Part shown: piece after piece, positions 1 through 64,000 of the stretch | Layout: each line of letters begins with the position of its first letter | Position numbering within the stretch: position 1 is the stretch's first letter | Assembly: GCA_017447625.1 (NCBI GenBank) | Contig: JAFSNB010000039.1 | Location: 1-64,000, forward strand | Source: Bacteroidaceae bacterium | GTDB taxonomy: Bacteria; Bacteroidota; Bacteroidia; Bacteroidales; Bacteroidaceae | Length of the DNA stretch: 64,000 bases | Direction of reading: 5' to 3' | Notes under the pieces: generated by a model | Databases searched by the model: none | What the model saw: only the letters and a program-made list of their open reading frames with translations | What the model was told of the DNA's origin: nothing | Made by a program: the position numbers and the translations under genes

Positions 1-48
1 AGCTGTCATGACGAAGACTACATGATATAGGTATCAAATAAAGGTGCA

Positions 49-97
49 CAAAAAACAACAGCAGCTATAGTCGAATAGGATTGTAGCTGCTGTTGTT
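49..97 (-). terminator. Perfect 14-bp stem-loop with flanking A-tract
   Basis: Bases 54-67 are an exact inverted repeat of 84-97, separated by 16 bases. An A-run at 49-55 lies on the left side, so read leftward the structure is a stem followed by a T-run, the form of an intrinsic terminator. No leftward gene lies to its right, so it may insulate, or act as the weaker rightward terminator of a gene ending before the window. Confidence 0.4.
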
Positions 98-132
98 ATA
101 GCATATAGGTACTAATACCTGTAGTTTATCGG

Positions 133-1716
133 ATGCTTACTTATCAAGCCCCTTCAAAAGTGCAACATCATTTACCATCATCTCCAATAAATGATGAAAC
201 ACAGAAAATAGATTCTCTGCAAGATTTATCTGATACGGCTGAAGAAGCAGATGATATTCAAATAGTACCTGAAATCCAGATTAATGAGGAAGAGAATTTA
301 AGCATTCAGTCTTTCCCTATAAGCATTTTGTCAAACAAAGAGATTACAAAACTATATAAACGTTATTACGAAGGTGATAAGGAGGCTTACAACATCCTGT
401 TCCGGGGTAATTTAAGTCTAGTTCACCATATAGCTAATTTATTCTCTAATGTTGGGGTGCCTATAGATGACCTAATCCAAGAAGGGGCTATCGGATTACT
501 TAAGGCGATAAAGTTATACGATTATAAACGTGGCGGTAATTTCTCATTATATGCTGATAGTGTTATTTTTCAATCTATTAAAACTTCTCTTAACGTTTTA
601 CCTTATTCGATGAAGATACCCTTTAGTGCAATATCTCGTCATCGAAAATTACGTAAGCATTTAGAGCGGCTTGAACAGCAATACGAATTTGAGCCAATGC
701 TCTCAGAAGAAGAGCTGGAAAGCATAATTGGAACAAAAGACGCGTCAGTTTACAAATGTTTACCGCACGACCTCTTGACGATAGATGTCCATGTAGATGA
801 TATGGATTCCTTTGAGAGTGACAGTTTTCTGACAGATGCGCCACTTATGCAAGAGTCTCAAAGACAATATGTTCGTTCTTTAACAAGTCTTTTGGACAAA
901 AGAAGCGAAGATATCATTGTTAAATACTATGGCTTAGGATGCGAAGAAATGACTTTAGAGGAAATCGGAGAGCAGTATAACCTGACTCGGGAACGTATCA
1001 GACAGATTTTGTGGAAAGGCATAAGAACACTTAGAAAAGTATTAGGGGTCTATAGAAAAAAACAAAAACATGAAGAAGGCGAAGAAATAGAAGAGCAAGA
1101 TGAAGAATCTGTTTCCGAAATAATAGAAAGGTTGAAGAAAAGAAGACAGGAATCAATAAATAAGCTTGCAGAATTAATAGTAAAAGCTAACCATCAAAAG
1201 GCAATTCTAAAACCAAAAGTAAAGCCATCTTCACAAACAATAACAAAACAATCAGAAACAAAAGTCAAGAAAGGGAAAAGATCTGGTAGATTAATAACGC
1301 TAAGCGATGCAGACGAGAAAAGACTGCAAGAGCACCTGTCTTTGATAAGGAAAGAATGCGCCGAATTAGAAGAATCTCGTAAAAAGAAAATGCAAGAAGA
1401 AGAGGACAAACTCCATGCAGGATTAAGCAATCCAGTTGCAGAAAGCCCAGTAAATAAAAGAACTGAAACTGCAACCGCGCCTCCCCCCTCAATTATCTCT
1501 CTTTATACTCCATTGTGGGTGTTGGTTGAAAAGAGGCTATTGACTAAAAAAGAATGGAAACATTGTAAAAAGAGGAACTTTAAAACTATTTACGATGTAA
1601 GAAGGGTTATCGATAAATACGGCTTGACGAGGGAGTCAACTCGCTTTACAAAGTACACATTGGACATCTGGTTCAAGATTATAGATTTATTGGGAAAAGA
1701 ACTTAGGGGATGCTAG
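133..1716 (+). CDS. Sigma-70 family RNA polymerase sigma factor with long C-terminal extension
   Basis: The protein has 527 residues. Residues 68-155 match sigma region 2 (AYNILFRGNLSLVHHIA, then IDDLIQEGAIGLLKAI). Residues about 158-200 look like region 3. Residues 247-304 are region 4, with a helix-turn-helix around LTLEEIGEQYNLTRERIRQI-like sequence at 274-293. Two parts are unusual: an acidic N-terminal leader of about 65 residues, and a Lys/Glu-rich, probably coiled-coil extension from residue 305. The protein ends in a compact segment (about 460-527) containing KTIYDVRRVIDKYGLT, which resembles a helix-hairpin-helix. An ordinary accessory sigma factor stops soon after region 4. It is therefore probably a non-primary group 2/3-like sigma factor, and the extension's role is unknown. 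An intrinsic terminator follows immediately. Confidence 0.85.
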   Translation: MLTYQAPSKVQHHLPSSPINDETQKIDSLQDLSDTAEEADDIQIVPEIQINEEENLSIQSFPISILSNKEITKLYKRYYEGDKEAYNILFRGNLSLVHHIANLFSNVGVPIDDLIQEGAIGLLKAIKLYDYKRGGNFSLYADSVIFQSIKTSLNVLPYSMKIPFSAISRHRKLRKHLERLEQQYEFEPMLSEEELESIIGTKDASVYKCLPHDLLTIDVHVDDMDSFESDSFLTDAPLMQESQRQYVRSLTSLLDKRSEDIIVKYYGLGCEEMTLEEIGEQYNLTRERIRQILWKGIRTLRKVLGVYRKKQKHEEGEEIEEQDEESVSEIIERLKKRRQESINKLAELIVKANHQKAILKPKVKPSSQTITKQSETKVKKGKRSGRLITLSDADEKRLQEHLSLIRKECAELEESRKKKMQEEEDKLHAGLSNPVAESPVNKRTETATAPPPSIISLYTPLWVLVEKRLLTKKEWKHCKKRNFKTIYDVRRVIDKYGLTRESTRFTKYTLDIWFKIIDLLGKELRGC

Positions 1717-1746
1717 TCTCTCCCACCCCTTCTGCTAATAATCAAA

Positions 1747-1786
1747 AAATCCCGACGGCCGTGTGTGCTTGTCGGGATTTCGTTGT
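1747..1786 (+). terminator. Intrinsic terminator of the sigma factor gene
   Basis: AAATCCCGAC (1747-1756) pairs with GTCGGGATTT (1771-1780), followed by a T-rich stretch. It begins 31 bases after the sigma factor stop codon. Confidence 0.85.
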
Positions 1787-1871
1787 TCTTTTGCAAGCGG
1801 GAAAAGAGGAAAAAGAGTTATTCAGAGAAAAAATAAAAGAAAAGGTAAAAATGAGGAGAAAACAAAAATAA

Positions 1872-1914
1872 TGAATTGAGAATTAAGAATTATGAATTTA
1901 AAAGATTACCTTTG
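1872..1914 (+). promoter_or_regulatory. Bacteroidetes-type promoter preceded by an A/T repeat word
   Basis: TACCTTTG at 1907-1914 matches the -7 consensus TAnnTTTG, 23 bases before the PEGA gene start. Bases 1872-1900 are a copy of the aattaagaattatgaatt-type intergenic repeat found in several other gaps. Confidence 0.6.
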
Positions 1915-1937
1915 CGCACAGAAAAGCCAATGTAATT

Positions 1938-4256
1938 ATGAATAGACTCTTTTTCTCTTTGCTGCTAATGCTCTTTGCAACAGGTGTTGCGGCACAGAAC
2001 AACCTCGTTGTCAAGGAGTTTAAATATGTGGAGCGCGACTTCACAGCAAACTCTGGAAGCACCATTGTCCTCGACGTGAACGACGAGCCGTGCGCTCTGA
2101 TTAAAGTGAGGACAGACCAGCACGGATTCACGTTCGACCCGGGCCGTCTGTTCCCTGTAGAGAAGACAGAAGAGCAATGCAGCTCTCATCCGTTGGAGAT
2201 TTATGTGTGGGTGCAGAGCGGTGTCAAACGTATGTCCATTGGCCATCCGGTGCTGGGAAGAATCTATGACTACGATTTCGGCACAACACTTCAAGCGGGC
2301 AAGACTTACGTGATGGAACTCGTAACGGGCAGGGTGAACGTGAAGGTGGAGGAGATTCCGACACAGCAATATGTGGTGTTCCAGTTGAGTCCCGCAAATG
2401 CGGTGGTGAAGTTGGGCGGACAGATGCTGAAGACGGAGGACGGCACCGCGATGAAACTGATGAACTTCGGAACATATCAGTATTCTGTAGATGCACCCGA
2501 TTACCAGCAAGAGGTCGGACGCATTGAGGTGAACGACCCGCAGAACAAGCACATCATCCGTGTGCAACTGAAACCGAATTTTACTCAGGTGACTCTAAAG
2601 GCTCCTGACAACGCTGAGATCTGGGTGAACGGAGAGAAGAAAGGTGTCGGACAGTGGACGGGCAACCTGGGCGCAGGAGCTTATAAGTTTGAGGCAAAGA
2701 AGGCTGGACACCACAACTCGCAGCGTTCCTTCACGCTCGACGCTGAGGCAGGCCCGCAGACGATTCAGCTGGAAGCGCCTACTCTCATTGTCGGCAAGGC
2801 AGACATAAGCAGCACTCCGGCTCTCGCAGACTTGTATATAGACGGGCAGAAGATGGGTCAAACGCCGCAGAGACTCGCCGACTTGGCTGCAGGCAGACAC
2901 AGCCTGCGTTTAATTCGCGAGGGGTATCTCCCGTATGAATCATCGTTTGAAATCAAGGAAGACAGCACCACAAACGTGAGTGCCGTGATGAAGAAGGACG
3001 ATACGCCGAAGTTCACCACTGGCAGCAAGCCTCTCCCCGAATGGTTCGAGACTGAGAACGAGAGCGGCTGGATTGGCATTTCGCCCCCAATGGCTGACAC
3101 GAAGGAAGCACGTGGCGTGGCTCTAATAAGCGCGGCTTTGGCTTATTTGCGCTCAGAGAGAGAGGGGGAGATGCAAAGTGTCGCTTATTCAATGACGAAC
3201 ATTAGTAACAAGCAAATCTCCAGCCAAGAAGCGATTTCTTTAGAAGACATCAATCTGAAGAATTCTTCATCAGTCATATACAAAGGCTTCTCTTGCGATG
3301 TTATAAAAGAATACAAGAATAACAGAGGAGAATATTTCGTAAGCTGTCGCTTCGCAAAGACGAATGATAAAAATGCGTTGAAGATTATCCAACATTATGA
3401 GATGGAAGCAAAAGCAGAAAATAATAATTCAACTGAAGGCTATAAAACAGATGTGACAGCTTTGATGCTGCTAAATAACCAGGGTTACAACTGTACATTA
3501 AACTGTTCGTCAGACAAAGAGGGCAAATCTGTATGCACTCTTTATTTAGACAACGATGTTGTTCCTGCTGCAAAACAATTAACATATAGCAAGACCAAAA
3601 GCATAACAGCTGCAAACGGTTATTCTACATTACACTTCAATGCAGACGAAACGGGGCAGTCGCTTGGGCTGATGCGAATAGCAGCTTTGTGCAATATGCC
3701 TTTTGTCTCAAGTCAAGCAAATGTACGTAGCCTTTCTGAATTCACTTCTAAAGATGGTGAAGCAACTATTAATTTTATTTCTGCAATGAAAATCGATAGT
3801 TGTTCTTGTCAGCCTTACCCGATTCGCTTAGGAGCGCTCACAACCAAGGAGTGTGGGATGCTTATCAGCGACGTGAATTTCAAAATGGATTCACAGATAT
3901 ACGACTCTGACAATTATCTTCACGAAAAGTTTTTCCCAAATGACTACAAAAACGGCGGGCTGTACCGTCTTTTAGCGATGGTGAATAACTATTATTACAG
4001 CATTTTGCAGCTCTCAACAAAATTAGCGAATAAGAAAGGAACTGATGTCAACTCAACTATGAGTAGAGATGACATCGGGTCTGAGGAATCACGTAGTACT
4101 AATAAAAATGAGTTAAAATTGAAGAATATCGGCGTTCATTGGGACTTCGAGAATGTTCCTTCGGAAAAAGACATGGAGAAGGCATTCTCAAACGCTACGA
4201 AGAATGGCCTTCCGCAACCCATCTTCGGAACTTGGGTCAGAGCTGATTATGAGTGA
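1938..4256 (+). CDS. Exported PEGA-repeat protein with LPP20-like C-terminal region
   Basis: The protein has 772 residues, with a signal peptide ending near VAAQ (residue 20). Three tandem PEGA-like modules follow at about 145-215, 216-285 and 288-352. The last is the clearest (ADLYIDGQKMGQTPQ, then AGRHSLRLIREGYLPY). PEGA domains are small beta folds usually found on extracytoplasmic proteins of surface-layer or secretion systems. After about residue 365, the sequence PEWFETENESGWIGIS followed by an Ala/Arg-rich helix recalls the start of LPP20/FlgO-like lipoprotein domains. The remaining 300 residues are unrecognised. Base composition becomes clearly more A/T-rich from about 3170, so the C-terminal half may have a separate origin. 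It is probably periplasmic or surface located; its function is unknown. Confidence 0.75.
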   Translation: MNRLFFSLLLMLFATGVAAQNNLVVKEFKYVERDFTANSGSTIVLDVNDEPCALIKVRTDQHGFTFDPGRLFPVEKTEEQCSSHPLEIYVWVQSGVKRMSIGHPVLGRIYDYDFGTTLQAGKTYVMELVTGRVNVKVEEIPTQQYVVFQLSPANAVVKLGGQMLKTEDGTAMKLMNFGTYQYSVDAPDYQQEVGRIEVNDPQNKHIIRVQLKPNFTQVTLKAPDNAEIWVNGEKKGVGQWTGNLGAGAYKFEAKKAGHHNSQRSFTLDAEAGPQTIQLEAPTLIVGKADISSTPALADLYIDGQKMGQTPQRLADLAAGRHSLRLIREGYLPYESSFEIKEDSTTNVSAVMKKDDTPKFTTGSKPLPEWFETENESGWIGISPPMADTKEARGVALISAALAYLRSEREGEMQSVAYSMTNISNKQISSQEAISLEDINLKNSSSVIYKGFSCDVIKEYKNNRGEYFVSCRFAKTNDKNALKIIQHYEMEAKAENNNSTEGYKTDVTALMLLNNQGYNCTLNCSSDKEGKSVCTLYLDNDVVPAAKQLTYSKTKSITAANGYSTLHFNADETGQSLGLMRIAALCNMPFVSSQANVRSLSEFTSKDGEATINFISAMKIDSCSCQPYPIRLGALTTKECGMLISDVNFKMDSQIYDSDNYLHEKFFPNDYKNGGLYRLLAMVNNYYYSILQLSTKLANKKGTDVNSTMSRDDIGSEESRSTNKNELKLKNIGVHWDFENVPSEKDMEKAFSNATKNGLPQPIFGTWVRADYE

Positions 4257-4262
4257 TAATAT

Positions 4263-4270
4263 TACCTTTG
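4263..4270 (+). promoter_or_regulatory. Promoter -7 box for DUF4250 gene
   Basis: TACCTTTG matches TAnnTTTG and lies 28 bases upstream of the ATG at 4299, so this small gene has its own promoter. Confidence 0.6.
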
Positions 4271-4298
4271 CAAGTGAAAAATAAATAGAACATCACAC

Positions 4299-4505
4299 AT
4301 GGACTATCTACCCAAAGACCCTGCAATATTAGTATCGAGCGTCAATATGCTTCTGAGAGATGAAGAGTTTGACTCTCTGGAATCGTTGTGTTATAACTTC
4401 GGGACAGAACCCAAAGAGATAAAGGAATACCTTTACGGACATGGATTTGTGTTCAGCGAGGAGCAAAAACAGTTCCGTCCGATAGGATATGACACAACTG
4501 AATGA
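4299..4505 (+). CDS. DUF4250 domain-containing small protein
   Basis: The protein has 68 residues, with no signal peptide or membrane segment. The opening DYLPKDPAILVSSVNMLLRDE, followed by SLESLCYNFG, is the characteristic DUF4250 signature (LPKDPxxLLSxVNxxLRD...SLxxLC). Members are small cytosolic proteins of unknown role, widespread in Bacteroidales and Firmicutes; a short helical fold is likely. The gene has its own promoter and is not obviously coupled to the PEGA gene upstream. Confidence 0.85.
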   Translation: MDYLPKDPAILVSSVNMLLRDEEFDSLESLCYNFGTEPKEIKEYLYGHGFVFSEEQKQFRPIGYDTTE

Positions 4506-4519
4506 TTACGAGAGACTGA

Positions 4520-4750
4520 TTACTCGCCCACTTCTTTCTTGCCAATCTTCACCTTGGCATCACCTGTAACCACGGCATTGTTTCCTCCGCCATAGACATT
4601 GCCCCGGATGTCAACACCTTGGACTATCTTCTTCTCGTAGTAGGTATCGTCCGCAGAGGCTGTGCCTTCGGCATCAGTGTAGATAAACGGACTTGCTTCT
4701 GTTCCTGCTCCGCTGCGGGTGTAAAAGTGAACAAAAACCCGCTTTAAACG
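4520..4750 (-). pseudogene. C-terminal remnant of a large repeat-rich surface protein
   Basis: Read on the minus strand from an in-frame stop at 4751-4753, a 76-codon open frame with no start codon ends at TAA 4520. It encodes SPFIYTDAEGTASADDTYYE, then VDIRGNVYGGGNNAVVTGDA and KVKIGKKEVGE. The word GNVYGGGNNA-V-G-KV-IG is a repeated motif of very large Bacteroidales surface proteins. Only the last motif copy and the C-terminus remain, so most of a large gene appears to have been deleted. No annotation program would call this frame because it lacks a start. Confidence 0.6.
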
Positions 4751-4809
4751 TTAAAAAATCATAATAAAAACAGAACCTCAAACGGAACCTATGCGTGAAA
4801 GAAATAAGA

Positions 4810-4832
4810 AACCCGCTGGATATCAGCGGGTT
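4810..4832 (-). terminator. Terminator downstream of tRNA-Ala
   Basis: AACCCGCTG (4810-4818) pairs with CAGCGGGTT (4824-4832). T-rich sequence follows on the minus strand, 15 bases past the tRNA 3' end. T-rich sequence also follows on the plus strand, so it could act both ways. Confidence 0.65.
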
Positions 4833-4846
4833 GTCTTTTGGATTTG

Positions 4847-4920
4847 TGGAGCATACGAGACTCGAACTCGTCACCTCTTGACTGCCAGTCAAACGCTCTA
4901 GCCAGATGAGCTAATGCCCC
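4847..4920 (-). tRNA. tRNA-Ala (anticodon GGC)
   Basis: The 74-nt cloverleaf has a seven-base acceptor stem GGGGCAT/ATGCTCC containing the G3-U70 pair that is the identity element of tRNA-Ala. The anticodon loop is CTGGCAG and the T-loop is TTCGAGT. The 3' CCA is not encoded. An upstream promoter and a downstream terminator make it a monocistronic tRNA unit. Confidence 0.95.
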
Positions 4921-4953
4921 ATAAAAAAGCACTCGTTTTGCCGAATTGCGCTG

Positions 4954-4961
4954 CAAAGGTA
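4954..4961 (-). promoter_or_regulatory. Promoter -7 box for tRNA-Ala
   Basis: TACCTTTG on the minus strand, 33 bases upstream of the tRNA 5' end, matches TAnnTTTG. Confidence 0.6.
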
Positions 4962-5024
4962 CGGCAAAATCCTTATTTCAGCAAATTTTTTCCCTCTTTT
5001 TTTCTTCACATAAGAGAAAAAGCA

Positions 5025-5032
5025 TATCTTTG
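5025..5032 (+). promoter_or_regulatory. Promoter -7 box for the 5.1-8.9 kb operon
   Basis: TATCTTTG lies 54 bases before the ATG at 5087. The next three genes follow with gaps of 15, 1 and 5 bases and no further promoter match, so it probably serves all four. Confidence 0.6.
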
Positions 5033-5086
5033 CACTGCAATAGAGCAAAAAGACAAAATCATTAAATATCTTAAAACCCCAACATA

Positions 5087-5902
5087 ATGTCTCTGATTAT
5101 TTGTCCAGAATGTCATCATCAGGTCTCAAGCCGCGCCAAGACATGTCCGAATTGCGGTGTTGATATAGCCGGGAATGTGAAGAGGTGTCCCGCATGTGGC
5201 AGTTTCGTGCTTATGGACGCCGAGACCTGCCCCAATTGTGATGCACGTTTCCTTGTGGAGCGTGAAGAAAAGGAACCCCAAGAACCAGTCGAGCCCGTTA
5301 ATGGCGAGGCTCCGCTGCCTCCAGTGAAGGATCAGCCGCAGAAGCAGAAGAGCAGCCACGCTTGGGTTTGGTATGTTCTTGCGTTACTCATAGTGGCTTG
5401 TGTTGCCGGCTGCTATTTGTACTGGGAATACATGAATCAGCGTGCGAAGGAGACCGAAGCCTATATGCTTCTCGAGAATTGCAATGACACCCTCTCGTAT
5501 GAGGATTTTCTGGCGAACTTTCCGGACAGCGAACATCAGACAGACGTGCAGGCGCGGCTGAATCAGCTGAGACAGATTCACAAGGAGTGGGCCGAGGCGT
5601 ACAAAACCATGTCTTCAGCGGCTCTGCAAGACTTTATCAATGCACACCCCGAGTCTCCACGATGCAACGAAGCGCTGGCTCTGATTGACTCTCTTGACTG
5701 GGTTGCCGCTGTCACAAATGCTGACAGCACGAACACAAGCAAGTCCATTAAAGCATACGAGAATTATGTGGCTCAGCACGCCGACGGACGTTTTATCACC
5801 GAGGCCTACGCAGCCATAGATGTGCAGAAAAAGCGTGCCGCGCGGTTAGCTGCTCAGATGGACACAACATCTGTAGAAGCCAACGAACCAACTCAACCCT
5901 AA
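5087..5902 (+). CDS. Double zinc-ribbon membrane protein
   Basis: The protein has 271 residues. Two CxxC pairs form one zinc ribbon (Cys6/9 and 20/23) and two more form a second (Cys34/37 and 48/51). An acidic, Pro-rich linker (about 56-88) and a single transmembrane helix at 93-113 follow. The C-terminal 155 residues are helical, with an irregular TPR/Sel1-like pattern (FLANFPDSEHQTDVQARL; FINAHPESPRCNEALALI), and would lie outside the cytoplasm. The order cytosolic zinc ribbon, membrane helix, extracytoplasmic domain is common in Bacteroidales proteins of unknown function. It is the first gene of a four-gene operon; no specific role can be assigned. Confidence 0.8.
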   Translation: MSLIICPECHHQVSSRAKTCPNCGVDIAGNVKRCPACGSFVLMDAETCPNCDARFLVEREEKEPQEPVEPVNGEAPLPPVKDQPQKQKSSHAWVWYVLALLIVACVAGCYLYWEYMNQRAKETEAYMLLENCNDTLSYEDFLANFPDSEHQTDVQARLNQLRQIHKEWAEAYKTMSSAALQDFINAHPESPRCNEALALIDSLDWVAAVTNADSTNTSKSIKAYENYVAQHADGRFITEAYAAIDVQKKRAARLAAQMDTTSVEANEPTQP

Positions 5903-5917
5903 ACAACAAACCCGCAA

Positions 5918-6799
5918 ATGGAACATATACTGAGCAATGGAATATTGGAGGTGTTGATTTCTGAGCACGGAGCGGAAATCAACAGTCTCAGACGTGTGAC
6001 AGCGCCCACAGAGTATATCTGGCAGGGCGACCCGGCCTATTGGAACAGGCGTGCTCCCCTACTCTTTCCCATAGTCGGTAACCTGTGGAAGGGCGAGGCG
6101 CACATGGAAACGGGCACATATAATATAAGTAAGCACGGTTTCGCCTGCGACATGCATTTCGAGAAGACAGCCGACGAGGACCGTCACATGGCCTTCACCT
6201 GTGAGGCAGACGAGCAGACACGCACCTGTTTCCCGTTCGACTTCTCACTGACGGTGGATTACCGTCTGCTCCGTAACGTACTGACTGTGGGCTGGATAGT
6301 GAAGAACAAGAGCGACCGCACAATGTACTTCCACATCGGCGGGCATCCGGCCTTCGCCTATCCGCGCTTCAAGGCAGATGACGAAGTGCACGGTTATATG
6401 TCCTTCGATAAACCCAAACAGATTGATAACACGTTGCTGACTCCCGGAGGATACGCGACTCCAGACTCCGAGCCCATAGATCTCAACTCAGACGGGTTTC
6501 TGCCTCTGACGAACAACACCTTCGACTGCAACACCATCCTGGACATCACCGGACAGATTCACCGCATCACTCTGCACACGAAAGAGGGCCGCCCATGGAT
6601 CACCCTGAAACACACAATGCCCGTGACGGCCCTTTGGTCTCCCTGCGGCGGCAAGGCTCCGTTCGTATGCATTGAGCCTTGGCAGGGATGCTGTGACACA
6701 GAGGGTTACGATGGCGACTTCGAGCAACGTCCGTTTACTGTAGAAGTGCCTCCGGGCGACATATGGCAGACCTCATATCAAATCATCGTGGAATTCTGA
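5918..6799 (+). CDS. Aldose 1-epimerase family protein (LacX-like)
   Basis: The 293-residue cytosolic beta-sandwich protein is of the galactose mutarotase superfamily, closest in appearance to the LacX-like branch. The opening segment EHGAEINSLRRV, followed by WQGDPAYWNRRAPLLFPIVG, is typical. Candidate catalytic residues are His73 (KHGFA), His143 (IGGHPAF) and Glu253 (CIEPWQG). The family interconverts anomers of aldoses, but substrates of the LacX branch are rarely proven, so the sugar is unknown. It lies 15 bases after the zinc-ribbon gene and 1 base before the glycosyltransferase, in one operon. Confidence 0.88.
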   Translation: MEHILSNGILEVLISEHGAEINSLRRVTAPTEYIWQGDPAYWNRRAPLLFPIVGNLWKGEAHMETGTYNISKHGFACDMHFEKTADEDRHMAFTCEADEQTRTCFPFDFSLTVDYRLLRNVLTVGWIVKNKSDRTMYFHIGGHPAFAYPRFKADDEVHGYMSFDKPKQIDNTLLTPGGYATPDSEPIDLNSDGFLPLTNNTFDCNTILDITGQIHRITLHTKEGRPWITLKHTMPVTALWSPCGGKAPFVCIEPWQGCCDTEGYDGDFEQRPFTVEVPPGDIWQTSYQIIVEF

Positions 6800-6800
6800 C

Positions 6801-7676
6801 ATGCTAAGCATCTTAATCCCCACATATAATTACAACGCGCGCACATTGGTTGCAGATTTAAGGGATCTGGCCTTTCGCGAGAATATCTCCTTCGAGATTA
6901 TTGTAGGTGATGATGCTTCAACTGAAGAACGGGAGTGGATGGACGAGGTATCGCAATGGAAACGTGTGCGCATACTGCACAGTCCGGCGAACGAGGGGCG
7001 TGCTTATATCTGTAACCGAATGGCAAAAGCCGCCCACGGAGATTGGCTGTTGTTCGTTGACAGCGACGCCCGAGTGGATTACGACTTCTCTTTCCTACCC
7101 TATCTTCAGGTGATTAGAAAGGCGAAAGCAGTCTGCGGAGGACTGCGGACTCCTGCCGAGAACCCGAATCCACGGGGAACGCTGAGATACAAATACGAAC
7201 GCAGCGCCGACCGCTACCGTCTGGCTGCCCAGCGCTCGGCACACCCCAACCGCCAACTCAGCACATTCAATTTTCTGGTCAAAGCCAAATTATTCCACGA
7301 AGTAGGCGGATTCGACGTGCAATGCACCGAATACGGCTATGAAGATATGCTCTTTGGAGTTGTTCTGGAATCGCACGGGATTCAGATCACGCATATAGAA
7401 AACCCGTTGGTTCACATGGGTATAGACACCAACGAGGAATTCCTTGGAAAGACAGAGACAGCCCTGCGCACATTGCACAAGCTTGGTGGAAAAGCAACAG
7501 AATACAGCACTCTGGCACAGACTGCCAAGTGGCTCAGGAAGCGCGGCCTCGCACCCGCAACGCTCAAGATTTTCAACTCCTCGCGCAATCTCATTCGCCG
7601 CAACCTCCTCAGCCGCCATCCGAGTCTCCACCTCTTCCAATTTTATAAGTTGTGCTATTTTATGACACTCGAATAG
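6801..7676 (+). CDS. Glycosyltransferase family 2
   Basis: The protein has 291 residues. The GT-A fold starts at the N-terminus (LSILIPTYNYNARTL; FEIIVGDDAS) and has the nucleotide-sugar/metal motif DSD at 87-89 (LLFVDSDARVDYD). GGFDVQCTEYGYEDMLFG at about 170-187 corresponds to the catalytic-base region of GT2 enzymes. There are no transmembrane helices, so it probably works at the membrane face on a lipid- or polysaccharide-linked acceptor. Donor and acceptor cannot be read from sequence. The start codon lies 1 base after the LacX-like stop, implying translational coupling. Confidence 0.9.
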   Translation: MLSILIPTYNYNARTLVADLRDLAFRENISFEIIVGDDASTEEREWMDEVSQWKRVRILHSPANEGRAYICNRMAKAAHGDWLLFVDSDARVDYDFSFLPYLQVIRKAKAVCGGLRTPAENPNPRGTLRYKYERSADRYRLAAQRSAHPNRQLSTFNFLVKAKLFHEVGGFDVQCTEYGYEDMLFGVVLESHGIQITHIENPLVHMGIDTNEEFLGKTETALRTLHKLGGKATEYSTLAQTAKWLRKRGLAPATLKIFNSSRNLIRRNLLSRHPSLHLFQFYKLCYFMTLE

Positions 7677-7681
7677 CCACG

Positions 7682-8872
7682 ATGCGGAGATTTGCCCTTT
7701 TCATAGCGCTCACTTGCGTCAGCATCTTTGGATTTGCCCGCAAGTTCGACCTCGGGAAACATCGTTTCCGCTTGTCGCGTACCGACTTCGCTGACACGAT
7801 ACAACTTGTCATAGACCGTCAGCAACAGATTCTTATCCCCGTTAAGATTGGAGATCAGACGCGCCTCTTCAAACTGGACACAGGCAGCGGATTCGGAGTG
7901 ATTTATGAGAACGGAGCCGTAAGTCATCAGACGGTTCTCGGCGACGTGAAGTCAGTAGATGGCGCCGGGCAGAGGACATCAGTCCGTACCGTCACCCTGC
8001 CGCCGTTCACCATCGGTTCGGTGGAGATTTCCGACTACGCAGTGACAGAAGCGCCCTCATCTGTACTTTCACGGTCTTTCCGCCACGACGCGGTAATAGG
8101 CTTTGCCCTGTTCAGCCAGGGACTTGCCGCAAAGATTGACATGGCCACAAAGCAGTTGATTATCACCGACCGCAAGGACTTCTTCGATGCAGAACAGGGC
8201 GAGGCAATAAAATACGAGAATTATCACTACGCGCCATACATCACCATCAGCCCAGCCCCAGGTGTAAAACTAAAAACACTTTTCGACACGGGCTGCAGCG
8301 ACCTGTATCTCCTTGACCGAAAGGACTATGACAAGAACAAGAAGAAGCTGGCTGCCGTCACGACCGAATCCACAAGAGGCCGCATAGGGATAGCGAACAA
8401 CGGCGTGGAACGCGAAGACGAAATCATCTTCCTAAGCCTCGGAGAGATGCAATGGAGCGACCTGCGGTTCACTCAGATTGAGGCCCGCACTCATCAGGGT
8501 GTCACCTCCATCGGGCGTGCCTTGCTGCGTTACGGAGCCTTGATTATCAATCCTTTCAGCCGCAAACTGATATTCCAGCCATACGAACAGAGAGAGACCG
8601 CCGCCGACAAGAATCAAATTGCAGTTTGCAATCACCTCCCCGACATCTATTATATTCCTAAGGGCCACAGTGTTATGGTTGGTCTTGTCCGCACTTCCTC
8701 ACCCTTGTACAAGGCCGGTCTGCATCGAGGTGACATCATCCTGAGCGTCAACGGCCACACCGTAGATTTCCACTCCTTCATCTCCTACCCCTGGGTCAAG
8801 GGCCACACCTACACCCTCCGCGTCCAAGACATCCTCGGCTTCCAAAAGGAAATAACAATAGAGAAACGCTGA
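7682..8872 (+). CDS. Retropepsin-like aspartic protease with C-terminal PDZ domain
   Basis: The ATG at 7682 is preferred over an in-frame ATG at 7652 because it begins a clean signal peptide (RRFALFIALTCVSIFGFA) and avoids overlapping the previous gene. The product has 396 residues. Two aspartyl half-sites are visible, FKLDTGSGFGVIY (about residue 60) and LKTLFDTGCSDLYLLD (about 198), so both retropepsin lobes are in one chain. A PDZ domain follows at about 315-390 (SPLYKAGLHRGDIILSVNGH). Exported proteins of this architecture are common in Bacteroidetes and are presumed periplasmic or surface proteases; the substrate is unknown. It is the last gene of the four-gene operon. Confidence 0.85.
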   Translation: MRRFALFIALTCVSIFGFARKFDLGKHRFRLSRTDFADTIQLVIDRQQQILIPVKIGDQTRLFKLDTGSGFGVIYENGAVSHQTVLGDVKSVDGAGQRTSVRTVTLPPFTIGSVEISDYAVTEAPSSVLSRSFRHDAVIGFALFSQGLAAKIDMATKQLIITDRKDFFDAEQGEAIKYENYHYAPYITISPAPGVKLKTLFDTGCSDLYLLDRKDYDKNKKKLAAVTTESTRGRIGIANNGVEREDEIIFLSLGEMQWSDLRFTQIEARTHQGVTSIGRALLRYGALIINPFSRKLIFQPYEQRETAADKNQIAVCNHLPDIYYIPKGHSVMVGLVRTSSPLYKAGLHRGDIILSVNGHTVDFHSFISYPWVKGHTYTLRVQDILGFQKEITIEKR

Positions 8873-9321
8873 AACGCCCGACCAAGTTTATTTTTACCTA
8901 AAAGGCAGATTTACAGCAAGATAGAAAGCCCATAAGCGCTTGCGTATGAGTATCAAGCCTTCTAATTGTGACAAAATGGTGCTTTTTCTTGTCTCAAAGG
9001 CCTCAAAACTGATGCTTGAAACCCACTTTTTGATGCTTTTTCATGTACTTGGTGATATTTTGGCGTTTGCAAAAAAACGCTCTTACGAAGAAAATCGAAT
9101 GTTTTTTGGCGGTTTTCAGGCTATAAAGATGCAGAATTGGGGCAATCAATAACGAGAAAAAGGGTATTAAGCAACGGCAAAGAGACGATTCGATTGAGAA
9201 CTGAAACAAATAACACTAAGGCCTAACGACAAATACACCAGCATGTAAGTACCAATACACCAGCATGTAAGTGACATTGCACCTTGATGTATTTGGCGCT
9301 GCCCCTTGATATGTAAATACT
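8873..9321. other. Intergenic stretch with a short tandem repeat
   Basis: This 450-base gap lies between convergent genes. AATACACCAGCATGTAAGT occurs at 9232-9250 and again at 9254-9272, followed to about 9310 by two degenerate copies of the 22-base period. The rest (8873-9231) is A/T-rich, and I see no convincing gene or terminator in it. Confidence 0.6.
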
Positions 9322-10581
9322 TTAAGTTTTATCCTCTCCCCACAAGCGCTCCATGCGTTCCTTGAGTTTGGCTTCTGAGGGGTTGTTCTGAGCGTGCCAG
9401 AACTGTTGACGGATGCCGTCGGGAAGGTATTGCTGACGGACGAAATGACCCTCGAAGTCGTGGGCATATTTGTATTCTTTGCCGTAGCCTAACTCTTCCA
9501 TCAGTTCCGTGGGAGCATTACGCAGATGCAGAGGCACGGGCTGATTGCCCGTCTGACGAACAAACTGCAAAGCATCATTTATCCCTATGTATGCAGAGTT
9601 GCTCTTGGGCGAAGTGGCGAGATATACGGTGGCTTCGGCTAAGGGAATCCGGCCCTCGGGCCAGCCTATTTTCATTACGGCATCAAAGGCGGCGTTGGCC
9701 AGTAGCAGAGCGTTAGGATTGGCGAGACCGATGTCCTCAGAGGCGGAAATAACAAGTCGGCGGGCTATGAACGCTGGGTCTTCGCCACCTTCTATCATCC
9801 GAGCCAGCCAGTAGAGAGCGGCGTCTGGGTCGCTTCCGCGAATACTTTTTATGAAGGCTGATATGATGTCATAGTGCATTTCGCCGCCTTTGTCGAAGGC
9901 CAGCGGATTCTGCTGAAGGCGAGAGGCTACGAGGGCATCCGTCACTTCCACATCGTCTGAGTGGTCTGTAATGAGTTCTATGATATTCAGCAGCTTGCGT
10001 GCGTCTCCACCGCTGTATCTCAAAAGCGCATCTGTCTCCTTCAGCTCAATCTTCTTAGCCGCAAGAACGGGGTCTTCGTGAAGCGCACGTTCGACAAGTC
10101 CCAACAGATCTTCCTTGCCGAGTGGCTTCAGGACATAAACGGCACAGCGCGAGAGCAGCGGGCGGATAACCTCGAACGAGGGATTTTCCGTGGTGGCTCC
10201 GATGAGGGTGACGACGCCTTGCTCCACGGCTCCAAGCAGAGAGTCCTGCTGGGATTTGCTGAAGCGGTGAATCTCATCGATGAAAAGAATCGGGCTTGCC
10301 TGATTGAAGAAACGGTTGGATTTGGCGCGATCAATCACATCGCGGACATCCTTAACGCCACTGGTGACGGCACTCAAAGTGTAAAACGGAGTCTCAAGAG
10401 TGTGTGCAATAATCTGTGCGAGAGTGGTCTTTCCGACTCCCGGCGGTCCCCAAAGAATAAACGAAGAAATGCGGCGTGCCTCTATCATTTGCCTCAGGAC
10501 GCCATCCGGTCCCACCAAATGCTTTTGACCGACATATCCATCCAACGTGGTTGGACGCATTCTTTCTGCCAATGGTTTCAT
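9322..10581 (-). CDS. rarA: Replication-associated recombination protein A (RarA/MgsA AAA+ ATPase)
   Basis: The protein has 419 residues from the ATG at 10581. The open frame runs further upstream, but only by reading through a tRNA gene, so the shorter start is right. Walker A is GPPGVGKT at 45-52, Walker B is [10 protein letters not shown], and an AAA+ sensor region ([16 protein letters not shown]) follows. The C-terminal oligomerisation domain includes [12 protein letters not shown] and the family-typical [19 protein letters not shown]. RarA is a clamp-loader-like ATPase acting at stalled replication forks with SSB. It starts 16 bases after tRNA-Gly on the same strand, and no separate promoter is visible, so the two probably share a transcript. 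Confidence 0.95.
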
Positions 10582-10597
10582 AAAAACACCTTGAGAG

Positions 10598-10670
10598 AGC
10601 GATAAACGGGACTCGAACCCGCGACCCTCGGCTTGGGAAGCCAATGCTCTACCAACTGAGCTATTATCGC
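10598..10670 (-). tRNA. tRNA-Gly (anticodon CCC)
   Basis: The 73-nt cloverleaf has a perfect acceptor stem GCGATAA/TTATCGC. The D-arm is AGCTCAGTTGGTAGAGC and the anticodon loop TTCCCAA gives CCC. The T-arm is CGGGTTCGAGTCCCG. The discriminator base is U73, as expected for tRNA-Gly. The 3' CCA is not encoded. Confidence 0.95.
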
Positions 10671-10682
10671 GTTGAACGGGTG

Positions 10683-10690
10683 CAAAGGTA
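10683..10690 (-). promoter_or_regulatory. Promoter -7 box for tRNA-Gly and probably rarA
   Basis: TACCTTTG on the minus strand, 12 bases before the tRNA 5' end. Confidence 0.6.
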
Positions 10691-10827
10691 GTCATTTTCA
10701 TGTAAAGGGGAAAATATATGAGAGAAAAAATGAAGTGGAAGTGGGATTTTCCCTTATTTTGAGAGGAAAAAGAAGGAAAATCGAGAAAAATATCCACTAT
10801 CAATTATCCATTATCAATTAAAAAATG

Positions 10828-10835
10828 TACCTTTG
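10828..10835 (+). promoter_or_regulatory. Promoter -7 box for nhaD
   Basis: TACCTTTG lies 23 bases upstream of the ATG at 10859, just after an A/T repeat word (10802-10820). Confidence 0.6.
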
Positions 10836-10858
10836 CGGCAAATTAATTCACAATTGTC

Positions 10859-12283
10859 ATGACCATTGCAATCCTCAGCCTTATCATTATTGGCTATATC
10901 CTTATCGCAACAGAGCACCGTACCCATATCAACAAGGCTACCATAGCCATGTTTACGGGTGTGGTCTGTTGGATTCTCTTTATGTCTGTCGGCAGCGACT
11001 ATGTCATGAAGGTTCATGGTCAGGATTTCGTTGAATGGTCTGGTGGAGCGGCTTCTACGTCGTTGCTCGTAAAGCAGTATATCGCCTCAAATGTGTTCAT
11101 TCGCTACGGAGCAGCCATCTGCGGCATTGTGCTCTACCTGCTGGCTACGATGAACATCGTGTCTGTGCTGAACACGAACAACTGCTTCGACTTCATAACA
11201 CAATTGCTGCGCACGCCCAACAGCAAACAACTGCTGTGGATTCTCGTCACAGCCACGTTCCTAATCTCAGCAAATCTGGACAACCTCACCACGACGATGC
11301 TGATGCTTATGATTATGCGCAAGGTAGTGGCGGAGACGCGTCTGAGGATGTGGCTGGGTTCGGCAATAGTCATTGCGGCCAACTGCGGCGGCGCGTTCAC
11401 GGTAATCGGTGACGTGACCTCGCTTGTGGTTTGGACCAAGGGAGCTGTGACTCCCACGGACTTCTCTGCCGCTCTGGTAATCCCGTCGATAATCGCCACC
11501 GTAGTGCCTACTCTGCTTATCAGTTTTGCTCTTCCTGAGCGAGTCGCATTGGTACGCCCAACAAGCATCTACCGCGGTGATGCTTACTCCCTACCACTAT
11601 GGCAGCGTGCTGTGCTGCTCGTTATAGGCATTGGCGGACTTTGGTTTATCCCCACGTTCCACCGCATCACACTCCTCCCGCCTTTCCTCGGAGCTCTGTG
11701 TGTGCTTGGAGTCCTGTGGGTGCTACATGAGATTTTCAATCATCGGTACATAACAACGGAGCAACCGACCGAAGTGAGCGGCGACCGCCAGTTCCAGTTC
11801 GCCAGCCTACAGATGATAATGTATTTTGTGGGCGTCTTCCTCAGCGTTTGCGTGCTGGTGGAAACGGGTGTGATGACAAGCATATCCGCATGGTGCGACC
11901 AATGGATACATAATATATATATAATGAGTATCGCCATTGGATGCATTAGTTCCGTACTGGATAACATCGCGCTGGTGCTGACTGCCATTAACATTTATCC
12001 AGTTCTTGAGACACCAGCTTTGGCCGGTTCAGCCCTCTCGCCGGACTATCTCCAGAACTTCCTCATCAACGGCTCCTACTGGTACCTGATAGCTTATTCC
12101 GGATGTGTTGCAGGCTGTCTGCTGCCTATCGGCAATCTCCCTGGCTATATGCTTATGAAAGCCGAGAATGTAGGAATTACATGGTATGCCCGCCGCATAC
12201 TCCCGAAGGTCCTCATCGGATGGCTCTTAGGACTTGGAGCCTACTTCATCTTCGACCTTCTCGACTTCATTATGCACTTCTAA
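10859..12283 (+). CDS. nhaD: Sodium:proton antiporter, NhaD family
   Basis: The 474-residue inner-membrane protein has about 12 hydrophobic segments along its length. It belongs to the ArsB/NhaD permease (ion transporter) superfamily. The segment LISANLDNLTTTMLMLMIMR at about 138-157 and NCGGAFTVIGDVTSLVVW at about 177-194 are family signatures, including the conserved Asp/Asn residues implicated in ion transport. NhaD exchanges Na+ or Li+ for H+ and supports salt and alkali tolerance. It has its own promoter, and its 3' end overlaps the convergent folC by 14 bases. Confidence 0.92.
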   Translation: MTIAILSLIIIGYILIATEHRTHINKATIAMFTGVVCWILFMSVGSDYVMKVHGQDFVEWSGGAASTSLLVKQYIASNVFIRYGAAICGIVLYLLATMNIVSVLNTNNCFDFITQLLRTPNSKQLLWILVTATFLISANLDNLTTTMLMLMIMRKVVAETRLRMWLGSAIVIAANCGGAFTVIGDVTSLVVWTKGAVTPTDFSAALVIPSIIATVVPTLLISFALPERVALVRPTSIYRGDAYSLPLWQRAVLLVIGIGGLWFIPTFHRITLLPPFLGALCVLGVLWVLHEIFNHRYITTEQPTEVSGDRQFQFASLQMIMYFVGVFLSVCVLVETGVMTSISAWCDQWIHNIYIMSIAIGCISSVLDNIALVLTAINIYPVLETPALAGSALSPDYLQNFLINGSYWYLIAYSGCVAGCLLPIGNLPGYMLMKAENVGITWYARRILPKVLIGWLLGLGAYFIFDLLDFIMHF

Positions 12284-13523
12284 AAGCTTCTAACAAATCT
12301 GCAATAACGTAGCAGGAGCCGCCGATAAAGATGAAGTCGTTGGGGGAAGCGGCAGCTAAAGCGGCGCGATAAGCGTCGGCAACTGAGGGGTAGATGTTGC
12401 CGCGCAAGCCAAAGGCGCGACCAGTCTCTGCAAGCTTTTCAGCCGGGAGCGCACGGGCACATGAAGGAGCCGTAAAATACCACCTCGCATCCTTTGGCAT
12501 AAGGGCTAACGCACCACTTGCATCCTTGTCATTCACCATCCCGAAAACGATGTGAAGACAGTTATATTTCTGCTTTTGCAGTTGATTTGCAACTTGCTGG
12601 ATTCCAGCAACATTATGACCAACGTCGCAAACTACTCCGGGATTCTCTCCAAGAATCTGCCAACGCCCTCTTAGGCCAGTCAGAAGAGTCACATTTGCGA
12701 AGCCATCGCGAACGGCCTCATCGCTGATTCGGAAGAAGGGATTAGCCCTCAGAACATCGATAGCAGTCAATACGGTCTGCGTGTTTTTCGCCTGATAATC
12801 GCCCTGCAATTCACAGGTCAGAGAACCGTGCACGCAGGTGGATTCATGCTCTTCTGCAAAGGTAATCGGAGCTGATAGACGTGAGGCTGTATCTACGAAT
12901 ACCTGGCGCACATCCTCGCTGCCAGCCTCACCGATAACGACAGGAACGCCTGTTTTGATTATTCCGGCTTTCTCCGCCGCGATCTTGGGCAGGGTGTCAC
13001 CGAGGAACTGAGTGTGGTCAAAACTGATGTTTGTGATTACCGACAGCGCCGGAGTGATTATATTTGTGCAGTCAAGCCGACCGCCAAGGCCCACCTCAAT
13101 CACAGCCACATCCACCTTCTGTTCGGCGAAGTAAAGGAAAGCAAGAGCTGTAGTCAGTTCAAAGAACGAGGGGTACAGAGGTTCGAAGAATCCCCTCTCC
13201 TCTTCGACGAAGCGCACTACCCTATCCTGATCTATCATTTCTCCGTTGACGCGGATGCGCTCGCGGAAATCCGTGAGATGAGGCGAGGTGTAAAGTCCCA
13301 CCTTGTAGCCCGCACTCTGCAGCGTGGCCGCCAGCAGACTGCTCACAGACCCTTTGCCGTTTGTGCCTGCAACATGAATAGTAACGTACTTGCGGTGAGG
13401 ATGACCGAAATGCTCATCCAGAATGTGGGTGTTGGCCAGCCCCTCCTTATACGCGCCAGCCCCAATGTTCTGGAACAAAGGGGCTGCATTATACAGATAT
13501 GATATAGTCTCGTCGTATGTCAT
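12270..13523 (-). CDS. folC: Bifunctional dihydrofolate / folylpolyglutamate synthase
   Basis: The 417-residue cytosolic Mur-ligase-type enzyme adds glutamate to dihydropteroate or folates using ATP. The P-loop GTNGKGS is at 53-59. Other family landmarks are LYTSPHLTDFRERIRVNG, EVGLGGRLDCTNI and ITNISFDHTQFLGDT. The ATG at 13523 shares one base with the TGA stop of dnaJ (TGATG), so translation is coupled and folC is the last gene of the grpE-dnaJ-folC unit. A GTG at 13526 is possible but less likely. Its 3' end overlaps nhaD on the opposite strand. Confidence 0.93.
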   Translation of the reverse strand: MTYDETISYLYNAAPLFQNIGAGAYKEGLANTHILDEHFGHPHRKYVTIHVAGTNGKGSVSSLLAATLQSAGYKVGLYTSPHLTDFRERIRVNGEMIDQDRVVRFVEEERGFFEPLYPSFFELTTALAFLYFAEQKVDVAVIEVGLGGRLDCTNIITPALSVITNISFDHTQFLGDTLPKIAAEKAGIIKTGVPVVIGEAGSEDVRQVFVDTASRLSAPITFAEEHESTCVHGSLTCELQGDYQAKNTQTVLTAIDVLRANPFFRISDEAVRDGFANVTLLTGLRGRWQILGENPGVVCDVGHNVAGIQQVANQLQKQKYNCLHIVFGMVNDKDASGALALMPKDARWYFTAPSCARALPAEKLAETGRAFGLRGNIYPSVADAYRAALAAASPNDFIFIGGSCYVIADLLEAFRSA

Positions 13524-14725
13524 CACTCGAACATCTGACGGAACTTACTGAAGAATGAGCTCTTCGTGGCGGCCGAGGGCTTGAAATTGTCACTCTGCTG
13601 CATCTTCTCAAGAGCCTCGCGCTCCTCGCGGCTCACGTTGTCGGGTATATACACGGAGATATTCACGATTTCGTCGCCATAGCCATAACCATAGCCCTGA
13701 ACCGCCGGCATACCTTTGCCGCGCAGACGCAGCACCTTGCCCGGCTGTGTTCCCGGAGTAATCTTCACCTTCACCTTGCCGTCGATGGTCGGCACCTCGA
13801 CGCTTCCGCCCAGGATGGCTGTCGGCACATCAATGAGGAGGTTGTAGATGAGGTCGTTGTCCTGACGCACAAACTGTTCGTCATTCTCCACCTCGATATA
13901 CACCTTGATGTCGCCAGGGACGCCGTTGTGGATGGCGGCATTTCCCTTACCGTTGAGGTTTAGCACCATCCCGTCTCCGACGCCGGCCGGAATCTTCACT
14001 TCTACGACTTCGTCGCCGGCCACGATGCCCTGTCCGCCGCACTGGTGGCATTTGTTACGTATTATCGTACCTTCGCCGCCGCATGTGGGACAAACGTTCT
14101 GCGTCTGCATCATTCCCAGCATCGTCTGGCGGGTCTTCATCACGAAGCCGCGGCCCTGACATGTCGAGCATGTCTGCTTGTCGCCAGCGCCATTCTCAGC
14201 ACCGCTGCCGTGACAGTGGGGACAGGTAACCTGCTTCTTCACCTTGAATTTCTTGGTAACGCCGGTGTGGCATTCCTTCAGAGTGAGTTTCACACGCAAG
14301 TTAAGGTCAGACCCTCGGTGCTGCTGGCGTGCTCCGCCGCCGAAACCGCCGCCAAAGCCACCTCCAAAGCCGCTGCCGAAGCCACTTCCGAAGCCTCCGA
14401 AATCAAAACCTCCGTGGCCGCCGAAGATGTCGCCGAACATGGAGAAGATATCATCCATGCTCATGCTAGCGCCCTGGAAGCCACCAGCTCCGTCCATGCC
14501 GGCAAAGCCGAACTGGTCATAGCGTGCGCGTTTCTGCGGGTCGTGAAGCACATCGTAAGCCTCAGCCGCCTCCTTGAACTTCGCCTCGGCTTCCTTGTCG
14601 TCGGGGTTTCGATCAGGGTGGTACTTGATGGCCAACTTCTTATATGCCTTCTTTATTTCATCCTCGGTGGCGTTTTTGCTCACGCCAAGGACTTCATAGT
14701 AATCTCTTTTCTTATTGTCTGCCAT
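13523..14725 (-). CDS. dnaJ: Chaperone protein DnaJ
   Basis: The 400-residue protein is a type I J-protein. The J-domain (1-70) has HPD at 36-38. A Gly/Phe-rich linker at about 75-138 has repeated [17 protein letters not shown] units. The zinc domain at about 165-235 has four CxxCxGxG repeats ([32 protein letters not shown]), and a C-terminal client-binding domain follows. It stimulates DnaK ATPase activity and works with GrpE, whose gene lies upstream on the same strand. dnaK is not in the window. Confidence 0.97.
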
Positions 14726-14733
14726 TTTGACTA

Positions 14734-14816
14734 ATTCTTAATTCACAATTCATAATTCATAATTATAACCGCAGCGTGCAGACTATTATGAATTAAGCAT
14801 TATGCATTATGCATTG
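14734..14816. repeat. Intergenic A/T repeat words between grpE and dnaJ
   Basis: Two blocks of attcataattcataatt/gaattaagcattatgcatt type words fill this gap. Bases 14738-14757 are an exact reverse-complement match, 20 of 20, to 35016-35035 inside an M6 protease gene. Confidence 0.7.
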
Positions 14817-14820
14817 ATTA

Positions 14821-15414
14821 TTAGACTCCAACTGCCACTTTTGCGTGACGGATAACTTTGTCATTGAGCTTATAGCCCGTCTGGACGCAGTCTATCACCT
14901 TGCCTTTCAGCTCGTCTGTCGGAGCGGGAATCTGCGCGATGGCCTCGTGGATATCCACGTCAAAGTCTGCATCGGCAGTCTCAATGCGTGTAACACCGAG
15001 GTCAGCCAGCACTTTGTTGAACTTCTGGAAGATGAGCTCCACACCCTCACGCACGGCTGCTATATCCTCTGCTTTGTCCATAGTCTGCAGGGCACGCTCG
15101 AAGTCGTCCAAAACAGGCAACATTGCCGTGACGGTTTTCTCCGACCCGTTGAGAATGAGCTCGGTCTTCTCCTTGATGGTACGTTTACGATAGTTGTCGA
15201 ACTCAGCGAGCTGACGCAGGTTGCGGTCCTTGAGCTCCGCAATCTCGGCCTGTGCTTCAGCCAAAAGTACCTCGGGAGTCTTCTCCTCTTCCTCCTGCTC
15301 TAAAGCCTCAGCCTCTCCCTGAGTTTCCTCGTTGGTAGTATTTTCAGTTTCAGCAGCGGCCTTTGCAGCCTCCTCAGCTGTCATCTTCTCCTTAATTTCT
15401 TCCTGTTCTTTCAT
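14821..15414 (-). CDS. grpE: Nucleotide exchange factor GrpE
   Basis: The protein has 197 residues. A long acidic N-terminal tail (1-60, rich in Glu and Ala) leads into the dimerising coiled coil (EVLLAEAQAEIAELKDRNLR). The family core follows: LAEFDNYRKRTIKEK, MLPVLDDFERAL, and the C-terminal VIDCVQTGYKLNDKVIRHAKV. GrpE releases ADP from DnaK. It heads the grpE-dnaJ-folC operon and is preceded by a sequence resembling a sigma-54 promoter. Confidence 0.96.
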   Translation of the reverse strand: MKEQEEIKEKMTAEEAAKAAAETENTTNEETQGEAEALEQEEEEKTPEVLLAEAQAEIAELKDRNLRQLAEFDNYRKRTIKEKTELILNGSEKTVTAMLPVLDDFERALQTMDKAEDIAAVREGVELIFQKFNKVLADLGVTRIETADADFDVDIHEAIAQIPAPTDELKGKVIDCVQTGYKLNDKVIRHAKVAVGV

Positions 15415-15453
15415 GTCTTCAATAAATAACTGATTTCTTTCATAGTTTGCCTC

Positions 15454-15470
15454 TGCAAAAGTTGTGCCAA
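15454..15470 (-). promoter_or_regulatory. Sigma-54-like promoter (-24/-12) upstream of grpE
   Basis: On the minus strand the 17-mer TTGGCACAACTTTTGCA matches the sigma-54 consensus TGGCAC-N5-TTGCA with the required 12-base GG-to-GC step. The grpE ATG is 40 bases downstream. A weaker reading of the same bases as a TAnnTTTG box (AACTTTTG) fits less well. Confidence 0.55.
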
Positions 15471-15492
15471 GGCTGCTTTTTGGCAGAGTAAA

Positions 15493-17127
<1,635 letters not shown>

Positions 17128-17141
17128 CTATAAATTGGGCG

Positions 17142-17149
17142 CAAAGGTA
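17142..17149 (-). promoter_or_regulatory. Promoter -7 box for the ABC-F gene
   Basis: TACCTTTG on the minus strand, 23 bases upstream of the ATG at 17118. Confidence 0.6.
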
Positions 17150-17220
17150 AGCAAAATATTTGGAATCAGCACGAAAAACATGTGCGAAACTGTTTTTATG
17201 CCTTAAAAAAACATAAATCA

Positions 17221-17250
17221 TTTGGACTTTCTATTATATAGATGTACATT
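17221..17250 (+). promoter_or_regulatory. Probable promoter for the 17.3-21.8 kb cluster
   Basis: TTTG at 17221-17224 and TACATTTA at 17243-17250 (one mismatch to TAnnTTTG), 18 bases apart, lie 31 bases before the ATG at 17282. They fall inside the longer open frame that starts at 17222, which supports the shorter start. Confidence 0.4.
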
Positions 17251-17281
17251 TACACCGATTTTCAACAAACAATGTGAGCCT

Positions 17282-17548
17282 ATGTCTAAAAGAAGAAACT
17301 TAAAGAAGGCAATCAACATGCTGGGAGCAGACCTGCTCATCGAATGTATCGCTGTAGCAGAGAACTCTCCACACGCATCCCACGAGGATGTGGAGAACAT
17401 CGCCCAAAGCATTTTGATGATGAACAACGACTTCATCTGCCGCCTCAGCCACGTTGACAAAAAGAACACACGTGCCTACATCCGGAAACTCAAGGACGAC
17501 CTCTCCGTCTGCGCGAATCAGATTATTGACCAGATTTACCATCTTTGA
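17282..17548 (+). CDS. Small conserved hypothetical protein
   Basis: The 88-residue protein is probably all-helical. It has a basic start (SKRRNLKKAINMLGADLLIECIAV) and no signal peptide or membrane helix. The helical pattern continues through NIAQSILMMNNDFICRLSHV to DDLSVCANQIIDQIYHL. Small proteins of this length and shape, beginning KKRNLKKA, are seen in many Bacteroidales, but I know of no function. The upstream ATG at 17222 would add 20 residues across a likely promoter and is rejected. The acyltransferase follows after 18 bases, so the two may be co-transcribed. Confidence 0.75.
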   Translation: MSKRRNLKKAINMLGADLLIECIAVAENSPHASHEDVENIAQSILMMNNDFICRLSHVDKKNTRAYIRKLKDDLSVCANQIIDQIYHL

Positions 17549-17566
17549 ATCCTAATCCCCACCGCT

Positions 17567-18112
17567 ATGCAGAGTTTTTGTAAATTTCTGCTTTACCGCC
17601 TCATGGGGTGGAAAGCAGAAATTACTGTTGAAATCCCCCGTAAATACATCGTAGCCCTGGCGCCGCACACGAGCAACTGGGACTTTCTCTTGGGACAGCT
17701 CTACAGCCACGCTGAGAACTTCCACTGTGACTTCATGATGAAGCGCGAGTGGTTCTTCTGGCCCCTTGGCCCAGTATTTCGCAAACTCGGCGGAATCCCC
17801 GTGCAGCGCAGTCGGCACACCAGCCTGACAGACCAACTGGCAGACATCGCCATAAAGAGTGACGACTTCCACCTGTGCATCACGCCTGAAGGCACACGCA
17901 AGCCCGTGGCCGACTGGAAGAAGGGCTTCTATTATATAGCCCTGAAAGCCAACTTGCCCATCCTGCTATTCGGACTGGACTACGGACAGAAACGCATCGT
18001 CTGCACAGAAACGCTTATTCCAAGCGGTGACATCGAGGCCGACATGCAGCGTGTGAAAGCATATTTCAAAGACTTCAAGGGCAAACACCCGGAAAACTTC
18101 ATAACAGAATGA
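17567..18112 (+). CDS. 1-acyl-glycerol-3-phosphate acyltransferase family (PlsC-like)
   Basis: The 181-residue protein is short for the family, being mostly the catalytic core. It has the HX4D motif His34-Thr-Ser-Asn-Trp-Asp39 and the acceptor motif PEGTRK at 107-112. The intervening PLGPVFRKLGGIPVQR carries the conserved block II. Such enzymes transfer acyl groups to lysophospholipids or related lipids at the inner membrane face. This compact form is often annotated only as a PlsC-domain acyltransferase, so the true acceptor is uncertain. Its TGA overlaps the next ATG (ATGA at 18109-18112), indicating translational coupling to the golvesin-amidase gene. Confidence 0.88.
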   Translation: MQSFCKFLLYRLMGWKAEITVEIPRKYIVALAPHTSNWDFLLGQLYSHAENFHCDFMMKREWFFWPLGPVFRKLGGIPVQRSRHTSLTDQLADIAIKSDDFHLCITPEGTRKPVADWKKGFYYIALKANLPILLFGLDYGQKRIVCTETLIPSGDIEADMQRVKAYFKDFKGKHPENFITE

Positions 18113-21021
18113 ACTCAATACGTTTATTCCTCGCAGCCTGCGCTCTTACCGTCTGCTCCTGTACTGTTCAGGGGCAGACGGTTGGTATGCGCAGCAAGAT
18201 CTCAGAGTATTTCATCAACTACGACTTGCCCTATGGCGGCACAGGCCGATGCAAGGTTGAGGACGTGGTCACCAACGACTCCGCGCAGTCAGTCAGCATA
18301 TTCCTCGGTGAGCCTTTTGCCACACAGACCATCAGCAAACAGCTTGTGGAACAGGTCTATTCAGACGTGCGCGGCTTCTTGGATCCTCAGCTGAAGGACT
18401 ACAAACTCATCATCTACGCCAAGAAGGTCCGCATCGAGGATCTCGTCATCGGTGGATGCGACGACAGCCTGCAGCGCACGTGGAACGACATTCACCACCA
18501 CGGCAACAACTGGGTGACACCTCTCTCCCGCCCCTACAATATAAACGCCGGGCTTCAGGACCGCCACATCTGCCTCTGGGCTTCACACGGCAACTTCTAC
18601 AGCATCTCTGAGAAACAATGGCGTTGGCAGCGGCCTAAACTCTTCACCACCACCGAAGACCTGCTCTCACAGACCATAGTTATACCCTATCTTATCCCGA
18701 TGCTCGAAAACGCAGGAGCCATAGTTTTCTCCCCACGCGAGCGGGACTGGCAGCGCAACGAGGTGATTGTCGATAACGACCTCCCCGTAAAAAACGGCAA
18801 ATACATAGAAACCAGCGGACGCCACAAATGGATAATGGCTGACACCGGATTCGCCCACCGAAAGGACATATATTTCGACATGGAGAACCCCTTCCGAGAC
18901 GGTTCCTCACGCAAAGTGACTGCGCAGAACCGCAAAACACAGCTCTCCACAGCCTTTTGGGTACCCCGCATCACCTCTGCCGGCAAATATGCTGTGTACG
19001 TCTCCTACACCACCCTACCCTCATCCGTCGATGATGCCCTTTACATAGTTCGCCACCGAGGTATTGAAACCTCATTCAAAGTAAACCAACAGATGGGTGG
19101 CGGCACATGGGTATATCTCGGCACCTTCGATTTCGCAGCCGGCGAAGATGACAATAACTGCGTCTTGCTGACTAACCTGAGCGACTGCGAAGGCGAGGTG
19201 ACAGCCGACGCCGTACGTTTCGGCGGGGGCACAGGAAACATCGCACGCGGTGACTCTGTCAACGTGCGAGTGAGCGGCCTGCCCCGTTTTCTTGAGGGCG
19301 CACGCTATTACGCCCAGTGGGCCGGAATGCCATACTCTGTCTATGGCAACAAGGAATCGACCAACGACTATGCTGAGGACATCAACGTCCGCAGCAAAAT
19401 GGAGACACTCTTAGCCGCTGGCTCTGCCTACCTGCCCTGCGACACCATGGGAATGCACGTGCCTATAGAATTGAGTCTTGCCCTGCACACAGATGCAGGT
19501 TACACACGCGACGGTTCAAACACAGGCTCCTTAGGCATTTACACCACCGAGTTCTTTGAGGGTATGCTGCCATCGGGACTGGCCCGCCTAACCTCGCGCG
19601 ACTTCTGCGACATAGTTCTCACCCAGGTGGATAACGACATGCACGCCCGTTACGGGCAATGGACACGCCGCCAGATGTGGGACCGCAACTACAGCGAGAC
19701 ACGCGAGCCGCAGGTGCCGTCAATGATTCTGGAGATGCTCTCGCACCAGAACTTCTACGACATGTCCCTGGCCCACGACCCCACATTCAAGTTTCATCTC
19801 GCACGTGCCATTTACAAGGGTGTATTGCGCTATATCTCACGTATGCACGGCTCCAAAGCAGTGGTTCAGCCCCTGCCAGTTACCGAGCCCGCCGCAGACA
19901 TAGATGTCAGCGCTCACAGCGTGCGTGTTTCCTGGAAACCCGTTGATGACCCGTTAGAGCCAACTGCTAAGCCGCACGGATACATTATCTATCACAGCGA
20001 GGGCGACAGAGGATTCGACAACGGCACCCATGTGCGCACCACACACATCACGTTGGACAATGCGCGCACCGACGTACTACACCGCTTCCGCATTACGGCC
20101 GTGAACGCCGGGGGCGAGAGCCTGCCCTCTACCGAGGTCTGCGCTTACATCTCCTCCCACAGCCGCGCCAAGCTACTTCTCGTCGATGGCTTCGACCGCC
20201 TTGCCGGTCCGAAACCGTTAGACAACGACTCCGCTCAGGGCTTCGACATGCAGGCAGATTTCGGTGTACCGATGGCAAGGATGCCAGGCTATTGCGGCCG
20301 TCAGATTTACTTCGGAAAGAATGGGATGGGTCGCGAAGGGAACAATGGTCTTGGCTACAGTCTCACAGAACTTCAAGGAATGATAATCGCCGGAAACTCA
20401 GAAGATTGGAGTAGCAGACATGCAGCAGATATTTCATCTGTAACGGGCCAGTATTCCATAGCTTCAACCACAGCCTCTGCACTCGTTCACAACGCCATTG
20501 ACCCACGTGGCTTTGCCATGATGGACATAATTTGCGGACTGCAGAAAGACGATGAATACAGCCTCAATCGTCACAAAGTTCTAACCACTGATATGCAGTC
20601 ACTCCTCACCCTATACACACAGGCGGGCGGCAACGTCTTGCTCAGCGGTGCCTTCGTGGGGTCAGACATGGCAGACGGTCCAAGTGCAAAATTCACCCGT
20701 GCCGTGCTGAAATACGAATTTGAGGAGATGGTTCCTGCCGACTCCGTCTCTAACCTCAGCGGCCTGAACAAGAACTTTGAGATTTACGACAAGCCCAACG
20801 AGACCTCCTATTTCTTGCAATACATGAACTGCCTCGCACCCGTAGAACCCGCTTTCTGTCCTATGGTCTATGCGCCAAACGGCGAGGCAGCCGCCGTAGC
20901 TTACCAAGGCGCAGACTACCGCACGATGTGTTTCGGTTTCCCGCTGGAGAGCATCAAGGATGCAGCCGTGCGCCGCCATATATTCGCCGGAGCCCTCAAC
21001 TTCCTTCTTTGCCAGCCTTAA
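18109..21021 (+). CDS. Exported golvesin-domain / amidase-like protein with fibronectin type III domain
   Basis: The protein has 970 residues. The hydrophobic start (IRLFLAACALTVCSC) is a signal peptide, possibly a lipoprotein one with Cys17 or Cys19. After about 240 residues of unrecognised N-terminal domain, a golvesin/xanthan-lyase-type beta domain spans about 250-375 (AGKYAVYVSYTTLPSSVDDA; GGTWVYLGTFDF; TADAVRFGGG). An N-acetylmuramoyl-L-alanine amidase-like domain follows at about 395-585 (NVRSKMETL; ELSLALHTDAGY). Next are an Fn3 module (about 625-690) and a C-terminal alpha/beta domain (LLLVDGFDRLAGP onward). Bacteroidales proteins of this architecture are usually annotated as xanthan lyase or amidase. 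Action on cell-wall material is inferred, not shown. Confidence 0.8.
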   Translation: MNSIRLFLAACALTVCSCTVQGQTVGMRSKISEYFINYDLPYGGTGRCKVEDVVTNDSAQSVSIFLGEPFATQTISKQLVEQVYSDVRGFLDPQLKDYKLIIYAKKVRIEDLVIGGCDDSLQRTWNDIHHHGNNWVTPLSRPYNINAGLQDRHICLWASHGNFYSISEKQWRWQRPKLFTTTEDLLSQTIVIPYLIPMLENAGAIVFSPRERDWQRNEVIVDNDLPVKNGKYIETSGRHKWIMADTGFAHRKDIYFDMENPFRDGSSRKVTAQNRKTQLSTAFWVPRITSAGKYAVYVSYTTLPSSVDDALYIVRHRGIETSFKVNQQMGGGTWVYLGTFDFAAGEDDNNCVLLTNLSDCEGEVTADAVRFGGGTGNIARGDSVNVRVSGLPRFLEGARYYAQWAGMPYSVYGNKESTNDYAEDINVRSKMETLLAAGSAYLPCDTMGMHVPIELSLALHTDAGYTRDGSNTGSLGIYTTEFFEGMLPSGLARLTSRDFCDIVLTQVDNDMHARYGQWTRRQMWDRNYSETREPQVPSMILEMLSHQNFYDMSLAHDPTFKFHLARAIYKGVLRYISRMHGSKAVVQPLPVTEPAADIDVSAHSVRVSWKPVDDPLEPTAKPHGYIIYHSEGDRGFDNGTHVRTTHITLDNARTDVLHRFRITAVNAGGESLPSTEVCAYISSHSRAKLLLVDGFDRLAGPKPLDNDSAQGFDMQADFGVPMARMPGYCGRQIYFGKNGMGREGNNGLGYSLTELQGMIIAGNSEDWSSRHAADISSVTGQYSIASTTASALVHNAIDPRGFAMMDIICGLQKDDEYSLNRHKVLTTDMQSLLTLYTQAGGNVLLSGAFVGSDMADGPSAKFTRAVLKYEFEEMVPADSVSNLSGLNKNFEIYDKPNETSYFLQYMNCLAPVEPAFCPMVYAPNGEAAAVAYQGADYRTMCFGFPLESIKDAAVRRHIFAGALNFLLCQP

Positions 21022-21034
21022 GCCATACTCTCCT

Positions 21035-21775
21035 GTGTATTTCGAGTTCAAACAGTTCAAAGTCTATCACGACCGCAGTGCCATGAAAGTAGGTACCGAC
21101 GGCTGTCTTGTCGGCGCGTGGTCTCCGCTGCCCAAGAGCGGCCGGCTGCTTGACATCGGCACCGGCTGCGGCCTCATAGCACTTATGGCGGCCCAGCGCG
21201 AGCCGGCACTTGAGGTGACAGGAATAGACATCCACGAAGGCTCCGTTCTTCAGGCTCGCGAAAACGCAAAGAACTCTCCTTTCTCCCAACGCGTCAATAT
21301 CATCCAAGCCGACATACGAACCTTCGATGCAGAGCCCTTTGACGCCATCGTCTGCAACCCGCCCTTCTTTGAAGAAGAGCTCCTGCCGCCAGATGCCGCC
21401 AGATGCGCAGCCCGCCACACCAGCGGCCTCCCCTTCGCCGACTTAATCCGCCACGCAGCACGTCTCCTGCTCCATGGCGGCCTATTTAGCGTCATTATCC
21501 CCACCTCTGCCTTCGACACTTTCCACTCCCTCTGCCTTGACAACGGTCTAACGCCCTATGCCCGCCTCGACGTGCAGACCACACCGAAGAAAGCTCCCAA
21601 GCGCATCCTCCTATCATACCAAAAGTCTATAATGGTTCAAGAGGTTGTCCTCCCCCACACGGGGGGAGTTAGAGAGGGGCTTCTCCCAAACGTTAGAGAG
21701 GGGTTTCTCACCCTCCAAAACGGCTCTTCACGCACCGAAGCCTACGCCGAATTGATGCGCGATTTCTACCTCTGA
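21035..21775 (+). CDS. trmN6: tRNA1(Val) (adenine(37)-N6)-methyltransferase, TrmN6/YfiC-like
   Basis: I choose the GTG at 21035 (246 residues) because the product then begins YFEFKQFKVYHDRSAMKVGT, exactly where YfiC homologues begin; an ATG at 20960 would overlap the previous gene by 62 bases. The class I SAM-binding motif is LLDIGTGCGLIALMAAQR, and the adenine-specific motif NPPF is present (DAIVCNPPFFEEE). The enzyme makes m6A37 in tRNA-Val. Near the C-terminus, bases 21650-21710 hold a CCCCC...GGGGG hairpin and two copies of GTTAGAGAGGGG[CT]TTCTC, 24 bases apart. They add about 20 residues not expected in the family, after which the usual ending (AYAELMRDFYL) resumes. Confidence 0.87.
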   Translation: MYFEFKQFKVYHDRSAMKVGTDGCLVGAWSPLPKSGRLLDIGTGCGLIALMAAQREPALEVTGIDIHEGSVLQARENAKNSPFSQRVNIIQADIRTFDAEPFDAIVCNPPFFEEELLPPDAARCAARHTSGLPFADLIRHAARLLLHGGLFSVIIPTSAFDTFHSLCLDNGLTPYARLDVQTTPKKAPKRILLSYQKSIMVQEVVLPHTGGVREGLLPNVREGFLTLQNGSSRTEAYAELMRDFYL

Positions 21776-21853
21776 TACCGTATTCTAAAGGGGGAAAAAG
21801 GCTTTTTTATTCTTTTTTCCCACCAACATACCACATATTACAAAAGAAATTAT

Positions 21854-21861
21854 TACTTTTG
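21854..21861 (+). promoter_or_regulatory. Promoter -7 box upstream of ddpX
   Basis: TACTTTTG matches TAnnTTTG. The leader of about 115 bases to the ATG at 21986 consists of repeat words. Confidence 0.5.
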
Positions 21862-21904
21862 CCCTCAGATTTAACTATTCATTGAACATAGAGCTGTGCG
21901 CAGA

Positions 21905-21980
21905 TCTTAAACTTCTTAAACTATAAAACCCCTTAAACTCTTCCCCCCCTACGGGGGGCTACGGGGGGCCGAACATTGAA
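21905..21980. repeat. Modular intergenic repeat block
   Basis: Three repeat words in series: cttcttaaactataaaaccccttaaac, then a C-run/G-run hairpin (CCCCCC-tac-GGGGGG at about 21943-21957, with a second G-run), then gaacattgaaca. The same words recur in other gaps of this window. Confidence 0.65.
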
Positions 21981-21985
21981 CAATA

Positions 21986-22771
21986 ATGAGAAAGAGCAAT
22001 CTGTGGGTGAAGGCCGCCACCCTCATATGCGGCGCAATGTTGTTATCCTGCTCCAGTAACAGCGGTAAACAGACAGCCAGTTGTCCTGAAGAGGACGCAA
22101 GCCAGTTCGTCACCCTAACCGATGTCGCACCAGACATAATCCTCGAAATCCGTTACTTCGGTACATACAATTTCGTGGGAGCCCGCATCGACGGTTACGA
22201 AGAACCGACTGCGCTGATGACTCGCATTGCAGCAGACAGTCTGCGGGCCGTGAGCGACGATGTCAAGCAGCTGGGCTACCGCCTGAAGATTTACGATGCC
22301 TACCGCCCACAGCGGGGTGTTGACCATTTTGTGCGCTGGGCCGAGGACATCCCCGACACTCTTATGCGAGCCTACTTCTATCCCGACTTGGACAAGAGCG
22401 TGCTTTTCGACCAGGAATACATCTGCGCCAAGAGCGGTCACACACGCGGCTCTACTGTAGATCTGACCCTTTTCGACATGCGTACGGAGAAGGAGGTTGA
22501 CATGGGCGGAACATTCGACTGGTTCGGACCGGAGAGCCACCCCGATTTCTGCGGCAACCCGGAGACTATGGAATTTACGGGCGACAACAGCAAGAGTCCC
22601 GCAGGACGAAAGATCACTCCAGAACAGTTCCAGAACCGCATGATTCTGCGCCAGGCAATGATGCGCCACGGCTTCAAGCCCTTCCCCACAGAGTGGTGGC
22701 ACTTCACCCTCAAGGACGAGCCTTTCCCCGACACTTACTTCACCTTCCCGGTGAAAAAGTTATCGGAATAA
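21986..22771 (+). CDS. ddpX: D-alanyl-D-alanine dipeptidase (VanX/DdpX family, M15D), lipoprotein
   Basis: The 261-residue protein has a lipobox LLSC (Cys22), so it is membrane-anchored outside the cytoplasm. The VanX zinc site is complete: His152 and Asp159 in SGHTRGSTVD, and His239 in EWWHF, with Glu236 as catalytic base. AYRPQR (Arg107) supplies the conserved transition-state arginine. The enzyme cleaves D-Ala-D-Ala dipeptide. Without vanH/vanA-type neighbours this is probably peptidoglycan recycling or nutrient use rather than glycopeptide resistance. Confidence 0.92.
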   Translation: MRKSNLWVKAATLICGAMLLSCSSNSGKQTASCPEEDASQFVTLTDVAPDIILEIRYFGTYNFVGARIDGYEEPTALMTRIAADSLRAVSDDVKQLGYRLKIYDAYRPQRGVDHFVRWAEDIPDTLMRAYFYPDLDKSVLFDQEYICAKSGHTRGSTVDLTLFDMRTEKEVDMGGTFDWFGPESHPDFCGNPETMEFTGDNSKSPAGRKITPEQFQNRMILRQAMMRHGFKPFPTEWWHFTLKDEPFPDTYFTFPVKKLSE

Positions 22772-22786
22772 CGGAATAACGGAATA

Positions 22787-22840
22787 ATGACATAACGAAT
22801 TATCGATTAAACGATTAAACGATTAAACGAATTAACGGCA
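22787..22840. repeat. Tandem cgattaaa-type intergenic repeat
   Basis: Runs of gattaaacgattaaacgatt and gaataacggaataa fill the gap before the GH3 gene. The same word, in reverse orientation, occurs at 34815-34845 and 55425-55455. Confidence 0.65.
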
Positions 22841-22842
22841 AA

Positions 22843-25527
22843 ATGATAATAATGAAAAAGTCCTGCTTGCTAATTATGGCTCTGGGCGCGTGGCTGTGTA
22901 CCAGCGGACAGTCCCTACCTTACCAGAATCCGTCTCTGAGCGCGAAGGAGCGTGCCAAAGACCTCTGTCAGCGCCTCACATTGGAGGAGAAAGCTCAACT
23001 GATGCTTGACGAAAGTCCGGCAATACCACGCTTGGGCATAAATAAATTCTTCTGGTGGAGTGAAGCCCTACACGGAGCTGCTAACATGGGCAATGTGACG
23101 GTATTCCCGGAGCCGGTGGCAATGGCCTCTTCATTCAATCCCGACCTGCTCTACACTATTTTCGACATCGCCAGCACGGAGTTCCGTGCACAGTACAACC
23201 GGCGCATGAACGAGTTGAAAGGCGAGGACGAGAAATTCCACAGCCTCTCGGTCTGGACTCCAAACGTGAACATCTTCCGCGACCCGCGCTGGGGACGCGG
23301 TCAGGAGACATACGGCGAAGACCCCTATCTGACTTCAGTTATGGGAACGCAGGTGGTGCGTGGACTGCAAGGGCCGGAGACCTCAAAATATCGCAAGCTG
23401 TGGGCCTGCGCCAAACACTTCGCCGTGCACAGCGGCCCTGAATATACACGCCACACGGCCAATCTGAACGATGTGAGCCTGCGCGACCTCTACGAGACTT
23501 ACCTGCCTGCATTCAAGACTCTTGTTCAGGATGCTCAGGTGCGTGAGGTGATGTGTGCCTACCAGCGTTTAGACGACGAGCCCTGCTGCGGCAACACACG
23601 TCTGTTGCAACAGATTCTGCGAGACGAATGGGGTTTCAAATATCTCGTAGTCAGCGATTGCGGAGCCGTGAGCGATTTCCACGAAAACCACAAGACTAAT
23701 AGCGATGCCGTGCATGCGTCCGCCACTGGCGCAACCGCAGGCACGGATGTGGAGTGCGGATTTGACTATGTCTATAAGTCTATTCCGGAAGCTGTGCGTC
23801 GCGGCCTGCTAACTGAGGCTGAGGTGGATAAGCACGTGCTGCGTCTGTTGGAAGGCCGCTTCGACCTGGGCGAGATGGACGATCCGTCGTTGGTTGAGTG
23901 GAGCAAGATTCCCTACTCTGCCATGTCAACCAAAGAGAGCGCACAGACGTCGTTGGAAATGGCCCGTCAGAGCATCGTCCTACTGCAGAACAAGGGAAAC
24001 ATCCTGCCACTGAAGGCTGGCAAGGAACGCATAGCTGTTATAGGCCCGAATGCTGAAAACAGCACAATGATGTGGGGCAATTACAACGGAACACCCAATC
24101 ACACCATAACAATCCTCGACGGCATTTGCTCTAAGCTAAAAGTCAAAAAGGATAAAATCGTAAATAGTAAATCGTCAAATAGTAAATTGCTTTATATGCC
24201 TGGCTGCGACCTCACCGACGACAAAGTGATGGACTGCCTGCTGGCCAACAACTGTCAGGTCGATGGCAAACGCGGCCTGCGCGGCACCTTCTGGAACAAT
24301 ACGGAAATGAGTGGCAAGGCTGTAACGACACAGATTTACACTCAGCCGGTGGCTGTTACTACTGCTGGTATGCATAACTTCGCCCCAAACGTGGCGCTGG
24401 AAGATTTCTCTGCCAAATACGAGACTACCTTCACGCCAAAGGAGAGCGGCGAATATGTGGTGAACGTAATGGGAACGGGCGACTTCGATGTCTTTGTCAA
24501 TGGAGAGCGCAAGCAGCATGTTCACTCTTGGCGTTGCACCCCTACCCGCACACCGATTCAGGCAGAGGCCGGACGCGCATACAATATAGAGATTCGCTAC
24601 AAGTTCGTTAAGACCTGGGGCGCCGACATCAAGATAAATGTGGCTAAGGAACTGCCCATTGACTACGCCGCCACCATCGCCCAGCTTAAAGACATAGAGA
24701 AAGTTATCTTCGTTGGTGGTATCTCACCCGCCCTTGAAGGCGAGGAGATGCCTGTGGAAATCGATGGCTTCAAAGGTGGTGACCGCACGAACATCGAACT
24801 GCCAGCCGTACAACGCAACTTCCTGAAGGCGCTGAAGGCTGCCGGCAAGACCGTGATTTACGTGAACTGCTCCGGATCTGCTATAGCCCTCACTCCTGAA
24901 ACTGAGACCTGCGATGCAATAGTACAGGCGTGGTATGCCGGACAAGAGGGCGGAACGGCTGTGGCCGACGTGCTCTTCGGCGACGTGAATCCCAGCGGAA
25001 AACTGCCTGTGACCTTCTACCGCAGCACATCTCAGTTGCCCGACTACGAGGACTATTCAATGAAGGGGCGCACCTACCGCTATTTCTCCGACCCGCTCTT
25101 CGCCTTTGGTTACGGTCTCAACTACTCAGTTCTCAAGATTGGTAGCGGAACACTCAAAAACGGAGAAAAAACTTTGGATAATGAGCATTTGGAATTCAGT
25201 ATGTCTGACCTCAAGGGTGGAAAGTTGAAGCTCACCGTCCCCGTATCCAATTTGGTGAAGCGTAAAGGCACAGAGGTTGTGCAGCTCTATGTCCGCGACC
25301 TCGCAGACACCGAAGGACCGCTGAAATCCCTGCGCGGATTCAAGCGCGTTACGGTGACGGGCGGAACCACAGAGAATGTGGATATCCTGCTCACCGCCAA
25401 GACCTTCGAGCTCTTTGACCCTGCCACGAATACCGTGCACACCCACCCGGGCAACTACGAAATCATGTATGGCAACAGCTCACGGCCGGAAGACCTGAAA
25501 GTTATTAAAGTAAAAATTAATAATTAA
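22843..25527 (+). CDS. Glycoside hydrolase family 3 with inserted PA14 domain
   Basis: The protein has 894 residues; the ATG at 22852 is an equally good start. A signal peptide ends near residue 23 (SGQ). The GH3 TIM-barrel has KHFAVHSGPEYTRH and the nucleophile Asp272 in VVSDCGAV. A PA14 domain (about 470-605) interrupts the second GH3 domain, and a C-terminal Fn3-like domain follows (GTEVVQLYVRDL). This layout is typical of exported beta-glucosidases and beta-xylosidases of gut Bacteroidetes; the exact sugar is not decidable. Residues about 432-450 (KVKKDKIVNSKSSNSK) are encoded by an intergenic-type repeat: 24155-24188 matches 50813-50846 at 31 of 34 bases. The CDF gene follows after 10 bases. 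Confidence 0.93.
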   Translation: MIIMKKSCLLIMALGAWLCTSGQSLPYQNPSLSAKERAKDLCQRLTLEEKAQLMLDESPAIPRLGINKFFWWSEALHGAANMGNVTVFPEPVAMASSFNPDLLYTIFDIASTEFRAQYNRRMNELKGEDEKFHSLSVWTPNVNIFRDPRWGRGQETYGEDPYLTSVMGTQVVRGLQGPETSKYRKLWACAKHFAVHSGPEYTRHTANLNDVSLRDLYETYLPAFKTLVQDAQVREVMCAYQRLDDEPCCGNTRLLQQILRDEWGFKYLVVSDCGAVSDFHENHKTNSDAVHASATGATAGTDVECGFDYVYKSIPEAVRRGLLTEAEVDKHVLRLLEGRFDLGEMDDPSLVEWSKIPYSAMSTKESAQTSLEMARQSIVLLQNKGNILPLKAGKERIAVIGPNAENSTMMWGNYNGTPNHTITILDGICSKLKVKKDKIVNSKSSNSKLLYMPGCDLTDDKVMDCLLANNCQVDGKRGLRGTFWNNTEMSGKAVTTQIYTQPVAVTTAGMHNFAPNVALEDFSAKYETTFTPKESGEYVVNVMGTGDFDVFVNGERKQHVHSWRCTPTRTPIQAEAGRAYNIEIRYKFVKTWGADIKINVAKELPIDYAATIAQLKDIEKVIFVGGISPALEGEEMPVEIDGFKGGDRTNIELPAVQRNFLKALKAAGKTVIYVNCSGSAIALTPETETCDAIVQAWYAGQEGGTAVADVLFGDVNPSGKLPVTFYRSTSQLPDYEDYSMKGRTYRYFSDPLFAFGYGLNYSVLKIGSGTLKNGEKTLDNEHLEFSMSDLKGGKLKLTVPVSNLVKRKGTEVVQLYVRDLADTEGPLKSLRGFKRVTVTGGTTENVDILLTAKTFELFDPATNTVHTHPGNYEIMYGNSSRPEDLKVIKVKINN

Positions 25528-25537
25528 AAAGGAAAGA

Positions 25538-26422
25538 ATGAGCCGCGAGCGGGATATATATAGGGTGACGCTTGTGGGCAGTGCCGGAAACATGGCGCTG
25601 CTCACCTTCAAGTTCATTGCCGGCATACTGGGTCACAGTTCTGCAATGATTGCTGACGCTATACATTCGCTCTCGGATTTCATCACGGACGTAGTGGTGC
25701 TGGCGTTTGTTCGCGTAAGCGCCAAACCGCAGGACGAGTCGCACGACTACGGACACGGCAAGTTCGAGACCTTAGCCACTTTCTTCATCGGGCTTGCGCT
25801 CATTGCTGTGGCCACGGGGATAATAGTCTCCGGCGTACTGGCTTTCTCCCGTTGGCTACAAGGCGAAGAGATACAGGCTCCCGACCGTCTGGCTCTTTGG
25901 GCTGCCGTGCTCTCTCTGATTATCAAAGAGATTCTTTACCAATACACGATTCGGGCCGGCCGACGGCTGGATTCGCAGGCCGTGATAGCAAATGCGTGGC
26001 ACCACCGCAGCGATGCCCTCTCGTCAATAGGCACAACCATTGGCATCGGCGGCGCTGTCCTCCTCGGCAACCGATGGACAGTTCTCGACCCGCTGGCTTC
26101 CATCGTCGTCGGTTTAATGCTGATTAAGGTGGCAGTTGAGCTGCTGAAACAGAGCATGGGCGAACTCACCGAGTGCTCACTTCCGGAAGATACTGAACGG
26201 GAGATCGTAAGCATCATCAAGTCCTTTCCAGGAATATTCGAACCGCATAATCTGCGCACCCGCAAGATCGGTAACCGCATCGCCATTGAAGCCCACGTGC
26301 GAATGGATGGCTCTATATCTCTTACTGAGGCCCACGACCGCGCTTCCGCCATAGAGCGCAGCCTCAAAGAGAAATACGGTCCCCGCACACATGTGACTAT
26401 ACATATGGAACCGAGGAAGTAA
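25538..26422 (+). CDS. Cation diffusion facilitator metal exporter
   Basis: The 294-residue inner-membrane protein has about six transmembrane helices in its first 205 residues and a cytosolic ferredoxin-like metal-sensing domain after that. The metal-site helices carry DAIHSLSDFITD and HHRSDALSS, and HDYGHGKFE is the conserved loop. The pattern fits Zn/Fe/Mn exporters of the FieF/MamM type; metal selectivity cannot be read reliably. It sits 10 bases after GH3 on the same strand, probably by read-through rather than by function. Confidence 0.93.
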   Translation: MSRERDIYRVTLVGSAGNMALLTFKFIAGILGHSSAMIADAIHSLSDFITDVVVLAFVRVSAKPQDESHDYGHGKFETLATFFIGLALIAVATGIIVSGVLAFSRWLQGEEIQAPDRLALWAAVLSLIIKEILYQYTIRAGRRLDSQAVIANAWHHRSDALSSIGTTIGIGGAVLLGNRWTVLDPLASIVVGLMLIKVAVELLKQSMGELTECSLPEDTEREIVSIIKSFPGIFEPHNLRTRKIGNRIAIEAHVRMDGSISLTEAHDRASAIERSLKEKYGPRTHVTIHMEPRK

Positions 26423-26431
26423 GAAAGTAAA

Positions 26432-26505
26432 GGCCCCCTATGATCCCCCGGCGGGGGATAAAGGAATTGAAAGGGAGAATGTAAAATGTAAAATGGAGAA
26501 TGTTA
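26432..26505. repeat. Modular intergenic repeat block before GH35
   Basis: A C-run/G-run hairpin around CCCCCGGCGGGGG (26444-26458), preceded by ggccccctatgat, is followed by gaatgtaaaatgtaaaatggagaatg. The latter word appears reversed at 55386-55402. Confidence 0.6.
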
Positions 26506-26534
26506 CACATTAATATAATAAAACTATAAACCAA

Positions 26535-28958
26535 ATGAAACACCTATTTCTATCGTTGGCTGTTGCGGCTGGTATGCTATTCGCCGCAAATACAGCCAGA
26601 GCCGCGCAAACGCCCGGCTCATTCAAGGTGGGCGACAAGACCTTCTTGCTCAATGACAAGCCCTTCGTGGTGAAGGCCGCAGAGGTTCATTACCCGCGCA
26701 TCCCGCGTGCCTACTGGGATCAGCGCATCAAGATGTGCAAGGCTCTTGGAATGAACACCCTCTGCATCTACATCTTCTGGAACTCACACGAACAGGAGAT
26801 GGATAAGTTTGACTTCACCGGCAACAACGACATCCGCTCCTTCGTAAAACTGGCACAGCAGAATGGCATGTATATCATTGTCCGTCCTGGCCCATACGTC
26901 TGCGCCGAGTGGGAAATGGGCGGTTTGCCCTGGTGGCTGCTTAAGAAGAAGGACATCCGTCTGCGCGAGCAAGATCCATTCTTCATGGAGCGTCTGGAGA
27001 TCTTCGAGAAGAAGGTGGGCGAACAACTCGGCGACCTGACCATTGACAAGGGCGGTCCGATTATCATGGTTCAAGTGGAGAACGAATACGGCTCTTACGG
27101 CGAGGACAAGCCTTACATCAGTGCCGTCAGGGATATTATCCGCAAGAGCGGCTTTGACAAAGTGGAGTTGTTCCAGTGCGACTGGTCTTCCAACTTCACC
27201 AAGAACGGTCTTGACGACCTCACCTGGACAATGAACTTCGGCACAGGCTCGAACATCGACCACGAGTTCAAGCGTCTCGGCGAGCTGCGTCCTAACAGCC
27301 CGAAGATGTGCTCCGAGTTCTGGAGCGGATGGTTCGACAAATGGGGCGGCCGCCACGAGACACGCGGCGCCGAAGCTATGGTCGATGGCATCTCGCAGAT
27401 GCTTGACCGCGGCATCTCCTTCTCCCTCTACATGACCCACGGCGGAACAAACTGGGGCCATTGGGCAGGTGCCAACAGCCCCGGCTTCGCGCCCGACGTG
27501 ACCTCTTACGACTACGACGCTCCCATCAACGAAGCCGGACAGGTAACCGACAAGTTCTGGAAGTTGCGCAAGGCTATAGAGAAGTACAGCGGCGACTGGG
27601 ATCCTGTTGCTCAGAAGTGGGTTGGTAAGAAGAAGCTGTCGGCCGTTCCCAAAGAAATCCAGACAATTGCTATCCCTAAGTTCGAGCTCAAGGAATTCGC
27701 GCCGCTGTTCTATGGCTGCGACAGTCTTGCCGTTCAGGGCGGTCTGAAAACCTTCGAGGAAATGGACTTCGGCTGGGGTTCAATGATGTACGTTACCGAG
27801 ATGCCAGAAATCCCAGTGCAGAGCATTCTGAAGCTTGATGCTCACGATTATGCTCAGGTCTTCATCAACGGCAAGTTCGTGGGCAAGCTGGATCGTGTGA
27901 AACACGAGCAGACATTGAAACTTCCAGCCGTAAAGAAAGGTGACTACCTGATGATTCTCGTCGAAGGGATGGGGCGTATCAACTTCGGTCGTGCTATCAA
28001 GGACTTCAAAGGCATCGTTAGCGATGTTCTTATCACCGCTGAAGTTGACAATAACGAAACAACATGGAAGCCCCGCCGATGGGTTAAGATTCGTCTGAAA
28101 GACGACTACGAGATAGCCCAAAATGCCTTTAATTCGAAAACCAGGTGTGTGCAAGTTATGCCTCACATGCATAATGGCAAGTGTGTGGAAGTTATGCCTG
28201 ATAACATTGGCTACTATCGTGGCTACTTCAATATCTCCAAGGTGGGCGACACCTTCCTCAACCTCGAGAACTGGGGCAAGGGTCAGGTCTATGTCAACGG
28301 TTATGCCGTAGGTCGCCACTGGTACATCGGTCCGCAGCAGACGCTCTACGTCCCCGGTTGCTGGCTGAAGAAGGGCAAGAATGAAGTCATCGTGCTCGAT
28401 GTCATGGGGCCGCGCGGCGAGAAGACCATCGAAGGCCTGAAGAAACCAATCATCGACAAACTGAATCTGGACCGCCCGCAGACTCACCGTCTCGAAGGTC
28501 AGACGCTCGACCTCACAGGTGAGAAGCCCGTTCTCGAAGGCGAGTTCAAGGCTGGCAACGGCTGGCAGGAAGTGAAGTTCGCACAGCCCGTCTCTGGCCG
28601 TTACGTCTGCATCGAGGCCCTCAACAGCCACATGAACCGCGAGTATTGCTGCATTGCCGAGTGGTATATGCTCGGAGCTGACGGCACACGCCTCAGCCGC
28701 GAACCCTGGCAGGTGGCTTACTGCGATGACGAGGACATCGAAAGCGGCAACAAGACAGCCGACAAGATCTTCGACCTGCAGGAGAGCACCTATTGGAGCA
28801 CAAACCAAGGCGTTCAGTTCCCCCACTACCTCATCATCGACCTCGGACAGGACCAGACCTTCACAGGTTTCCAATACCTGCCTCGCGTTGAAGCGGGAGC
28901 ACCTGAGAGCATCCGCCAGTACCGCATCTACGTCAAGAGCGGAGCCTTCAAAATGTAA
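26535..28958 (+). CDS. Glycoside hydrolase family 35 beta-galactosidase with discoidin-like C-terminal domain
   Basis: The 807-residue protein has a signal peptide ending near ARAA (24). The GH35 TIM-barrel has acid/base Glu184 (VQVENEYGSYG) and nucleophile Glu261 (CSEFWSGWFDKWG). Further signatures are AEVHYPRIPRAYW and YMTHGGTNWGHWAGAN. Jelly-roll domains follow, and the last about 130 residues resemble an F5/8 type C (discoidin) carbohydrate-binding domain (STYWSTNQGVQFPHYLIIDL). It removes terminal beta-galactose from glycans in the periplasm or at the surface. At 28146-28202 two copies of GTGTGTG[CG]AAGTTATGCCT, 38 bases apart, encode an unusual internal duplication (CVQVMP/CVEVMP). Confidence 0.94.
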   Translation: MKHLFLSLAVAAGMLFAANTARAAQTPGSFKVGDKTFLLNDKPFVVKAAEVHYPRIPRAYWDQRIKMCKALGMNTLCIYIFWNSHEQEMDKFDFTGNNDIRSFVKLAQQNGMYIIVRPGPYVCAEWEMGGLPWWLLKKKDIRLREQDPFFMERLEIFEKKVGEQLGDLTIDKGGPIIMVQVENEYGSYGEDKPYISAVRDIIRKSGFDKVELFQCDWSSNFTKNGLDDLTWTMNFGTGSNIDHEFKRLGELRPNSPKMCSEFWSGWFDKWGGRHETRGAEAMVDGISQMLDRGISFSLYMTHGGTNWGHWAGANSPGFAPDVTSYDYDAPINEAGQVTDKFWKLRKAIEKYSGDWDPVAQKWVGKKKLSAVPKEIQTIAIPKFELKEFAPLFYGCDSLAVQGGLKTFEEMDFGWGSMMYVTEMPEIPVQSILKLDAHDYAQVFINGKFVGKLDRVKHEQTLKLPAVKKGDYLMILVEGMGRINFGRAIKDFKGIVSDVLITAEVDNNETTWKPRRWVKIRLKDDYEIAQNAFNSKTRCVQVMPHMHNGKCVEVMPDNIGYYRGYFNISKVGDTFLNLENWGKGQVYVNGYAVGRHWYIGPQQTLYVPGCWLKKGKNEVIVLDVMGPRGEKTIEGLKKPIIDKLNLDRPQTHRLEGQTLDLTGEKPVLEGEFKAGNGWQEVKFAQPVSGRYVCIEALNSHMNREYCCIAEWYMLGADGTRLSREPWQVAYCDDEDIESGNKTADKIFDLQESTYWSTNQGVQFPHYLIIDLGQDQTFTGFQYLPRVEAGAPESIRQYRIYVKSGAFKM

Positions 28959-28988
28959 TCAAAGGTACGCTAAAAGAATAAATAATAT

Positions 28989-29026
28989 AAGAGGGTGTGT
29001 CAAAATAGGCACATCCTCTTTTTTTT
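28989..29026 (+). terminator. Intrinsic terminator of GH35
   Basis: A 13-base stem (28989-29001 with 29008-29020, two G-U pairs) is followed by a run of eight T. Confidence 0.85.
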
Positions 29027-29185
29027 CAACACAGGGTTTTGCATGTGACCCGATATTGTCCCCCCTGGCCTACAGCATTTTAGAGCGGGGGCTATAACAT
29101 TGTTGGAAAGGGGCTACTTTCATCCTTTTTCGCATCCTTTTCAAAAAAACATGGCGATAGATGCATGAGTTTCACTGAAAATGAT

Positions 29186-29193
29186 TACTTTTG
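29186..29193 (+). promoter_or_regulatory. Promoter -7 box with a leader of about 470 bases
   Basis: TACTTTTG matches TAnnTTTG. The next convincing start codon is at 29665, so the transcript would carry a leader of about 465 bases. Confidence 0.5.
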
Positions 29194-29664
29194 CACCGGA
29201 TTCTGCAAAACGGAAGATTCAAAGAGAATCTGTCAACCGAAATATCCGAAGCATTAATATTCACCATCTAACACAAGCAACTGCCTATGATTTGACAACA
29301 AACAGCGGGGAGTTAGACACACGCGAATAGCGAGGCACTCCCAAGGGACTCTACCCGACACTACTCTCTCATTATTAACAATTCAACGAGGCAACAGCCT
29401 CACAACGTTTAACTTAATACACGGAGAAGTGCGCTGAAGTCCCCTTCGCAGTCTTATCGATAACTTGAGCTTTCTGCTCTTGTTCTCTCATTCTTGAATA
29501 CCGGCAAACATTCACGCTGAGAGCAAGCAGTTCAGAAAGTTCACGTCCGCTGAGGGCGTGAACTGTTCTTGCTTGTTTAGCGTAATGGTCTACTTGCCGG
29601 TAACCTAAGAATGAGAATAAGCACTGAATGGTCTCACGCCTTTTCTTATTCAATCAACTCAACA
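29194..29664 (+). ncRNA. Long structured leader or non-coding RNA candidate
   Basis: Several stem-loops can be drawn: AGATTC/GAATCT near 29214-29236, GGGAGT/ACTCCC at about 29308-29342, and GAGGC-aaca-GCCTC at 29388-29401. The largest is an imperfect palindrome at 29490-29612, with arms of about 56 bases around an 11-base loop. Its paired blocks include ATTCTT/AAGAAT, TACCGGCAA/TTGCCGGTA and AGTTCACG/CGTGAACT. The stretch lies between a promoter and a lipoprotein gene. I recognise no known RNA family. Confidence 0.4.
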
Positions 29665-31038
29665 ATGAAAACTTACAGAATCAACTGCCAGCATTGGCTC
29701 TGCGCCCTGCTGGTGCTTGCCGCGAGCACAGTCTGCTTCACAGCATGCAGTAAAGAAGAAACAGAAGCTGCCATTGACAACTCCGACAAAGGTAAGGACA
29801 ACACCACCGACATGGTCGTTACCGGCGGTATAGGTGCATCTTCCATCGGTGAGGATGACAAGGTGGCTGTGGAGGCGTCTGGCTATCTGAACCTGCCAGA
29901 CGATGTAAAAGCTACGCTCGGTTTGGGTGTCCAGCTCTTTGGCGTGGAGATTTCCACCAGCCAGTCTTTCCCCGAAAATGCAACATCGCGGACTGCCGGT
30001 CTCCGACTGGAAGACAACCGCAAGTTTACGGTTACTTTAGGTGGACTGAAAGAGAACACTCTATATTACTACCGTTCATTCTTCGGGGCTGGTGAGATAT
30101 TTGTCTATGGAAACACTGAATCATTCACCTCTCCGAGTATCGCAGCTGCACTGGGTGCGCTTACGACAGATGATCCCCGCTATGTAGGAAACCACAGCGC
30201 AAATATACCAGTGAGCGGCGGAGCACGACAGATTGCCTACGACATAGATGCCTCGAAGCTAACGGCTGAAAACATCCGACAGGGTAAAGTGGCAATATGC
30301 GATGGCTCTATCAATGACTTAGAGAGCGGCACCACCTACTATTATTGCGCGGTCCGCATCATTAAGGACTATGTGGGTATGGGTGAGGTGAAAAGCTTTA
30401 CAACAGAAGGACTTAATGTGAAGGAGTTGGCCAAGAGCATGACTTTCAACATCACTTACGACGAAACCACCACCTTCCAATGGAAAGCCAGCTTCACATC
30501 ATCGTTAGCCAGCAAATATCCAGGAAGCAACATCAAGTATGCCATCCGGGCTTACCTCGAAAGCAACTACCCTCTTACTTCCGATGAGGATAGATTCAAC
30601 ATAACAACTTATGGCGGCAATGATAGCAAGGTCTATGCAGAAGACAATGGCAGCAGTTACACCGCTGTGACGTACCCACCAATGTATGTGTGTGCTCACT
30701 ACAATGACGATTTGGTGGATGGAGTGGAATTTGAGGAATTCGCAAAATTATTTCCATTCTGGGAGGGAATAAGGAGGCATATTTATTATGGAACAGCGAG
30801 TGATGACGAAAAAATGGTTTATGAAGAAATAGGTGGGGATCGTCCTTTTGAAAGCGATTATCATCAAAGCACATACCAATACATCCACAACTATTTAGAC
30901 GTAATCGTCGAGATAGACGGCAAGGACTATGTCGTGAAGAAACAGGAAGGCAAGCTCCGCATGATATGGGACGTTGATGTTACCAAGTCATCATCTGGCC
31001 GAGGCGGTCGGGCAAAAGTGGTTACGATCACGAGATAA
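29665..31038 (+). CDS. Lipoprotein with fibronectin-like repeats, function unknown
   Basis: The ATG at 29665 begins a lipoprotein signal (CALLVLAASTVCFTACSK, Cys28), so it is preferred over the in-frame ATG at 29611; the product has 457 residues. Two Fn3-like modules are suggested by repeated GLKENTLYYYRSFF / ESGTTYYYCAVRI motifs at about 120-135 and 220-235. The C-terminal 200 residues (from about LAKSMTFNITYDETTTFQW) are unrecognised and include a Ser/Gly/Arg-rich tail. It is probably displayed on the outer membrane. It has its own promoter and long leader upstream and a terminator downstream. Confidence 0.75.
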   Translation: MKTYRINCQHWLCALLVLAASTVCFTACSKEETEAAIDNSDKGKDNTTDMVVTGGIGASSIGEDDKVAVEASGYLNLPDDVKATLGLGVQLFGVEISTSQSFPENATSRTAGLRLEDNRKFTVTLGGLKENTLYYYRSFFGAGEIFVYGNTESFTSPSIAAALGALTTDDPRYVGNHSANIPVSGGARQIAYDIDASKLTAENIRQGKVAICDGSINDLESGTTYYYCAVRIIKDYVGMGEVKSFTTEGLNVKELAKSMTFNITYDETTTFQWKASFTSSLASKYPGSNIKYAIRAYLESNYPLTSDEDRFNITTYGGNDSKVYAEDNGSSYTAVTYPPMYVCAHYNDDLVDGVEFEEFAKLFPFWEGIRRHIYYGTASDDEKMVYEEIGGDRPFESDYHQSTYQYIHNYLDVIVEIDGKDYVVKKQEGKLRMIWDVDVTKSSSGRGGRAKVVTITR

Positions 31039-31100
31039 TTGCCGAAGTGTAAGAGAGAATCTCGAATGCATATAGTGGTCATTCAGCAACAATATTATCG

Positions 31101-31142
31101 AGTAGGAGGCGAACAAAGTAGTTTTCCTCCTACTTTCTTTTT
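31101..31142 (+). terminator. Intrinsic terminator of the 29.7 kb lipoprotein gene
   Basis: AGTAGGAGG (31101-31109) pairs with CCTCCTACT (31126-31134), followed by TTCTTTTTT. Confidence 0.85.
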
Positions 31143-31150
31143 CCGACATC

Positions 31151-31273
31151 TCACACCAGCCACTTTTGAATCTGTTCTTGTGCAACTGTGATTGCATCAT
31201 TACTAAGTTCATCATCGCCTACAGCATCATGAACTATATCTGCTAACCACAACGTCAGCATCTCAAATATCAT
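31151..31273 (-). CDS. Small ORF downstream of the DUF6398 gene
   Basis: A 40-codon frame on the minus strand starts with ATG 14 bases after the DUF6398 stop. The product is acidic and helical (FEMLTLWLADIVHDAVGDDE, then AITVAQEQIQKWLV). Its position and protein-like composition suggest a genuine small gene in the same transcript. I do not recognise it. Confidence 0.45.
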   Translation of the reverse strand: MIFEMLTLWLADIVHDAVGDDELSNDAITVAQEQIQKWLV

Positions 31274-31287
31274 ATCCGTACCTTTTA

Positions 31288-31710
31288 CTAATCAAAGAAA
31301 ATGATACCATTTCTCATCACAAGATGATTGAAGGGATTGTTATCGGCAATCTCCTTCAGAGAGAAATCAGGGTCAAAGACGTTGCTTATCTTCAATAAGT
31401 CTTTGATGACTCTCGATTTCTGTGCTATTGTTGAGCCGCTTGCCCCAAAATGATCTGCGATTTCAGCGGATGATGTATTCAGCCGAGAACTTTTGCTAAA
31501 CATGAAGTTGATGCTGCAGATAGTATATACAGACGCAGCTGCCCATATCTCTACTCTTCCAGATTGTAGTGGGCAGGAACGCTTGCGTCCCAGTTTCTGC
31601 ACAAGTTTTGTACACAGTTCAGCGCACTCATCATCCAAGTGCTCTTTGCAAAATGCTGTAGCAAGTTCTATAACCCTTGCTTCTCTTTCTTTTAGTTGTT
31701 GCTTATCCAT
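31288..31710 (-). CDS. DUF6398 domain-containing protein
   Basis: The protein has 140 residues from the ATG at 31710; an upstream in-frame start at 31794 would add a poorly conserved basic leader. The core is typical of DUF6398: a Cys/Glu-rich helical N-terminus (ATAFCKEHLDDECAELCTKL), then WAAASVYTICSINFMF, then a helix-turn-helix-like segment (SSAEIADHFGASGSTIAQKSRVI). The family is found across bacteria, often beside SEC-C or small accessory proteins; its function is unknown, and DNA binding is possible. Upstream DNA is rich in GACTAG-type palindromes. Confidence 0.75.
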   Translation of the reverse strand: MDKQQLKEREARVIELATAFCKEHLDDECAELCTKLVQKLGRKRSCPLQSGRVEIWAAASVYTICSINFMFSKSSRLNTSSAEIADHFGASGSTIAQKSRVIKDLLKISNVFDPDFSLKEIADNNPFNHLVMRNGIIFFD

Positions 31711-31744
31711 TTGTATATTCTTTTCTCGTTTTATACTTCGACTA

Positions 31745-31890
31745 AACTGCCCGGAAATGACTACTTTTATGACTAGAAGCCTCCGACTAGTCATTTTCTA
31801 GTCGTTTTTATAACCAATTAGTCGCTATTAACCTTTGCCATTTGGCCATATTTGCGAATACTGGCTATAATTTGGCCATATATTTAATCA
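31745..31890. promoter_or_regulatory. Upstream region of DUF6398 gene with palindromes and direct repeats
   Basis: ATGACTA (31770-31776) and TAGTCAT (31789-31795) form a palindrome, GACTAG (31787-31792) and CTAGTC (31799-31804) another, and TTTGGCCATAT occurs twice (about 31841 and 31871). These could be operator sites; no clear -7 box is visible. Confidence 0.35.
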
Positions 31891-32061
31891 TTATAGTTCA
31901 TTCTCGAACCAAGTACGGCCATTTACCTGTATCATATTCTCATTTTTTATTTCTTCCAATATGTGCCGGAGCAGCTTACGCTTTTGTTCCAAAGACTTTG
32001 TCGAAGGAACTACCTCCTTGATGTATTCTAGAATAGCATCGAGCTTCCGCAGCTTTTCCAA
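31891..32061 (-). CDS. Possible small protein with TTG start (56 residues)
   Basis: An open minus-strand frame runs from TTG 32061 to TAA 31891. It lies immediately downstream of a TATCTTTG box (32065-32072), so the transcript would be nearly leaderless. The product is charged and helical (EKLRKLDAILEYIKEVVPST; LEQKRKLLRHILEEIKNENM) and ends QVNGRTWFENEL. It could also be the C-terminus of a truncated gene brought next to a promoter. Confidence 0.35.
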   Translation of the reverse strand: MEKLRKLDAILEYIKEVVPSTKSLEQKRKLLRHILEEIKNENMIQVNGRTWFENEL

Positions 32062-32216
32062 GCGCAAAGATACACAATTTCCCGATATTCCGCACGAAGA
32101 ATTGTCAATTTTCAGTTATCAATTGTCAATTAACGAAAAATATCCGTTTGTCTCAGTATGTCAAAGAACGCGAGTTGTGTTCTTTGACAAGAATAGCTGT
32201 GTTGAAGAACAAGCAT

Positions 32217-32252
32217 AAAAAAAGCCCCTCCGCGCAGATATGGAAGGGCTTA
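32217..32252 (-). terminator. Intrinsic terminator of the first M6 protease gene
   Basis: On the minus strand AAGCCCCT pairs with AGGGGCTT (32245-32252 with 32222-32229) and a T-run follows, 27 bases after the stop codon. Confidence 0.85.
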
Positions 32253-32278
32253 TGATGTTAAAGCTATGAGGTTGTGGC

Positions 32279-34750
32279 TTAGCGCACAACTTTCTTTCCG
32301 TTGATGATGTAAAGGCCCTTCGGGAGTTGGCCGCTGGCCGCTGCTCTCTGGCCGTTGGCAATCCTGCGGCCGCTGAGGTCGAAGATATGGCTGTTAGCTG
32401 CGGACTGGTTTCCGCTGGCATTCACATCTGAAATTGCGACTGCATCAGAGAGAGTGACAGAAGCTATTGGAGACCAAGAAGAAGTGTTGCCGTCTGCATC
32501 CACGGCCTGCACCTGATACTCGTAAGTGGTGTTGGGAGTGAGTGAAGTGACGGTGTAGCGGGTAGCCTGGATATTCTCAACTGTAGTCCAAGCAGCTGGT
32601 GCGAATCTCTTCACTTCAGACTCGGTGATGTCCTCCATGCTCACTTCTCCGTCATAAATGCAGATGTTGGAGAGATAGAAACGTTTCTTGGCTGCTTTGT
32701 TGGCAAACTGTACAGAGAATGTCTCAGGCACGCCGGTAAAGGAAACTATCTTGTCATTTCCATCCAGAGTATTCACAGTCTGTGTTGCTACAATCTCCGA
32801 GCCGCTGAGGATATTGATAACAAGCGAAGAGTTGTCAGAGCCATAGCTGAGAGCATTGAAGCGAACAGACACGGTGCCTGTGGCACTCTGCAACGTCGGC
32901 GAGGTGAGGTATCCGGATGCGCTGCCCGTTCCGAGCTTTGCACCGCTGACACCCTGATATAACTTATAAGAGGTCCAGCCTGTAGTCTGAGTCAGAACGT
33001 CAATCTGGTCGGAAACGTCTTTGGTCCCGTCTGAAGCTCTAATGAAGTTCTCGAAGTTCTCAGAGAGCAGGGTGGTAAACGCTTCCTCAGCTTTCTCGCG
33101 ATAGCGGAAAGTGTAGGATTCGGCTTCAGTTACTGTACTCCAAACAGCTGTGAATGATGTTGCTGTGTGGCTGCCAGCGTCTTTGTTTATTACAGGTGCG
33201 GCAATGGAGTTGCCTCCGTCAAAGAGGAAAAAGATAAGTCCGTCCTTCTCTGTTATCTCGCTGAAGGTGTGGTTGTTCCACGAGAAGGCGGTCTTCTTTG
33301 AAGTGCCGGGCCAGGGGTCGCCAGCTAATCCAGCTGCTGAATAATACGGGCTGTCCTGAGAGCCGGCATCGTATTTGAAAGCACCGTCAGCAGGGATAAT
33401 GGTCATGCGCTGGGTGGAGTTGTTCACTGTGTTCTCTTCCCAGTCTTGAGCATTGTAGCGTACATACTGCACCAACATACCGTGTCCGTACGAAGCCCCG
33501 TCCCACCCTTTCTGTTGGTGGTTATACATCAGATAGTAGGTGCTGTTGGCATCCGCTTTCCCGCTCTTCATCAGCACGTATGCCACGGGCGAATCCTGTA
33601 TTGCAGGCATATCCTTCACCGTAAGTGGATTGGTGAGCTGTACGGGCTCTAACCAGCCGCTGAACCAACGCTCGTAGGCTGTGTAACCGGCAGGCTGGAA
33701 GCCGTCGCCGTTGTATGCTCCGGCATCCATCAGATCCCAAGAATCCATGCCGAGATTACCACTGTATTCTGTGTCGTAGAAGTCGGGCAGGCCGAGACAG
33801 TGGCTGAACTCGTGGCACATGGTTCCTATGCCGTCAATCTTACTGCCGCTGGCGCCATAGAGTTCAGAACCGCAGGCGTAGGTGTCTATCGTAACGCCGT
33901 CGAGTACGAGGCTATAAATATTATTGTCTTTTTTATAGTACTCAGAGAAAGCGCTGTCCCAATAATATCCCCCAGAGAGGTTATATTCATGTGGCCAGAT
34001 GGTATTTGACGCACCACCAGAGGACTCGGCGTAGCCTGCATAGACGACATAAACCTGATCAACCTCGCCGTCGCCGTCCCAGTCGTAGTCGGCGAAATTC
34101 ACCTGTGAGTCGGCCAGTTTGCAAGCCTCAGAGACCATAACGTGCGGGTGTTTGTCATCGCCGTTGCTGTCATTGGCTCCGTAATAGTTCATGTTATTCG
34201 ACACCGTGACGGGGCCTACGACATCGAACTCCAGGTCGAACTGGCCATAGCTCTGGTCGCGGAAATACTCGTGAACGGAACCGTAGTTCTGTCCGTAAGG
34301 GTTGTTCTCGTCGTTCATCATCTGGACGAAATACTCGTGTTTGCTGGTGCTCTTGAAAGACTTGTCCGCGAAGTTTACAAGAATCACAAGGCCCTTCTTC
34401 TTCACTACAGCGGTCTCAGCACGGCGGGCAGCCTTGCGAGCGGATGTGAACATCTTGTTTGTCTTGGCCAAACGATCCAGACGGTGAGCGTTACGACGCT
34501 CTCCAAGCTCCTTGCTCGTCTGCTTTACGAGCTCTTTGGAAACAGCTTGCCAACGGCCGTCGGCAGTCTCAACCAGCGGAGTTCCGTCTGTGGTCACATA
34601 ATAGTGGAAAGCTTCGTCACCGGCAAGAGTTGCGGTAACTGTTTTTCCATCGGTTAGAGTCAAGGTTTTCTGTACGCCGCGTTTTGCGGGGATTGCGAGT
34701 GCAACAACACTGATGGCAGCAAAGGCCATCAACATCAACATTTTCTTCAT
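32279..34750 (-). CDS. M6 family metalloprotease with C-terminal sorting tail
   Basis: The 823-residue protein has a signal peptide at residues 1-20. The zinc site HEFSH is in MCHEFSHCLGLPDFYD, with the downstream GYTAYERWFSGWL typical of M6 (immune inhibitor A-like) peptidases. After the protease domain there are Fn3-like segments (TATSFTAVWSTVTEAESYTF; RYTVTSLTPNTTYEYQVQAV), interrupted by a carbohydrate-module-like insert (about 575-700). The C-terminus, IFDLSGRRI followed by LPKGLYIINGKKVV, fits a type IX secretion sorting signal. It is probably a cell-surface protease of broad specificity. A second M6 gene lies upstream on the same strand, separated by repeat DNA. Confidence 0.88.
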   Translation of the reverse strand: MKKMLMLMAFAAISVVALAIPAKRGVQKTLTLTDGKTVTATLAGDEAFHYYVTTDGTPLVETADGRWQAVSKELVKQTSKELGERRNAHRLDRLAKTNKMFTSARKAARRAETAVVKKKGLVILVNFADKSFKSTSKHEYFVQMMNDENNPYGQNYGSVHEYFRDQSYGQFDLEFDVVGPVTVSNNMNYYGANDSNGDDKHPHVMVSEACKLADSQVNFADYDWDGDGEVDQVYVVYAGYAESSGGASNTIWPHEYNLSGGYYWDSAFSEYYKKDNNIYSLVLDGVTIDTYACGSELYGASGSKIDGIGTMCHEFSHCLGLPDFYDTEYSGNLGMDSWDLMDAGAYNGDGFQPAGYTAYERWFSGWLEPVQLTNPLTVKDMPAIQDSPVAYVLMKSGKADANSTYYLMYNHQQKGWDGASYGHGMLVQYVRYNAQDWEENTVNNSTQRMTIIPADGAFKYDAGSQDSPYYSAAGLAGDPWPGTSKKTAFSWNNHTFSEITEKDGLIFFLFDGGNSIAAPVINKDAGSHTATSFTAVWSTVTEAESYTFRYREKAEEAFTTLLSENFENFIRASDGTKDVSDQIDVLTQTTGWTSYKLYQGVSGAKLGTGSASGYLTSPTLQSATGTVSVRFNALSYGSDNSSLVINILSGSEIVATQTVNTLDGNDKIVSFTGVPETFSVQFANKAAKKRFYLSNICIYDGEVSMEDITESEVKRFAPAAWTTVENIQATRYTVTSLTPNTTYEYQVQAVDADGNTSSWSPIASVTLSDAVAISDVNASGNQSAANSHIFDLSGRRIANGQRAAASGQLPKGLYIINGKKVVR

Positions 34751-34754
34751 ATAT

Positions 34755-34925
34755 TAATTGTCTCTTTTAATTTTTCCCTTTTAATTTTTAATTTCATTTT
34801 GCAGCCTTTCGATTTTTCGATTATTCGTTTAAACGATTATTCGGGTTTTCGCCTGGCCGCCTTCAATCTCTAATCTTTAATCTCTAATCTCCCAGCATCC
34901 CCCTTTGGGGGATTATAGGGGGCCT
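34755..34925. repeat. Modular intergenic repeat block between the two M6 genes
   Basis: In order: aattttt words, attattcgtttaaacgattattcgg (34820-34844), ctctaatctttaatctctaatctc (34865-34890), and the hairpin CCCCC-ttt-GGGGG followed by attatagggggcc. The last word is nearly identical to 55500-55526. Confidence 0.65.
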
Positions 34926-36716
34926 CTAATCTTTAATCATCACTTTCTTCCCGTTCTGGATATAAACGCCCTTCGGCAATTGTGAATTATGACGAATTGA
35001 TGAGCCTTGTCGAATAATTATGAATTGTGAATTAACCCTGCGGCCTGCAAGGTCGAATATCTGACCGTTGGCTGCGGACTGCGGAGTTGCGGCAACGGCA
35101 CTTAACTCGGTGGCCATGTCGTCGAGCGAGGCATAGAAGTCGAATGATATGGTCTTGTCCTTATCTTTATTCTCACGAATGTTCAGAATCGGCTTGTTCA
35201 TGAATTTTGTGCCGTCGGTGTTGGTGTTGAAGAGAGTGGCTGCTGGCGTAGAGTTGCTCGTGAGCGAGTCGTTCACACCCACAAAATCACCTGCATCATC
35301 AAATATAGCGAAGGGATACATATTACCTTCCCACGAAAGTAAGATATCGTCCCATGTGGCGTCACTGCGCGATGTGCCGATATAGCGGTTGTTCGCCGCA
35401 AAGATAGTCATGCGCTGGTGGGCAGCCTCTGTATTTACACTGTTATTATTCCATTTGGTCTGGTCGAAATCCACATGCGTCACCTGCAGGCCGTGACCAT
35501 ACTGGCAGATGCCCAGGTCGGCCGCTACACGCTGGCGGTTCTCCAGAATATAGTACTCTTTCGGGTTGCCGGGATTCACTATTTTCAGTCCCTTGCCGCC
35601 CGCAGCCGTCGGGAGCAGCGTGATATTCTTCTGGCTCACAGTCAGTTCCTCTAAAGGCTGCCAGCCCATGAAGTCACGCTCGTAAGCGGTGTAAGAGCAG
35701 GGGCAGTAGCCATTGCTGCCGTAGCAGCCGTAGTCCATCAGACTCCACAAATCCATGCCAAAAGCCTTGTAGCTGGTGTCATAGAAATCGGGCAGGCCGA
35801 GAGCGTGACTCAGCTCGTGGCACATTATACCAATGCCATCCACAGCGCGGGTGTTTCCGCTCGGGCGGAGTTCTCCGGTGCAGGCGCTTGAAGCGAATTT
35901 GATGCCATTCACAGTAGTGCTGCTGGTCTCTTCCTTTGCCCAGATGCGATTGGGATCGTCGCTGTTCGCCTCGCCCAGTCCGGCAAAGAGATAGAACACG
36001 ATATCCACCTGCCCCTTGCCGCGGTTGTCGAACATCCCGAGCCAGTCTATGTCAAATTGCTCCACAGCCTTGCGCACAGCCTCGCTGGTGAATTGTGAGT
36101 AATTCTTGTCCTTGCCGCCGCTGTTCTGACCATAATGGGCGTAGTTGTTGGCCAGTTTAACCGGGCCGATGATAACGAACTCCGGCTGGAAGAGGCTGTC
36201 ACTCTGCTCTATGAAATAATCGCGTATTGAGCCGCGGCTCTTATGTGCGGTGTAGAGCTGTCCGTCGCGCGTGCCGTTGCAGTAGAGGTCGTAGAACTCG
36301 CGCACCTTCTCGTCAGTGTCTGCCACCGTGAAGTCTTCGTCAGCAAAACTGACCAGAAGCACCGGAATCTTCGGCGATCCGACTGAAGGCAGCGGAGCCG
36401 TGCTCTGCGCCCCGATTCGGCGTGGAGCATGTCTGTGGTGACTTTCTGAGAGAGCTACCATGCGCTGGCCAGCCTCCTCCAAGGTGAGAGAGGTGCGTAC
36501 AAAAAGGCCGGGCTGCTCTTCCGACTCCTCCAGAACGACGCCGTCGTCCGTCAGCATCCAGCTGTAATTGTGGTTGCCATAGAGCGTGGCCATCACATCT
36601 GTGCCGTCAACGAGGCGCACAGAGCAGCGTATATGTTCGGCCGGAACAGCCATGATATTGGCACACAGTAATAAACCCAGTAGAGTTAGCAGAGATTTCT
36701 GAATAGTATGTTTCAT
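34926..36716 (-). CDS. M6 family metalloprotease with a repeat element inside its sorting tail
   Basis: The protein has 596 residues from the ATG at 36716, with a signal peptide (LLTLLGLLLCANIMA). A TAATTTTG box at 36743-36750 supports this start. The zinc site is HELSH in MCHELSHALGLPDFYD, followed by SYTAYERDFMGW as in the other M6 gene. It lacks the Fn3 region of its neighbour. The sorting tail (FDLAGRRVN...LPKGVYIQNGKKV) is split by about 20 extra residues (SQFIIIRQGSSIRHNSQ). Their DNA (34977-35035) matches the intergenic element at 59724-59782 at 49 of 59 bases. The frame is preserved, so the gene may still be functional. Confidence 0.86.
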   Translation of the reverse strand: MKHTIQKSLLTLLGLLLCANIMAVPAEHIRCSVRLVDGTDVMATLYGNHNYSWMLTDDGVVLEESEEQPGLFVRTSLTLEEAGQRMVALSESHHRHAPRRIGAQSTAPLPSVGSPKIPVLLVSFADEDFTVADTDEKVREFYDLYCNGTRDGQLYTAHKSRGSIRDYFIEQSDSLFQPEFVIIGPVKLANNYAHYGQNSGGKDKNYSQFTSEAVRKAVEQFDIDWLGMFDNRGKGQVDIVFYLFAGLGEANSDDPNRIWAKEETSSTTVNGIKFASSACTGELRPSGNTRAVDGIGIMCHELSHALGLPDFYDTSYKAFGMDLWSLMDYGCYGSNGYCPCSYTAYERDFMGWQPLEELTVSQKNITLLPTAAGGKGLKIVNPGNPKEYYILENRQRVAADLGICQYGHGLQVTHVDFDQTKWNNNSVNTEAAHQRMTIFAANNRYIGTSRSDATWDDILLSWEGNMYPFAIFDDAGDFVGVNDSLTSNSTPAATLFNTNTDGTKFMNKPILNIRENKDKDKTISFDFYASLDDMATELSAVAATPQSAANGQIFDLAGRRVNSQFIIIRQGSSIRHNSQLPKGVYIQNGKKVMIKD

Positions 36717-36742
36717 CGTTTCGTAAATATCCAATTTGGCGG

Positions 36743-36750
36743 CAAAATTA
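36743..36750 (-). promoter_or_regulatory. Promoter -7 box for the second M6 gene
   Basis: TAATTTTG on the minus strand, 26 bases upstream of the ATG at 36716. Confidence 0.55.
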
Positions 36751-36855
36751 CTAACAATGTCTCACACAACCAACGAAATTCTGTTAAAAAAGCCTCATTT
36801 ACACTTTTTTACCAATTTATCCCCATTTTGTCTTGCAGTCCTAGCCACTTTTTCC

Positions 36856-36863
36856 TACCTTTG
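36856..36863 (+). promoter_or_regulatory. Promoter -7 box for ispE
   Basis: TACCTTTG, 41 bases before the ATG at 36905. The leader holds a heptamer repeat, attgaac, in three to four copies (36876-36902). Confidence 0.6.
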
Positions 36864-36904
36864 ACCCGCTTTAATCATTGAACATTGAACATTGAACATT
36901 GACC

Positions 36905-37714
36905 ATGATAGTCTATCCAAACGCAAAGATAAACCTCGGCCTGAACATCGTAGGCCGCAGACCCGACGGTTACCACGACATCGAGACCGTCTTCTACCCT
37001 ATCCCCCTTCTGGACGCGCTGGAGGTGAAAGAGTCCGACGCCCTCTCCTTTCGCATGGCAGGCACGCCGTTGGACTGCAACGCAGGCGACAACCTCGTCA
37101 TCCGTGCTATGCAACTACTGCAGAAGGACTATGAGATTCCGCCTCTGGACATCTACCTCTACAAACATATCCCCGCCGGAGCCGGACTGGGTGGCGGATC
37201 CAGCGATGCCGCCTTCATGATGAAGCTGATAAACGAGCGCTTCCAGCTCGGCCTCTCTGACGAAGCTATGGAAGAGAAGCTCGCTACGCTCGGCGCCGAC
37301 TGCCCCTTCTTCGTTCGCAACCGCCCCGTCTTCGCCACCGGCATAGGTAACATCTTCACCCCAATCTCCCTGGAGCTCATCGGGTGGCATATCGTTCTGG
37401 TCAAGCCCGACATCTATGTCAGCACACGCGAGGCGTATGCCGGCGTAGAGCCTCAGCGCCCCGCCCTGCCCCTTACGGAAATCGTCAAGCGCCCTGTGGA
37501 AGAGTGGCAGCTGCTTATGAAAAACGATTTCGAGCGCAGCGTCTTCGCCCGCTATCCCGTAATCGCCGCCATCAAGGACCAGCTTCTCGACCTCGGTGCC
37601 ACCTACGCCGCCATGAGCGGCAGCGGCTCCGCCCTCTACGGCCTCTTCCGCGAACCCATAGACCATGTCGAAGAGAAGTTCTCCGGCTGCTTCGTCCGCC
37701 AACGGGGGTTATGA
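36905..37714 (+). CDS. ispE: 4-diphosphocytidyl-2-C-methyl-D-erythritol kinase
   Basis: The 269-residue GHMP kinase belongs to the non-mevalonate isoprenoid (MEP) pathway. It phosphorylates the 2-hydroxyl of CDP-methylerythritol. The N-terminal substrate motif [20 protein letters not shown] and the ATP loop [14 protein letters not shown] (about 95-108) are intact, as is the third GHMP motif [16 protein letters not shown] six bases upstream is open but inferior to the ATG at 36905. It is transcribed divergently from the M6 protease. Confidence 0.96.
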
Positions 37715-37850
37715 GATTATTCATTTTCGCCGGGCAGGGGTAACTATAGGAGTGAATCATCATTTCGAGTCGCCTACGGCGAGATATCTATCTCTAATCT
37801 GCTGAAGATTTTTTTCATCTTATCTGTTAAGCTTCTGGATGTTTACTCTT

Positions 37851-38265
37851 TTATATATCCAAACTATCCTCTTTTAGAAGGAAATCAAAGAGACCTATTG
37901 TCAGTATGCCTTCTTCATTGCGACGTGGCATGATGTGCTCCTTCACAATGATAAACTTTTTGAAAAAGTCATTGATGTTTGTCAGTGAACGAGACTATTG
38001 TATCTTCTTTTCTCTGTCAGCTATACGCACTTCATCCAAAAGACAATTTGTAGACCCTTCCATTGCTACAGCCGTAATGAAGATGGAACCGGAGAGCATT
38101 CTGATGGATTTTGAGTAATTCGGATTCTTGTTTGAATCCTTGGTGACTTGATGATACCTTTCTCCAGTTCCTCCACTTGCTTTGCTGGAGAACATCTTTA
38201 TTGAGCCACACTCCCAAATCTCGGGAATTCTCAATGATGCTGTATAGTTTCTCAAGTTTGGTCAT
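37851..38265 (-). pseudogene. Frameshifted hypothetical gene
   Basis: The minus-strand frame opens with MTKLEKLYSIIENSRDLGVW, then LNKDVLQQ. At about 38183-38195 an extra AGCAA (CAGCAA-AGCAA-GTGG) shifts the frame. Without it the sequence would continue QVEELEKGIIK, a natural extension of a coiled helical N-terminus. Further on another frame carries SIFITAVAMEGSTNCLLDEV, RIADREKKIQ, then an in-frame TAG at 37995-37997. It continues with DFFKKFIIVKEHIMPRRNEE and GILTIGLFDFLLKEDSLDI to TAA at 37851. At least two lesions are present. The family is not known to me. Confidence 0.6.
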
Positions 38266-38456
38266 ATCTGATACTCAAGTTTCTGAAGTAGTTCAGAAGT
38301 TAATATTTAAGAAGTTAAAGGAGTTAAGCCGATAGTCAAAGAGCAGAGAAATCAGCCGCAATAGTAACGGCTTAACTTCAGCCCGAAGGGCGAGCGAAGC
38401 GAATTAACTTCTTAACTACAAGGAAGTTGAGCAACATGCGAAACTTCAATCTGATA

Positions 38457-38785
38457 TTATTTGTTTCTCGCCTTGTACACTTCTCTTGTTATTGGTGTCT
38501 CTGGGTCAACGATGAGGACTTCATCGTAGGTCTGGCCGTGGAGGTGATAGATAAGGAAGTAGATTTCGGGTTGAATTCTTGTTGTAATGGATACAGACTA
38601 CTGTGCTCTGTCACGCCGACGAAGAGGATGGAGTCTGCCTGTTCACAGATGAAGCGGTTACGGGCAAGGGCGGTGGCACGAGATTGTCGGGTGGCGTTGC
38701 TGGTGGAGATGATGAGCAGGCGATTGCTGTTGAGGAGGGGTTGCAGGTCTGTGGGGATGGTCTTGTACTTGGCTCGTGCCATCAT
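38457..38785 (-). pseudogene. Truncated DprA/SLOG-like DNA-processing protein fragment with frameshift
   Basis: The minus-strand frame from ATG 38785 encodes LQPLLNSNRLLIISTSNATR, then ALARNRFICEQADSILFVGV. This resembles the C-terminal half of the DprA (Smf) Rossmann-like domain (gRlliiS...R...a..RN..i..laD.vl.v). The N-terminal half of the domain is missing. Around 38580 coding moves to another frame (EIYFLIYHLHGQTYDEVLIV, then DPETPITREVYKARNK) and ends at TAA 38457. So a 5' truncation and a frameshift, or a fusion of two gene pieces, have occurred. An earlier role in DNA uptake or defence is inference only. Confidence 0.5.
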
Positions 38786-39131
38786 ATTTTAATAATTTAC
38801 AATAATTATAAATGCTATATGATAACAAATAGGTAACAATACTAAAACGTTTTTATAACTGCGTTTCATTATATAGCCTCTCTTGTAATGTAGTTATAGG
38901 ACAAGAGGATTCAACAACGCTTTATAATTCAATGTCAACGAAAAGAGAAATAGAACGTGCAATCATTTTAATGAAATTGTGGCTATGAACAAATGTTGTC
39001 ATATACGAATAGTTTCAAAAAACCGAATTAAATTGTTAAATTAGCCCACTTATATACAGACAGTTACATTGAAATGGCATCTTTTTTAAAGAATTATTAT
39101 ACAAAATCTTGCCCAATTCGAATAATAGTTG

Positions 39132-39139
39132 TATCTTTG
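39132..39139 (+). promoter_or_regulatory. Promoter -7 box for the AlbA_2 ATPase gene
   Basis: TATCTTTG matches TAnnTTTG. Transcription would begin within the hairpin that follows. Confidence 0.6.
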
Positions 39140-39142
39140 CAC

Positions 39143-39170
39143 AGTGAAACAGCTTTCGAGCTGTTTCACT
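39143..39170 (+). promoter_or_regulatory. Perfect 12-bp hairpin with TTCG tetraloop at the transcript start
   Basis: AGTGAAACAGCT (39143-39154), loop TTCG, AGCTGTTTCACT (39159-39170), located 3 bases after the -7 box and 16 bases before the ATG. It could be an operator palindrome on DNA or a 5' stabilising or regulatory hairpin on RNA. Confidence 0.6.
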
Positions 39171-39186
39171 AAAAGTATAGAATGAA

Positions 39187-40833
39187 ATGAGTACGATAGA
39201 AGAATTACAGAAACTCAGTGAGCGTGAAGATCATGTGGAGTTTAAGAAGGCAGAACACAATTATCCGTTCGCAGGAGGTCAGAAGACAGATCCTCGCGAC
39301 CGAAGACATTGTGTATTAGGGTATGTTGTTGCTTTGGCCAATGAAAGAGGCGGGCGGCTGGTTCTTGGCATGGCCGATGCCCGTCCCCATAAGGTAGTGG
39401 GTAGCGACTTTGCTGTAAACGAGACCGGCAATCTTGAAGACGAAATATATGAGCGTCTCCATATTCGTGTCCGAACAGAGGAACTATACGATGAAAAACA
39501 GCGTCGTGTGCTTGTCATCAACGTCCCTTCACGTCCAGTTGGCAAGGCACTCCGATTCGAAGGGGTTCCATTGATGAGAGTTGGTGAAAGCCTGCGTGAG
39601 ATGGACGATGCCGAATACTTCTCCGTCATTTCCGAGCAAGACCCGGATTTCTCATCCCGTGTATGCAAAGGTCTAACCTTGAACGATCTCGACGCAGAGG
39701 CCATAGAAAACATGCGCCGTCTCATTGCCGACAAGCAGAAACGGTCTGATGCTACAACCGTTCCCTTAAATCAGTTACTAAAGGACTTGCTTTTGATTGA
39801 TGATGATGGCAACTTGAAGTACGCCACTCTTCTTCTGTTGGGTAAATCGGAAGCCATCAACCGCTATCTACCACAGGCAAATGTCGTGATAGAATACAGG
39901 AACAACCATAGCCAGGTGCGCTATAGTGCTCGTCAGGAATATCGTCTGCCGCTGTTTATCGCCATCGAAAAGATTTGGGAGTACATCGACCAGCCCGCCT
40001 GCAATCCTCTTCTGCACGTCAATGACCTGCCGCGCATCCTCGACTGTCCTGCCTTTAATAAGGAAACAATACGCGAGGCTCTTATCAATGCCATGATTCA
40101 CCGTAGTCTGCAGATGGGGGCAGACATCTTCATACACCTATATCCCGATATGGTGGAGATTTCCAACCCTGGCGGGTTCCCATACGGTGTAAATCTCGGT
40201 AATATCCTGACCGTCAACAGTTCGCCACGTAGCCGTTTGATGGCAGAGGTGATAGAGAAAACCGGACTGATAGAGCGTAGCGGACAAGGCGTTGACATTA
40301 TGTTCACCAATTGCATCAAAGAGGGCAAGCCACTTCCCGACTACTCCTATTCAGACGATTATCAGGTGGATTTACGCTTCTATGGTGAGATTCCAGATGA
40401 TGCTTTCTATCTCTTTGCTCAGGATATATGTCATCAACAGGAGCTTGAGAGCAAGCTAAACGCATTCGACTGGTTGACACTTCACTACATCTGGAAAGGG
40501 AACATTGAGGCTGCATACAAGGACAGTTGTCTCAAACTGCTGGAGATGGGGTTGATCATCGAGGATTCATACTTCGGTTATGTCCTTTCTTCTCGCTATC
40601 TACTATATAAGCCCCATGTTAGGACTATTGCACAGCGATACGACATCAGTCATATCCAAACTGTCTATAATGTGATACGACGCAACGGCGAGGCTTCTAT
40701 GAGCGACTTTGTAGAGGCCTTCGACAGCATTCTGACGCAGAAACAAGTGCGTACCCTCATTGAGGGGCTTTGTAAGACGCCCTTGATTTCTTCTCACGGA
40801 AACGCACGGGCAACAAGGTACCATTGGGTATGA
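39187..40833 (+). CDS. Schlafen/AlbA_2 domain ATP-binding regulator
   Basis: The protein has 548 residues. The N-terminal AlbA_2 (Schlafen, divergent AAA-4) domain covers about 10-145 (EDHVEFKKAEHNYPFAGG; YVVALANERGGRLVLGMADA; VGKALRFEGVPLMRVGESL). A HATPase_c_4 domain follows at about 290-375 (REALINAMIHRS; VEISNPGGFPYG; SGQGVDIMF), and a winged helix-turn-helix-like C-terminus at about 475-545. The architecture belongs to putative transcriptional regulators or nucleic-acid-acting accessory proteins, some of which sit in defence islands. It is the only intact gene among broken genes and repeats. It has its own promoter and a perfect hairpin at the 5' end, which suggests autoregulation. Its biological role is unknown. 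Confidence 0.85.
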   Translation: MSTIEELQKLSEREDHVEFKKAEHNYPFAGGQKTDPRDRRHCVLGYVVALANERGGRLVLGMADARPHKVVGSDFAVNETGNLEDEIYERLHIRVRTEELYDEKQRRVLVINVPSRPVGKALRFEGVPLMRVGESLREMDDAEYFSVISEQDPDFSSRVCKGLTLNDLDAEAIENMRRLIADKQKRSDATTVPLNQLLKDLLLIDDDGNLKYATLLLLGKSEAINRYLPQANVVIEYRNNHSQVRYSARQEYRLPLFIAIEKIWEYIDQPACNPLLHVNDLPRILDCPAFNKETIREALINAMIHRSLQMGADIFIHLYPDMVEISNPGGFPYGVNLGNILTVNSSPRSRLMAEVIEKTGLIERSGQGVDIMFTNCIKEGKPLPDYSYSDDYQVDLRFYGEIPDDAFYLFAQDICHQQELESKLNAFDWLTLHYIWKGNIEAAYKDSCLKLLEMGLIIEDSYFGYVLSSRYLLYKPHVRTIAQRYDISHIQTVYNVIRRNGEASMSDFVEAFDSILTQKQVRTLIEGLCKTPLISSHGNARATRYHWV

Positions 40834-41410
40834 TCCCCCCTCTTGGTTTTTCTATATATCTGCACATACGTTCATCCGTAAAGCCCCCAGCAGTCAATAG
40901 GCAAATATAAAGAAACAGATATGGCAGGAGCCAAAATCCCATGAAGTATATCAATACTCAAAAAAGAAAAAAAATACTGTTTTGAGAAAGTTATCACAGA
41001 ACTTTAAATACAAATGATCTGCAAAACATATTACAGATACATTTGGCTTCTCGACACGTTGTTGAACAGTAGTCCTCTGACGATTGACGAGACCCGCAAG
41101 AATAATAAGTGAATGCCCGCGCCTCAAGCGCAGACACATACACTTATTCATATTCTTGCACGCGTTTTAAAACTCTCACATTTCTGGCGCGTAGAATAGA
41201 TGCATTGTGCTGTTATTATTTACCAAAAAGATTGATCGAGCACCTCCGCTGAGGTTGTCCACGGCTGCTTTATTGAGCCGATTTGTGCCCTTTCGGGGGG
41301 CAAAAGTACGAATAAGTGAAATAAATACAAAAGAAATGGCTGTTTTTATTTTCTTTTTCTGGCGAAAGTCCTCTCGTCCTTCAGTTATAGACACCATGAA
41401 TGGTTAAGTT
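40834..41410. other. Gene graveyard: WYL-regulator and RsmE-like 5' remnants
   Basis: On the plus strand 41014-41112 encodes YYRYIWLLDTLLNSSPLTID then ETRKNNK and stop, matching the start of Bacteroidales WYL-domain regulators (RYIWLLDTI...lT..E). It is cut after 32 codons. An inverted repeat (GCAAGAATA...TATTCTTGC, 41096-41160) overlaps the break. On the minus strand a TACTTTTG box (41301-41308) precedes ATG 41205 and only ten codons, MHLFYAPEM and stop. This resembles the start of the 16S rRNA methyltransferase RsmE. I see no complete gene here. Confidence 0.4.
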
Positions 41411-41415
41411 AGACT

Positions 41416-41447
41416 CCATGGAGACTGCGCAAACCCTCCATGGAGAC
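41416..41447. repeat. Direct repeat of a palindromic word
   Basis: CTCCATGGAGACT occurs twice (about 41414-41426 and 41437-41449). Its core CTCCATGGAG is self-complementary, and a degenerate third copy (TTCATGGACGA) follows at about 41460. Confidence 0.5.
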
Positions 41448-41494
41448 TAAACAAGCACTTCATGGACGAGCGAAGCAAGACAAAGAGAAAAAGA

Positions 41495-41638
41495 GTCAAC
41501 AAGTCAACGAGGCAACGAGGCAATGAGGCAACAAGTCAACGAGGCAACGAGTCAACGAGTCAACGAGACAACAAGTCAACGAGGCAATGAGGCGACAAGT
41601 CAACGAGGTGACCAGGTGACGGGTTAATGAGCCAAAGA
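41495..41638. repeat. Octamer tandem repeat array, about 18 units
   Basis: Units of eight bases run without interruption: GTCAACAA, GTCAACGA, GGCAACGA, GGCAATGA and so on. Copies stay close to G[TG]CAA[CT][GA]A up to about 41606, then decay (GGTGACCA, GGTGACGG, GTTAATGA). Eight is not a multiple of three and no gene uses it. Confidence 0.85.
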
Positions 41639-41644
41639 GGTGTA

Positions 41645-41945
41645 TTGGTGGGGTGGTTGTGGCCGTCTTAGGCGTAAGCCCCTCCTCTTAGGCCCCCCTA
41701 TATAGGGGGCCATAGAGGGGGGCTTGCCTCCTCCTCGTAAGGTTATTTGGGAGGGATGAAGAATGAAGGATGAAGTATGAAGGAAGAAGGAAGAAGGTTG
41801 AGGGATGAAGGTTCAGAGATGGGGGATGAAGGAAGATATGCACCCAACTCAAGCTATCGGCTTAACTTCTTGAACCTCTTGAACCTCTTAAACCTCTTAA
41901 ACCCCTTAAACTTCTTCAGACACTTCAATGAAGTTACTGTCAACT
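41645..41945. repeat. Mixed low-complexity repeats: GC hairpins, polypurine tract, CTCTTAAAC words
   Basis: 41690-41726 holds C-run/G-run hairpins (CCCCCC-tatata-GGGGGG). 41748-41840 is almost pure A/G with a gatgaagga period. 41871-41925 holds five 9-base units of the CTCTTGAAC/CTCTTAAAC type. A 170-codon open frame (41777-42289) crosses these repeats but has repeat-derived sequence and is not a gene. Confidence 0.65.
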
Positions 41946-41947
41946 CT

Positions 41948-42021
41948 CCATGGGGTTTCGGCAAGAAGTCCATAGGGTTTCGGCAAGAAGTCCATAGGGT
42001 TTTGGCAAGAAATCCATGGGG
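41948..42021. repeat. 22-bp tandem repeat, three copies and a partial fourth
   Basis: CCAT[GA]GGGTTT[CT]GGCAAGAA units begin at 41948, 41970 and 41992, with CCATGGGG again at 42014. The copies are nearly identical. Confidence 0.85.
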
Positions 42022-42120
42022 ATTTGCTATAAACCATTGGAGAGTGAAAGAAAAATGTATTTTATCGTACCGGAATGTACTGGAAGAGCAGGTAACGGTT
42101 TTTGCTGCGAATAATTGCTG

Positions 42121-42195
42121 TACATTTGCAGCGCAAAAACAAAATAACTATGATGCAAGCGAACATGCGATATTGAGAAATCCGGTACAGTACCG
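42121..42195 (+). promoter_or_regulatory. Second promoter-like box and a palindromic operator candidate
   Basis: TACATTTG at 42121-42128 matches TAnnTTTG and is followed only by an 8-codon frame. CGGTAC-A-GTACCG at 42183-42195 is a perfect palindrome, and a related half-site (TACCGGAATGTACTGG) occurs at 42067-42082. Confidence 0.35.
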
Positions 42196-42244
42196 ATTTG
42201 AGCCGCAAATATTGGTAATTAATAGACTTTCTACCGAATTTCAT

Positions 42245-42275
42245 CTTGCTTTTTTTGGGATTTTTTCTAATTTTG
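42245..42275 (+). promoter_or_regulatory. Promoter of the DUF4493/PCMD operon
   Basis: TTG at 42245-42247 (-33 region) and TAATTTTG at 42268-42275 (-7) have consensus-like spacing. The ATG at 42365 lies about 83 bases past the likely transcript start. Confidence 0.5.
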
Positions 42276-42364
42276 CGCCGTATTTTTGAGCAGATTGACA
42301 GTTGGTATTCTTATTTTGACAGATAGTATTCAGATTATTGTATTCATATTAATAATAACCACAA

Positions 42365-43213
42365 ATGAACATGACAATGAGAAAAAAAGTATTTTTCATG
42401 TGCCTTTCTTTAGGTTGCGCGGGACTACTCGCTTCTTGCAGCGCCGAAAACGATGCAGAGGGGACAGAGCTGGCCTCAAACCAGAAAGGTAAGGTTACGT
42501 TTGACCTTGCTTCGAGCGTGGAATTCACGACGGGCACGCGTGCCGTTGACGAGAGTTCGTACCAGAACTTCGACAACTACACGGTAAACATTCTGGACAA
42601 CAAGGGCGCCAGCAAATTCTCCGGAACGTTCGCAACGTTGCAGAGTCGTCTGCCGCTGGAGCTCGATCTGGGTTCCTATTCCGTCTCCGCTTCCTACGGA
42701 ACAGAGTACGACGCTTCGCGCGACGGATTTAAGGTGGAAGGCAGCAACACCTTTACCATTTCCGCTGCCAACACGGTAACGACGACTGTGAACTGTACGC
42801 CCACTGCGGGTAAGGTTCTGGTTGCTTTCGACGCTTCCATGAGCAAATACTACGACACCTACAGCGTAACGTTCTCTGGCACAGAAGCCTTAGGCACAAA
42901 AGTAGCCACCTGGGGTAAGGACGACACCCAGCCCTATTATCTGGCTCTGAACGAAGATGGCGAAAGGGTTACTTATACCATCTACCTCACCGCCAAGTCG
43001 GACTATGCCACCATGCAGAATGGCAACAAGGTCACCGAGGCAACAGCCACCGGTTCCTTCGTCCTGCAGCGCAACGCGGCTAAGCAGCTCACTATCAGAC
43101 CCAACTACACCCCGACAACTGATGGCGGTCTGGCTGTAACAGTTACCATCGACGACAGCACGAACGACAAGCCCATCGACATTGAGGTTCCTGTCAGTTG
43201 GATAAATAATTGA
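42365..43213 (+). CDS. DUF4493 lipoprotein, operon gene 1
   Basis: The 282-residue protein has a lipobox LLASC (Cys25); ATGs at 42371 and 42377 are alternative starts. The DUF4493 fold begins with a strand KGKVTFDLASSVEF, then the motif TGTRA with Arg59. The typical FDNYTVNILDNKG...LELDLGSYSVSASYG pattern follows. A second, related beta domain is at about 145-280 (TAGKVLVAFDASMSKYYDTY). DUF4493 proteins are surface lipoproteins of Bacteroidetes related in shape to fimbrillin-type Ig-like domains; no activity is established. It is first in a ten-gene co-directional operon, with the next gene after 36 bases. Confidence 0.85.
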   Translation: MNMTMRKKVFFMCLSLGCAGLLASCSAENDAEGTELASNQKGKVTFDLASSVEFTTGTRAVDESSYQNFDNYTVNILDNKGASKFSGTFATLQSRLPLELDLGSYSVSASYGTEYDASRDGFKVEGSNTFTISAANTVTTTVNCTPTAGKVLVAFDASMSKYYDTYSVTFSGTEALGTKVATWGKDDTQPYYLALNEDGERVTYTIYLTAKSDYATMQNGNKVTEATATGSFVLQRNAAKQLTIRPNYTPTTDGGLAVTVTIDDSTNDKPIDIEVPVSWINN

Positions 43214-43249
43214 TTTCAATAAACATCTTTAATAGAAAAAATCCACACA

Positions 43250-44533
43250 ATGAAACGATATAAGTTATTTCTTGGATGTGCAGCTGCGCTGGCTCTTGCC
43301 AGTTGCGTGAGCGAGGACATCTCAAAGCTTACGGACAAGGATGCCGGTCAACTTGAAGTGAGCGTAGAGACTCTGCAGCCGATGCAGACACGTGGCGCGA
43401 CCTATACCGTCACGAACTTCCCTGTGACCATTTATGAAGCCAACGGAACGACCAAGGTGGCCAGCTATGACGCTGTCACAGCAATGCCTGAAACCGTGCT
43501 GCTGCCTGTTGGTGACTATGTCCTTGAGGCACACACTCCGGGTGTCATGGAAAAGATTATGACAGCACCTTATTATAAAGGTACGGAAGTGTCAACCATA
43601 GTGAAGGATGTCACCACTCAGAGCACTATCACCTGTAAGCAGGCCAACACTTCCATAACCGTTCACTACGATCAGGACTTCATTGACCTGTTCACCTCTT
43701 GGACAATCACCTTCGACGACGGTAACAACAACGCCCTGAACTTCACCAACGAAGACGGCACGACCCCCTCGGCCCTTTATTGGGACCTTGGAGAAGGCGT
43801 TGAGCGTCTGATGGTTACGTTCCGCGGCGTCAATCGCGACGGTACCGTTACATCTAGCATGGTGCTGACGAAATCACAGGCCACGGAGACCTACGACGGC
43901 CAGAGCACGAACTTCGAAGGCGGCGATGGTGTAGTTGTGAACTTCACCCCGACGGAAGCCACCACCGGATACGTAACCGTCGGCATCACAGCTTCTATCT
44001 TCGGTCTGGATGCAGAGGAGGTTCCTGTAATCATGGAAGTGGTTGACAACGGACAGTTTACGCCCGATTCTGGCGACGACCCCGTAAATCCCGATCCTCA
44101 GCCCGACAACTCTATCGCACTGACCCTACCCGCTCCTATCACCTTCACGATGGGCAAAGGCGGCAGTTTGGACAAGGCCCTCGGCAACACTATCATCGAA
44201 GCCGAGAACGGAATCCGCAGCCTCATGGTCACAGCCCAATCGACCAATCCCGACATGGTAGCTTCGCTGGAAGCTGTAGGTGCAGGCTATGGTCTTGACT
44301 TTGTCAATGCCGGCGTAGAAGTGGTTGACAACAACGATCTTGTCAGCTTCTTCAGCGGTCTCGGACAGCAGCTGAGTGTTCCCGCCGAAGGCGACACCTC
44401 CTACCAATTCCCCATCGGTAACTTCTTCGTCCTGTTGGACGTTATGAGCGGCACTCACACCTTCAACTTGACCGTCACCGACATGAATGGCAAGACAAAG
44501 AGCGGCAGTGTGGTTATAACCGTAAACGAGTAA
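43250..44533 (+). CDS. DUF4493 lipoprotein, operon gene 2
   Basis: The 427-residue protein has a lipobox ALASC (Cys19). Its N-terminal DUF4493 unit begins GQLEVSVETLQPMQTRGATY, with the TRG motif at Arg48, and continues VLLPVGDYVLEAHTPG. A second beta domain follows at about 125-275 (ANTSITVHYDQDFIDLF). An acidic Pro/Asp linker (DSGDDPVNPDPQPDN) leads to a C-terminal module of about 140 residues (PITFTMGKGGSLDKALGNTI) whose final segment is Ig-like. That module is not present in the other operon proteins and may set a specific contact. The gap to gene 3 is 28 bases. Confidence 0.84.
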   Translation: MKRYKLFLGCAAALALASCVSEDISKLTDKDAGQLEVSVETLQPMQTRGATYTVTNFPVTIYEANGTTKVASYDAVTAMPETVLLPVGDYVLEAHTPGVMEKIMTAPYYKGTEVSTIVKDVTTQSTITCKQANTSITVHYDQDFIDLFTSWTITFDDGNNNALNFTNEDGTTPSALYWDLGEGVERLMVTFRGVNRDGTVTSSMVLTKSQATETYDGQSTNFEGGDGVVVNFTPTEATTGYVTVGITASIFGLDAEEVPVIMEVVDNGQFTPDSGDDPVNPDPQPDNSIALTLPAPITFTMGKGGSLDKALGNTIIEAENGIRSLMVTAQSTNPDMVASLEAVGAGYGLDFVNAGVEVVDNNDLVSFFSGLGQQLSVPAEGDTSYQFPIGNFFVLLDVMSGTHTFNLTVTDMNGKTKSGSVVITVNE

Positions 44534-44561
44534 AGCACAAACACATAAATGATATAATGAT

Positions 44562-46340
44562 ATGAAAAAGATATTTTCCATTATCGCCATCCTCTCCCTG
44601 ACGCTGGTCGCAGTTTCTTGCTCCAGTGAGGCGGATGATATGGCCAATGCAGAAGTGGGCTACCTCAAGCTCGGCGTTGAGACCAATGGCACCACGCTAT
44701 CCCGTGCCAGCGCTCCTAACGGCTACGACCCCACACAGCTCTACGTGGAAGTGAAGAACTCTTCCGACGAGGTGGTGTTCAGTACCGACGACATTGAAAA
44801 CGAGAGCCAGCTTGCCAACGGACAGTACCTGACAGTTGCACCCGGACAATACACCGTCATAGCTCACTCCAACAACTGGGACGGCGACGGTTCAGGCTTC
44901 AACACACCGTATTATTATGGTGAGACAACTGTAACCGTGAAAACGAAGACCGTGACTACCGCCAAGGTGACCTGCACGTTGGCTAACGTAAAAGTGACGG
45001 TGAACTTCTCTCAGGAGTTTCAGGAGAGTTTTGCCCGCGCCAACTCGACAATCGCATCTGCTATAGATGGCATAAGCTCCCAGACCTTCACCATGGGTTC
45101 CGACAAAGGCTCTGCCTACTTCCCCGTAGGCGACCTGACAGCAACGCTCTCTGTGTTCAACAAGGCCGGTCAGGGCTATAGCCACATGAAAGAGATTACT
45201 GGCGTGCAGGCTCGTGACCACTACATCATCAACTACACAGTGGCCGCCTCTGGCAACCAGGGCAAGGTGACGGTGCAGGTTGACCCGACTACCAACACCT
45301 ACACATATACGTTCGAGGTGCCTCGTAAGGGCGGAACCAGCCTGGCTGCTTATTCAGCCAACGCCTGGAGCTCATTCGCCTACCTCGAGGGCGGTATAAC
45401 CGCCAAGAAGGGCGATTTCGACCAGACTAAGCTTCAGCTCCAGTACAAGGCCGCTAACAGCGAGACCTGGAACAGCATCGACGCCAGCGAGCTCACCATC
45501 AGTGGCGACAACCTCAGCTATAAGCTGACGGGCCTGACACCGGAGACCGACTACACCTACCGCTTTGCATACATCACCGGCGACGAGGAGGTATTCAGCG
45601 CTGAAAGCTCGTTCACTACAGAGCCTCAGACCGCGCTCTACAACGGAGGTTTCGAGGATTGGTACAGTGCAGGCAACTACTATAGCCCGAATGCCGACGC
45701 CAACACCAAGTTCTGGGACACATCCAACCCAGGCTCTGCCAGCTTCAGCTATGTTGTCACTGAGCCTGAGACGGAATTTGTGCATGGAGGTTCGAAGTCT
45801 GTTAAACTGGCTTCAAAGTATGCTGTAATCAAACTGGCTGCCGGCAGTATCTACACAGGTACCTTCGGTAAGGTCAGCGGCACCAGCGCCACCATCAACT
45901 GGGGTGTTCCCTTCAACGGACGTCCTACAGCGCTCAAGTGCTATATCAGCTACGCTCCCGGAAGCGTCAACCGCGGTACTAAGCCTAGCATCGCTACAGC
46001 TCCCGACAACGGCGCGAACGACCATTGCGGCGTGCGTATTGCACTCATGACCAAGTCTGTCACGATCAACAATAGCAGCAGCGCCTGGTATTTCCCCGAC
46101 TGGGAGAATGATGACTTCGTCGTGGCTTATGGCTACTATGAGCAAAGCACAAGTGACAACGGCGAGTGGCGCGAACTGACTATTCCGCTCACGTACCACA
46201 GCCTGACGAAGAAGCCGACACACATAGTCATCACCGCTGCTTCAAGCGCATACGGTGACTATTTCTACGGCTCCGACGCATCGGTGCTCTATCTCGATGA
46301 CTGCGAATTGATTTATGGCGACACGCCAACAGTCAGATAA
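44562..46340 (+). CDS. DUF4493 plus PCMD lipoprotein, operon gene 3
   Basis: The 592-residue protein has a lipobox VAVSC (Cys20). Its DUF4493 unit has the motif SRA at Arg48 (LKLGVETNGTTLSRAS). A second beta domain spans about 140-250, and an Fn3-like module is at about 260-345 (LTGLTPETDYTYRFAYITGD). The C-terminal about 240 residues form a PCMD (putative carbohydrate metabolism domain): ALYNGGFEDWYSAG, FWDTSNPG, KSVKLASKYAVIKLAAGSIYTG, then ITAASSAYGDYFYG. PCMD folds like a carbohydrate-binding jelly roll, so glycan or surface binding is plausible. A strong GC hairpin separates it from gene 4. Confidence 0.87.
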   Translation: MKKIFSIIAILSLTLVAVSCSSEADDMANAEVGYLKLGVETNGTTLSRASAPNGYDPTQLYVEVKNSSDEVVFSTDDIENESQLANGQYLTVAPGQYTVIAHSNNWDGDGSGFNTPYYYGETTVTVKTKTVTTAKVTCTLANVKVTVNFSQEFQESFARANSTIASAIDGISSQTFTMGSDKGSAYFPVGDLTATLSVFNKAGQGYSHMKEITGVQARDHYIINYTVAASGNQGKVTVQVDPTTNTYTYTFEVPRKGGTSLAAYSANAWSSFAYLEGGITAKKGDFDQTKLQLQYKAANSETWNSIDASELTISGDNLSYKLTGLTPETDYTYRFAYITGDEEVFSAESSFTTEPQTALYNGGFEDWYSAGNYYSPNADANTKFWDTSNPGSASFSYVVTEPETEFVHGGSKSVKLASKYAVIKLAAGSIYTGTFGKVSGTSATINWGVPFNGRPTALKCYISYAPGSVNRGTKPSIATAPDNGANDHCGVRIALMTKSVTINNSSSAWYFPDWENDDFVVAYGYYEQSTSDNGEWRELTIPLTYHSLTKKPTHIVITAASSAYGDYFYGSDASVLYLDDCELIYGDTPTVR

Positions 46341-46366
46341 TTCACAAAAATCCAATCCCTGTATTA

Positions 46367-46399
46367 CCCAGCCCCTGCAACAACACGGCAGGGGCTGGG
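46367..46399 (+). terminator. Intra-operon 12-bp GC hairpin without a T-run
   Basis: CCCAGCCCCTGC (46367-46378) pairs perfectly with GCAGGGGCTGGG (46388-46399) around a 9-base loop. GTTTCGC follows instead of a T-run and the next ATG is 10 bases away. It is therefore more likely a partial terminator, transcript-end stabiliser or translation-control hairpin than a full stop. Confidence 0.6.
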
Positions 46400-46409
46400 G
46401 TTTCGCAAA

Positions 46410-47228
46410 ATGAAACACGACACAAACGTATTACTCCTGTCCGCGGTCTTGCTCCTCACGGCTGTGTCTTCTATGGCTCAGGTAAAGACCGACACAACCA
46501 ACCAACGTTCGCTCTACGACCGTTATCTGGATAGCCAGGAGAAGCGAGGAAGACATATCGAACGCGTGAATCGCGAGGACCTGAAAGCCACCTTTATCCC
46601 TAAGGGACAGTGGATGGCGGGATTGAGCTTCGCCTTCAACGAGTGGAACGCCAACAACCTTAACTACCTCGTTCTGAAGAACATCGACTTCGAGGGGCAT
46701 ACGTTTTCGGCAAGTCCTTATGTGGGTTATTTCTTCAAGAAGAACCTTGCCCTCGGCGGCCGTTTCAGCTACAGCCGCAACTATCTCTATTTAGGCAAGT
46801 TTGACCTTAACTTAGGCGAGGATTTCAACATCAGTCTTCAAGATCTCTATTACCTTGAACACCAGATTAACGCAGGACTCTTCCTGCGAACCTACCAGCC
46901 GCTTGGCAAAAGCAAAGTCTTCGGCTTCTTCAGCGAAGTGCAGCTGAACTACGCCTACGCCAAGGGCAAGAACTCCACGGGCTCCGGAGCCGACTACGAC
47001 GGCACAATGGAGCATGTGAACAAAATACAGTTGGCAGTTTGTCCCGGCCTCACCGCATTCGTCACAGACTTCATGGCAATAGAATGTTCCATAGGTGTGC
47101 TGAGTCTCAACTACAATTGGACAGACCAACAGACCAACCGTGTCGAAACGGGCAAGAACCGTTCAGGAGGCGCCAACTTCAAGCTCAATCTACTGAGCAT
47201 CAACATAGGAACGACATTTTATCTTTAA
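46410..47228 (+). CDS. Outer-membrane beta-barrel protein, operon gene 4
   Basis: The 272-residue protein has a signal peptide ending near SSMA (residue 22) and no lipobox. After a charged linker (QEKRGRHIERVNREDLKATF) come alternating amphipathic strands (WMAGLSFAFNEWNANNLNYL; ASPYVGYFFKKNLALGGRFSY; LSLNYNWTD). It ends NLLSINIGTTFYL with a C-terminal aromatic, as outer-membrane barrels do. About ten strands can be drawn, so it is a small barrel rather than a TonB receptor. It is the only barrel in the operon and could anchor or export the surface lipoproteins. Its TAA overlaps the next ATG (TAATG). Confidence 0.8.
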   Translation: MKHDTNVLLLSAVLLLTAVSSMAQVKTDTTNQRSLYDRYLDSQEKRGRHIERVNREDLKATFIPKGQWMAGLSFAFNEWNANNLNYLVLKNIDFEGHTFSASPYVGYFFKKNLALGGRFSYSRNYLYLGKFDLNLGEDFNISLQDLYYLEHQINAGLFLRTYQPLGKSKVFGFFSEVQLNYAYAKGKNSTGSGADYDGTMEHVNKIQLAVCPGLTAFVTDFMAIECSIGVLSLNYNWTDQQTNRVETGKNRSGGANFKLNLLSINIGTTFYL

Positions 47229-48949
47229 TGCGAAAATTGAATAATATAATAACGATTGTGATCAGGAGCTATAAATTGTTGATTTTGTGGCTGTGTCTGG
47301 CGTTTGCATCCTGTATTCCCGATGATATACCCTACCCCATTGTCGAGTCCGAGATCACGACGTTCGAGGTCTATGGACAATGCGACGAGACGGGCGAGGG
47401 CACGGCCTCTGCAACTATCGACAAAACAAATCGGGTCATTGAACTCTACGTTAATGACGAGGTAGATATCACACATGTCAGAGTCAAAAAGATTGAAGCC
47501 GTCAACGACCCGCACATCATCGTGAACGACACCATCCGTCTGCAATCGCCCACATATCCCACTGACTTACCCGTTGCGGACGCGACACCGATATACCTGG
47601 ACTTCAGCCAGTCGCAGACCATCACCCTGCACACTTATCAGGACTACCAGTGGACAGTCAAAGCCCATCAGGTAATAAAGCGTGAGGTTGAGGTAGAAGG
47701 TCAGGTCGGCAACGCCGTAATCGACCCCGAGACACGCGTGGTCATCGTCTATGTCAACGAGTCACAGCATCTGTCAGCCATCAAGGTGAATAAGTTCAGC
47801 CTTGGCGGTCAGCATGGCAGCGTAGATCCCGATCCCACCACACAGGAATCGGTGGATTTCACCACTGCCCGTCACTACAATGTCAGGTACGCTTGGTCAG
47901 AGGCCGTCTATCCGTGGGTCGTTTACGTCTATCAGACGGCAGGCACGGTGGAGCCCACTATGGAGGTGTCCCGCACCGCCAAGGGCGCCACGCTCATCTC
48001 CGGCACACGCCCCAACGGCGTCACCCCCGTGGTTGAATACAAAATCGCAGGCAGTGCCGACTGGACGGCAGCCACAGGGGTTCGCACCCCCACTTCCACA
48101 ACTTACGAAGTGGAATTGAATGCGCTGAAATCCGATGTCCAGTATGTCTGCCGGGCCACGTTCAATCAGACCACAACCGAGGAGCAGACCTTTTATTTCG
48201 AAGGCGAACAGCTCGAAAACGCCGGCTTCGAGGAGTGGCACGTCAAGGGCGAGGGAACGAAAGCGCTCTACTGCCCCTGGGCTGAGGGCGGTGAGCCCTA
48301 TTGGGACACAGGCAACCACGGCGCCACGACAGTCGGCTCGAGCAACAGCACCTATGTTGACGAGGGCGGTCGGCGCTACGCCAACTTGCAATCCAGATAC
48401 ATCGTCATCAAGTTTGCAGCTGGTAACATCTTCACGGGCAAGTACGTAGAGACCGACGGTTCAAACGGTGTTCTGGCCTTCGGACGTCCCTTCACGTCAC
48501 GCCCCGCACAGATGTCATTCGAATACCAGTACAAGACATCCACAATAACCCGCAACGGCGGCGATTGGAACAACGCCTGGGGACAATATATCTCGAGGGC
48601 AACGTACGAGAATCTGAAGGGGCAGCCCGATTCCTGCAGCGTGTTTATCGCGCTGGGCGACTGGGAACCCGAGACTTACAAGACCACCGTCTGTCCGTAT
48701 CTCATCCGAACACGTCCTACGGCCCTGCACCTGATAGACCTTCACGACCCGCATCTCATTGGCTATGCCCAACTGACACGCGGTGAGGATGTCAGCACTT
48801 GGACTACAGCAACGCTCGACATAGACTATCGCAGCGACCGCACACCGACAACAATAATAGTTGTCGCATCGTCATCGAAGTACGGTGATTACTTCACCGG
48901 CGGCGAAGAGTCGCTACTGAAAGTAGATAACTTTAAACTCATATATTAA
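47228..48949 (+). CDS. PCMD lipoprotein, operon gene 5
   Basis: The ATG at 47228 overlaps the previous stop by one base and starts a lipoprotein signal (LLILWLCLAFASC, Cys29), giving 573 residues. A longer frame from 47039 lies inside gene 4 and is rejected. There are two N-terminal Ig-like repeats (about 30-115 and 125-215), each with the INKTNRVIELYVNDEVDITH / IDPETRVVIVYVNESQHLSA pattern. A short Fn3-like part follows, then the PCMD (LENAGFEEWHVKGEG; YANLQSRYIVIKFAAGNIFTG; VVASSSKYGDYFTGGEESLL). It lacks the DUF4493 unit and the TR motif. It is paralogous to the C-terminus of gene 3, so the operon has two PCMD proteins. Confidence 0.86.
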   Translation: MRKLNNIITIVIRSYKLLILWLCLAFASCIPDDIPYPIVESEITTFEVYGQCDETGEGTASATIDKTNRVIELYVNDEVDITHVRVKKIEAVNDPHIIVNDTIRLQSPTYPTDLPVADATPIYLDFSQSQTITLHTYQDYQWTVKAHQVIKREVEVEGQVGNAVIDPETRVVIVYVNESQHLSAIKVNKFSLGGQHGSVDPDPTTQESVDFTTARHYNVRYAWSEAVYPWVVYVYQTAGTVEPTMEVSRTAKGATLISGTRPNGVTPVVEYKIAGSADWTAATGVRTPTSTTYEVELNALKSDVQYVCRATFNQTTTEEQTFYFEGEQLENAGFEEWHVKGEGTKALYCPWAEGGEPYWDTGNHGATTVGSSNSTYVDEGGRRYANLQSRYIVIKFAAGNIFTGKYVETDGSNGVLAFGRPFTSRPAQMSFEYQYKTSTITRNGGDWNNAWGQYISRATYENLKGQPDSCSVFIALGDWEPETYKTTVCPYLIRTRPTALHLIDLHDPHLIGYAQLTRGEDVSTWTTATLDIDYRSDRTPTTIIVVASSSKYGDYFTGGEESLLKVDNFKLIY

Positions 48950-48959
48950 TATAATAACG

Positions 48960-50795
48960 TTGAAGGCTTTTCATCACATTCTCACATTGGCAATCCTTGC
49001 TCTGCTGCCACTCCTAATCGGCGGCTGCAGCGCGGAGCTCCCCGTTGACGACCCCGTCACCGAGGGAGGCCTTGTGCTATCGATGCCGGGAATTGATGTT
49101 CAGGTCACTGAGACCCGCACCGCACCGGAGATGCTGGACAAGCCCTCAGCCGAGGACTTCCATCTACATATCCGGCGCATGAGCAACGATGTCTGCATTT
49201 ACGACGGCCCCTTCACCTCTGACAAGATAAAAGCCGCTCCGGACGACTATACCATCTCAGCCACTTACGGCGACAACCCCCTGCTCGGTCTGGACAGACC
49301 TTATTATATAGGCACAGCTACAGCCACCGTCGTCTCTACTACCGAGCCTACGCCCGTTGCCCTGCCTGTGTCTGTCGGCAATGCGCTGGTGAGCGTCACT
49401 TTCGGCACCGACGTCACCGAGGCCGCACGTTTCGACCGCTTCTACAGCGACTATGGACTGCAGGTGGCTGTGGGCAACAACCAAATCACATTGACATCCG
49501 ATCTTTCTGGCAAGAGTGTTTATGTTCGCGCAGGCAGTACCGTTGAGCTCTCGTTCACGGGCTGTCTCAATGCCGACGGTCGTGAGGTGTCGATGCCAAT
49601 CCTCTTGCCCGACGGAATCTCCAACAGGTTGTCTGCGGCAGACCATCTTATCCTCACCCTCTCCTTGGAGCCAAATGCCGAGAGTGCCGTAGTCACTGTA
49701 GTCAAGGCCGAAGTGGAGAAAGTGAACGTCGAGGAGAAAGTGCCCTACAACTGGCTCCCACGCCCCGTTGTGACCACAGAGCACCGGTTTGTCCACGGCG
49801 AACTGGTAGGCACGGACCTGAACATAGCGGCCTCGTTCCCCGACGTGCGGTGGGAGGCTACAATTCATCAAGGCACAGCATCAGGCAACATAGTACGCCG
49901 ACTGTCAGGCACAGGCGCCCTCACATCCACATATCAGCTCAATCCCGCCTGGCCATATCTGCCGCCTGGCACTTACGTAGCCACCTATCGCTACTATAGT
50001 CATCAGGGCAAGGCCTACAACTTCAGCAAGACCACCGAGTTCACCGTTCCGGCGCCGTCGCTGACGCTCACGGCCGATGCCTACACCGCCCACTCGAGAT
50101 ACGAGGAGGGTAATATCGCAGCAGCCAATGCCTGCGAACGCCTCACGGTATATGCGCCCTCGGCTTCGTTGAACGTAGCCGCCTCGCTCTTCGAGAACAC
50201 CAACTACAGCAAGAGCTATACCTACAGCGTCGGCTCGCAGTCCTTCACGGTAGAAGGAACAAGCAACAGCCAGACGTTCAGCGACATCACCGGAGTGCCT
50301 GTAAGCAGCTCGCTCTACGACTTCCGTGTCGTGGCCGACTTCTGCGGACAGACGGTGACAGCCACCAAACCCGTACGCATCACCGGTCTGCCCTACTCCC
50401 TCAATCTCGCATCTCACGCCGAGTGGAGCGCCAGCGGAAGCGTGGATTGGTTCGAAAACGATGTCCGTTTAGGTAAATTATCCACAGGCGGACAGGAGAT
50501 CACGAACAACAGCTCCGTCATTATCCCTCAAGGCACACGCTTCTGTGCCGACTATGATGTCAATGTCCACTCCGCCACCGCGGGAACGACATTCACCATC
50601 ACGGCTGGCACACAGGAGATTCTCTCCATTCGCGAGGATGGCGCAGCGTTCAACAACAGCGACAACCTGCACAACGGCACAACAAACACCTTCACTGCCA
50701 ACGGCGAAATCACGTCCCTCAAGTGCAGCAACAGCTACGGTGCGGGTCAGACCTGCACTCACATCTATGCCCTTACATTCAAATATGGTCAATAA
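48960..50795 (+). CDS. DUF4493 lipoprotein with TTG start, operon gene 6
   Basis: The frame starts with TTG at 48960, 10 bases after the previous stop; no ATG precedes the signal peptide. The 611-residue protein has a lipobox LIGGC (Cys23). The DUF4493 unit opens GGLVLSMPGIDVQVTETRTA, with the motif at Arg53, followed by APDDYTISATYGDNPLLGLD. A second beta domain follows (NALVSVTFGTDVTEAARFD). The C-terminal half has Ig-like segments (about 265-370, then 375-480) and ends in a domain with SGSVDWFENDVRLG. This is the longest DUF4493 member here. Confidence 0.82.
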   Translation: MKAFHHILTLAILALLPLLIGGCSAELPVDDPVTEGGLVLSMPGIDVQVTETRTAPEMLDKPSAEDFHLHIRRMSNDVCIYDGPFTSDKIKAAPDDYTISATYGDNPLLGLDRPYYIGTATATVVSTTEPTPVALPVSVGNALVSVTFGTDVTEAARFDRFYSDYGLQVAVGNNQITLTSDLSGKSVYVRAGSTVELSFTGCLNADGREVSMPILLPDGISNRLSAADHLILTLSLEPNAESAVVTVVKAEVEKVNVEEKVPYNWLPRPVVTTEHRFVHGELVGTDLNIAASFPDVRWEATIHQGTASGNIVRRLSGTGALTSTYQLNPAWPYLPPGTYVATYRYYSHQGKAYNFSKTTEFTVPAPSLTLTADAYTAHSRYEEGNIAAANACERLTVYAPSASLNVAASLFENTNYSKSYTYSVGSQSFTVEGTSNSQTFSDITGVPVSSSLYDFRVVADFCGQTVTATKPVRITGLPYSLNLASHAEWSASGSVDWFENDVRLGKLSTGGQEITNNSSVIIPQGTRFCADYDVNVHSATAGTTFTITAGTQEILSIREDGAAFNNSDNLHNGTTNTFTANGEITSLKCSNSYGAGQTCTHIYALTFKYGQ

Positions 50796-50812
50796 ATAAC
50801 TAAATCGGAAAT

Positions 50813-50846
50813 AAATTGTAAATCGTAAATCGTCAAATCGTAAATT
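50813..50846. repeat. Intergenic taaatcg repeat, matching a segment inside the GH3 gene
   Basis: The 34 bases align with 24155-24188 at 31 positions. Here the repeat lies between operon genes 6 and 7; there it is translated. Confidence 0.8.
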
Positions 50847-50852
50847 CTATTT

Positions 50853-51608
50853 ATGAAACGACTAATATATATCCCCCTCCTTCTGCTTTCCCTCGTCGCT
50901 TGCTCCGATGAGGCACCGCTCACCGTGAGTGAAGCAGAGGGTGAGCTCGTGATCAATGACATCAGCCGCGAGCAGCCGGGTCAGACCATAGTCCTGACGC
51001 GCGCAGCCGTTGACCCGGATCTGGCCGTTGAGATTCTTGCCTCCGATGGCAATGTCTATCGCGGTTACGAATATGCAGCTGGCGCCACCCTGCCCGACAG
51101 GTTCTCGCTTATCCCGGGCACATACACCCTGCACGCTTTCTCGGAGAATCAGACATCGTGGACCTCCGACAACGAGGGACGTGGCAGCGCCGTCTATGAA
51201 GCCTCGCAGGAGTTCACCGTGGAGACCGACTGGGTCACATATGTTAATCTCGCCGTGCCTATGAAGAACTACGGCGTCAGCTACACACTCCCCGAAGGCT
51301 TCGCAACCTGGTTTCCGGTGTGCACGTTCACCATTGCGGCCGACGGTCGCGCCAGCACGCTCACCACGGCCCAGACAGCTTACTACGACCCTGCCAACAT
51401 CGAAGGATTCACATTCTCGTTTCATCTCGTAAATTCCGACGGCGAGGTTTACGACATCGAGCCTCAGACCTACAAAAATCCCAAAGCGGGAATCGTATAT
51501 AACGTCAACCTCGCTTTCGCCAGCGACGACGATCCCACCAAACTGAAAATCGGCATCAGCTACGACGACACTTACGAGGAAATCGTTCACGAAATAACAC
51601 TGTATTAA
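50853..51608 (+). CDS. DUF4493 lipoprotein, operon gene 7
   Basis: The 251-residue protein has a lipobox LVAC (Cys17). It opens with a single DUF4493 unit (GELVINDISREQPGQTIVLT, then RAAVDPDL with Arg50), followed by FSLIPGTYTLHAFSENQTSW. A second beta domain is at about 128-250 (VTYVNLAVPMKNYGVSYTLP; NPKAGIVYNVNLAFASDD). The short form, with two beta domains only, is shared with operon genes 8 and 9, which suggests recent duplication within the operon. The next gene follows after 10 bases. Confidence 0.82.
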   Translation: MKRLIYIPLLLLSLVACSDEAPLTVSEAEGELVINDISREQPGQTIVLTRAAVDPDLAVEILASDGNVYRGYEYAAGATLPDRFSLIPGTYTLHAFSENQTSWTSDNEGRGSAVYEASQEFTVETDWVTYVNLAVPMKNYGVSYTLPEGFATWFPVCTFTIAADGRASTLTTAQTAYYDPANIEGFTFSFHLVNSDGEVYDIEPQTYKNPKAGIVYNVNLAFASDDDPTKLKIGISYDDTYEEIVHEITLY

Positions 51609-51618
51609 GTTAAAAGCC

Positions 51619-52377
51619 TTGAAACATTATCTGATTATACTACTCTGTATTCCGTTCTTCCTCACAGCCTGTCAGCAGGAAGACGTCTCCGCCTTGCAGT
51701 CGGGCAAGGGGCACATCTGTCTGCGTCTCTCAGCCGACTACGCAGTGCAGACACGTGCCTTGCAGGACATAGACGACCCCTCGACGTGGTTTGCCGTTGT
51801 CAGCGACGGGGCGTCAACGCTCTACGATCAGCAGATAGGCGACCGTCTGGAAGCTCTGGACTTCGAAGCCGGCACTTACGACATTGCAGTCCGGAGCCAC
51901 GATGACTTGTCTGCGGCTGTAGCTGCCGACAACGGCTGGGGCGCTGCTTACTTCGAGGGCTCTGCCGACGGTGTCGAGGTGTCTGCCGGCGGCACGGCCT
52001 ATGTCCACGTCGCCTGCGGACGTGCCCTGAATGCCAAGTTCCGCATTAGCTACTCTGAGTTCTCCGGCATAATCAATGCCCTTTCCATCACCGTACCCAA
52101 GACACTCACCTTTGCCTACGCTGACGGCACGCTCGCACGTGAAGCCTTCTTCGCGCCGAACGCCGCCATCACATATACCATCACCTACACCCTGGGCGGC
52201 ATAACGAAGACCACCGAGCCGCAGACACTCACGCTGGGAGGTGCGGCCACCGTCTCCACACTCGCCATCAAGTCCGACATCAACGGCGAGCTCAGCATCA
52301 GCCTCAGCTGCGACGATGAATTCCTGGACGATGCCGAATCGCTCATCACCATCAACGGCGCCACAGGCAAGGCATAA
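51619..52377 (+). CDS. DUF4493 lipoprotein with TTG start, operon gene 8
   Basis: It starts with TTG at 51619; the signal (KHYLIILLCIPFFLTACQQ) begins at this codon and no ATG is available. The 252-residue protein has lipobox Cys18. The DUF4493 strand GHICLRLSADYAVQTRALQD carries the TRA motif at Arg46, followed by DFEAGTYDIAVRSHDDLSAA. The second beta domain (CGRALNAKFRISYSEFSGII) fills the rest. It is the same size and layout as genes 7 and 9. Confidence 0.82.
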   Translation: MKHYLIILLCIPFFLTACQQEDVSALQSGKGHICLRLSADYAVQTRALQDIDDPSTWFAVVSDGASTLYDQQIGDRLEALDFEAGTYDIAVRSHDDLSAAVAADNGWGAAYFEGSADGVEVSAGGTAYVHVACGRALNAKFRISYSEFSGIINALSITVPKTLTFAYADGTLAREAFFAPNAAITYTITYTLGGITKTTEPQTLTLGGAATVSTLAIKSDINGELSISLSCDDEFLDDAESLITINGATGKA

Positions 52378-52389
52378 ACACTCATTCGG

Positions 52390-53142
52390 ATGAAAAAAAC
52401 TATTCTACATATAACCCTTCTGTTGAGCGTCCTGCTGTTCACCCTGACCGGTTGTCAGCAGGAGCGTGAGAACGAAGCCACACCGGCCGGTGAGGCAACC
52501 CTCGTGCTCAGCTTGGGCCAGACACAGCTGTTCACGGAACTGAGAACCAGAGCTGAACACGTGGTCACAGACTATTCCCGCTACACCTTCACCCTCAACG
52601 GCACGACAATCAGTGGAGCTCCAATCACGGACCTGGTTCTCCCTGTTGGCGACGACGGCATTGTCAAGGTGGCAGCCGGCTCCTACACCCTGTCGGCCGA
52701 CAACCGCGACTATGCCAATGCCGACAATGGCCATCCTTGGTACAGCGGCACATCAGAGTCGTTCTCCATAGATGTCAACCAGACGCTCAACGTAGCTATA
52801 GCCCTGGGCAAGCCAAAGAACGCCCGCATAACGGTTACTGTTGACGATTCGTTCACGTCGCTCTATGAAAATCCCGTCGTGACCCTGTCCGATGGCGAAC
52901 GCAGCGTCACTATGACCTCGTCCGAGGATGTCTGCCATTTCATTATCCCTGCCAGCGGCGCCTTAGCCTACACGATTACAGCGGCCGCAAAAGCAGGCAG
53001 TCACGCCACGGACATGGCATCCTCCACGGGCTTCGTCGAGATTCAGGCAGGCTACAACACCACCGTCCGTCTCAAAGCCAATCCCGCATCAGGAATCATT
53101 ATTCCCGTAGTCGAGGGAGGTCACTCCGGTTCATTTGATTAA
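52390..53142 (+). CDS. DUF4493 lipoprotein, operon gene 9
   Basis: The 250-residue protein has a lipobox LTGC (Cys22). The DUF4493 strand EATLVLSLGQTQLFTELRTR has Arg54 followed by AEHVV. The family core RYTFTLNGTTISG...VKVAAGSYTLSADNRDYANA and the downstream HPWYSGTSESFSI are clear, and the second beta domain begins KPKNARITVTVDDSFTSLYE. It ends in a Gly-rich tail (VVEGGHSGSFD). The gap to gene 10 is 9 bases. Confidence 0.84.
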   Translation: MKKTILHITLLLSVLLFTLTGCQQERENEATPAGEATLVLSLGQTQLFTELRTRAEHVVTDYSRYTFTLNGTTISGAPITDLVLPVGDDGIVKVAAGSYTLSADNRDYANADNGHPWYSGTSESFSIDVNQTLNVAIALGKPKNARITVTVDDSFTSLYENPVVTLSDGERSVTMTSSEDVCHFIIPASGALAYTITAAAKAGSHATDMASSTGFVEIQAGYNTTVRLKANPASGIIIPVVEGGHSGSFD

Positions 53143-53151
53143 GAACAACTC

Positions 53152-54903
53152 ATGAAGAAGAAATCATTCGATATCATTCTGCTAACGCTGCTTGCGCTAT
53201 GCTTTAGCACTCAGGCAAAGGCTTGGGGAGAGACCACCAGCTATGTGTTGCAAAACTCTGGCGGCACACTTAGCACCATCGCTACGGGACCGTCGTTGCC
53301 GCTTACTGGCCCGGGCGCGACCTTGACTTATGATGTTTATACGAATACGTTTCTCGGAATTCCGGGTTTAGGAGGCATCTACGTGCAGGTATCCACGGAT
53401 GGAGGCAGCAACTGGAGCGATTTGGCTCACGATGATGTCTCGAAAAACAAAACGACCAAGACCCACACCATTGGTTCAGATGTCACTCACATCCGCTTTA
53501 TCACCAAGACCGGTGCTACGCTGAATAAGTACTATAGCAACATCAAGGTCACCCGTGCCACCACCCTCTCAACTTCTACCACTACGCTGGACTTCGGCAC
53601 AGTCACCAACCGCCGCAGCTCTACGCTCAACGCCTCTGTGGATTACAACAACACGACCTACAACCAACAGGTGACAGGCACCTGCACCGACCCGAACTTC
53701 ACCGTCACCGCAACCACGGTCGGTGCCACAGGCAGCGGTCAGGCCATCCCCGTTGTCTTCACCCCCACCTCAGCCGGCACACATACAGGCACCGTCACGC
53801 TTACGATGAATGGCAAGACCGTCTCCTTCAACGTCACGGGTGTCGGCCAGACAACCTATTACACTCGGGCCACGGCCTCCGCCACCACTGGCGGTCAGGC
53901 GTTTGTCAGCTTCACCTCGTTCGAGGCAGCCACGAATTCCAGCGACACCAAGAACAGCGGTGTCACCACAGCGTCCAGCGCCTCCACCGTGGCATACTTC
54001 CGGGCTGTTCCCCAGCAGCGTTATACCTTCGTCGGTTGGAAAGAGAGCCTCAGCGATGCCGCTTTCGTCAGCACCGATGCCGACTTCCTCGCACCGGCTT
54101 ACACCTACACCTCTGAGAGCTCGTCAGCTCCAACTGTAAAGACCTATTATGCCGTCTTCGAGGAGAAGCCCAATGTAATTACCCTCGAACCGTCCGATGC
54201 CGCCTACGATGCCGACATTTACGAGCGGGTCACACTCCACCGCACATTCCTTCAGGGCTACCACAGCCTCTCGCTGCCTTTTGCAACAGACGTGCAGACG
54301 CTGACGGGGCGCGTAAGCGACGACGACTGGGTTGCACAACTCTCCTCCGTGACCTACAACGCCCACGACGGCTACACCCTTTTCTTCGAGAAAGTGACTA
54401 ACGGTTACATCGGCGCTTTTCAGCCATATATCCTTCATCTCGGGCAACCGCTCACCGACCCTTCGTGGACAAACGTTGAAGTACTCGAGCCCCAGCCCGT
54501 CACCATCACCCCCACTGAAGGTTACGATGGTTTTCTCGATTGGCAGATGACCTCCAACTTCACTGCCGCGAAGGACATGAACGGGCTCTACGGCATCGTC
54601 AACGCCGCCGGAGCCTTGAAACTGGGCACCGCTGGCTCAACGCTCAATGCCTTCACCGCATTTATCACTCCCCCCGCCGGTTCAGCTGGCGTCAAGGCCC
54701 GCTCTGCATTCATCGACAACGGCAACGTCACAATTGTCGATGCCCTCCCCTTCGACAGCCCATCAACAGCCATTCACACCTTCGACAGACCATCAACCAC
54801 CATTCACACCCTCGACGGCACTCTCCGCCATAGCGTTTCACATCCTGGCATCTACATCATAGGAAACAGAAAAGTGGCGGTAAACCGACATCAATCACAC
54901 TAA
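53152..54903 (+). CDS. Surface protein with Hydin/ASPM-like domain and sorting-type tail, operon gene 10
   Basis: The 583-residue protein has a cleavable signal (LLTLLALCFSTQAKA) and no lipobox, unlike most of its operon partners. An N-terminal beta domain (about 25-135) precedes a choice-of-anchor D / ASPM-SPD2-Hydin-type Ig module at about 138-230 (TTTLDFGTVTNRRSSTLNAS; GTHTGTVTLTMNGKTVSFNV). Residues about 235-345 resemble an InlB B-repeat-like segment (AVPQQRYTFVGWKES; TYYAVFEEKP). A further beta domain leads to a C-terminus reading HPGIYIIGNRKVAV, similar to type IX secretion tails. A 30-base tandem duplication (54751-54780 and 54781-54810) sits just before the tail. It may be the tip or adhesin component of the operon's product. 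Confidence 0.75.
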   Translation: MKKKSFDIILLTLLALCFSTQAKAWGETTSYVLQNSGGTLSTIATGPSLPLTGPGATLTYDVYTNTFLGIPGLGGIYVQVSTDGGSNWSDLAHDDVSKNKTTKTHTIGSDVTHIRFITKTGATLNKYYSNIKVTRATTLSTSTTTLDFGTVTNRRSSTLNASVDYNNTTYNQQVTGTCTDPNFTVTATTVGATGSGQAIPVVFTPTSAGTHTGTVTLTMNGKTVSFNVTGVGQTTYYTRATASATTGGQAFVSFTSFEAATNSSDTKNSGVTTASSASTVAYFRAVPQQRYTFVGWKESLSDAAFVSTDADFLAPAYTYTSESSSAPTVKTYYAVFEEKPNVITLEPSDAAYDADIYERVTLHRTFLQGYHSLSLPFATDVQTLTGRVSDDDWVAQLSSVTYNAHDGYTLFFEKVTNGYIGAFQPYILHLGQPLTDPSWTNVEVLEPQPVTITPTEGYDGFLDWQMTSNFTAAKDMNGLYGIVNAAGALKLGTAGSTLNAFTAFITPPAGSAGVKARSAFIDNGNVTIVDALPFDSPSTAIHTFDRPSTTIHTLDGTLRHSVSHPGIYIIGNRKVAVNRHQSH

Positions 54904-54907
54904 GGAT

Positions 54908-55372
54908 TTACAATATTATTTCCATGCCGGTTTTCTGCACATGCATACCCATTCTTTTGTAGAAAGACATGGCGGAATCGTTACCCTCCCAGACGTTGAG
55001 GGTAATGTTGTTACAGCCGATTGAGATGGCATAGGCGCGGACGTGCTCGTAGAGGGCTTTGCCGATGTGTCGGCCGCGGACGTTCTCATCTACGCAGATG
55101 TCGTCGATGTACAGGGTTTTTATGTCCTGCAAGAGGCGGTGGTTGCGCACCTCTGTGACTTGGCAGAATGCGTGTCCGAGGATGTTGCCGCCATCGTCAA
55201 AGACGAAGATGGGTGTGTTGTCTTCGTCGATGATGGCTGCGAGCTGCTGCGCGTCGTATTTGGGGGTGTTCCCCCGGAACAGGTCGGGGCGGATGGCGTG
55301 ATGCACCGCATCTACCTGATATAAAAGGGCTATTATCCCCGGGATGTCGTGTTTATTTGCTTTTCTTATCAT
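54908..55372 (-). CDS. GNAT family N-acetyltransferase
   Basis: The 154-residue cytosolic protein has the acetyl-CoA-binding core. DIKTLYIDDICVDENVRGRH is motif A, with the V-x-x-x-x-R-G-R-x-I-G-K pyrophosphate loop (VRGRHIGKALYEHV). GCNNITLNVWEGNDSAMSFYKRMGM is motif B. The substrate cannot be inferred. It is convergent with the DUF4493 operon, with only 4 bases between the two stop codons. Confidence 0.9.
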   Translation of the reverse strand: MIRKANKHDIPGIIALLYQVDAVHHAIRPDLFRGNTPKYDAQQLAAIIDEDNTPIFVFDDGGNILGHAFCQVTEVRNHRLLQDIKTLYIDDICVDENVRGRHIGKALYEHVRAYAISIGCNNITLNVWEGNDSAMSFYKRMGMHVQKTGMEIIL

Positions 55373-55375
55373 TTG

Positions 55376-55526
55376 CGGGGTGGATTCTACATTTTACATT
55401 CTGAATAGATTGCGGCCTTTCGATTATTCTATTATTCGTTTAAACGATTATTCAGGATTTCGGCGGCCGCTTTAACTTTTTAACCTTTTAACCAAAAATC
55501 CCCCGTCGGGGGATTATAGGGGGCCT
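55376..55526. repeat. Modular intergenic repeat block before GH127
   Basis: In order: ttctacattttacattctgaat, ttattcgtttaaacgattattcagg, ctttaactttttaaccttttaacc, and the hairpin CCCCCGTCGGGGG with attatagggggcc. It has the same module order as 34800-34925. Confidence 0.65.
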
Positions 55527-58500
55527 TCACTTTATCAGTTTTCTTCCTCCCTGAATGATGAGTTTGTGGTTGCGGGGGGAAGAGGGGATGCGGCGGCCAG
55601 CGAGGTCGAAGGCTCCGTCAATGGCGCTGGCGGCAGAGGCAACAACGCGGACACCGGTAGCCATCAGGAAATCATCAACACTTTTGTAGAAACCGATGTG
55701 GCTGATGACGCTCGTTCCGCTGGAGGCGGAGCTGGTGAGACCGAACACCGTCATTCCCTGACAAATAGAGAAGCGGTCTCCAACGTTGTTGGCGTCGAGA
55801 CCGCTCTGCTTCATGTCCCAAACGATTACAGACTCCTTGTCTTCGGCCTGAAATGTTTGTGTGGGGGCCACCTGAGAGCCGTGATTCACGCCGTTGAGCC
55901 ACCACAGATAACTCGAGCCGGAGGTGCGTTTCAGGTTCTTGCCTTTTACAATCATCAGACTCTGGTCTGCATCGATATAATACTCGTTGGCTGCATAATC
56001 CAGTTGCAGGGCCACGTTGTTGTTGCCCGTGGCCCGCACTGTTATGGTGTTTGCATCGTTGTCATAAGAGATGTTGGACTGAGCAACGCGGTTGTTGTCG
56101 CCCGTGAGCCAGTCTGTTGCTCGGAACACATACGAGTGGGAGTCGTAACCGCGGACGAGACGCACATAATAGAGGCCCGGAATCGCGGTCGTGGCGGATG
56201 CTGTAAGACGTACCACGAACTGTGTCTTCACCTGCCCGCTGGCGTCGCGGACGAGCGATGCGGGGATAGCCACCTCGTAGTTGTAGAAGCCCTTGTCGTC
56301 CTGATTCTTGTCCGAAGCGGCCACGGTGATATCTGCCACCTTCACGCCGTCTATGGTGAGATAGCCCTTGCGGTTCTTGTCGGCTGTGGTGAATCTTAGC
56401 ATCACAGCCAGAGAGTCAGCCACCTGAGTCGGGTTGAAGAGCGTGTATTGGATGTAGCCGTTGGACTGCGCATCGCGGTAGGTCTCGCCGTTGTAGGTTC
56501 CTGTGCGGGAGTCCGAAGAGTAGGCGTAGTCGTGGCCAGCCTCGCTCTGCTGCTCGCCGGTGGCAACGAAGTCGAGTGTGCGGGCGGCAATGGAGGCGTT
56601 CATGGCATCAATGCGGCCCATCTCAGAATTGGCATAATCAGCCTCGGAAGCGGCATACCAATAACATTGGTAACGCGCGTGGTGAATGGCGTAGAAGGGC
56701 TCAAGCGTGAGTTTGTCCCAGTTGCCTGTGCCTGCGCCCGGAGTTGCCTGAATGGAGAATTTCAACTGGCTTGCATCAATGACTTTGACGCGGTTCATCA
56801 GGGTGTCACGGTCGCCGATAAGGAGAGCTGCGGACGAGAGGCTCTTGCTCTTACCGCATACGCCGGGCGAGTGGTCCATTCGGCCCTCGCCGCCGTATTC
56901 GTTCTGCAACTGCTCATATTCCAGCCCGGTCGTGCGGGCTTCGGCTGCAGAGGCAGCTGTGGTGCGGGCTGCAAGCAGAATCGGGCCGTACTTGAATGCC
57001 ACATATTCCTTCAGCCCCGGACATTCCTCGTAGCGTAGGCTCATCGGGAGGTCAACGGTGATAACATCGCCCACGGACCAGTTGTACTGAACCTGAACGT
57101 AGGAGGCTGTGCCCTCTTTCACGTTGAGCTGGAGCTTCTCGCCATTTACGCTCACGCTGTAGTCCTTGCCAGCCCACGCCGGGTGACGCACGGCAATAAT
57201 ATACGAACCGGCCTTTCCGACCGTGATGCGAGTCTGCTGCTCAAAGGGATAGGATGTCTCCTGCTTCAGCACGAAATTTTCGCTGTTGAGCTCGGATGCG
57301 AAGAAGAGGTTCACATAAAGGCGCTGATTGTCAGCCGAGTGAGTGTAGGCGAAATGCGCGTACTTAGAGTGGTTCTCCATTCCCGTTCCGACGCAGCACC
57401 ACATGCCCTGATTTACTTGCGAGTATATGCGATAGCCCTGCGGACGGAGGGTGGTGAAATAGACATAACCGCCTGTCTTCGGGTCGCGTGTGGAAAGGAT
57501 GTGGTTGTACATCGTCTGCTCGTAGAAATCGGCATAGCGTGCATCGTGAGTGTCATCGAAGAGGTCCTCAGAGAGTTTCAGCATATTGTTGGAGTTGCAG
57601 CTCTCGGGGCCATCGATGTCATTGATGTAACGGGCGGCCTGTGAGACATTGAAGAAATGTTCGTTGGTGCTGTTGCCGCCAATGCAAACGGTGCGATTCG
57701 TTGCCACATCCTGCCAGAAGTTGCGGGCCGCCGTGCGATAGGCAGTCAGACTGTGGTCCTCCTGATAGATGCGGTCGAAACCGATGAACTTAGGCACCTG
57801 GGTGTTGGCGTGCTGGCCATCGAGGAACGTTGTGTTCAGGGTCTGCATACCGTTGAGCTCGTACTGATGGCTATATTTCTTGGCGGCCGTGAGATATTTG
57901 GTGTCACCAAAGAGGCGGTAGGCATCTGCCAGAGTCTCGTTCACGCCGCCGTGTTCCCATCCGAGCACGGTCTGCATATCAGACTCAGAGAGGTTGCTCA
58001 CCACATTCACAGTCCAGTCGGAGAGGCCGCGGAAGAGGTCGCGAGCCAGTTCGCTGTCTGCATAGATCCACGCATCGCGCAGACCGGCCAGCACCTTATG
58101 TTGGCAATAGAAAGGCACCCAGCCGCCGTACTGACGGAACGGGTCGAGGTTGTTGGCATAAAGGCCAGTCCACACCTGATTTATGGGCTGACCGCCAATG
58201 AAGCCCTTCAAGCCCTGAGTGTTGTTGGCATAAGCGTCCTGACAGTCCTTCAGGATTTCCAGACAGTAGTCAAGTTTCTCCTTGAGCTGTGTCTTCAGCG
58301 AGGCGTCATCCTCGGCTGCATAGGCCAGAGCGAGAGCGGTGAGATAATGACCTCCCACGTGCCCTTCGAGACTCCAGTTGTCGAGACCCCAGTTGGTAAA
58401 CGAGGGGTGCGCCGTGAGCCAACCGTAGTATTTGCCGCCGCTCTTGGTGTGCAGTCCGGCCTGTCGGATGAAGGGTGCCATCAGACGGTCGGCATCGTAT

Positions 58501-58664
58501 TTCAGAAGCAGCTTGGCGTTTCCGTCCAGAGCGTCCTTGAATGTCGGATCGGTGATAGTAATTTCCTCGAGGTCAAAATGCTGAGGATAGAGTTCGCTCT
58601 GCGCTTCTGCACAGACCGGCGTAAGTGCCAATAGCGAAACAAGTGTGAGGGCTTTTATTTTCAT
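55527..58664 (-). CDS. GH127/GH146-type beta-L-arabinofuranosidase with sorting tail
   Basis: The 1045-residue protein has a signal peptide (LVSLLALTPVCAEA). The (alpha/alpha)6 barrel of the former DUF1680 family covers about 30-560. It includes GHVGGHYLTALALAYAAEDD, ESCNSNNMLKLSEDLF and WCCVGTGMENHSKYAHFAY. The Cys pair and the upstream Cys/Glu correspond to the zinc-thiolate site and cysteine nucleophile described for HypBA1. Beta-sandwich domains follow (about 660-1000). The end, AFDLAGRRIPSSPRNHKLII then QGGRKLIK, is a type IX secretion-like tail. It would remove beta-L-arabinofuranosyl residues from plant glycans at the cell surface. Confidence 0.9.
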   Translation of the reverse strand: MKIKALTLVSLLALTPVCAEAQSELYPQHFDLEEITITDPTFKDALDGNAKLLLKYDADRLMAPFIRQAGLHTKSGGKYYGWLTAHPSFTNWGLDNWSLEGHVGGHYLTALALAYAAEDDASLKTQLKEKLDYCLEILKDCQDAYANNTQGLKGFIGGQPINQVWTGLYANNLDPFRQYGGWVPFYCQHKVLAGLRDAWIYADSELARDLFRGLSDWTVNVVSNLSESDMQTVLGWEHGGVNETLADAYRLFGDTKYLTAAKKYSHQYELNGMQTLNTTFLDGQHANTQVPKFIGFDRIYQEDHSLTAYRTAARNFWQDVATNRTVCIGGNSTNEHFFNVSQAARYINDIDGPESCNSNNMLKLSEDLFDDTHDARYADFYEQTMYNHILSTRDPKTGGYVYFTTLRPQGYRIYSQVNQGMWCCVGTGMENHSKYAHFAYTHSADNQRLYVNLFFASELNSENFVLKQETSYPFEQQTRITVGKAGSYIIAVRHPAWAGKDYSVSVNGEKLQLNVKEGTASYVQVQYNWSVGDVITVDLPMSLRYEECPGLKEYVAFKYGPILLAARTTAASAAEARTTGLEYEQLQNEYGGEGRMDHSPGVCGKSKSLSSAALLIGDRDTLMNRVKVIDASQLKFSIQATPGAGTGNWDKLTLEPFYAIHHARYQCYWYAASEADYANSEMGRIDAMNASIAARTLDFVATGEQQSEAGHDYAYSSDSRTGTYNGETYRDAQSNGYIQYTLFNPTQVADSLAVMLRFTTADKNRKGYLTIDGVKVADITVAASDKNQDDKGFYNYEVAIPASLVRDASGQVKTQFVVRLTASATTAIPGLYYVRLVRGYDSHSYVFRATDWLTGDNNRVAQSNISYDNDANTITVRATGNNNVALQLDYAANEYYIDADQSLMIVKGKNLKRTSGSSYLWWLNGVNHGSQVAPTQTFQAEDKESVIVWDMKQSGLDANNVGDRFSICQGMTVFGLTSSASSGTSVISHIGFYKSVDDFLMATGVRVVASAASAIDGAFDLAGRRIPSSPRNHKLIIQGGRKLIK

Positions 58665-58671
58665 ATTGAGA

Positions 58672-58737
58672 AACTATTTACATTAAACTTTAAACCTTAA
58701 ACTTTAAACTAATCTCCCCCTCTGGGGGCAGGGGGGC
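58672..58737. repeat. Repeat block upstream of GH127
   Basis: acattaaactttaaaccttaaactttaaact is followed by the hairpin CCCCC-tct-GGGGG and a second G-run at 58713-58736. Confidence 0.55.
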
Positions 58738-59718
58738 CTAGTTTCCCGTGTTCACCACTGGCTGGGCATTGTCGTCACCGCAGAGGACAACGAGCAGGTT
58801 GCTGACCATCGCAGCCTTGCGCTCGTCGTTGAGTTCCACAACCTTCTCGTCAGCCAGCTTGTCAAGAGCCATCTTCACCATAGAGACAGCGCCCTCTACA
58901 ATCTTCTCGCGGGCAGCGATGATAGCAGTGGCCTGCTGGCGGCGCAACATCACGGCAGCAATTTCGGGAGCGTAGGCCAGATAATTGATACGAGCCTCAA
59001 CGACCTCAATTCCAGCCATATCCAACCGTTCGCTTATCTTAGCCTCCAGTTCCTTGTTTATCTCATCAGAACCGTCGCGCAGGGTGATGGCGTTCTCATC
59101 CTCCTCATTGTCGTATGCATATTGCCCGGCGACCTGACGCAGGGCGGCATCGGCCTGAATACTGACAAAATTCTGCAAAGCATTCATTATCACGGCAGCA
59201 CCGGGACTTCCAGCCTGATTTGCACCGATGCGGGCTGCTGCCATAGTCTGCGTATCGACTTCGAACATTGCCTTGTAGGTGTCGCGCAGTTTCCAAACCA
59301 GCACAAGACCAATCATCACCGGATTTCCGGCTTTGTCGTTCACCTTTATCGGGTCTGCATCCAAATTACGGGCGCGGAGGCTGAGTTTCTTGGCTGTGAT
59401 GAAGGGGTTAGCCCAATAGAAACCGGCCTGCGTGAATGTGCCGCGATAACGGCCGAAAAACATAAGAACCTGAGCCTCGCCCGGTTCAACCTGGAAGAAG
59501 CCACACAAGCCTATTATCGAGAGGATAAGCAGCAGGATGCACCCGATGAGCGAGACTGTCCATAGGCCAGCGGGCTGCCCCAAAGTTGCGGCGTCATCCA
59601 TCCTTATTCCGGAGAAAACGATTCCGACTATAGAGCCGATAAGCAGAAGAATAAGTAAAACGAGCATCAGGATTCCGTTCATCTTGAATCCGGAGAATGC
59701 AATTTCTTTCTTTTCCAT
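58738..59718 (-). CDS. SPFH (band 7 / stomatin-like) membrane protein
   Basis: The 326-residue protein has two N-terminal hydrophobic segments (about 14-38 and 52-75) that anchor it. The SPFH domain follows ([60 protein letters not shown]). A C-terminal helical region ([20 protein letters not shown]) supports oligomer formation. Such proteins scaffold membrane microdomains; a specific partner is not visible. The upstream DNA carries an A/T repeat element. Confidence 0.93.
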
Positions 59719-59723
59719 CTAAT

Positions 59724-59782
59724 TTAATTCTTAATTCTTAATTATTCGACTTCGCTCATCAATACGTCATAATGCATAATTA
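59724..59782. repeat. 59-base intergenic element also present inside an M6 protease gene
   Basis: It aligns without gaps to the minus strand of 34977-35035 at 49 of 59 positions, including the shared core TTATTCGAC...GCTCATCAAT...CGTCATAAT. Here it lies between the SPFH and riboflavin synthase genes. Confidence 0.8.
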
Positions 59783-59796
59783 GGCTGCGCGATAGC

Positions 59797-60411
59797 TTAT
59801 CCAAGTTCTGTCATTCGGGCCTGATACTGAGCGATGTACTTGCCCAGGATGTCAAATTCAAGATTGACTACCGTGCCAACCTTGATTGCGTGGAAATTGG
59901 TGATTTCGTAAGTGTAGGGGATTATGCAAACGGAGAAAGTGTCACGAGTGGGGCGACAAACGGTAAGACTGACGCCATTGACGCTCACTGAGCCCTTATC
60001 TACCGTGAAATAGCCGCGACGAACCATCTCGGGAGTCGTCTCGTACTGGAAGGTGTATTCGTGACTGCCCTCCTGATCCTCGATGGCGATGCAGCGCGCA
60101 GTCTGATCTACATGACCCTGAACGATATGGCCATCCAGTCGGCCTCCCATCTGCATCGAGCGCTCCACATTCACCTCGTCACCAACTTTGAGCAGACCGA
60201 GATTGCTGCGCTCCAAAGTCTCACGCATAGCTGTTACAGTGTAAGTTCCATTCTCGATACGTACAACTGTGAGACACACTCCGTTATGAGATACACTTTG
60301 GTCTATCTTCAACTCATCGACAAAGTTACATTTCATTGTAAAATGGAGATTCTCCTGATCTTTGACAATAGCAACTACGGTTGCCATTCCTTCTACAATA
60401 CCGCTAAACAT
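59797..60411 (-). CDS. ribE: Riboflavin synthase alpha chain
   Basis: The 204-residue protein has two tandem lumazine-binding domains. Each opens in the family manner: MFSGIVEGMATV at the N-terminus and LDGHIVQGHVDQTARC at about 94-109. The sequences SHNGVCLTV and SVNGVSLTV are the matching substrate loops of the two halves. It dismutates two 6,7-dimethyl-8-ribityllumazine molecules into riboflavin. It has a TAATTTTG box 37 bases upstream and no visible FMN riboswitch. Confidence 0.95.
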   Translation of the reverse strand: MFSGIVEGMATVVAIVKDQENLHFTMKCNFVDELKIDQSVSHNGVCLTVVRIENGTYTVTAMRETLERSNLGLLKVGDEVNVERSMQMGGRLDGHIVQGHVDQTARCIAIEDQEGSHEYTFQYETTPEMVRRGYFTVDKGSVSVNGVSLTVCRPTRDTFSVCIIPYTYEITNFHAIKVGTVVNLEFDILGKYIAQYQARMTELG

Positions 60412-60448
60412 GTTTGTTATTTTTGCTTTAAAAAATTACATTTGGGCG

Positions 60449-60456
60449 CAAAATTA
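60449..60456 (-). promoter_or_regulatory. Promoter -7 box for riboflavin synthase
   Basis: TAATTTTG on the minus strand, 37 bases before the ATG at 60411. Confidence 0.55.
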
Positions 60457-60561
60457 CGAAAAGAAATGAATAAATGGCAAGATGAGCCGATAAAAAGCAT
60501 AAAAATCTTCATTTCTTCACAAAAATGCAGCTCAAATGAGCGTTAAATGACAAATAATAGC

Positions 60562-60569
60562 TACCTTTG
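60562..60569 (+). promoter_or_regulatory. Promoter -7 box for the first deoxynucleoside kinase
   Basis: TACCTTTG, 19 bases before the ATG at 60589. It lies inside the longer open frame starting at 60547, which argues for the shorter start. Confidence 0.6.
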
Positions 60570-60588
60570 TGGCCACATTAATAAATAT

Positions 60589-61206
60589 ATGTACATAGCA
60601 ATTGCAGGAAACATAGGAAGCGGAAAGACTACACTCACGAAAATGCTGGCTAAACAGTTTGGCTGGAAGCCGCATTTCGAGCCTGTGGCCGATAATCCGT
60701 ATCTGGAGGACTACTATAAGGACATCCCCCGATGGAGCTTCGCATTGGAGGTGTTCTTCCTCAAGCAGAGGTTCCGCGACATGCTCGCTATCGCAAAGTC
60801 TGAGGAGACAATAATCCAGGACCGCTCCATCTTCGAGGGCGTTTATGTGTTCACGGCCAACAACAAAGACATGGGGAACCTGTCAGACCGTGATTTCCAG
60901 ACATATATGGAACTCTTCGAACTGATGACGCGCGTGGCAAGCCTGCCAGACCTGATGATTTATCTGCGCGCTTCGGTGCCACATCTCGTGCAGAACATCC
61001 AGAAACGCGGACGCGACTACGAGCAGACGATGCCTTTGGACTACCTGCGCAACCTAAACAGCCGATACGAGGACTTCATCTTCAACAAATACCGGGGGCG
61101 GGTGCTCACGATAGACGTGGATTCGCTCGACTTCCAGAACCGCGTCGAGGACTTCGCCATGATCTGTGACAAGGTCGAAGCAGAACTCTTCGGACTGTTC
61201 AAATAA
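60589..61206 (+). CDS. Deoxynucleoside kinase 1
   Basis: The 205-residue P-loop kinase is of the dNK family. GNIGSGKTTLTKML (about 7-20) binds ATP. FEPVADNPYLEDYYKD carries the substrate Glu. The DRS motif (IIQDRSIFEG) is present, and RGRDYEQTMPLDYLRNLNSR forms the lid. It phosphorylates deoxynucleosides for salvage, and the specific base cannot be read. The start at 60589 is chosen because the open frame upstream crosses a promoter. A paralogue lies 238 bases downstream, as in the paired dAK/dGK genes known from lactobacilli. Confidence 0.92.
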   Translation: MYIAIAGNIGSGKTTLTKMLAKQFGWKPHFEPVADNPYLEDYYKDIPRWSFALEVFFLKQRFRDMLAIAKSEETIIQDRSIFEGVYVFTANNKDMGNLSDRDFQTYMELFELMTRVASLPDLMIYLRASVPHLVQNIQKRGRDYEQTMPLDYLRNLNSRYEDFIFNKYRGRVLTIDVDSLDFQNRVEDFAMICDKVEAELFGLFK

Positions 61207-61444
61207 ACAACAAATATTATTAAACCACGAATTAAACGAATTAAACGAATAATTATTTCTCTAACAACGGATTACACGGATTTAGATCAATGCATAATTC
61301 ACAATGCATAATGCATAATTGGGCTGCGCGAAGCTCTTAAACCTCTTAAACTATTAAACTTCTTAAACTCATAATAAATATCACTTGTCCTCATTTCGCT
61401 CCCTCCCTATAAGGGAGGGCGGGGGGAGAGTCCTAATCAAAGCC
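61207..61444. repeat. Modular intergenic repeat block between the kinase genes
   Basis: In order: accacgaattaaacgaattaaacg, aacggattacacggattt, attcacaatgcataatgcataattgggctgcgcga, ttaaacctcttaaactattaaac, and a hairpin TCCCTCCCT-ata-AGGGAGGG. The word gcataattgggctgcgcga nearly repeats 59774-59793. Confidence 0.7.
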
Positions 61445-62065
61445 ATGCATATAGCAATAGCCGGAAACATTGGCAGCGGAAAGACCACGTTGACCAAGAT
61501 GCTCGCCCACAGATACGGGTGGACGCCTCGTTTTGAGTCTGTTGACTACAATCCCTATTTGGACGATTTCTACAAAGACATGAAGCGGTGGTCGTTCAAT
61601 CTGCAGATTTATTTCCTGAACAAACGCTTTCAGGACATCGTGGATATATCACGCTCCGACGAGACTATCGTTCAGGACCGTACGATATTCGAGGATGCCT
61701 GCATCTTCGCCCCGAACCTGCACGACGGAGGCAACATGACGGACCGCGATTTCGCAAACTATCAGGACTTGTTCAACCTGATGATTTCTCTGGTCAAACT
61801 GCCTGATTTGCTGATTTATATCCGCACCACAATCCCGAATATCGTGGCACAGATCCAGAAGCGCGGACGCGAATACGAGCAGAGCATCAGAATAGACTAC
61901 CTCGAAGGCCTGCACCGCAGATACGAGGAGTGGATTGCCACCTACAAGGGCAACCTGATTATCGTGGATGGAGACCACGTGAAGTTCGAGAGTAACCCTC
62001 ATGACTTCCAGCTCATCACAGACCAGATTGACGCGAAGCTCTACGGTCTCTTCCCGATGGAATAA
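61445..62065 (+). CDS. Deoxynucleoside kinase 2
   Basis: The protein has 206 residues from the ATG at 61445; the frame is open to 61385, but only through the repeat block. It is closely similar to kinase 1 along its length (AIAGNIGSGKTTLTKMLAHR; KRGREYEQSIRIDYLEGLHR). It differs in substrate-site positions: FESVDYNPYLDDFYKD in place of FEPVADNPYLEDYYKD, and DRT (IVQDRTIFED) in place of DRS. This suggests divided substrate preference, for example purine versus another deoxynucleoside. No separate promoter is visible in the repeat DNA, so read-through from kinase 1 is likely. Confidence 0.92.
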   Translation: MHIAIAGNIGSGKTTLTKMLAHRYGWTPRFESVDYNPYLDDFYKDMKRWSFNLQIYFLNKRFQDIVDISRSDETIVQDRTIFEDACIFAPNLHDGGNMTDRDFANYQDLFNLMISLVKLPDLLIYIRTTIPNIVAQIQKRGREYEQSIRIDYLEGLHRRYEEWIATYKGNLIIVDGDHVKFESNPHDFQLITDQIDAKLYGLFPME

Positions 62066-62128
62066 GAGCTTTAGTTACATTAAGGTGTGTTAAACGTTGC
62101 TAATCTAATTCAACCTTTCAAAGCTGTG

Positions 62129-62160
62129 TTTGTCAAATCCGATAAAAGTGCGTATCTTTG
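62129..62160 (+). promoter_or_regulatory. Promoter for the TolC/efflux operon
   Basis: TTTG at 62129-62132 (-33) and TATCTTTG at 62153-62160 (-7) are spaced by 20 bases, and the ATG is 47 bases downstream. Confidence 0.65.
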
Positions 62161-62207
62161 CGCGCTGAAAGCGATTTACAAACACAAAAGAAAAAGTAAA
62201 AAGGAAA

Positions 62208-63539
62208 ATGTATAAACGAATCATGACCTTTACGTGTGCGCTCCTCGCGGCTCTCTCCATGCAGGCACAATGGACTCTGCAGGAGTGTCTCAACTACGCA
62301 GAAGCACACAATATTCAGGTGCAGAAGAACCGCATCAGTCAGCAGGAAGGCGAAGAGAGTCTGAAGCAGGCTCAGGCAGCCCTCTTCCCCAGTCTCTCGT
62401 TTTCCATGAGCCAGAGCGCGGGCTACCGCCCTTTCCAGGAATCCACGAATATGGTGCAGAACGGCATCGTAACCAAGACATCGAACAAGCTCACCTGGAA
62501 CGGCAGCTACGGACTGAACGCCAATTGGACTGTTTGGGACGGAGGAATAAACCGCAAGAACATCGAGGCTCAGAAGGTGCAGAACCAAATCACAGCCCTG
62601 CAGACACAGCAGACGCTGAACTCCATTCAGGAGCAGATAGCACAACTATACGTGCAGATTCTCTATACAACCGAGGCTCAGAAAGTGAACGAACAGCTGC
62701 AGGAGACAGCCCAGAAGCAATACGACCGCGGCCTTGAGCGCCTGAAGGTGGGAGACATCGCCAAGGCCGATTTGGCACAGCTTGAGTCGCAGCTCGCAAC
62801 CACCAAGTACGATGTCGTAAACAGCAAGACTCAGGTGGAGGGTTACAAGCGCCAGCTGAAGGAAATTCTTCAGTTGGACATAGACGAGCCTTTTGACGTG
62901 GCCCAGGATGAGATTCCTGACGCACAAGCCCTCTCCCCCATCCCGGGCAAGTCTGAAGTTTATGTGCAGGCTCTGGCACAACGCCCTGAAATCAAGAGCG
63001 CACAGCTGAGCCAGCAGGCCGCCGACATCCAGCTCAACATAGCCAAACGCGGCTATTATCCCAGCATCGGCATAAACGCAGGCATAGGAGACTCCCATTA
63101 CTCAGCCTCTGACGATTCCTATGGCAAGCAGCTGAAACTCAACCTGAACGGGAGTATAGGTCTCTCTGTCAGCGTGCCGATCTTCGACAACCGCCGCAAC
63201 AAGACAAACGTGGAGAAAGCCAAACTGCAGCGCACCACTGCCGCACTGGACCGTTCTGACAAGGAACTGGCCCTCGGCTCTACAATCGAGAACTACTGGC
63301 TGCAGGCCACATCCGCACAGCAGCGTTTCATAGCAGCCCAGACGGCTGTTAAGAGCCAGCAGACAAGCTACGAGCTGGTAAACGAGCAGTTCAAGGAAGG
63401 ACTGAAGAACATCGTTGACCTGCTTCAGGCACGCGACAACCTGCTAAACGCCCAGCAGAACAAGCTGCAGAGCAAATACACAACAATTCTCAACACACAG
63501 CTCCTCCGCTTCTATGCCGACGGAGTGATGGATTTGTAA
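62208..63539 (+). CDS. TolC family outer-membrane efflux protein
   Basis: The 443-residue protein has a signal peptide ending near SMQAQ (residue 21). It shows the duplicated TolC layout: WTLQECLNYAEAHNIQVQKN opens repeat 1, and a helical repeat 2 begins near SEVYVQALAQRPEIKSAQLS. Long alpha-helical segments lie between strands (LNANWTVWDGGINRKNIEAQ; LSVSVPIFDNRRNKTNVEKA), and FKEGLKNIVDLLQARDNLLNAQ lies near the end. It forms the trimeric exit duct of a tripartite exporter. A periplasmic adaptor gene follows after 4 bases. Confidence 0.94.
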   Translation: MYKRIMTFTCALLAALSMQAQWTLQECLNYAEAHNIQVQKNRISQQEGEESLKQAQAALFPSLSFSMSQSAGYRPFQESTNMVQNGIVTKTSNKLTWNGSYGLNANWTVWDGGINRKNIEAQKVQNQITALQTQQTLNSIQEQIAQLYVQILYTTEAQKVNEQLQETAQKQYDRGLERLKVGDIAKADLAQLESQLATTKYDVVNSKTQVEGYKRQLKEILQLDIDEPFDVAQDEIPDAQALSPIPGKSEVYVQALAQRPEIKSAQLSQQAADIQLNIAKRGYYPSIGINAGIGDSHYSASDDSYGKQLKLNLNGSIGLSVSVPIFDNRRNKTNVEKAKLQRTTAALDRSDKELALGSTIENYWLQATSAQQRFIAAQTAVKSQQTSYELVNEQFKEGLKNIVDLLQARDNLLNAQQNKLQSKYTTILNTQLLRFYADGVMDL

Positions 63540-63543
63540 TAAT

Positions 63544-64000
63544 ATGAGAAAGCAAATAATGATTTTGGCAGCATCGGCACTTTTCTTTGCCGCATGCTCA
63601 GAAAAGCCGAAGGTGGAATATCAGACCACCATAGTAGAACAAGGCAACATCTTCACCAGCGTCACAGCAACCGGAACGATTGAGCCTGTGACTAAGGTGG
63701 AAGTGGGAACACAGGTATCCGGTATAGTCAGCAAGATATATGTCGATTACAACAGCATAGTCAAGGCCGGACAGGTTATCGCCGAACTGGACCGCACGAA
63801 CCTGACATCCGAGCTGGCATCTGCCCGCGCCAACCTCACTTCTCAGGAGAGTAATCTCGCTTACCAGCAGGCTAACTACGAGCGCAACAAAGCACTCTAC
63901 GACAAAGGCCTCATCAGTAGCAACGACTTCGAGCAGACCCGTCTGGCATATATCCAGGCACAGCAGCAGGTGAGCACCTCACGCGAGAACGTGAAAAAGG
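63544..64000 (+). CDS. Efflux periplasmic adaptor (HlyD/RND type), truncated by the window end
   Basis: The frame starts at ATG 63544 and runs off the end (152 codons visible). A lipobox LFFAAC marks it as a lipoprotein. VTATGTIEPVTKVEVGTQVS then GIVSKIYVDYNSIVKAGQVI is the membrane-fusion-protein lipoyl half. The helical hairpin starts at NLTSELASARANLTSQESNL and passes through NKALYDKGLISSNDFEQTRL. It fits a MacA/HlyD-type adaptor, and the transporter gene should follow beyond the window. Confidence 0.92.
   Translation, partial: MRKQIMILAASALFFAACSEKPKVEYQTTIVEQGNIFTSVTATGTIEPVTKVEVGTQVSGIVSKIYVDYNSIVKAGQVIAELDRTNLTSELASARANLTSQESNLAYQQANYERNKALYDKGLISSNDFEQTRLAYIQAQQQVSTSRENVKK

Follow-up and report, generated by a model that had tools for sequence, protein, structure and literature searches.

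The question raised by this locus is what its ten genes build together. The first-pass annotation described a run of co-directional genes with gaps mostly under 60 bases and read it as a possible surface-polymer or adhesin system. The ORF coordinates confirm ten genes, all on the plus strand, between positions 42365 and 54903 of the window, by which we mean the whole stretch of 64,000 nt that was analyzed. The intergenic gaps from g1 to g10 measure 36, 28, 69, -1, 10, 57, 10, 12 and 9 bases (eight of nine below 60), where the value of -1 between g4 and g5 is counted from the g5 ATG at 47228. This ATG overlaps the g4 stop codon, and the listed ORF that begins at 47039 is over-extended. A regex scan of the plus strand from 40801 to 55000 found two overlapping promoter-motif pairs at the upstream element of Table 1, which we take to be of the Bacteroidetes -33/-7 promoter type, and no others. 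The inverted repeats 5' of g1 are imperfect or far apart, and none of them makes a convincing invertible promoter.

Table 1. The ten genes of the operon and the element upstream of them, in window coordinates.
Feature	Description	Position	Strand	Basis
Promoter-like element	TTG-N19-TAATTTTG, 89 bases 5' of g1	42246..42275	+	regex scan
g1	DUF4493 lipoprotein, 282 aa	42365..43213	+	Pfam; AF2; Foldseek/VIA; alignment columns
g2	DUF4493 lipoprotein, 427 aa, C-terminal Ig/PKD-like part sub-threshold	43250..44533	+	Pfam
g3	DUF4493 + fn3-like + PCMD lipoprotein, 592 aa	44562..46340	+	Pfam; PDB matches
g4	small outer-membrane beta-barrel, 272 aa	46410..47228	+	AF2; fold matches; synteny
g5	PCMD lipoprotein, 573 aa	47228..48949	+	Pfam; ORF call
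g6	DUF4493 lipoprotein, 611 aa, TTG start	48960..50795	+	Pfam; ORF call
g7	DUF4493 lipoprotein, 251 aa	50853..51608	+	Pfam (1.5e-19)
g8	DUF4493 lipoprotein, 252 aa, TTG start	51619..52377	+	Pfam (6.3e-13)
g9	DUF4493 lipoprotein, 250 aa	52390..53142	+	Pfam (1.7e-15)
g10	secreted protein, 583 aa, weak ASH/HYDIN-like Ig domain	53152..54903	+	sub-threshold Pfam

The protein families agree with most of what had been read from the sequence, namely seven DUF4493 lipoproteins (one with PCMD), one PCMD lipoprotein, one small beta-barrel, and neither a SusC/SusD pair nor an enzyme. PF14900 (DUF4493) scores above the curated cut-off in g1, g2, g3, g6, g7, g8 and g9, and PF13201 (PCMD) does so in g5 (3.9e-39) and at the C-terminus of g3 (2.4e-36). 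All seven DUF4493 proteins carry a lipobox by reading, and a regex finds it in their relatives, whose motif counts omit DUF4493-class ORFs with no detectable lipobox (49 in one count, 4 in another). The g4 protein has no Pfam family match and is modelled by AF2 as a small outer-membrane barrel of 10 strand segments. At E<=1, none of the ten proteins matches a SusC/SusD, glycosidase, usher or chaperone family in Pfam; this covers usher barrels and PapD-type chaperones, and the sole barrel has only 272 residues.

Two claims about g10 fared less well. For its supposed adhesin-like domain no model scores above threshold, the matches being to ASH/HYDIN-type Ig domains at E 0.0019 and weaker. The C-terminus resembles a T9SS sorting tail by eye; TIGR04183 does not report g10, and we treat the likeness as a visual one. 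Weak TIGR04183 rows mean little in any case, because at loose E the model also matches in 13 of 14 control genomes. Homologues of g10 are present in some related loci. Some 620 bases past g10, a GH127 gene begins on the opposite strand.

The strongest lead to function is g1. Of the 25 PDB chains that its AlphaFold model matches at Foldseek E<=0.001, 23 belong to the FimA/Mfa superfamily, and Mfa2, Mfa1, Mfa3, FimA and related Bacteroides “cell adhesion” structures come before any unrelated fold (Foldseek/VIA), with modest TM-scores. The predicted fold is that of two beta-sandwich (transthyretin-like) domains, as in type V pilins; among the seven DUF4493 proteins, g1 is the one whose model supplies this evidence. 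Cleavage of type V pilins takes place in the loop that follows strand 1. In this flexible loop, alignment position 59 is basic in 51 of 51 rows (41 Arg, 10 Lys; Arg59 in g1 itself) and is followed by Ala in 49 of the 51 proteins, and the basic residue stays while the loop length varies. Three further listed g1 ORFs outside the alignment have Arg at this position as well. The C-terminal tail (residues 262-280 of g1), with a Trp in all 51 aligned proteins (Trp279 in g1), is conserved, yet its confidence is low in the AF2 monomer, a behaviour compatible with a donor strand.

At the level of sequence families the likeness is doubtful, and this counts against the pilin reading. None of the ten proteins matches FimA, Mfa1, Mfa2 or a Mfa-like fimbrillin family in Pfam, and the g1 profile finds no fimbrial chain in the PDB by sequence, the best row being titin, which we judged spurious. 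A strong hhalign figure against Mfa2 (80-96%) was rejected because it fell to 6-43% once signal peptides were trimmed; the trimmed values are for the proteins compared other than g8, and the Mfa2 set consisted of the 15 of 29 loci (L143-L171) that passed a length and overlap filter. Three tail-gene proteins of relatives (L034, L035, L037), which presumably resemble fimbrillins, have no Pfam fimbrillin match either, and the one from L034 has no PDB match.

The genes travel together. In 67 of 78 loci found via gene 3, the order DUF4493, DUF4493, DUF4493-PCMD, barrel, PCMD is kept while the flanking genes vary, and since five genes keep their order so often, the grouping is more than chance. In a separately drawn sample of 295 Bacteroidales genomes, a strong barrel match (E<1e-50, a threshold chosen after viewing the list) occurs in 27, 26 of them also with DUF4493; in 24 of these 26, barrel and DUF4493 lie within about 3 kb on the same contig. 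At E<=0.001 the barrel is matched in 47 of the 295 genomes, 28 of them with DUF4493. The genes are thus linked and not scattered. The system is present in 11 of 37 genomes of its own genus (this one included) and DUF4493 in 37 of 295 across the order, counts behind which many assemblies are incomplete. Assemblies with the cassette, among them cultured strains such as Phocaeicola barnesiae DSM 18169 and Mediterranea massiliensis, are labelled Prevotellaceae, Bacteroides, Phocaeicola, Parabacteroides, Mediterranea and Proteiniphilum.

Together, these data make it probable that the ten genes specify a surface adhesin resembling type V pili, whose tip (g3) would bind carbohydrate and which has a dedicated barrel. 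The earlier guess of a surface polymer or adhesin is largely supported in its adhesin part, by the g1 pilin fold and the synteny; for a polysaccharide we found no support. We still infer the multi-subunit surface structure, now with a mechanism. DUF4493 proteins would reach the cell surface as lipoproteins that adopt a FimA/Mfa-type fold, and a surface Arg/Lys protease of clostripain type (the genome encodes a protease of this family) would cut each of them after the first strand at (T/S)-R/K-A. Loss of the first strand would open a groove that the following subunit fills with its C-terminal tail, so that g1, whose conserved tail is free, would build the stalk of the putative filament. We propose g1 as shaft subunit and g2 as adaptor or shaft; g2 combines DUF4493 (5.5e-41) with Big_9 and K319L-like PKD matches below cut-off.

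The domain order of g3, a pilin domain followed by fn3 (a match just under the Pfam cut-off) and a PCMD jelly roll, fits a tip pilin. Its PCMD part matches the solved chains 4jrl, 4het and 3hbz at E 5e-7 to 1e-4, and for the last of these, BT2081, the authors propose a carbohydrate-binding pocket, partly from genome context (PMC2954218). We propose g3 as the tip subunit, which would bind a glycan. A literature search returned no paper on DUF4493 or the PCMD domain; the PCMD papers listed use other meanings. The g4 gene sits between the two PCMD genes, and the barrel and the PCMD lipoprotein g5 would act together in the outer membrane as a partner complex on which the fibre is anchored or nucleated, with g5 as putative anchor. 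By sequence, g4 finds nothing credible in the PDB and g5 no match at 0.01; the N-terminal 330 residues of g5 match no family. A second PCMD triad, on G000:C43, was set aside, its barrel being unrelated to g4 (hhalign 0.7%). The proteins g6-g10 would be lineage-specific accessory subunits; g6 has a C-terminal part of about 350 residues that matches no family.

A non-polymerizing adhesin array is a possible but rather doubtful alternative, in which the pilin-fold DUF4493 lipoproteins stay singly lipid-anchored, each displaying its own binding domain, and the barrel and PCMD lipoprotein form a separate surface complex. In its favour are the modest TM-scores of the g1 model, the large C-terminal parts of g2, g3 and g6, tails that differ between DUF4493 classes (those of g7-g9 from that of g1), the absence of a recognized uncleaved DUF4493 anchor pilin, and the 11 of 37 DUF4493-bearing genomes that have no strong g4 match. 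However, without cleavage and strand exchange it is difficult to account for a basic loop residue in 51 of 51 proteins despite varying loop length and for a conserved yet unfolded g1 tail.

It is unlikely that the operon is the glycan-capture complex of a polysaccharide utilization system, with PCMD and DUF4493 proteins as surface glycan-binding proteins and the barrel as uptake partner. The pocket proposed for BT2081 (PMC2954218) and the nearby GH127 gene speak for it, but SusC/SusD and glycosidases are absent from the operon, the flanking genes change between relatives around a constant core, g4 resembles proteins of OmpA/OmpW size and not a TonB-dependent importer, and the fold matches of g1 are pilins. 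Least probable is a cell-envelope scaffold or coat instead of an adhesive fibre: many paralogous lipoproteins within one operon and a small barrel of OmpA/OprF type would suit it, but the patchy presence in genus and order, though counted over many incomplete assemblies, better fits an accessory adhesin.

How does the proposed type-V-pilus-like adhesin compare with known systems? The g4 model matches OprF/OmpA/OmpW-like folds, but these differ from it in that g4 lacks a Pfam match and has more modelled strand segments than the 8 strands of OmpA; among its relatives, 3 of 58 match OMP_b-brl and 3 of 58 OMP_b-brl_2, all weakly. The C-termini of g3 and g5 resemble BT2081 (3hbz), 4jrl and 4het. 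BT2081 has a single Ig-like N-terminal domain (PMC2954218), whereas the PCMD domain is fused to pilin-like DUF4493 and fn3-like parts in g3 and to the 330-residue part in g5. With type V pili (the FimA and Mfa1 fimbriae of Porphyromonas gingivalis and Bacteroides pilins) the system shares lipoprotein precursors, the modelled pilin-type fold of g1, a basic residue in the g1 loop that follows strand 1, and a multi-gene locus in which one subunit (g3) has a C-terminal ligand-type domain; a protease of the clostripain family, encoded elsewhere in the genome, is a further common feature. It differs in that DUF4493 is another sequence family, that a PCMD jelly roll is the presumed binding domain, that a barrel and a second PCMD lipoprotein accompany the subunits, and that no uncleaved anchor pilin is recognized. 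If the assignment is true, DUF4493 and PCMD, both widespread and without a shown role, would gain one shared function in sugar-binding fibres of Bacteroidales. Type V pili are held by a lipid-anchored pilin of Mfa2/FimB type, and we know of none with an assembly platform of the g3 PCMD tip and g4-g5 type. More speculatively, then, the operon might represent a distinct pilus class, a DUF4493 polymer nucleated and held by g4-g5 instead of a Mfa2/FimB-type pilin; if the barrel does join in assembly, current ideas on the anchoring of type V pili would need revision.

The operon consists of ten plus-strand genes (g1 to g10) with intergenic distances of 36, 28, 69, -1, 10, 57, 10, 12 and 9 bases, and the mostly closely spaced, co-directional run described in the first-pass annotation holds, eight of nine gaps being below 60 bases. 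A Pfam scan of the ten proteins places DUF4493 above cut-off in seven (g1, g2, g3 and g6 to g9) and PCMD in g3 and g5, with no match above cut-off in g4 or g10. All six DUF4493 matches reported for the whole assembly (2.56 Mb, 46 contigs, completeness 73%) lie inside the operon cluster; a further one, in g8, was detected by the protein scan only. More PCMD matches lie on contigs C25 and C43, and the genome encodes the type IX secretion component GldM and has two clostripain-family matches.

Features of the operon, its surroundings and related loci (L, fetched locus; G000, the window's own genome)
Feature	Location	Strand	Content
Operon	window 42365-54903	+	ten genes, g1 to g10
Upstream flank			AlbA/RecG-like protein, GHMP kinase
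Downstream flank		opposite to operon	GNAT acetyltransferase, GH127, Band 7 protein
Peptidase genes	window 32282-34750, 34929-36734	-	two adjoining peptidases of family M6 (immune inhibitor A-type); fn3 domain in one of them
ORF pair	window 60547-62065	+	two consecutive ORFs with common P-loop start IAIAGNIGSGKTTLTK, apparent tandem duplication; presumably nucleoside-kinase-like
Fimbrillin cluster	L137 (G000:C19:1-9000), ~866-3708		three Mfa_like_1 matches over cut-off, one weak Mfa2 match; separate from operon
Second PCMD arrangement, no DUF4493	L138 (G000:C43:60000-79900), 7657-13404		530-aa PCMD lipoprotein; 264-aa outer-membrane-looking protein unrelated to g4; 1106-aa protein with sub-threshold PCMD and, by eye, sorting-signal-like tail
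Tail gene	L034:6915-8777	-	g6 C-terminal part kept, DUF4493 replaced by another, fimbrillin-looking N-terminal domain; no Pfam or PDB match
Tail gene	L035:12858-14741	+	as L034; no Pfam match
Tail gene	L037:10641-12584	+	as L034; no Pfam match

Within the genus, DUF4493 was found at E<=0.001 in 11 of 37 genomes, own included, most of these assemblies being 60-90% complete. Loci were fetched from ten DUF4493-bearing relatives in the genus and from three other families. The order g1 to g7 is kept in all eight long genus loci (L031-L038); L039 is a fragment that starts at g4, and in genome G022 the operon genes are split over two contigs (L040, L044). Most genus loci carry additional DUF4493 genes after g7, with g8- and g9-like genes in L032, L034, L035, L036, L038 and L039, and the run closes with a g10 homologue in L032, L034 and L036.

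When the g3 alignment was used to search 84,980 species genomes, the best 80 of the matches listed yielded 78 loci. By the analysis's own profiles and thresholds, on which the gene labels rest, 67 of these carry, on the plus strand, DUF4493, DUF4493, DUF4493-PCMD, barrel (sometimes a second barrel) and PCMD; five more (L065, L090, L100, L107, L121) have the last three core genes in order. The core order is absent from six, of which L073, L087, L108 and L112 abut a contig end, L113 is another, and L117, away from a contig end, carries just barrel and PCMD. Paired adjacent barrel genes occur in many genomes of other families; in L045, two PCMD genes lie immediately upstream of the DUF4493 operon. 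Because the 78 loci were picked via g3, a separate test covered 295 genomes sampled evenly across the order. DUF4493 is present in 37, a barrel match at E<1e-50 (a threshold fixed after the list was inspected) in 27, and both in 26 (Fisher p 1.7e-27); at the looser 0.001, the barrel is found in 47 genomes, 28 of them with DUF4493. Barrel and DUF4493 lie on one contig within ~3 kb in 24 of the 26 (on different contigs in G165 and G206), and G193 has the barrel without DUF4493. The 11 DUF4493 genomes that lack a strong barrel match (G043, G078, G124, G147, G158, G178, G210, G238, G256, G281, G302; a single DUF4493 copy in eight) show that DUF4493 is found outside the cassette too. Both samples bear out the neighbourhood conservation that the first-pass annotation had proposed to examine; the operon thus has a five-gene core with a variable tail.

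In type V pilins (FimA/Mfa-type), cleavage takes place at an Arg or Lys of the loop that follows strand 1; the first strand then departs, and the groove takes a strand from another subunit (Mfa4: PMC4789730; Mfa1-3: PMC5789003). The g1 model has a strand at 41-50 followed by a low-confidence loop containing Thr58-Arg59-Ala60. Of 51 aligned g1 proteins, 41 have Arg and 10 have Lys at position 59, and 49 have Ala at position 60, whereas positions 55-57 are gapped or variable. The tail, modelled at pLDDT 44-55, is also conserved (Trp279 51/51, Pro276 50/51, Ile273 49/51), and three listed g1 ORFs outside the alignment each have the Arg and the tail Trp. The broad pattern [TSLV]R[AGSTVD] occurs within 75 residues of the lipid Cys in 80 of 85 DUF4493-like proteins with a detectable lipobox (four without one excluded) from the genus and three-family loci. 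In the 78 loci, counted by protein class, the stricter TR[AST] at +15 to +60 occurs in 29/50 (g1), 43/60 (g2), 46/62 (g6), 31/43 (g7), 45/58 (g8) and 15/17 (g9), in 36/105 of the class labelled g3, where PCMD-only proteins stand beside DUF4493 proteins, in 9/52 of class g5, and in 3/62 other lipoproteins, one of which resembles a DUF4493 relative. Loose [RK][ASTG], present in 39 of those 62, has little discriminating value. The two proteins read from the separate fimbrillin cluster have LTRA and TTRS near the N-terminus.

We conclude that DUF4493 proteins probably act like type V pilins. A fold relation is very probable, and FimA/Mfa superfamily membership is supported by the modelled fold of g1 and the putative processing site, not by sequence; pilin-like cleavage is likely. 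The operon most likely produces a fibre tipped by g3, polymer formation itself being somewhat favoured and a PCMD tip an even call. The PCMD domain of g3 matches the solved chains 4jrl, 4het and 3hbz; the jelly roll of 3hbz has a deep pocket, which its authors propose as a putative carbohydrate-binding site (PMC2954218). The C-termini of g7 to g9 are unlike the g1 tail, so these may be accessory subunits. Acidic residues beside the lipid Cys number about 2 in seven in DUF4493 and g5 proteins, versus 0.92 in other lipoproteins; such residues are typical of surface-export signals in this phylum.

The predicted g4 barrel is small, with OprF, OmpA and OmpW as nearest folds. It and the second PCMD lipoprotein, g5, might, at a guess, form an anchor or assembly platform, although a platform role for the barrel seems improbable. 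In this pair the system differs from type V pili, whose descriptions, as far as consulted, contain no counterpart of either.
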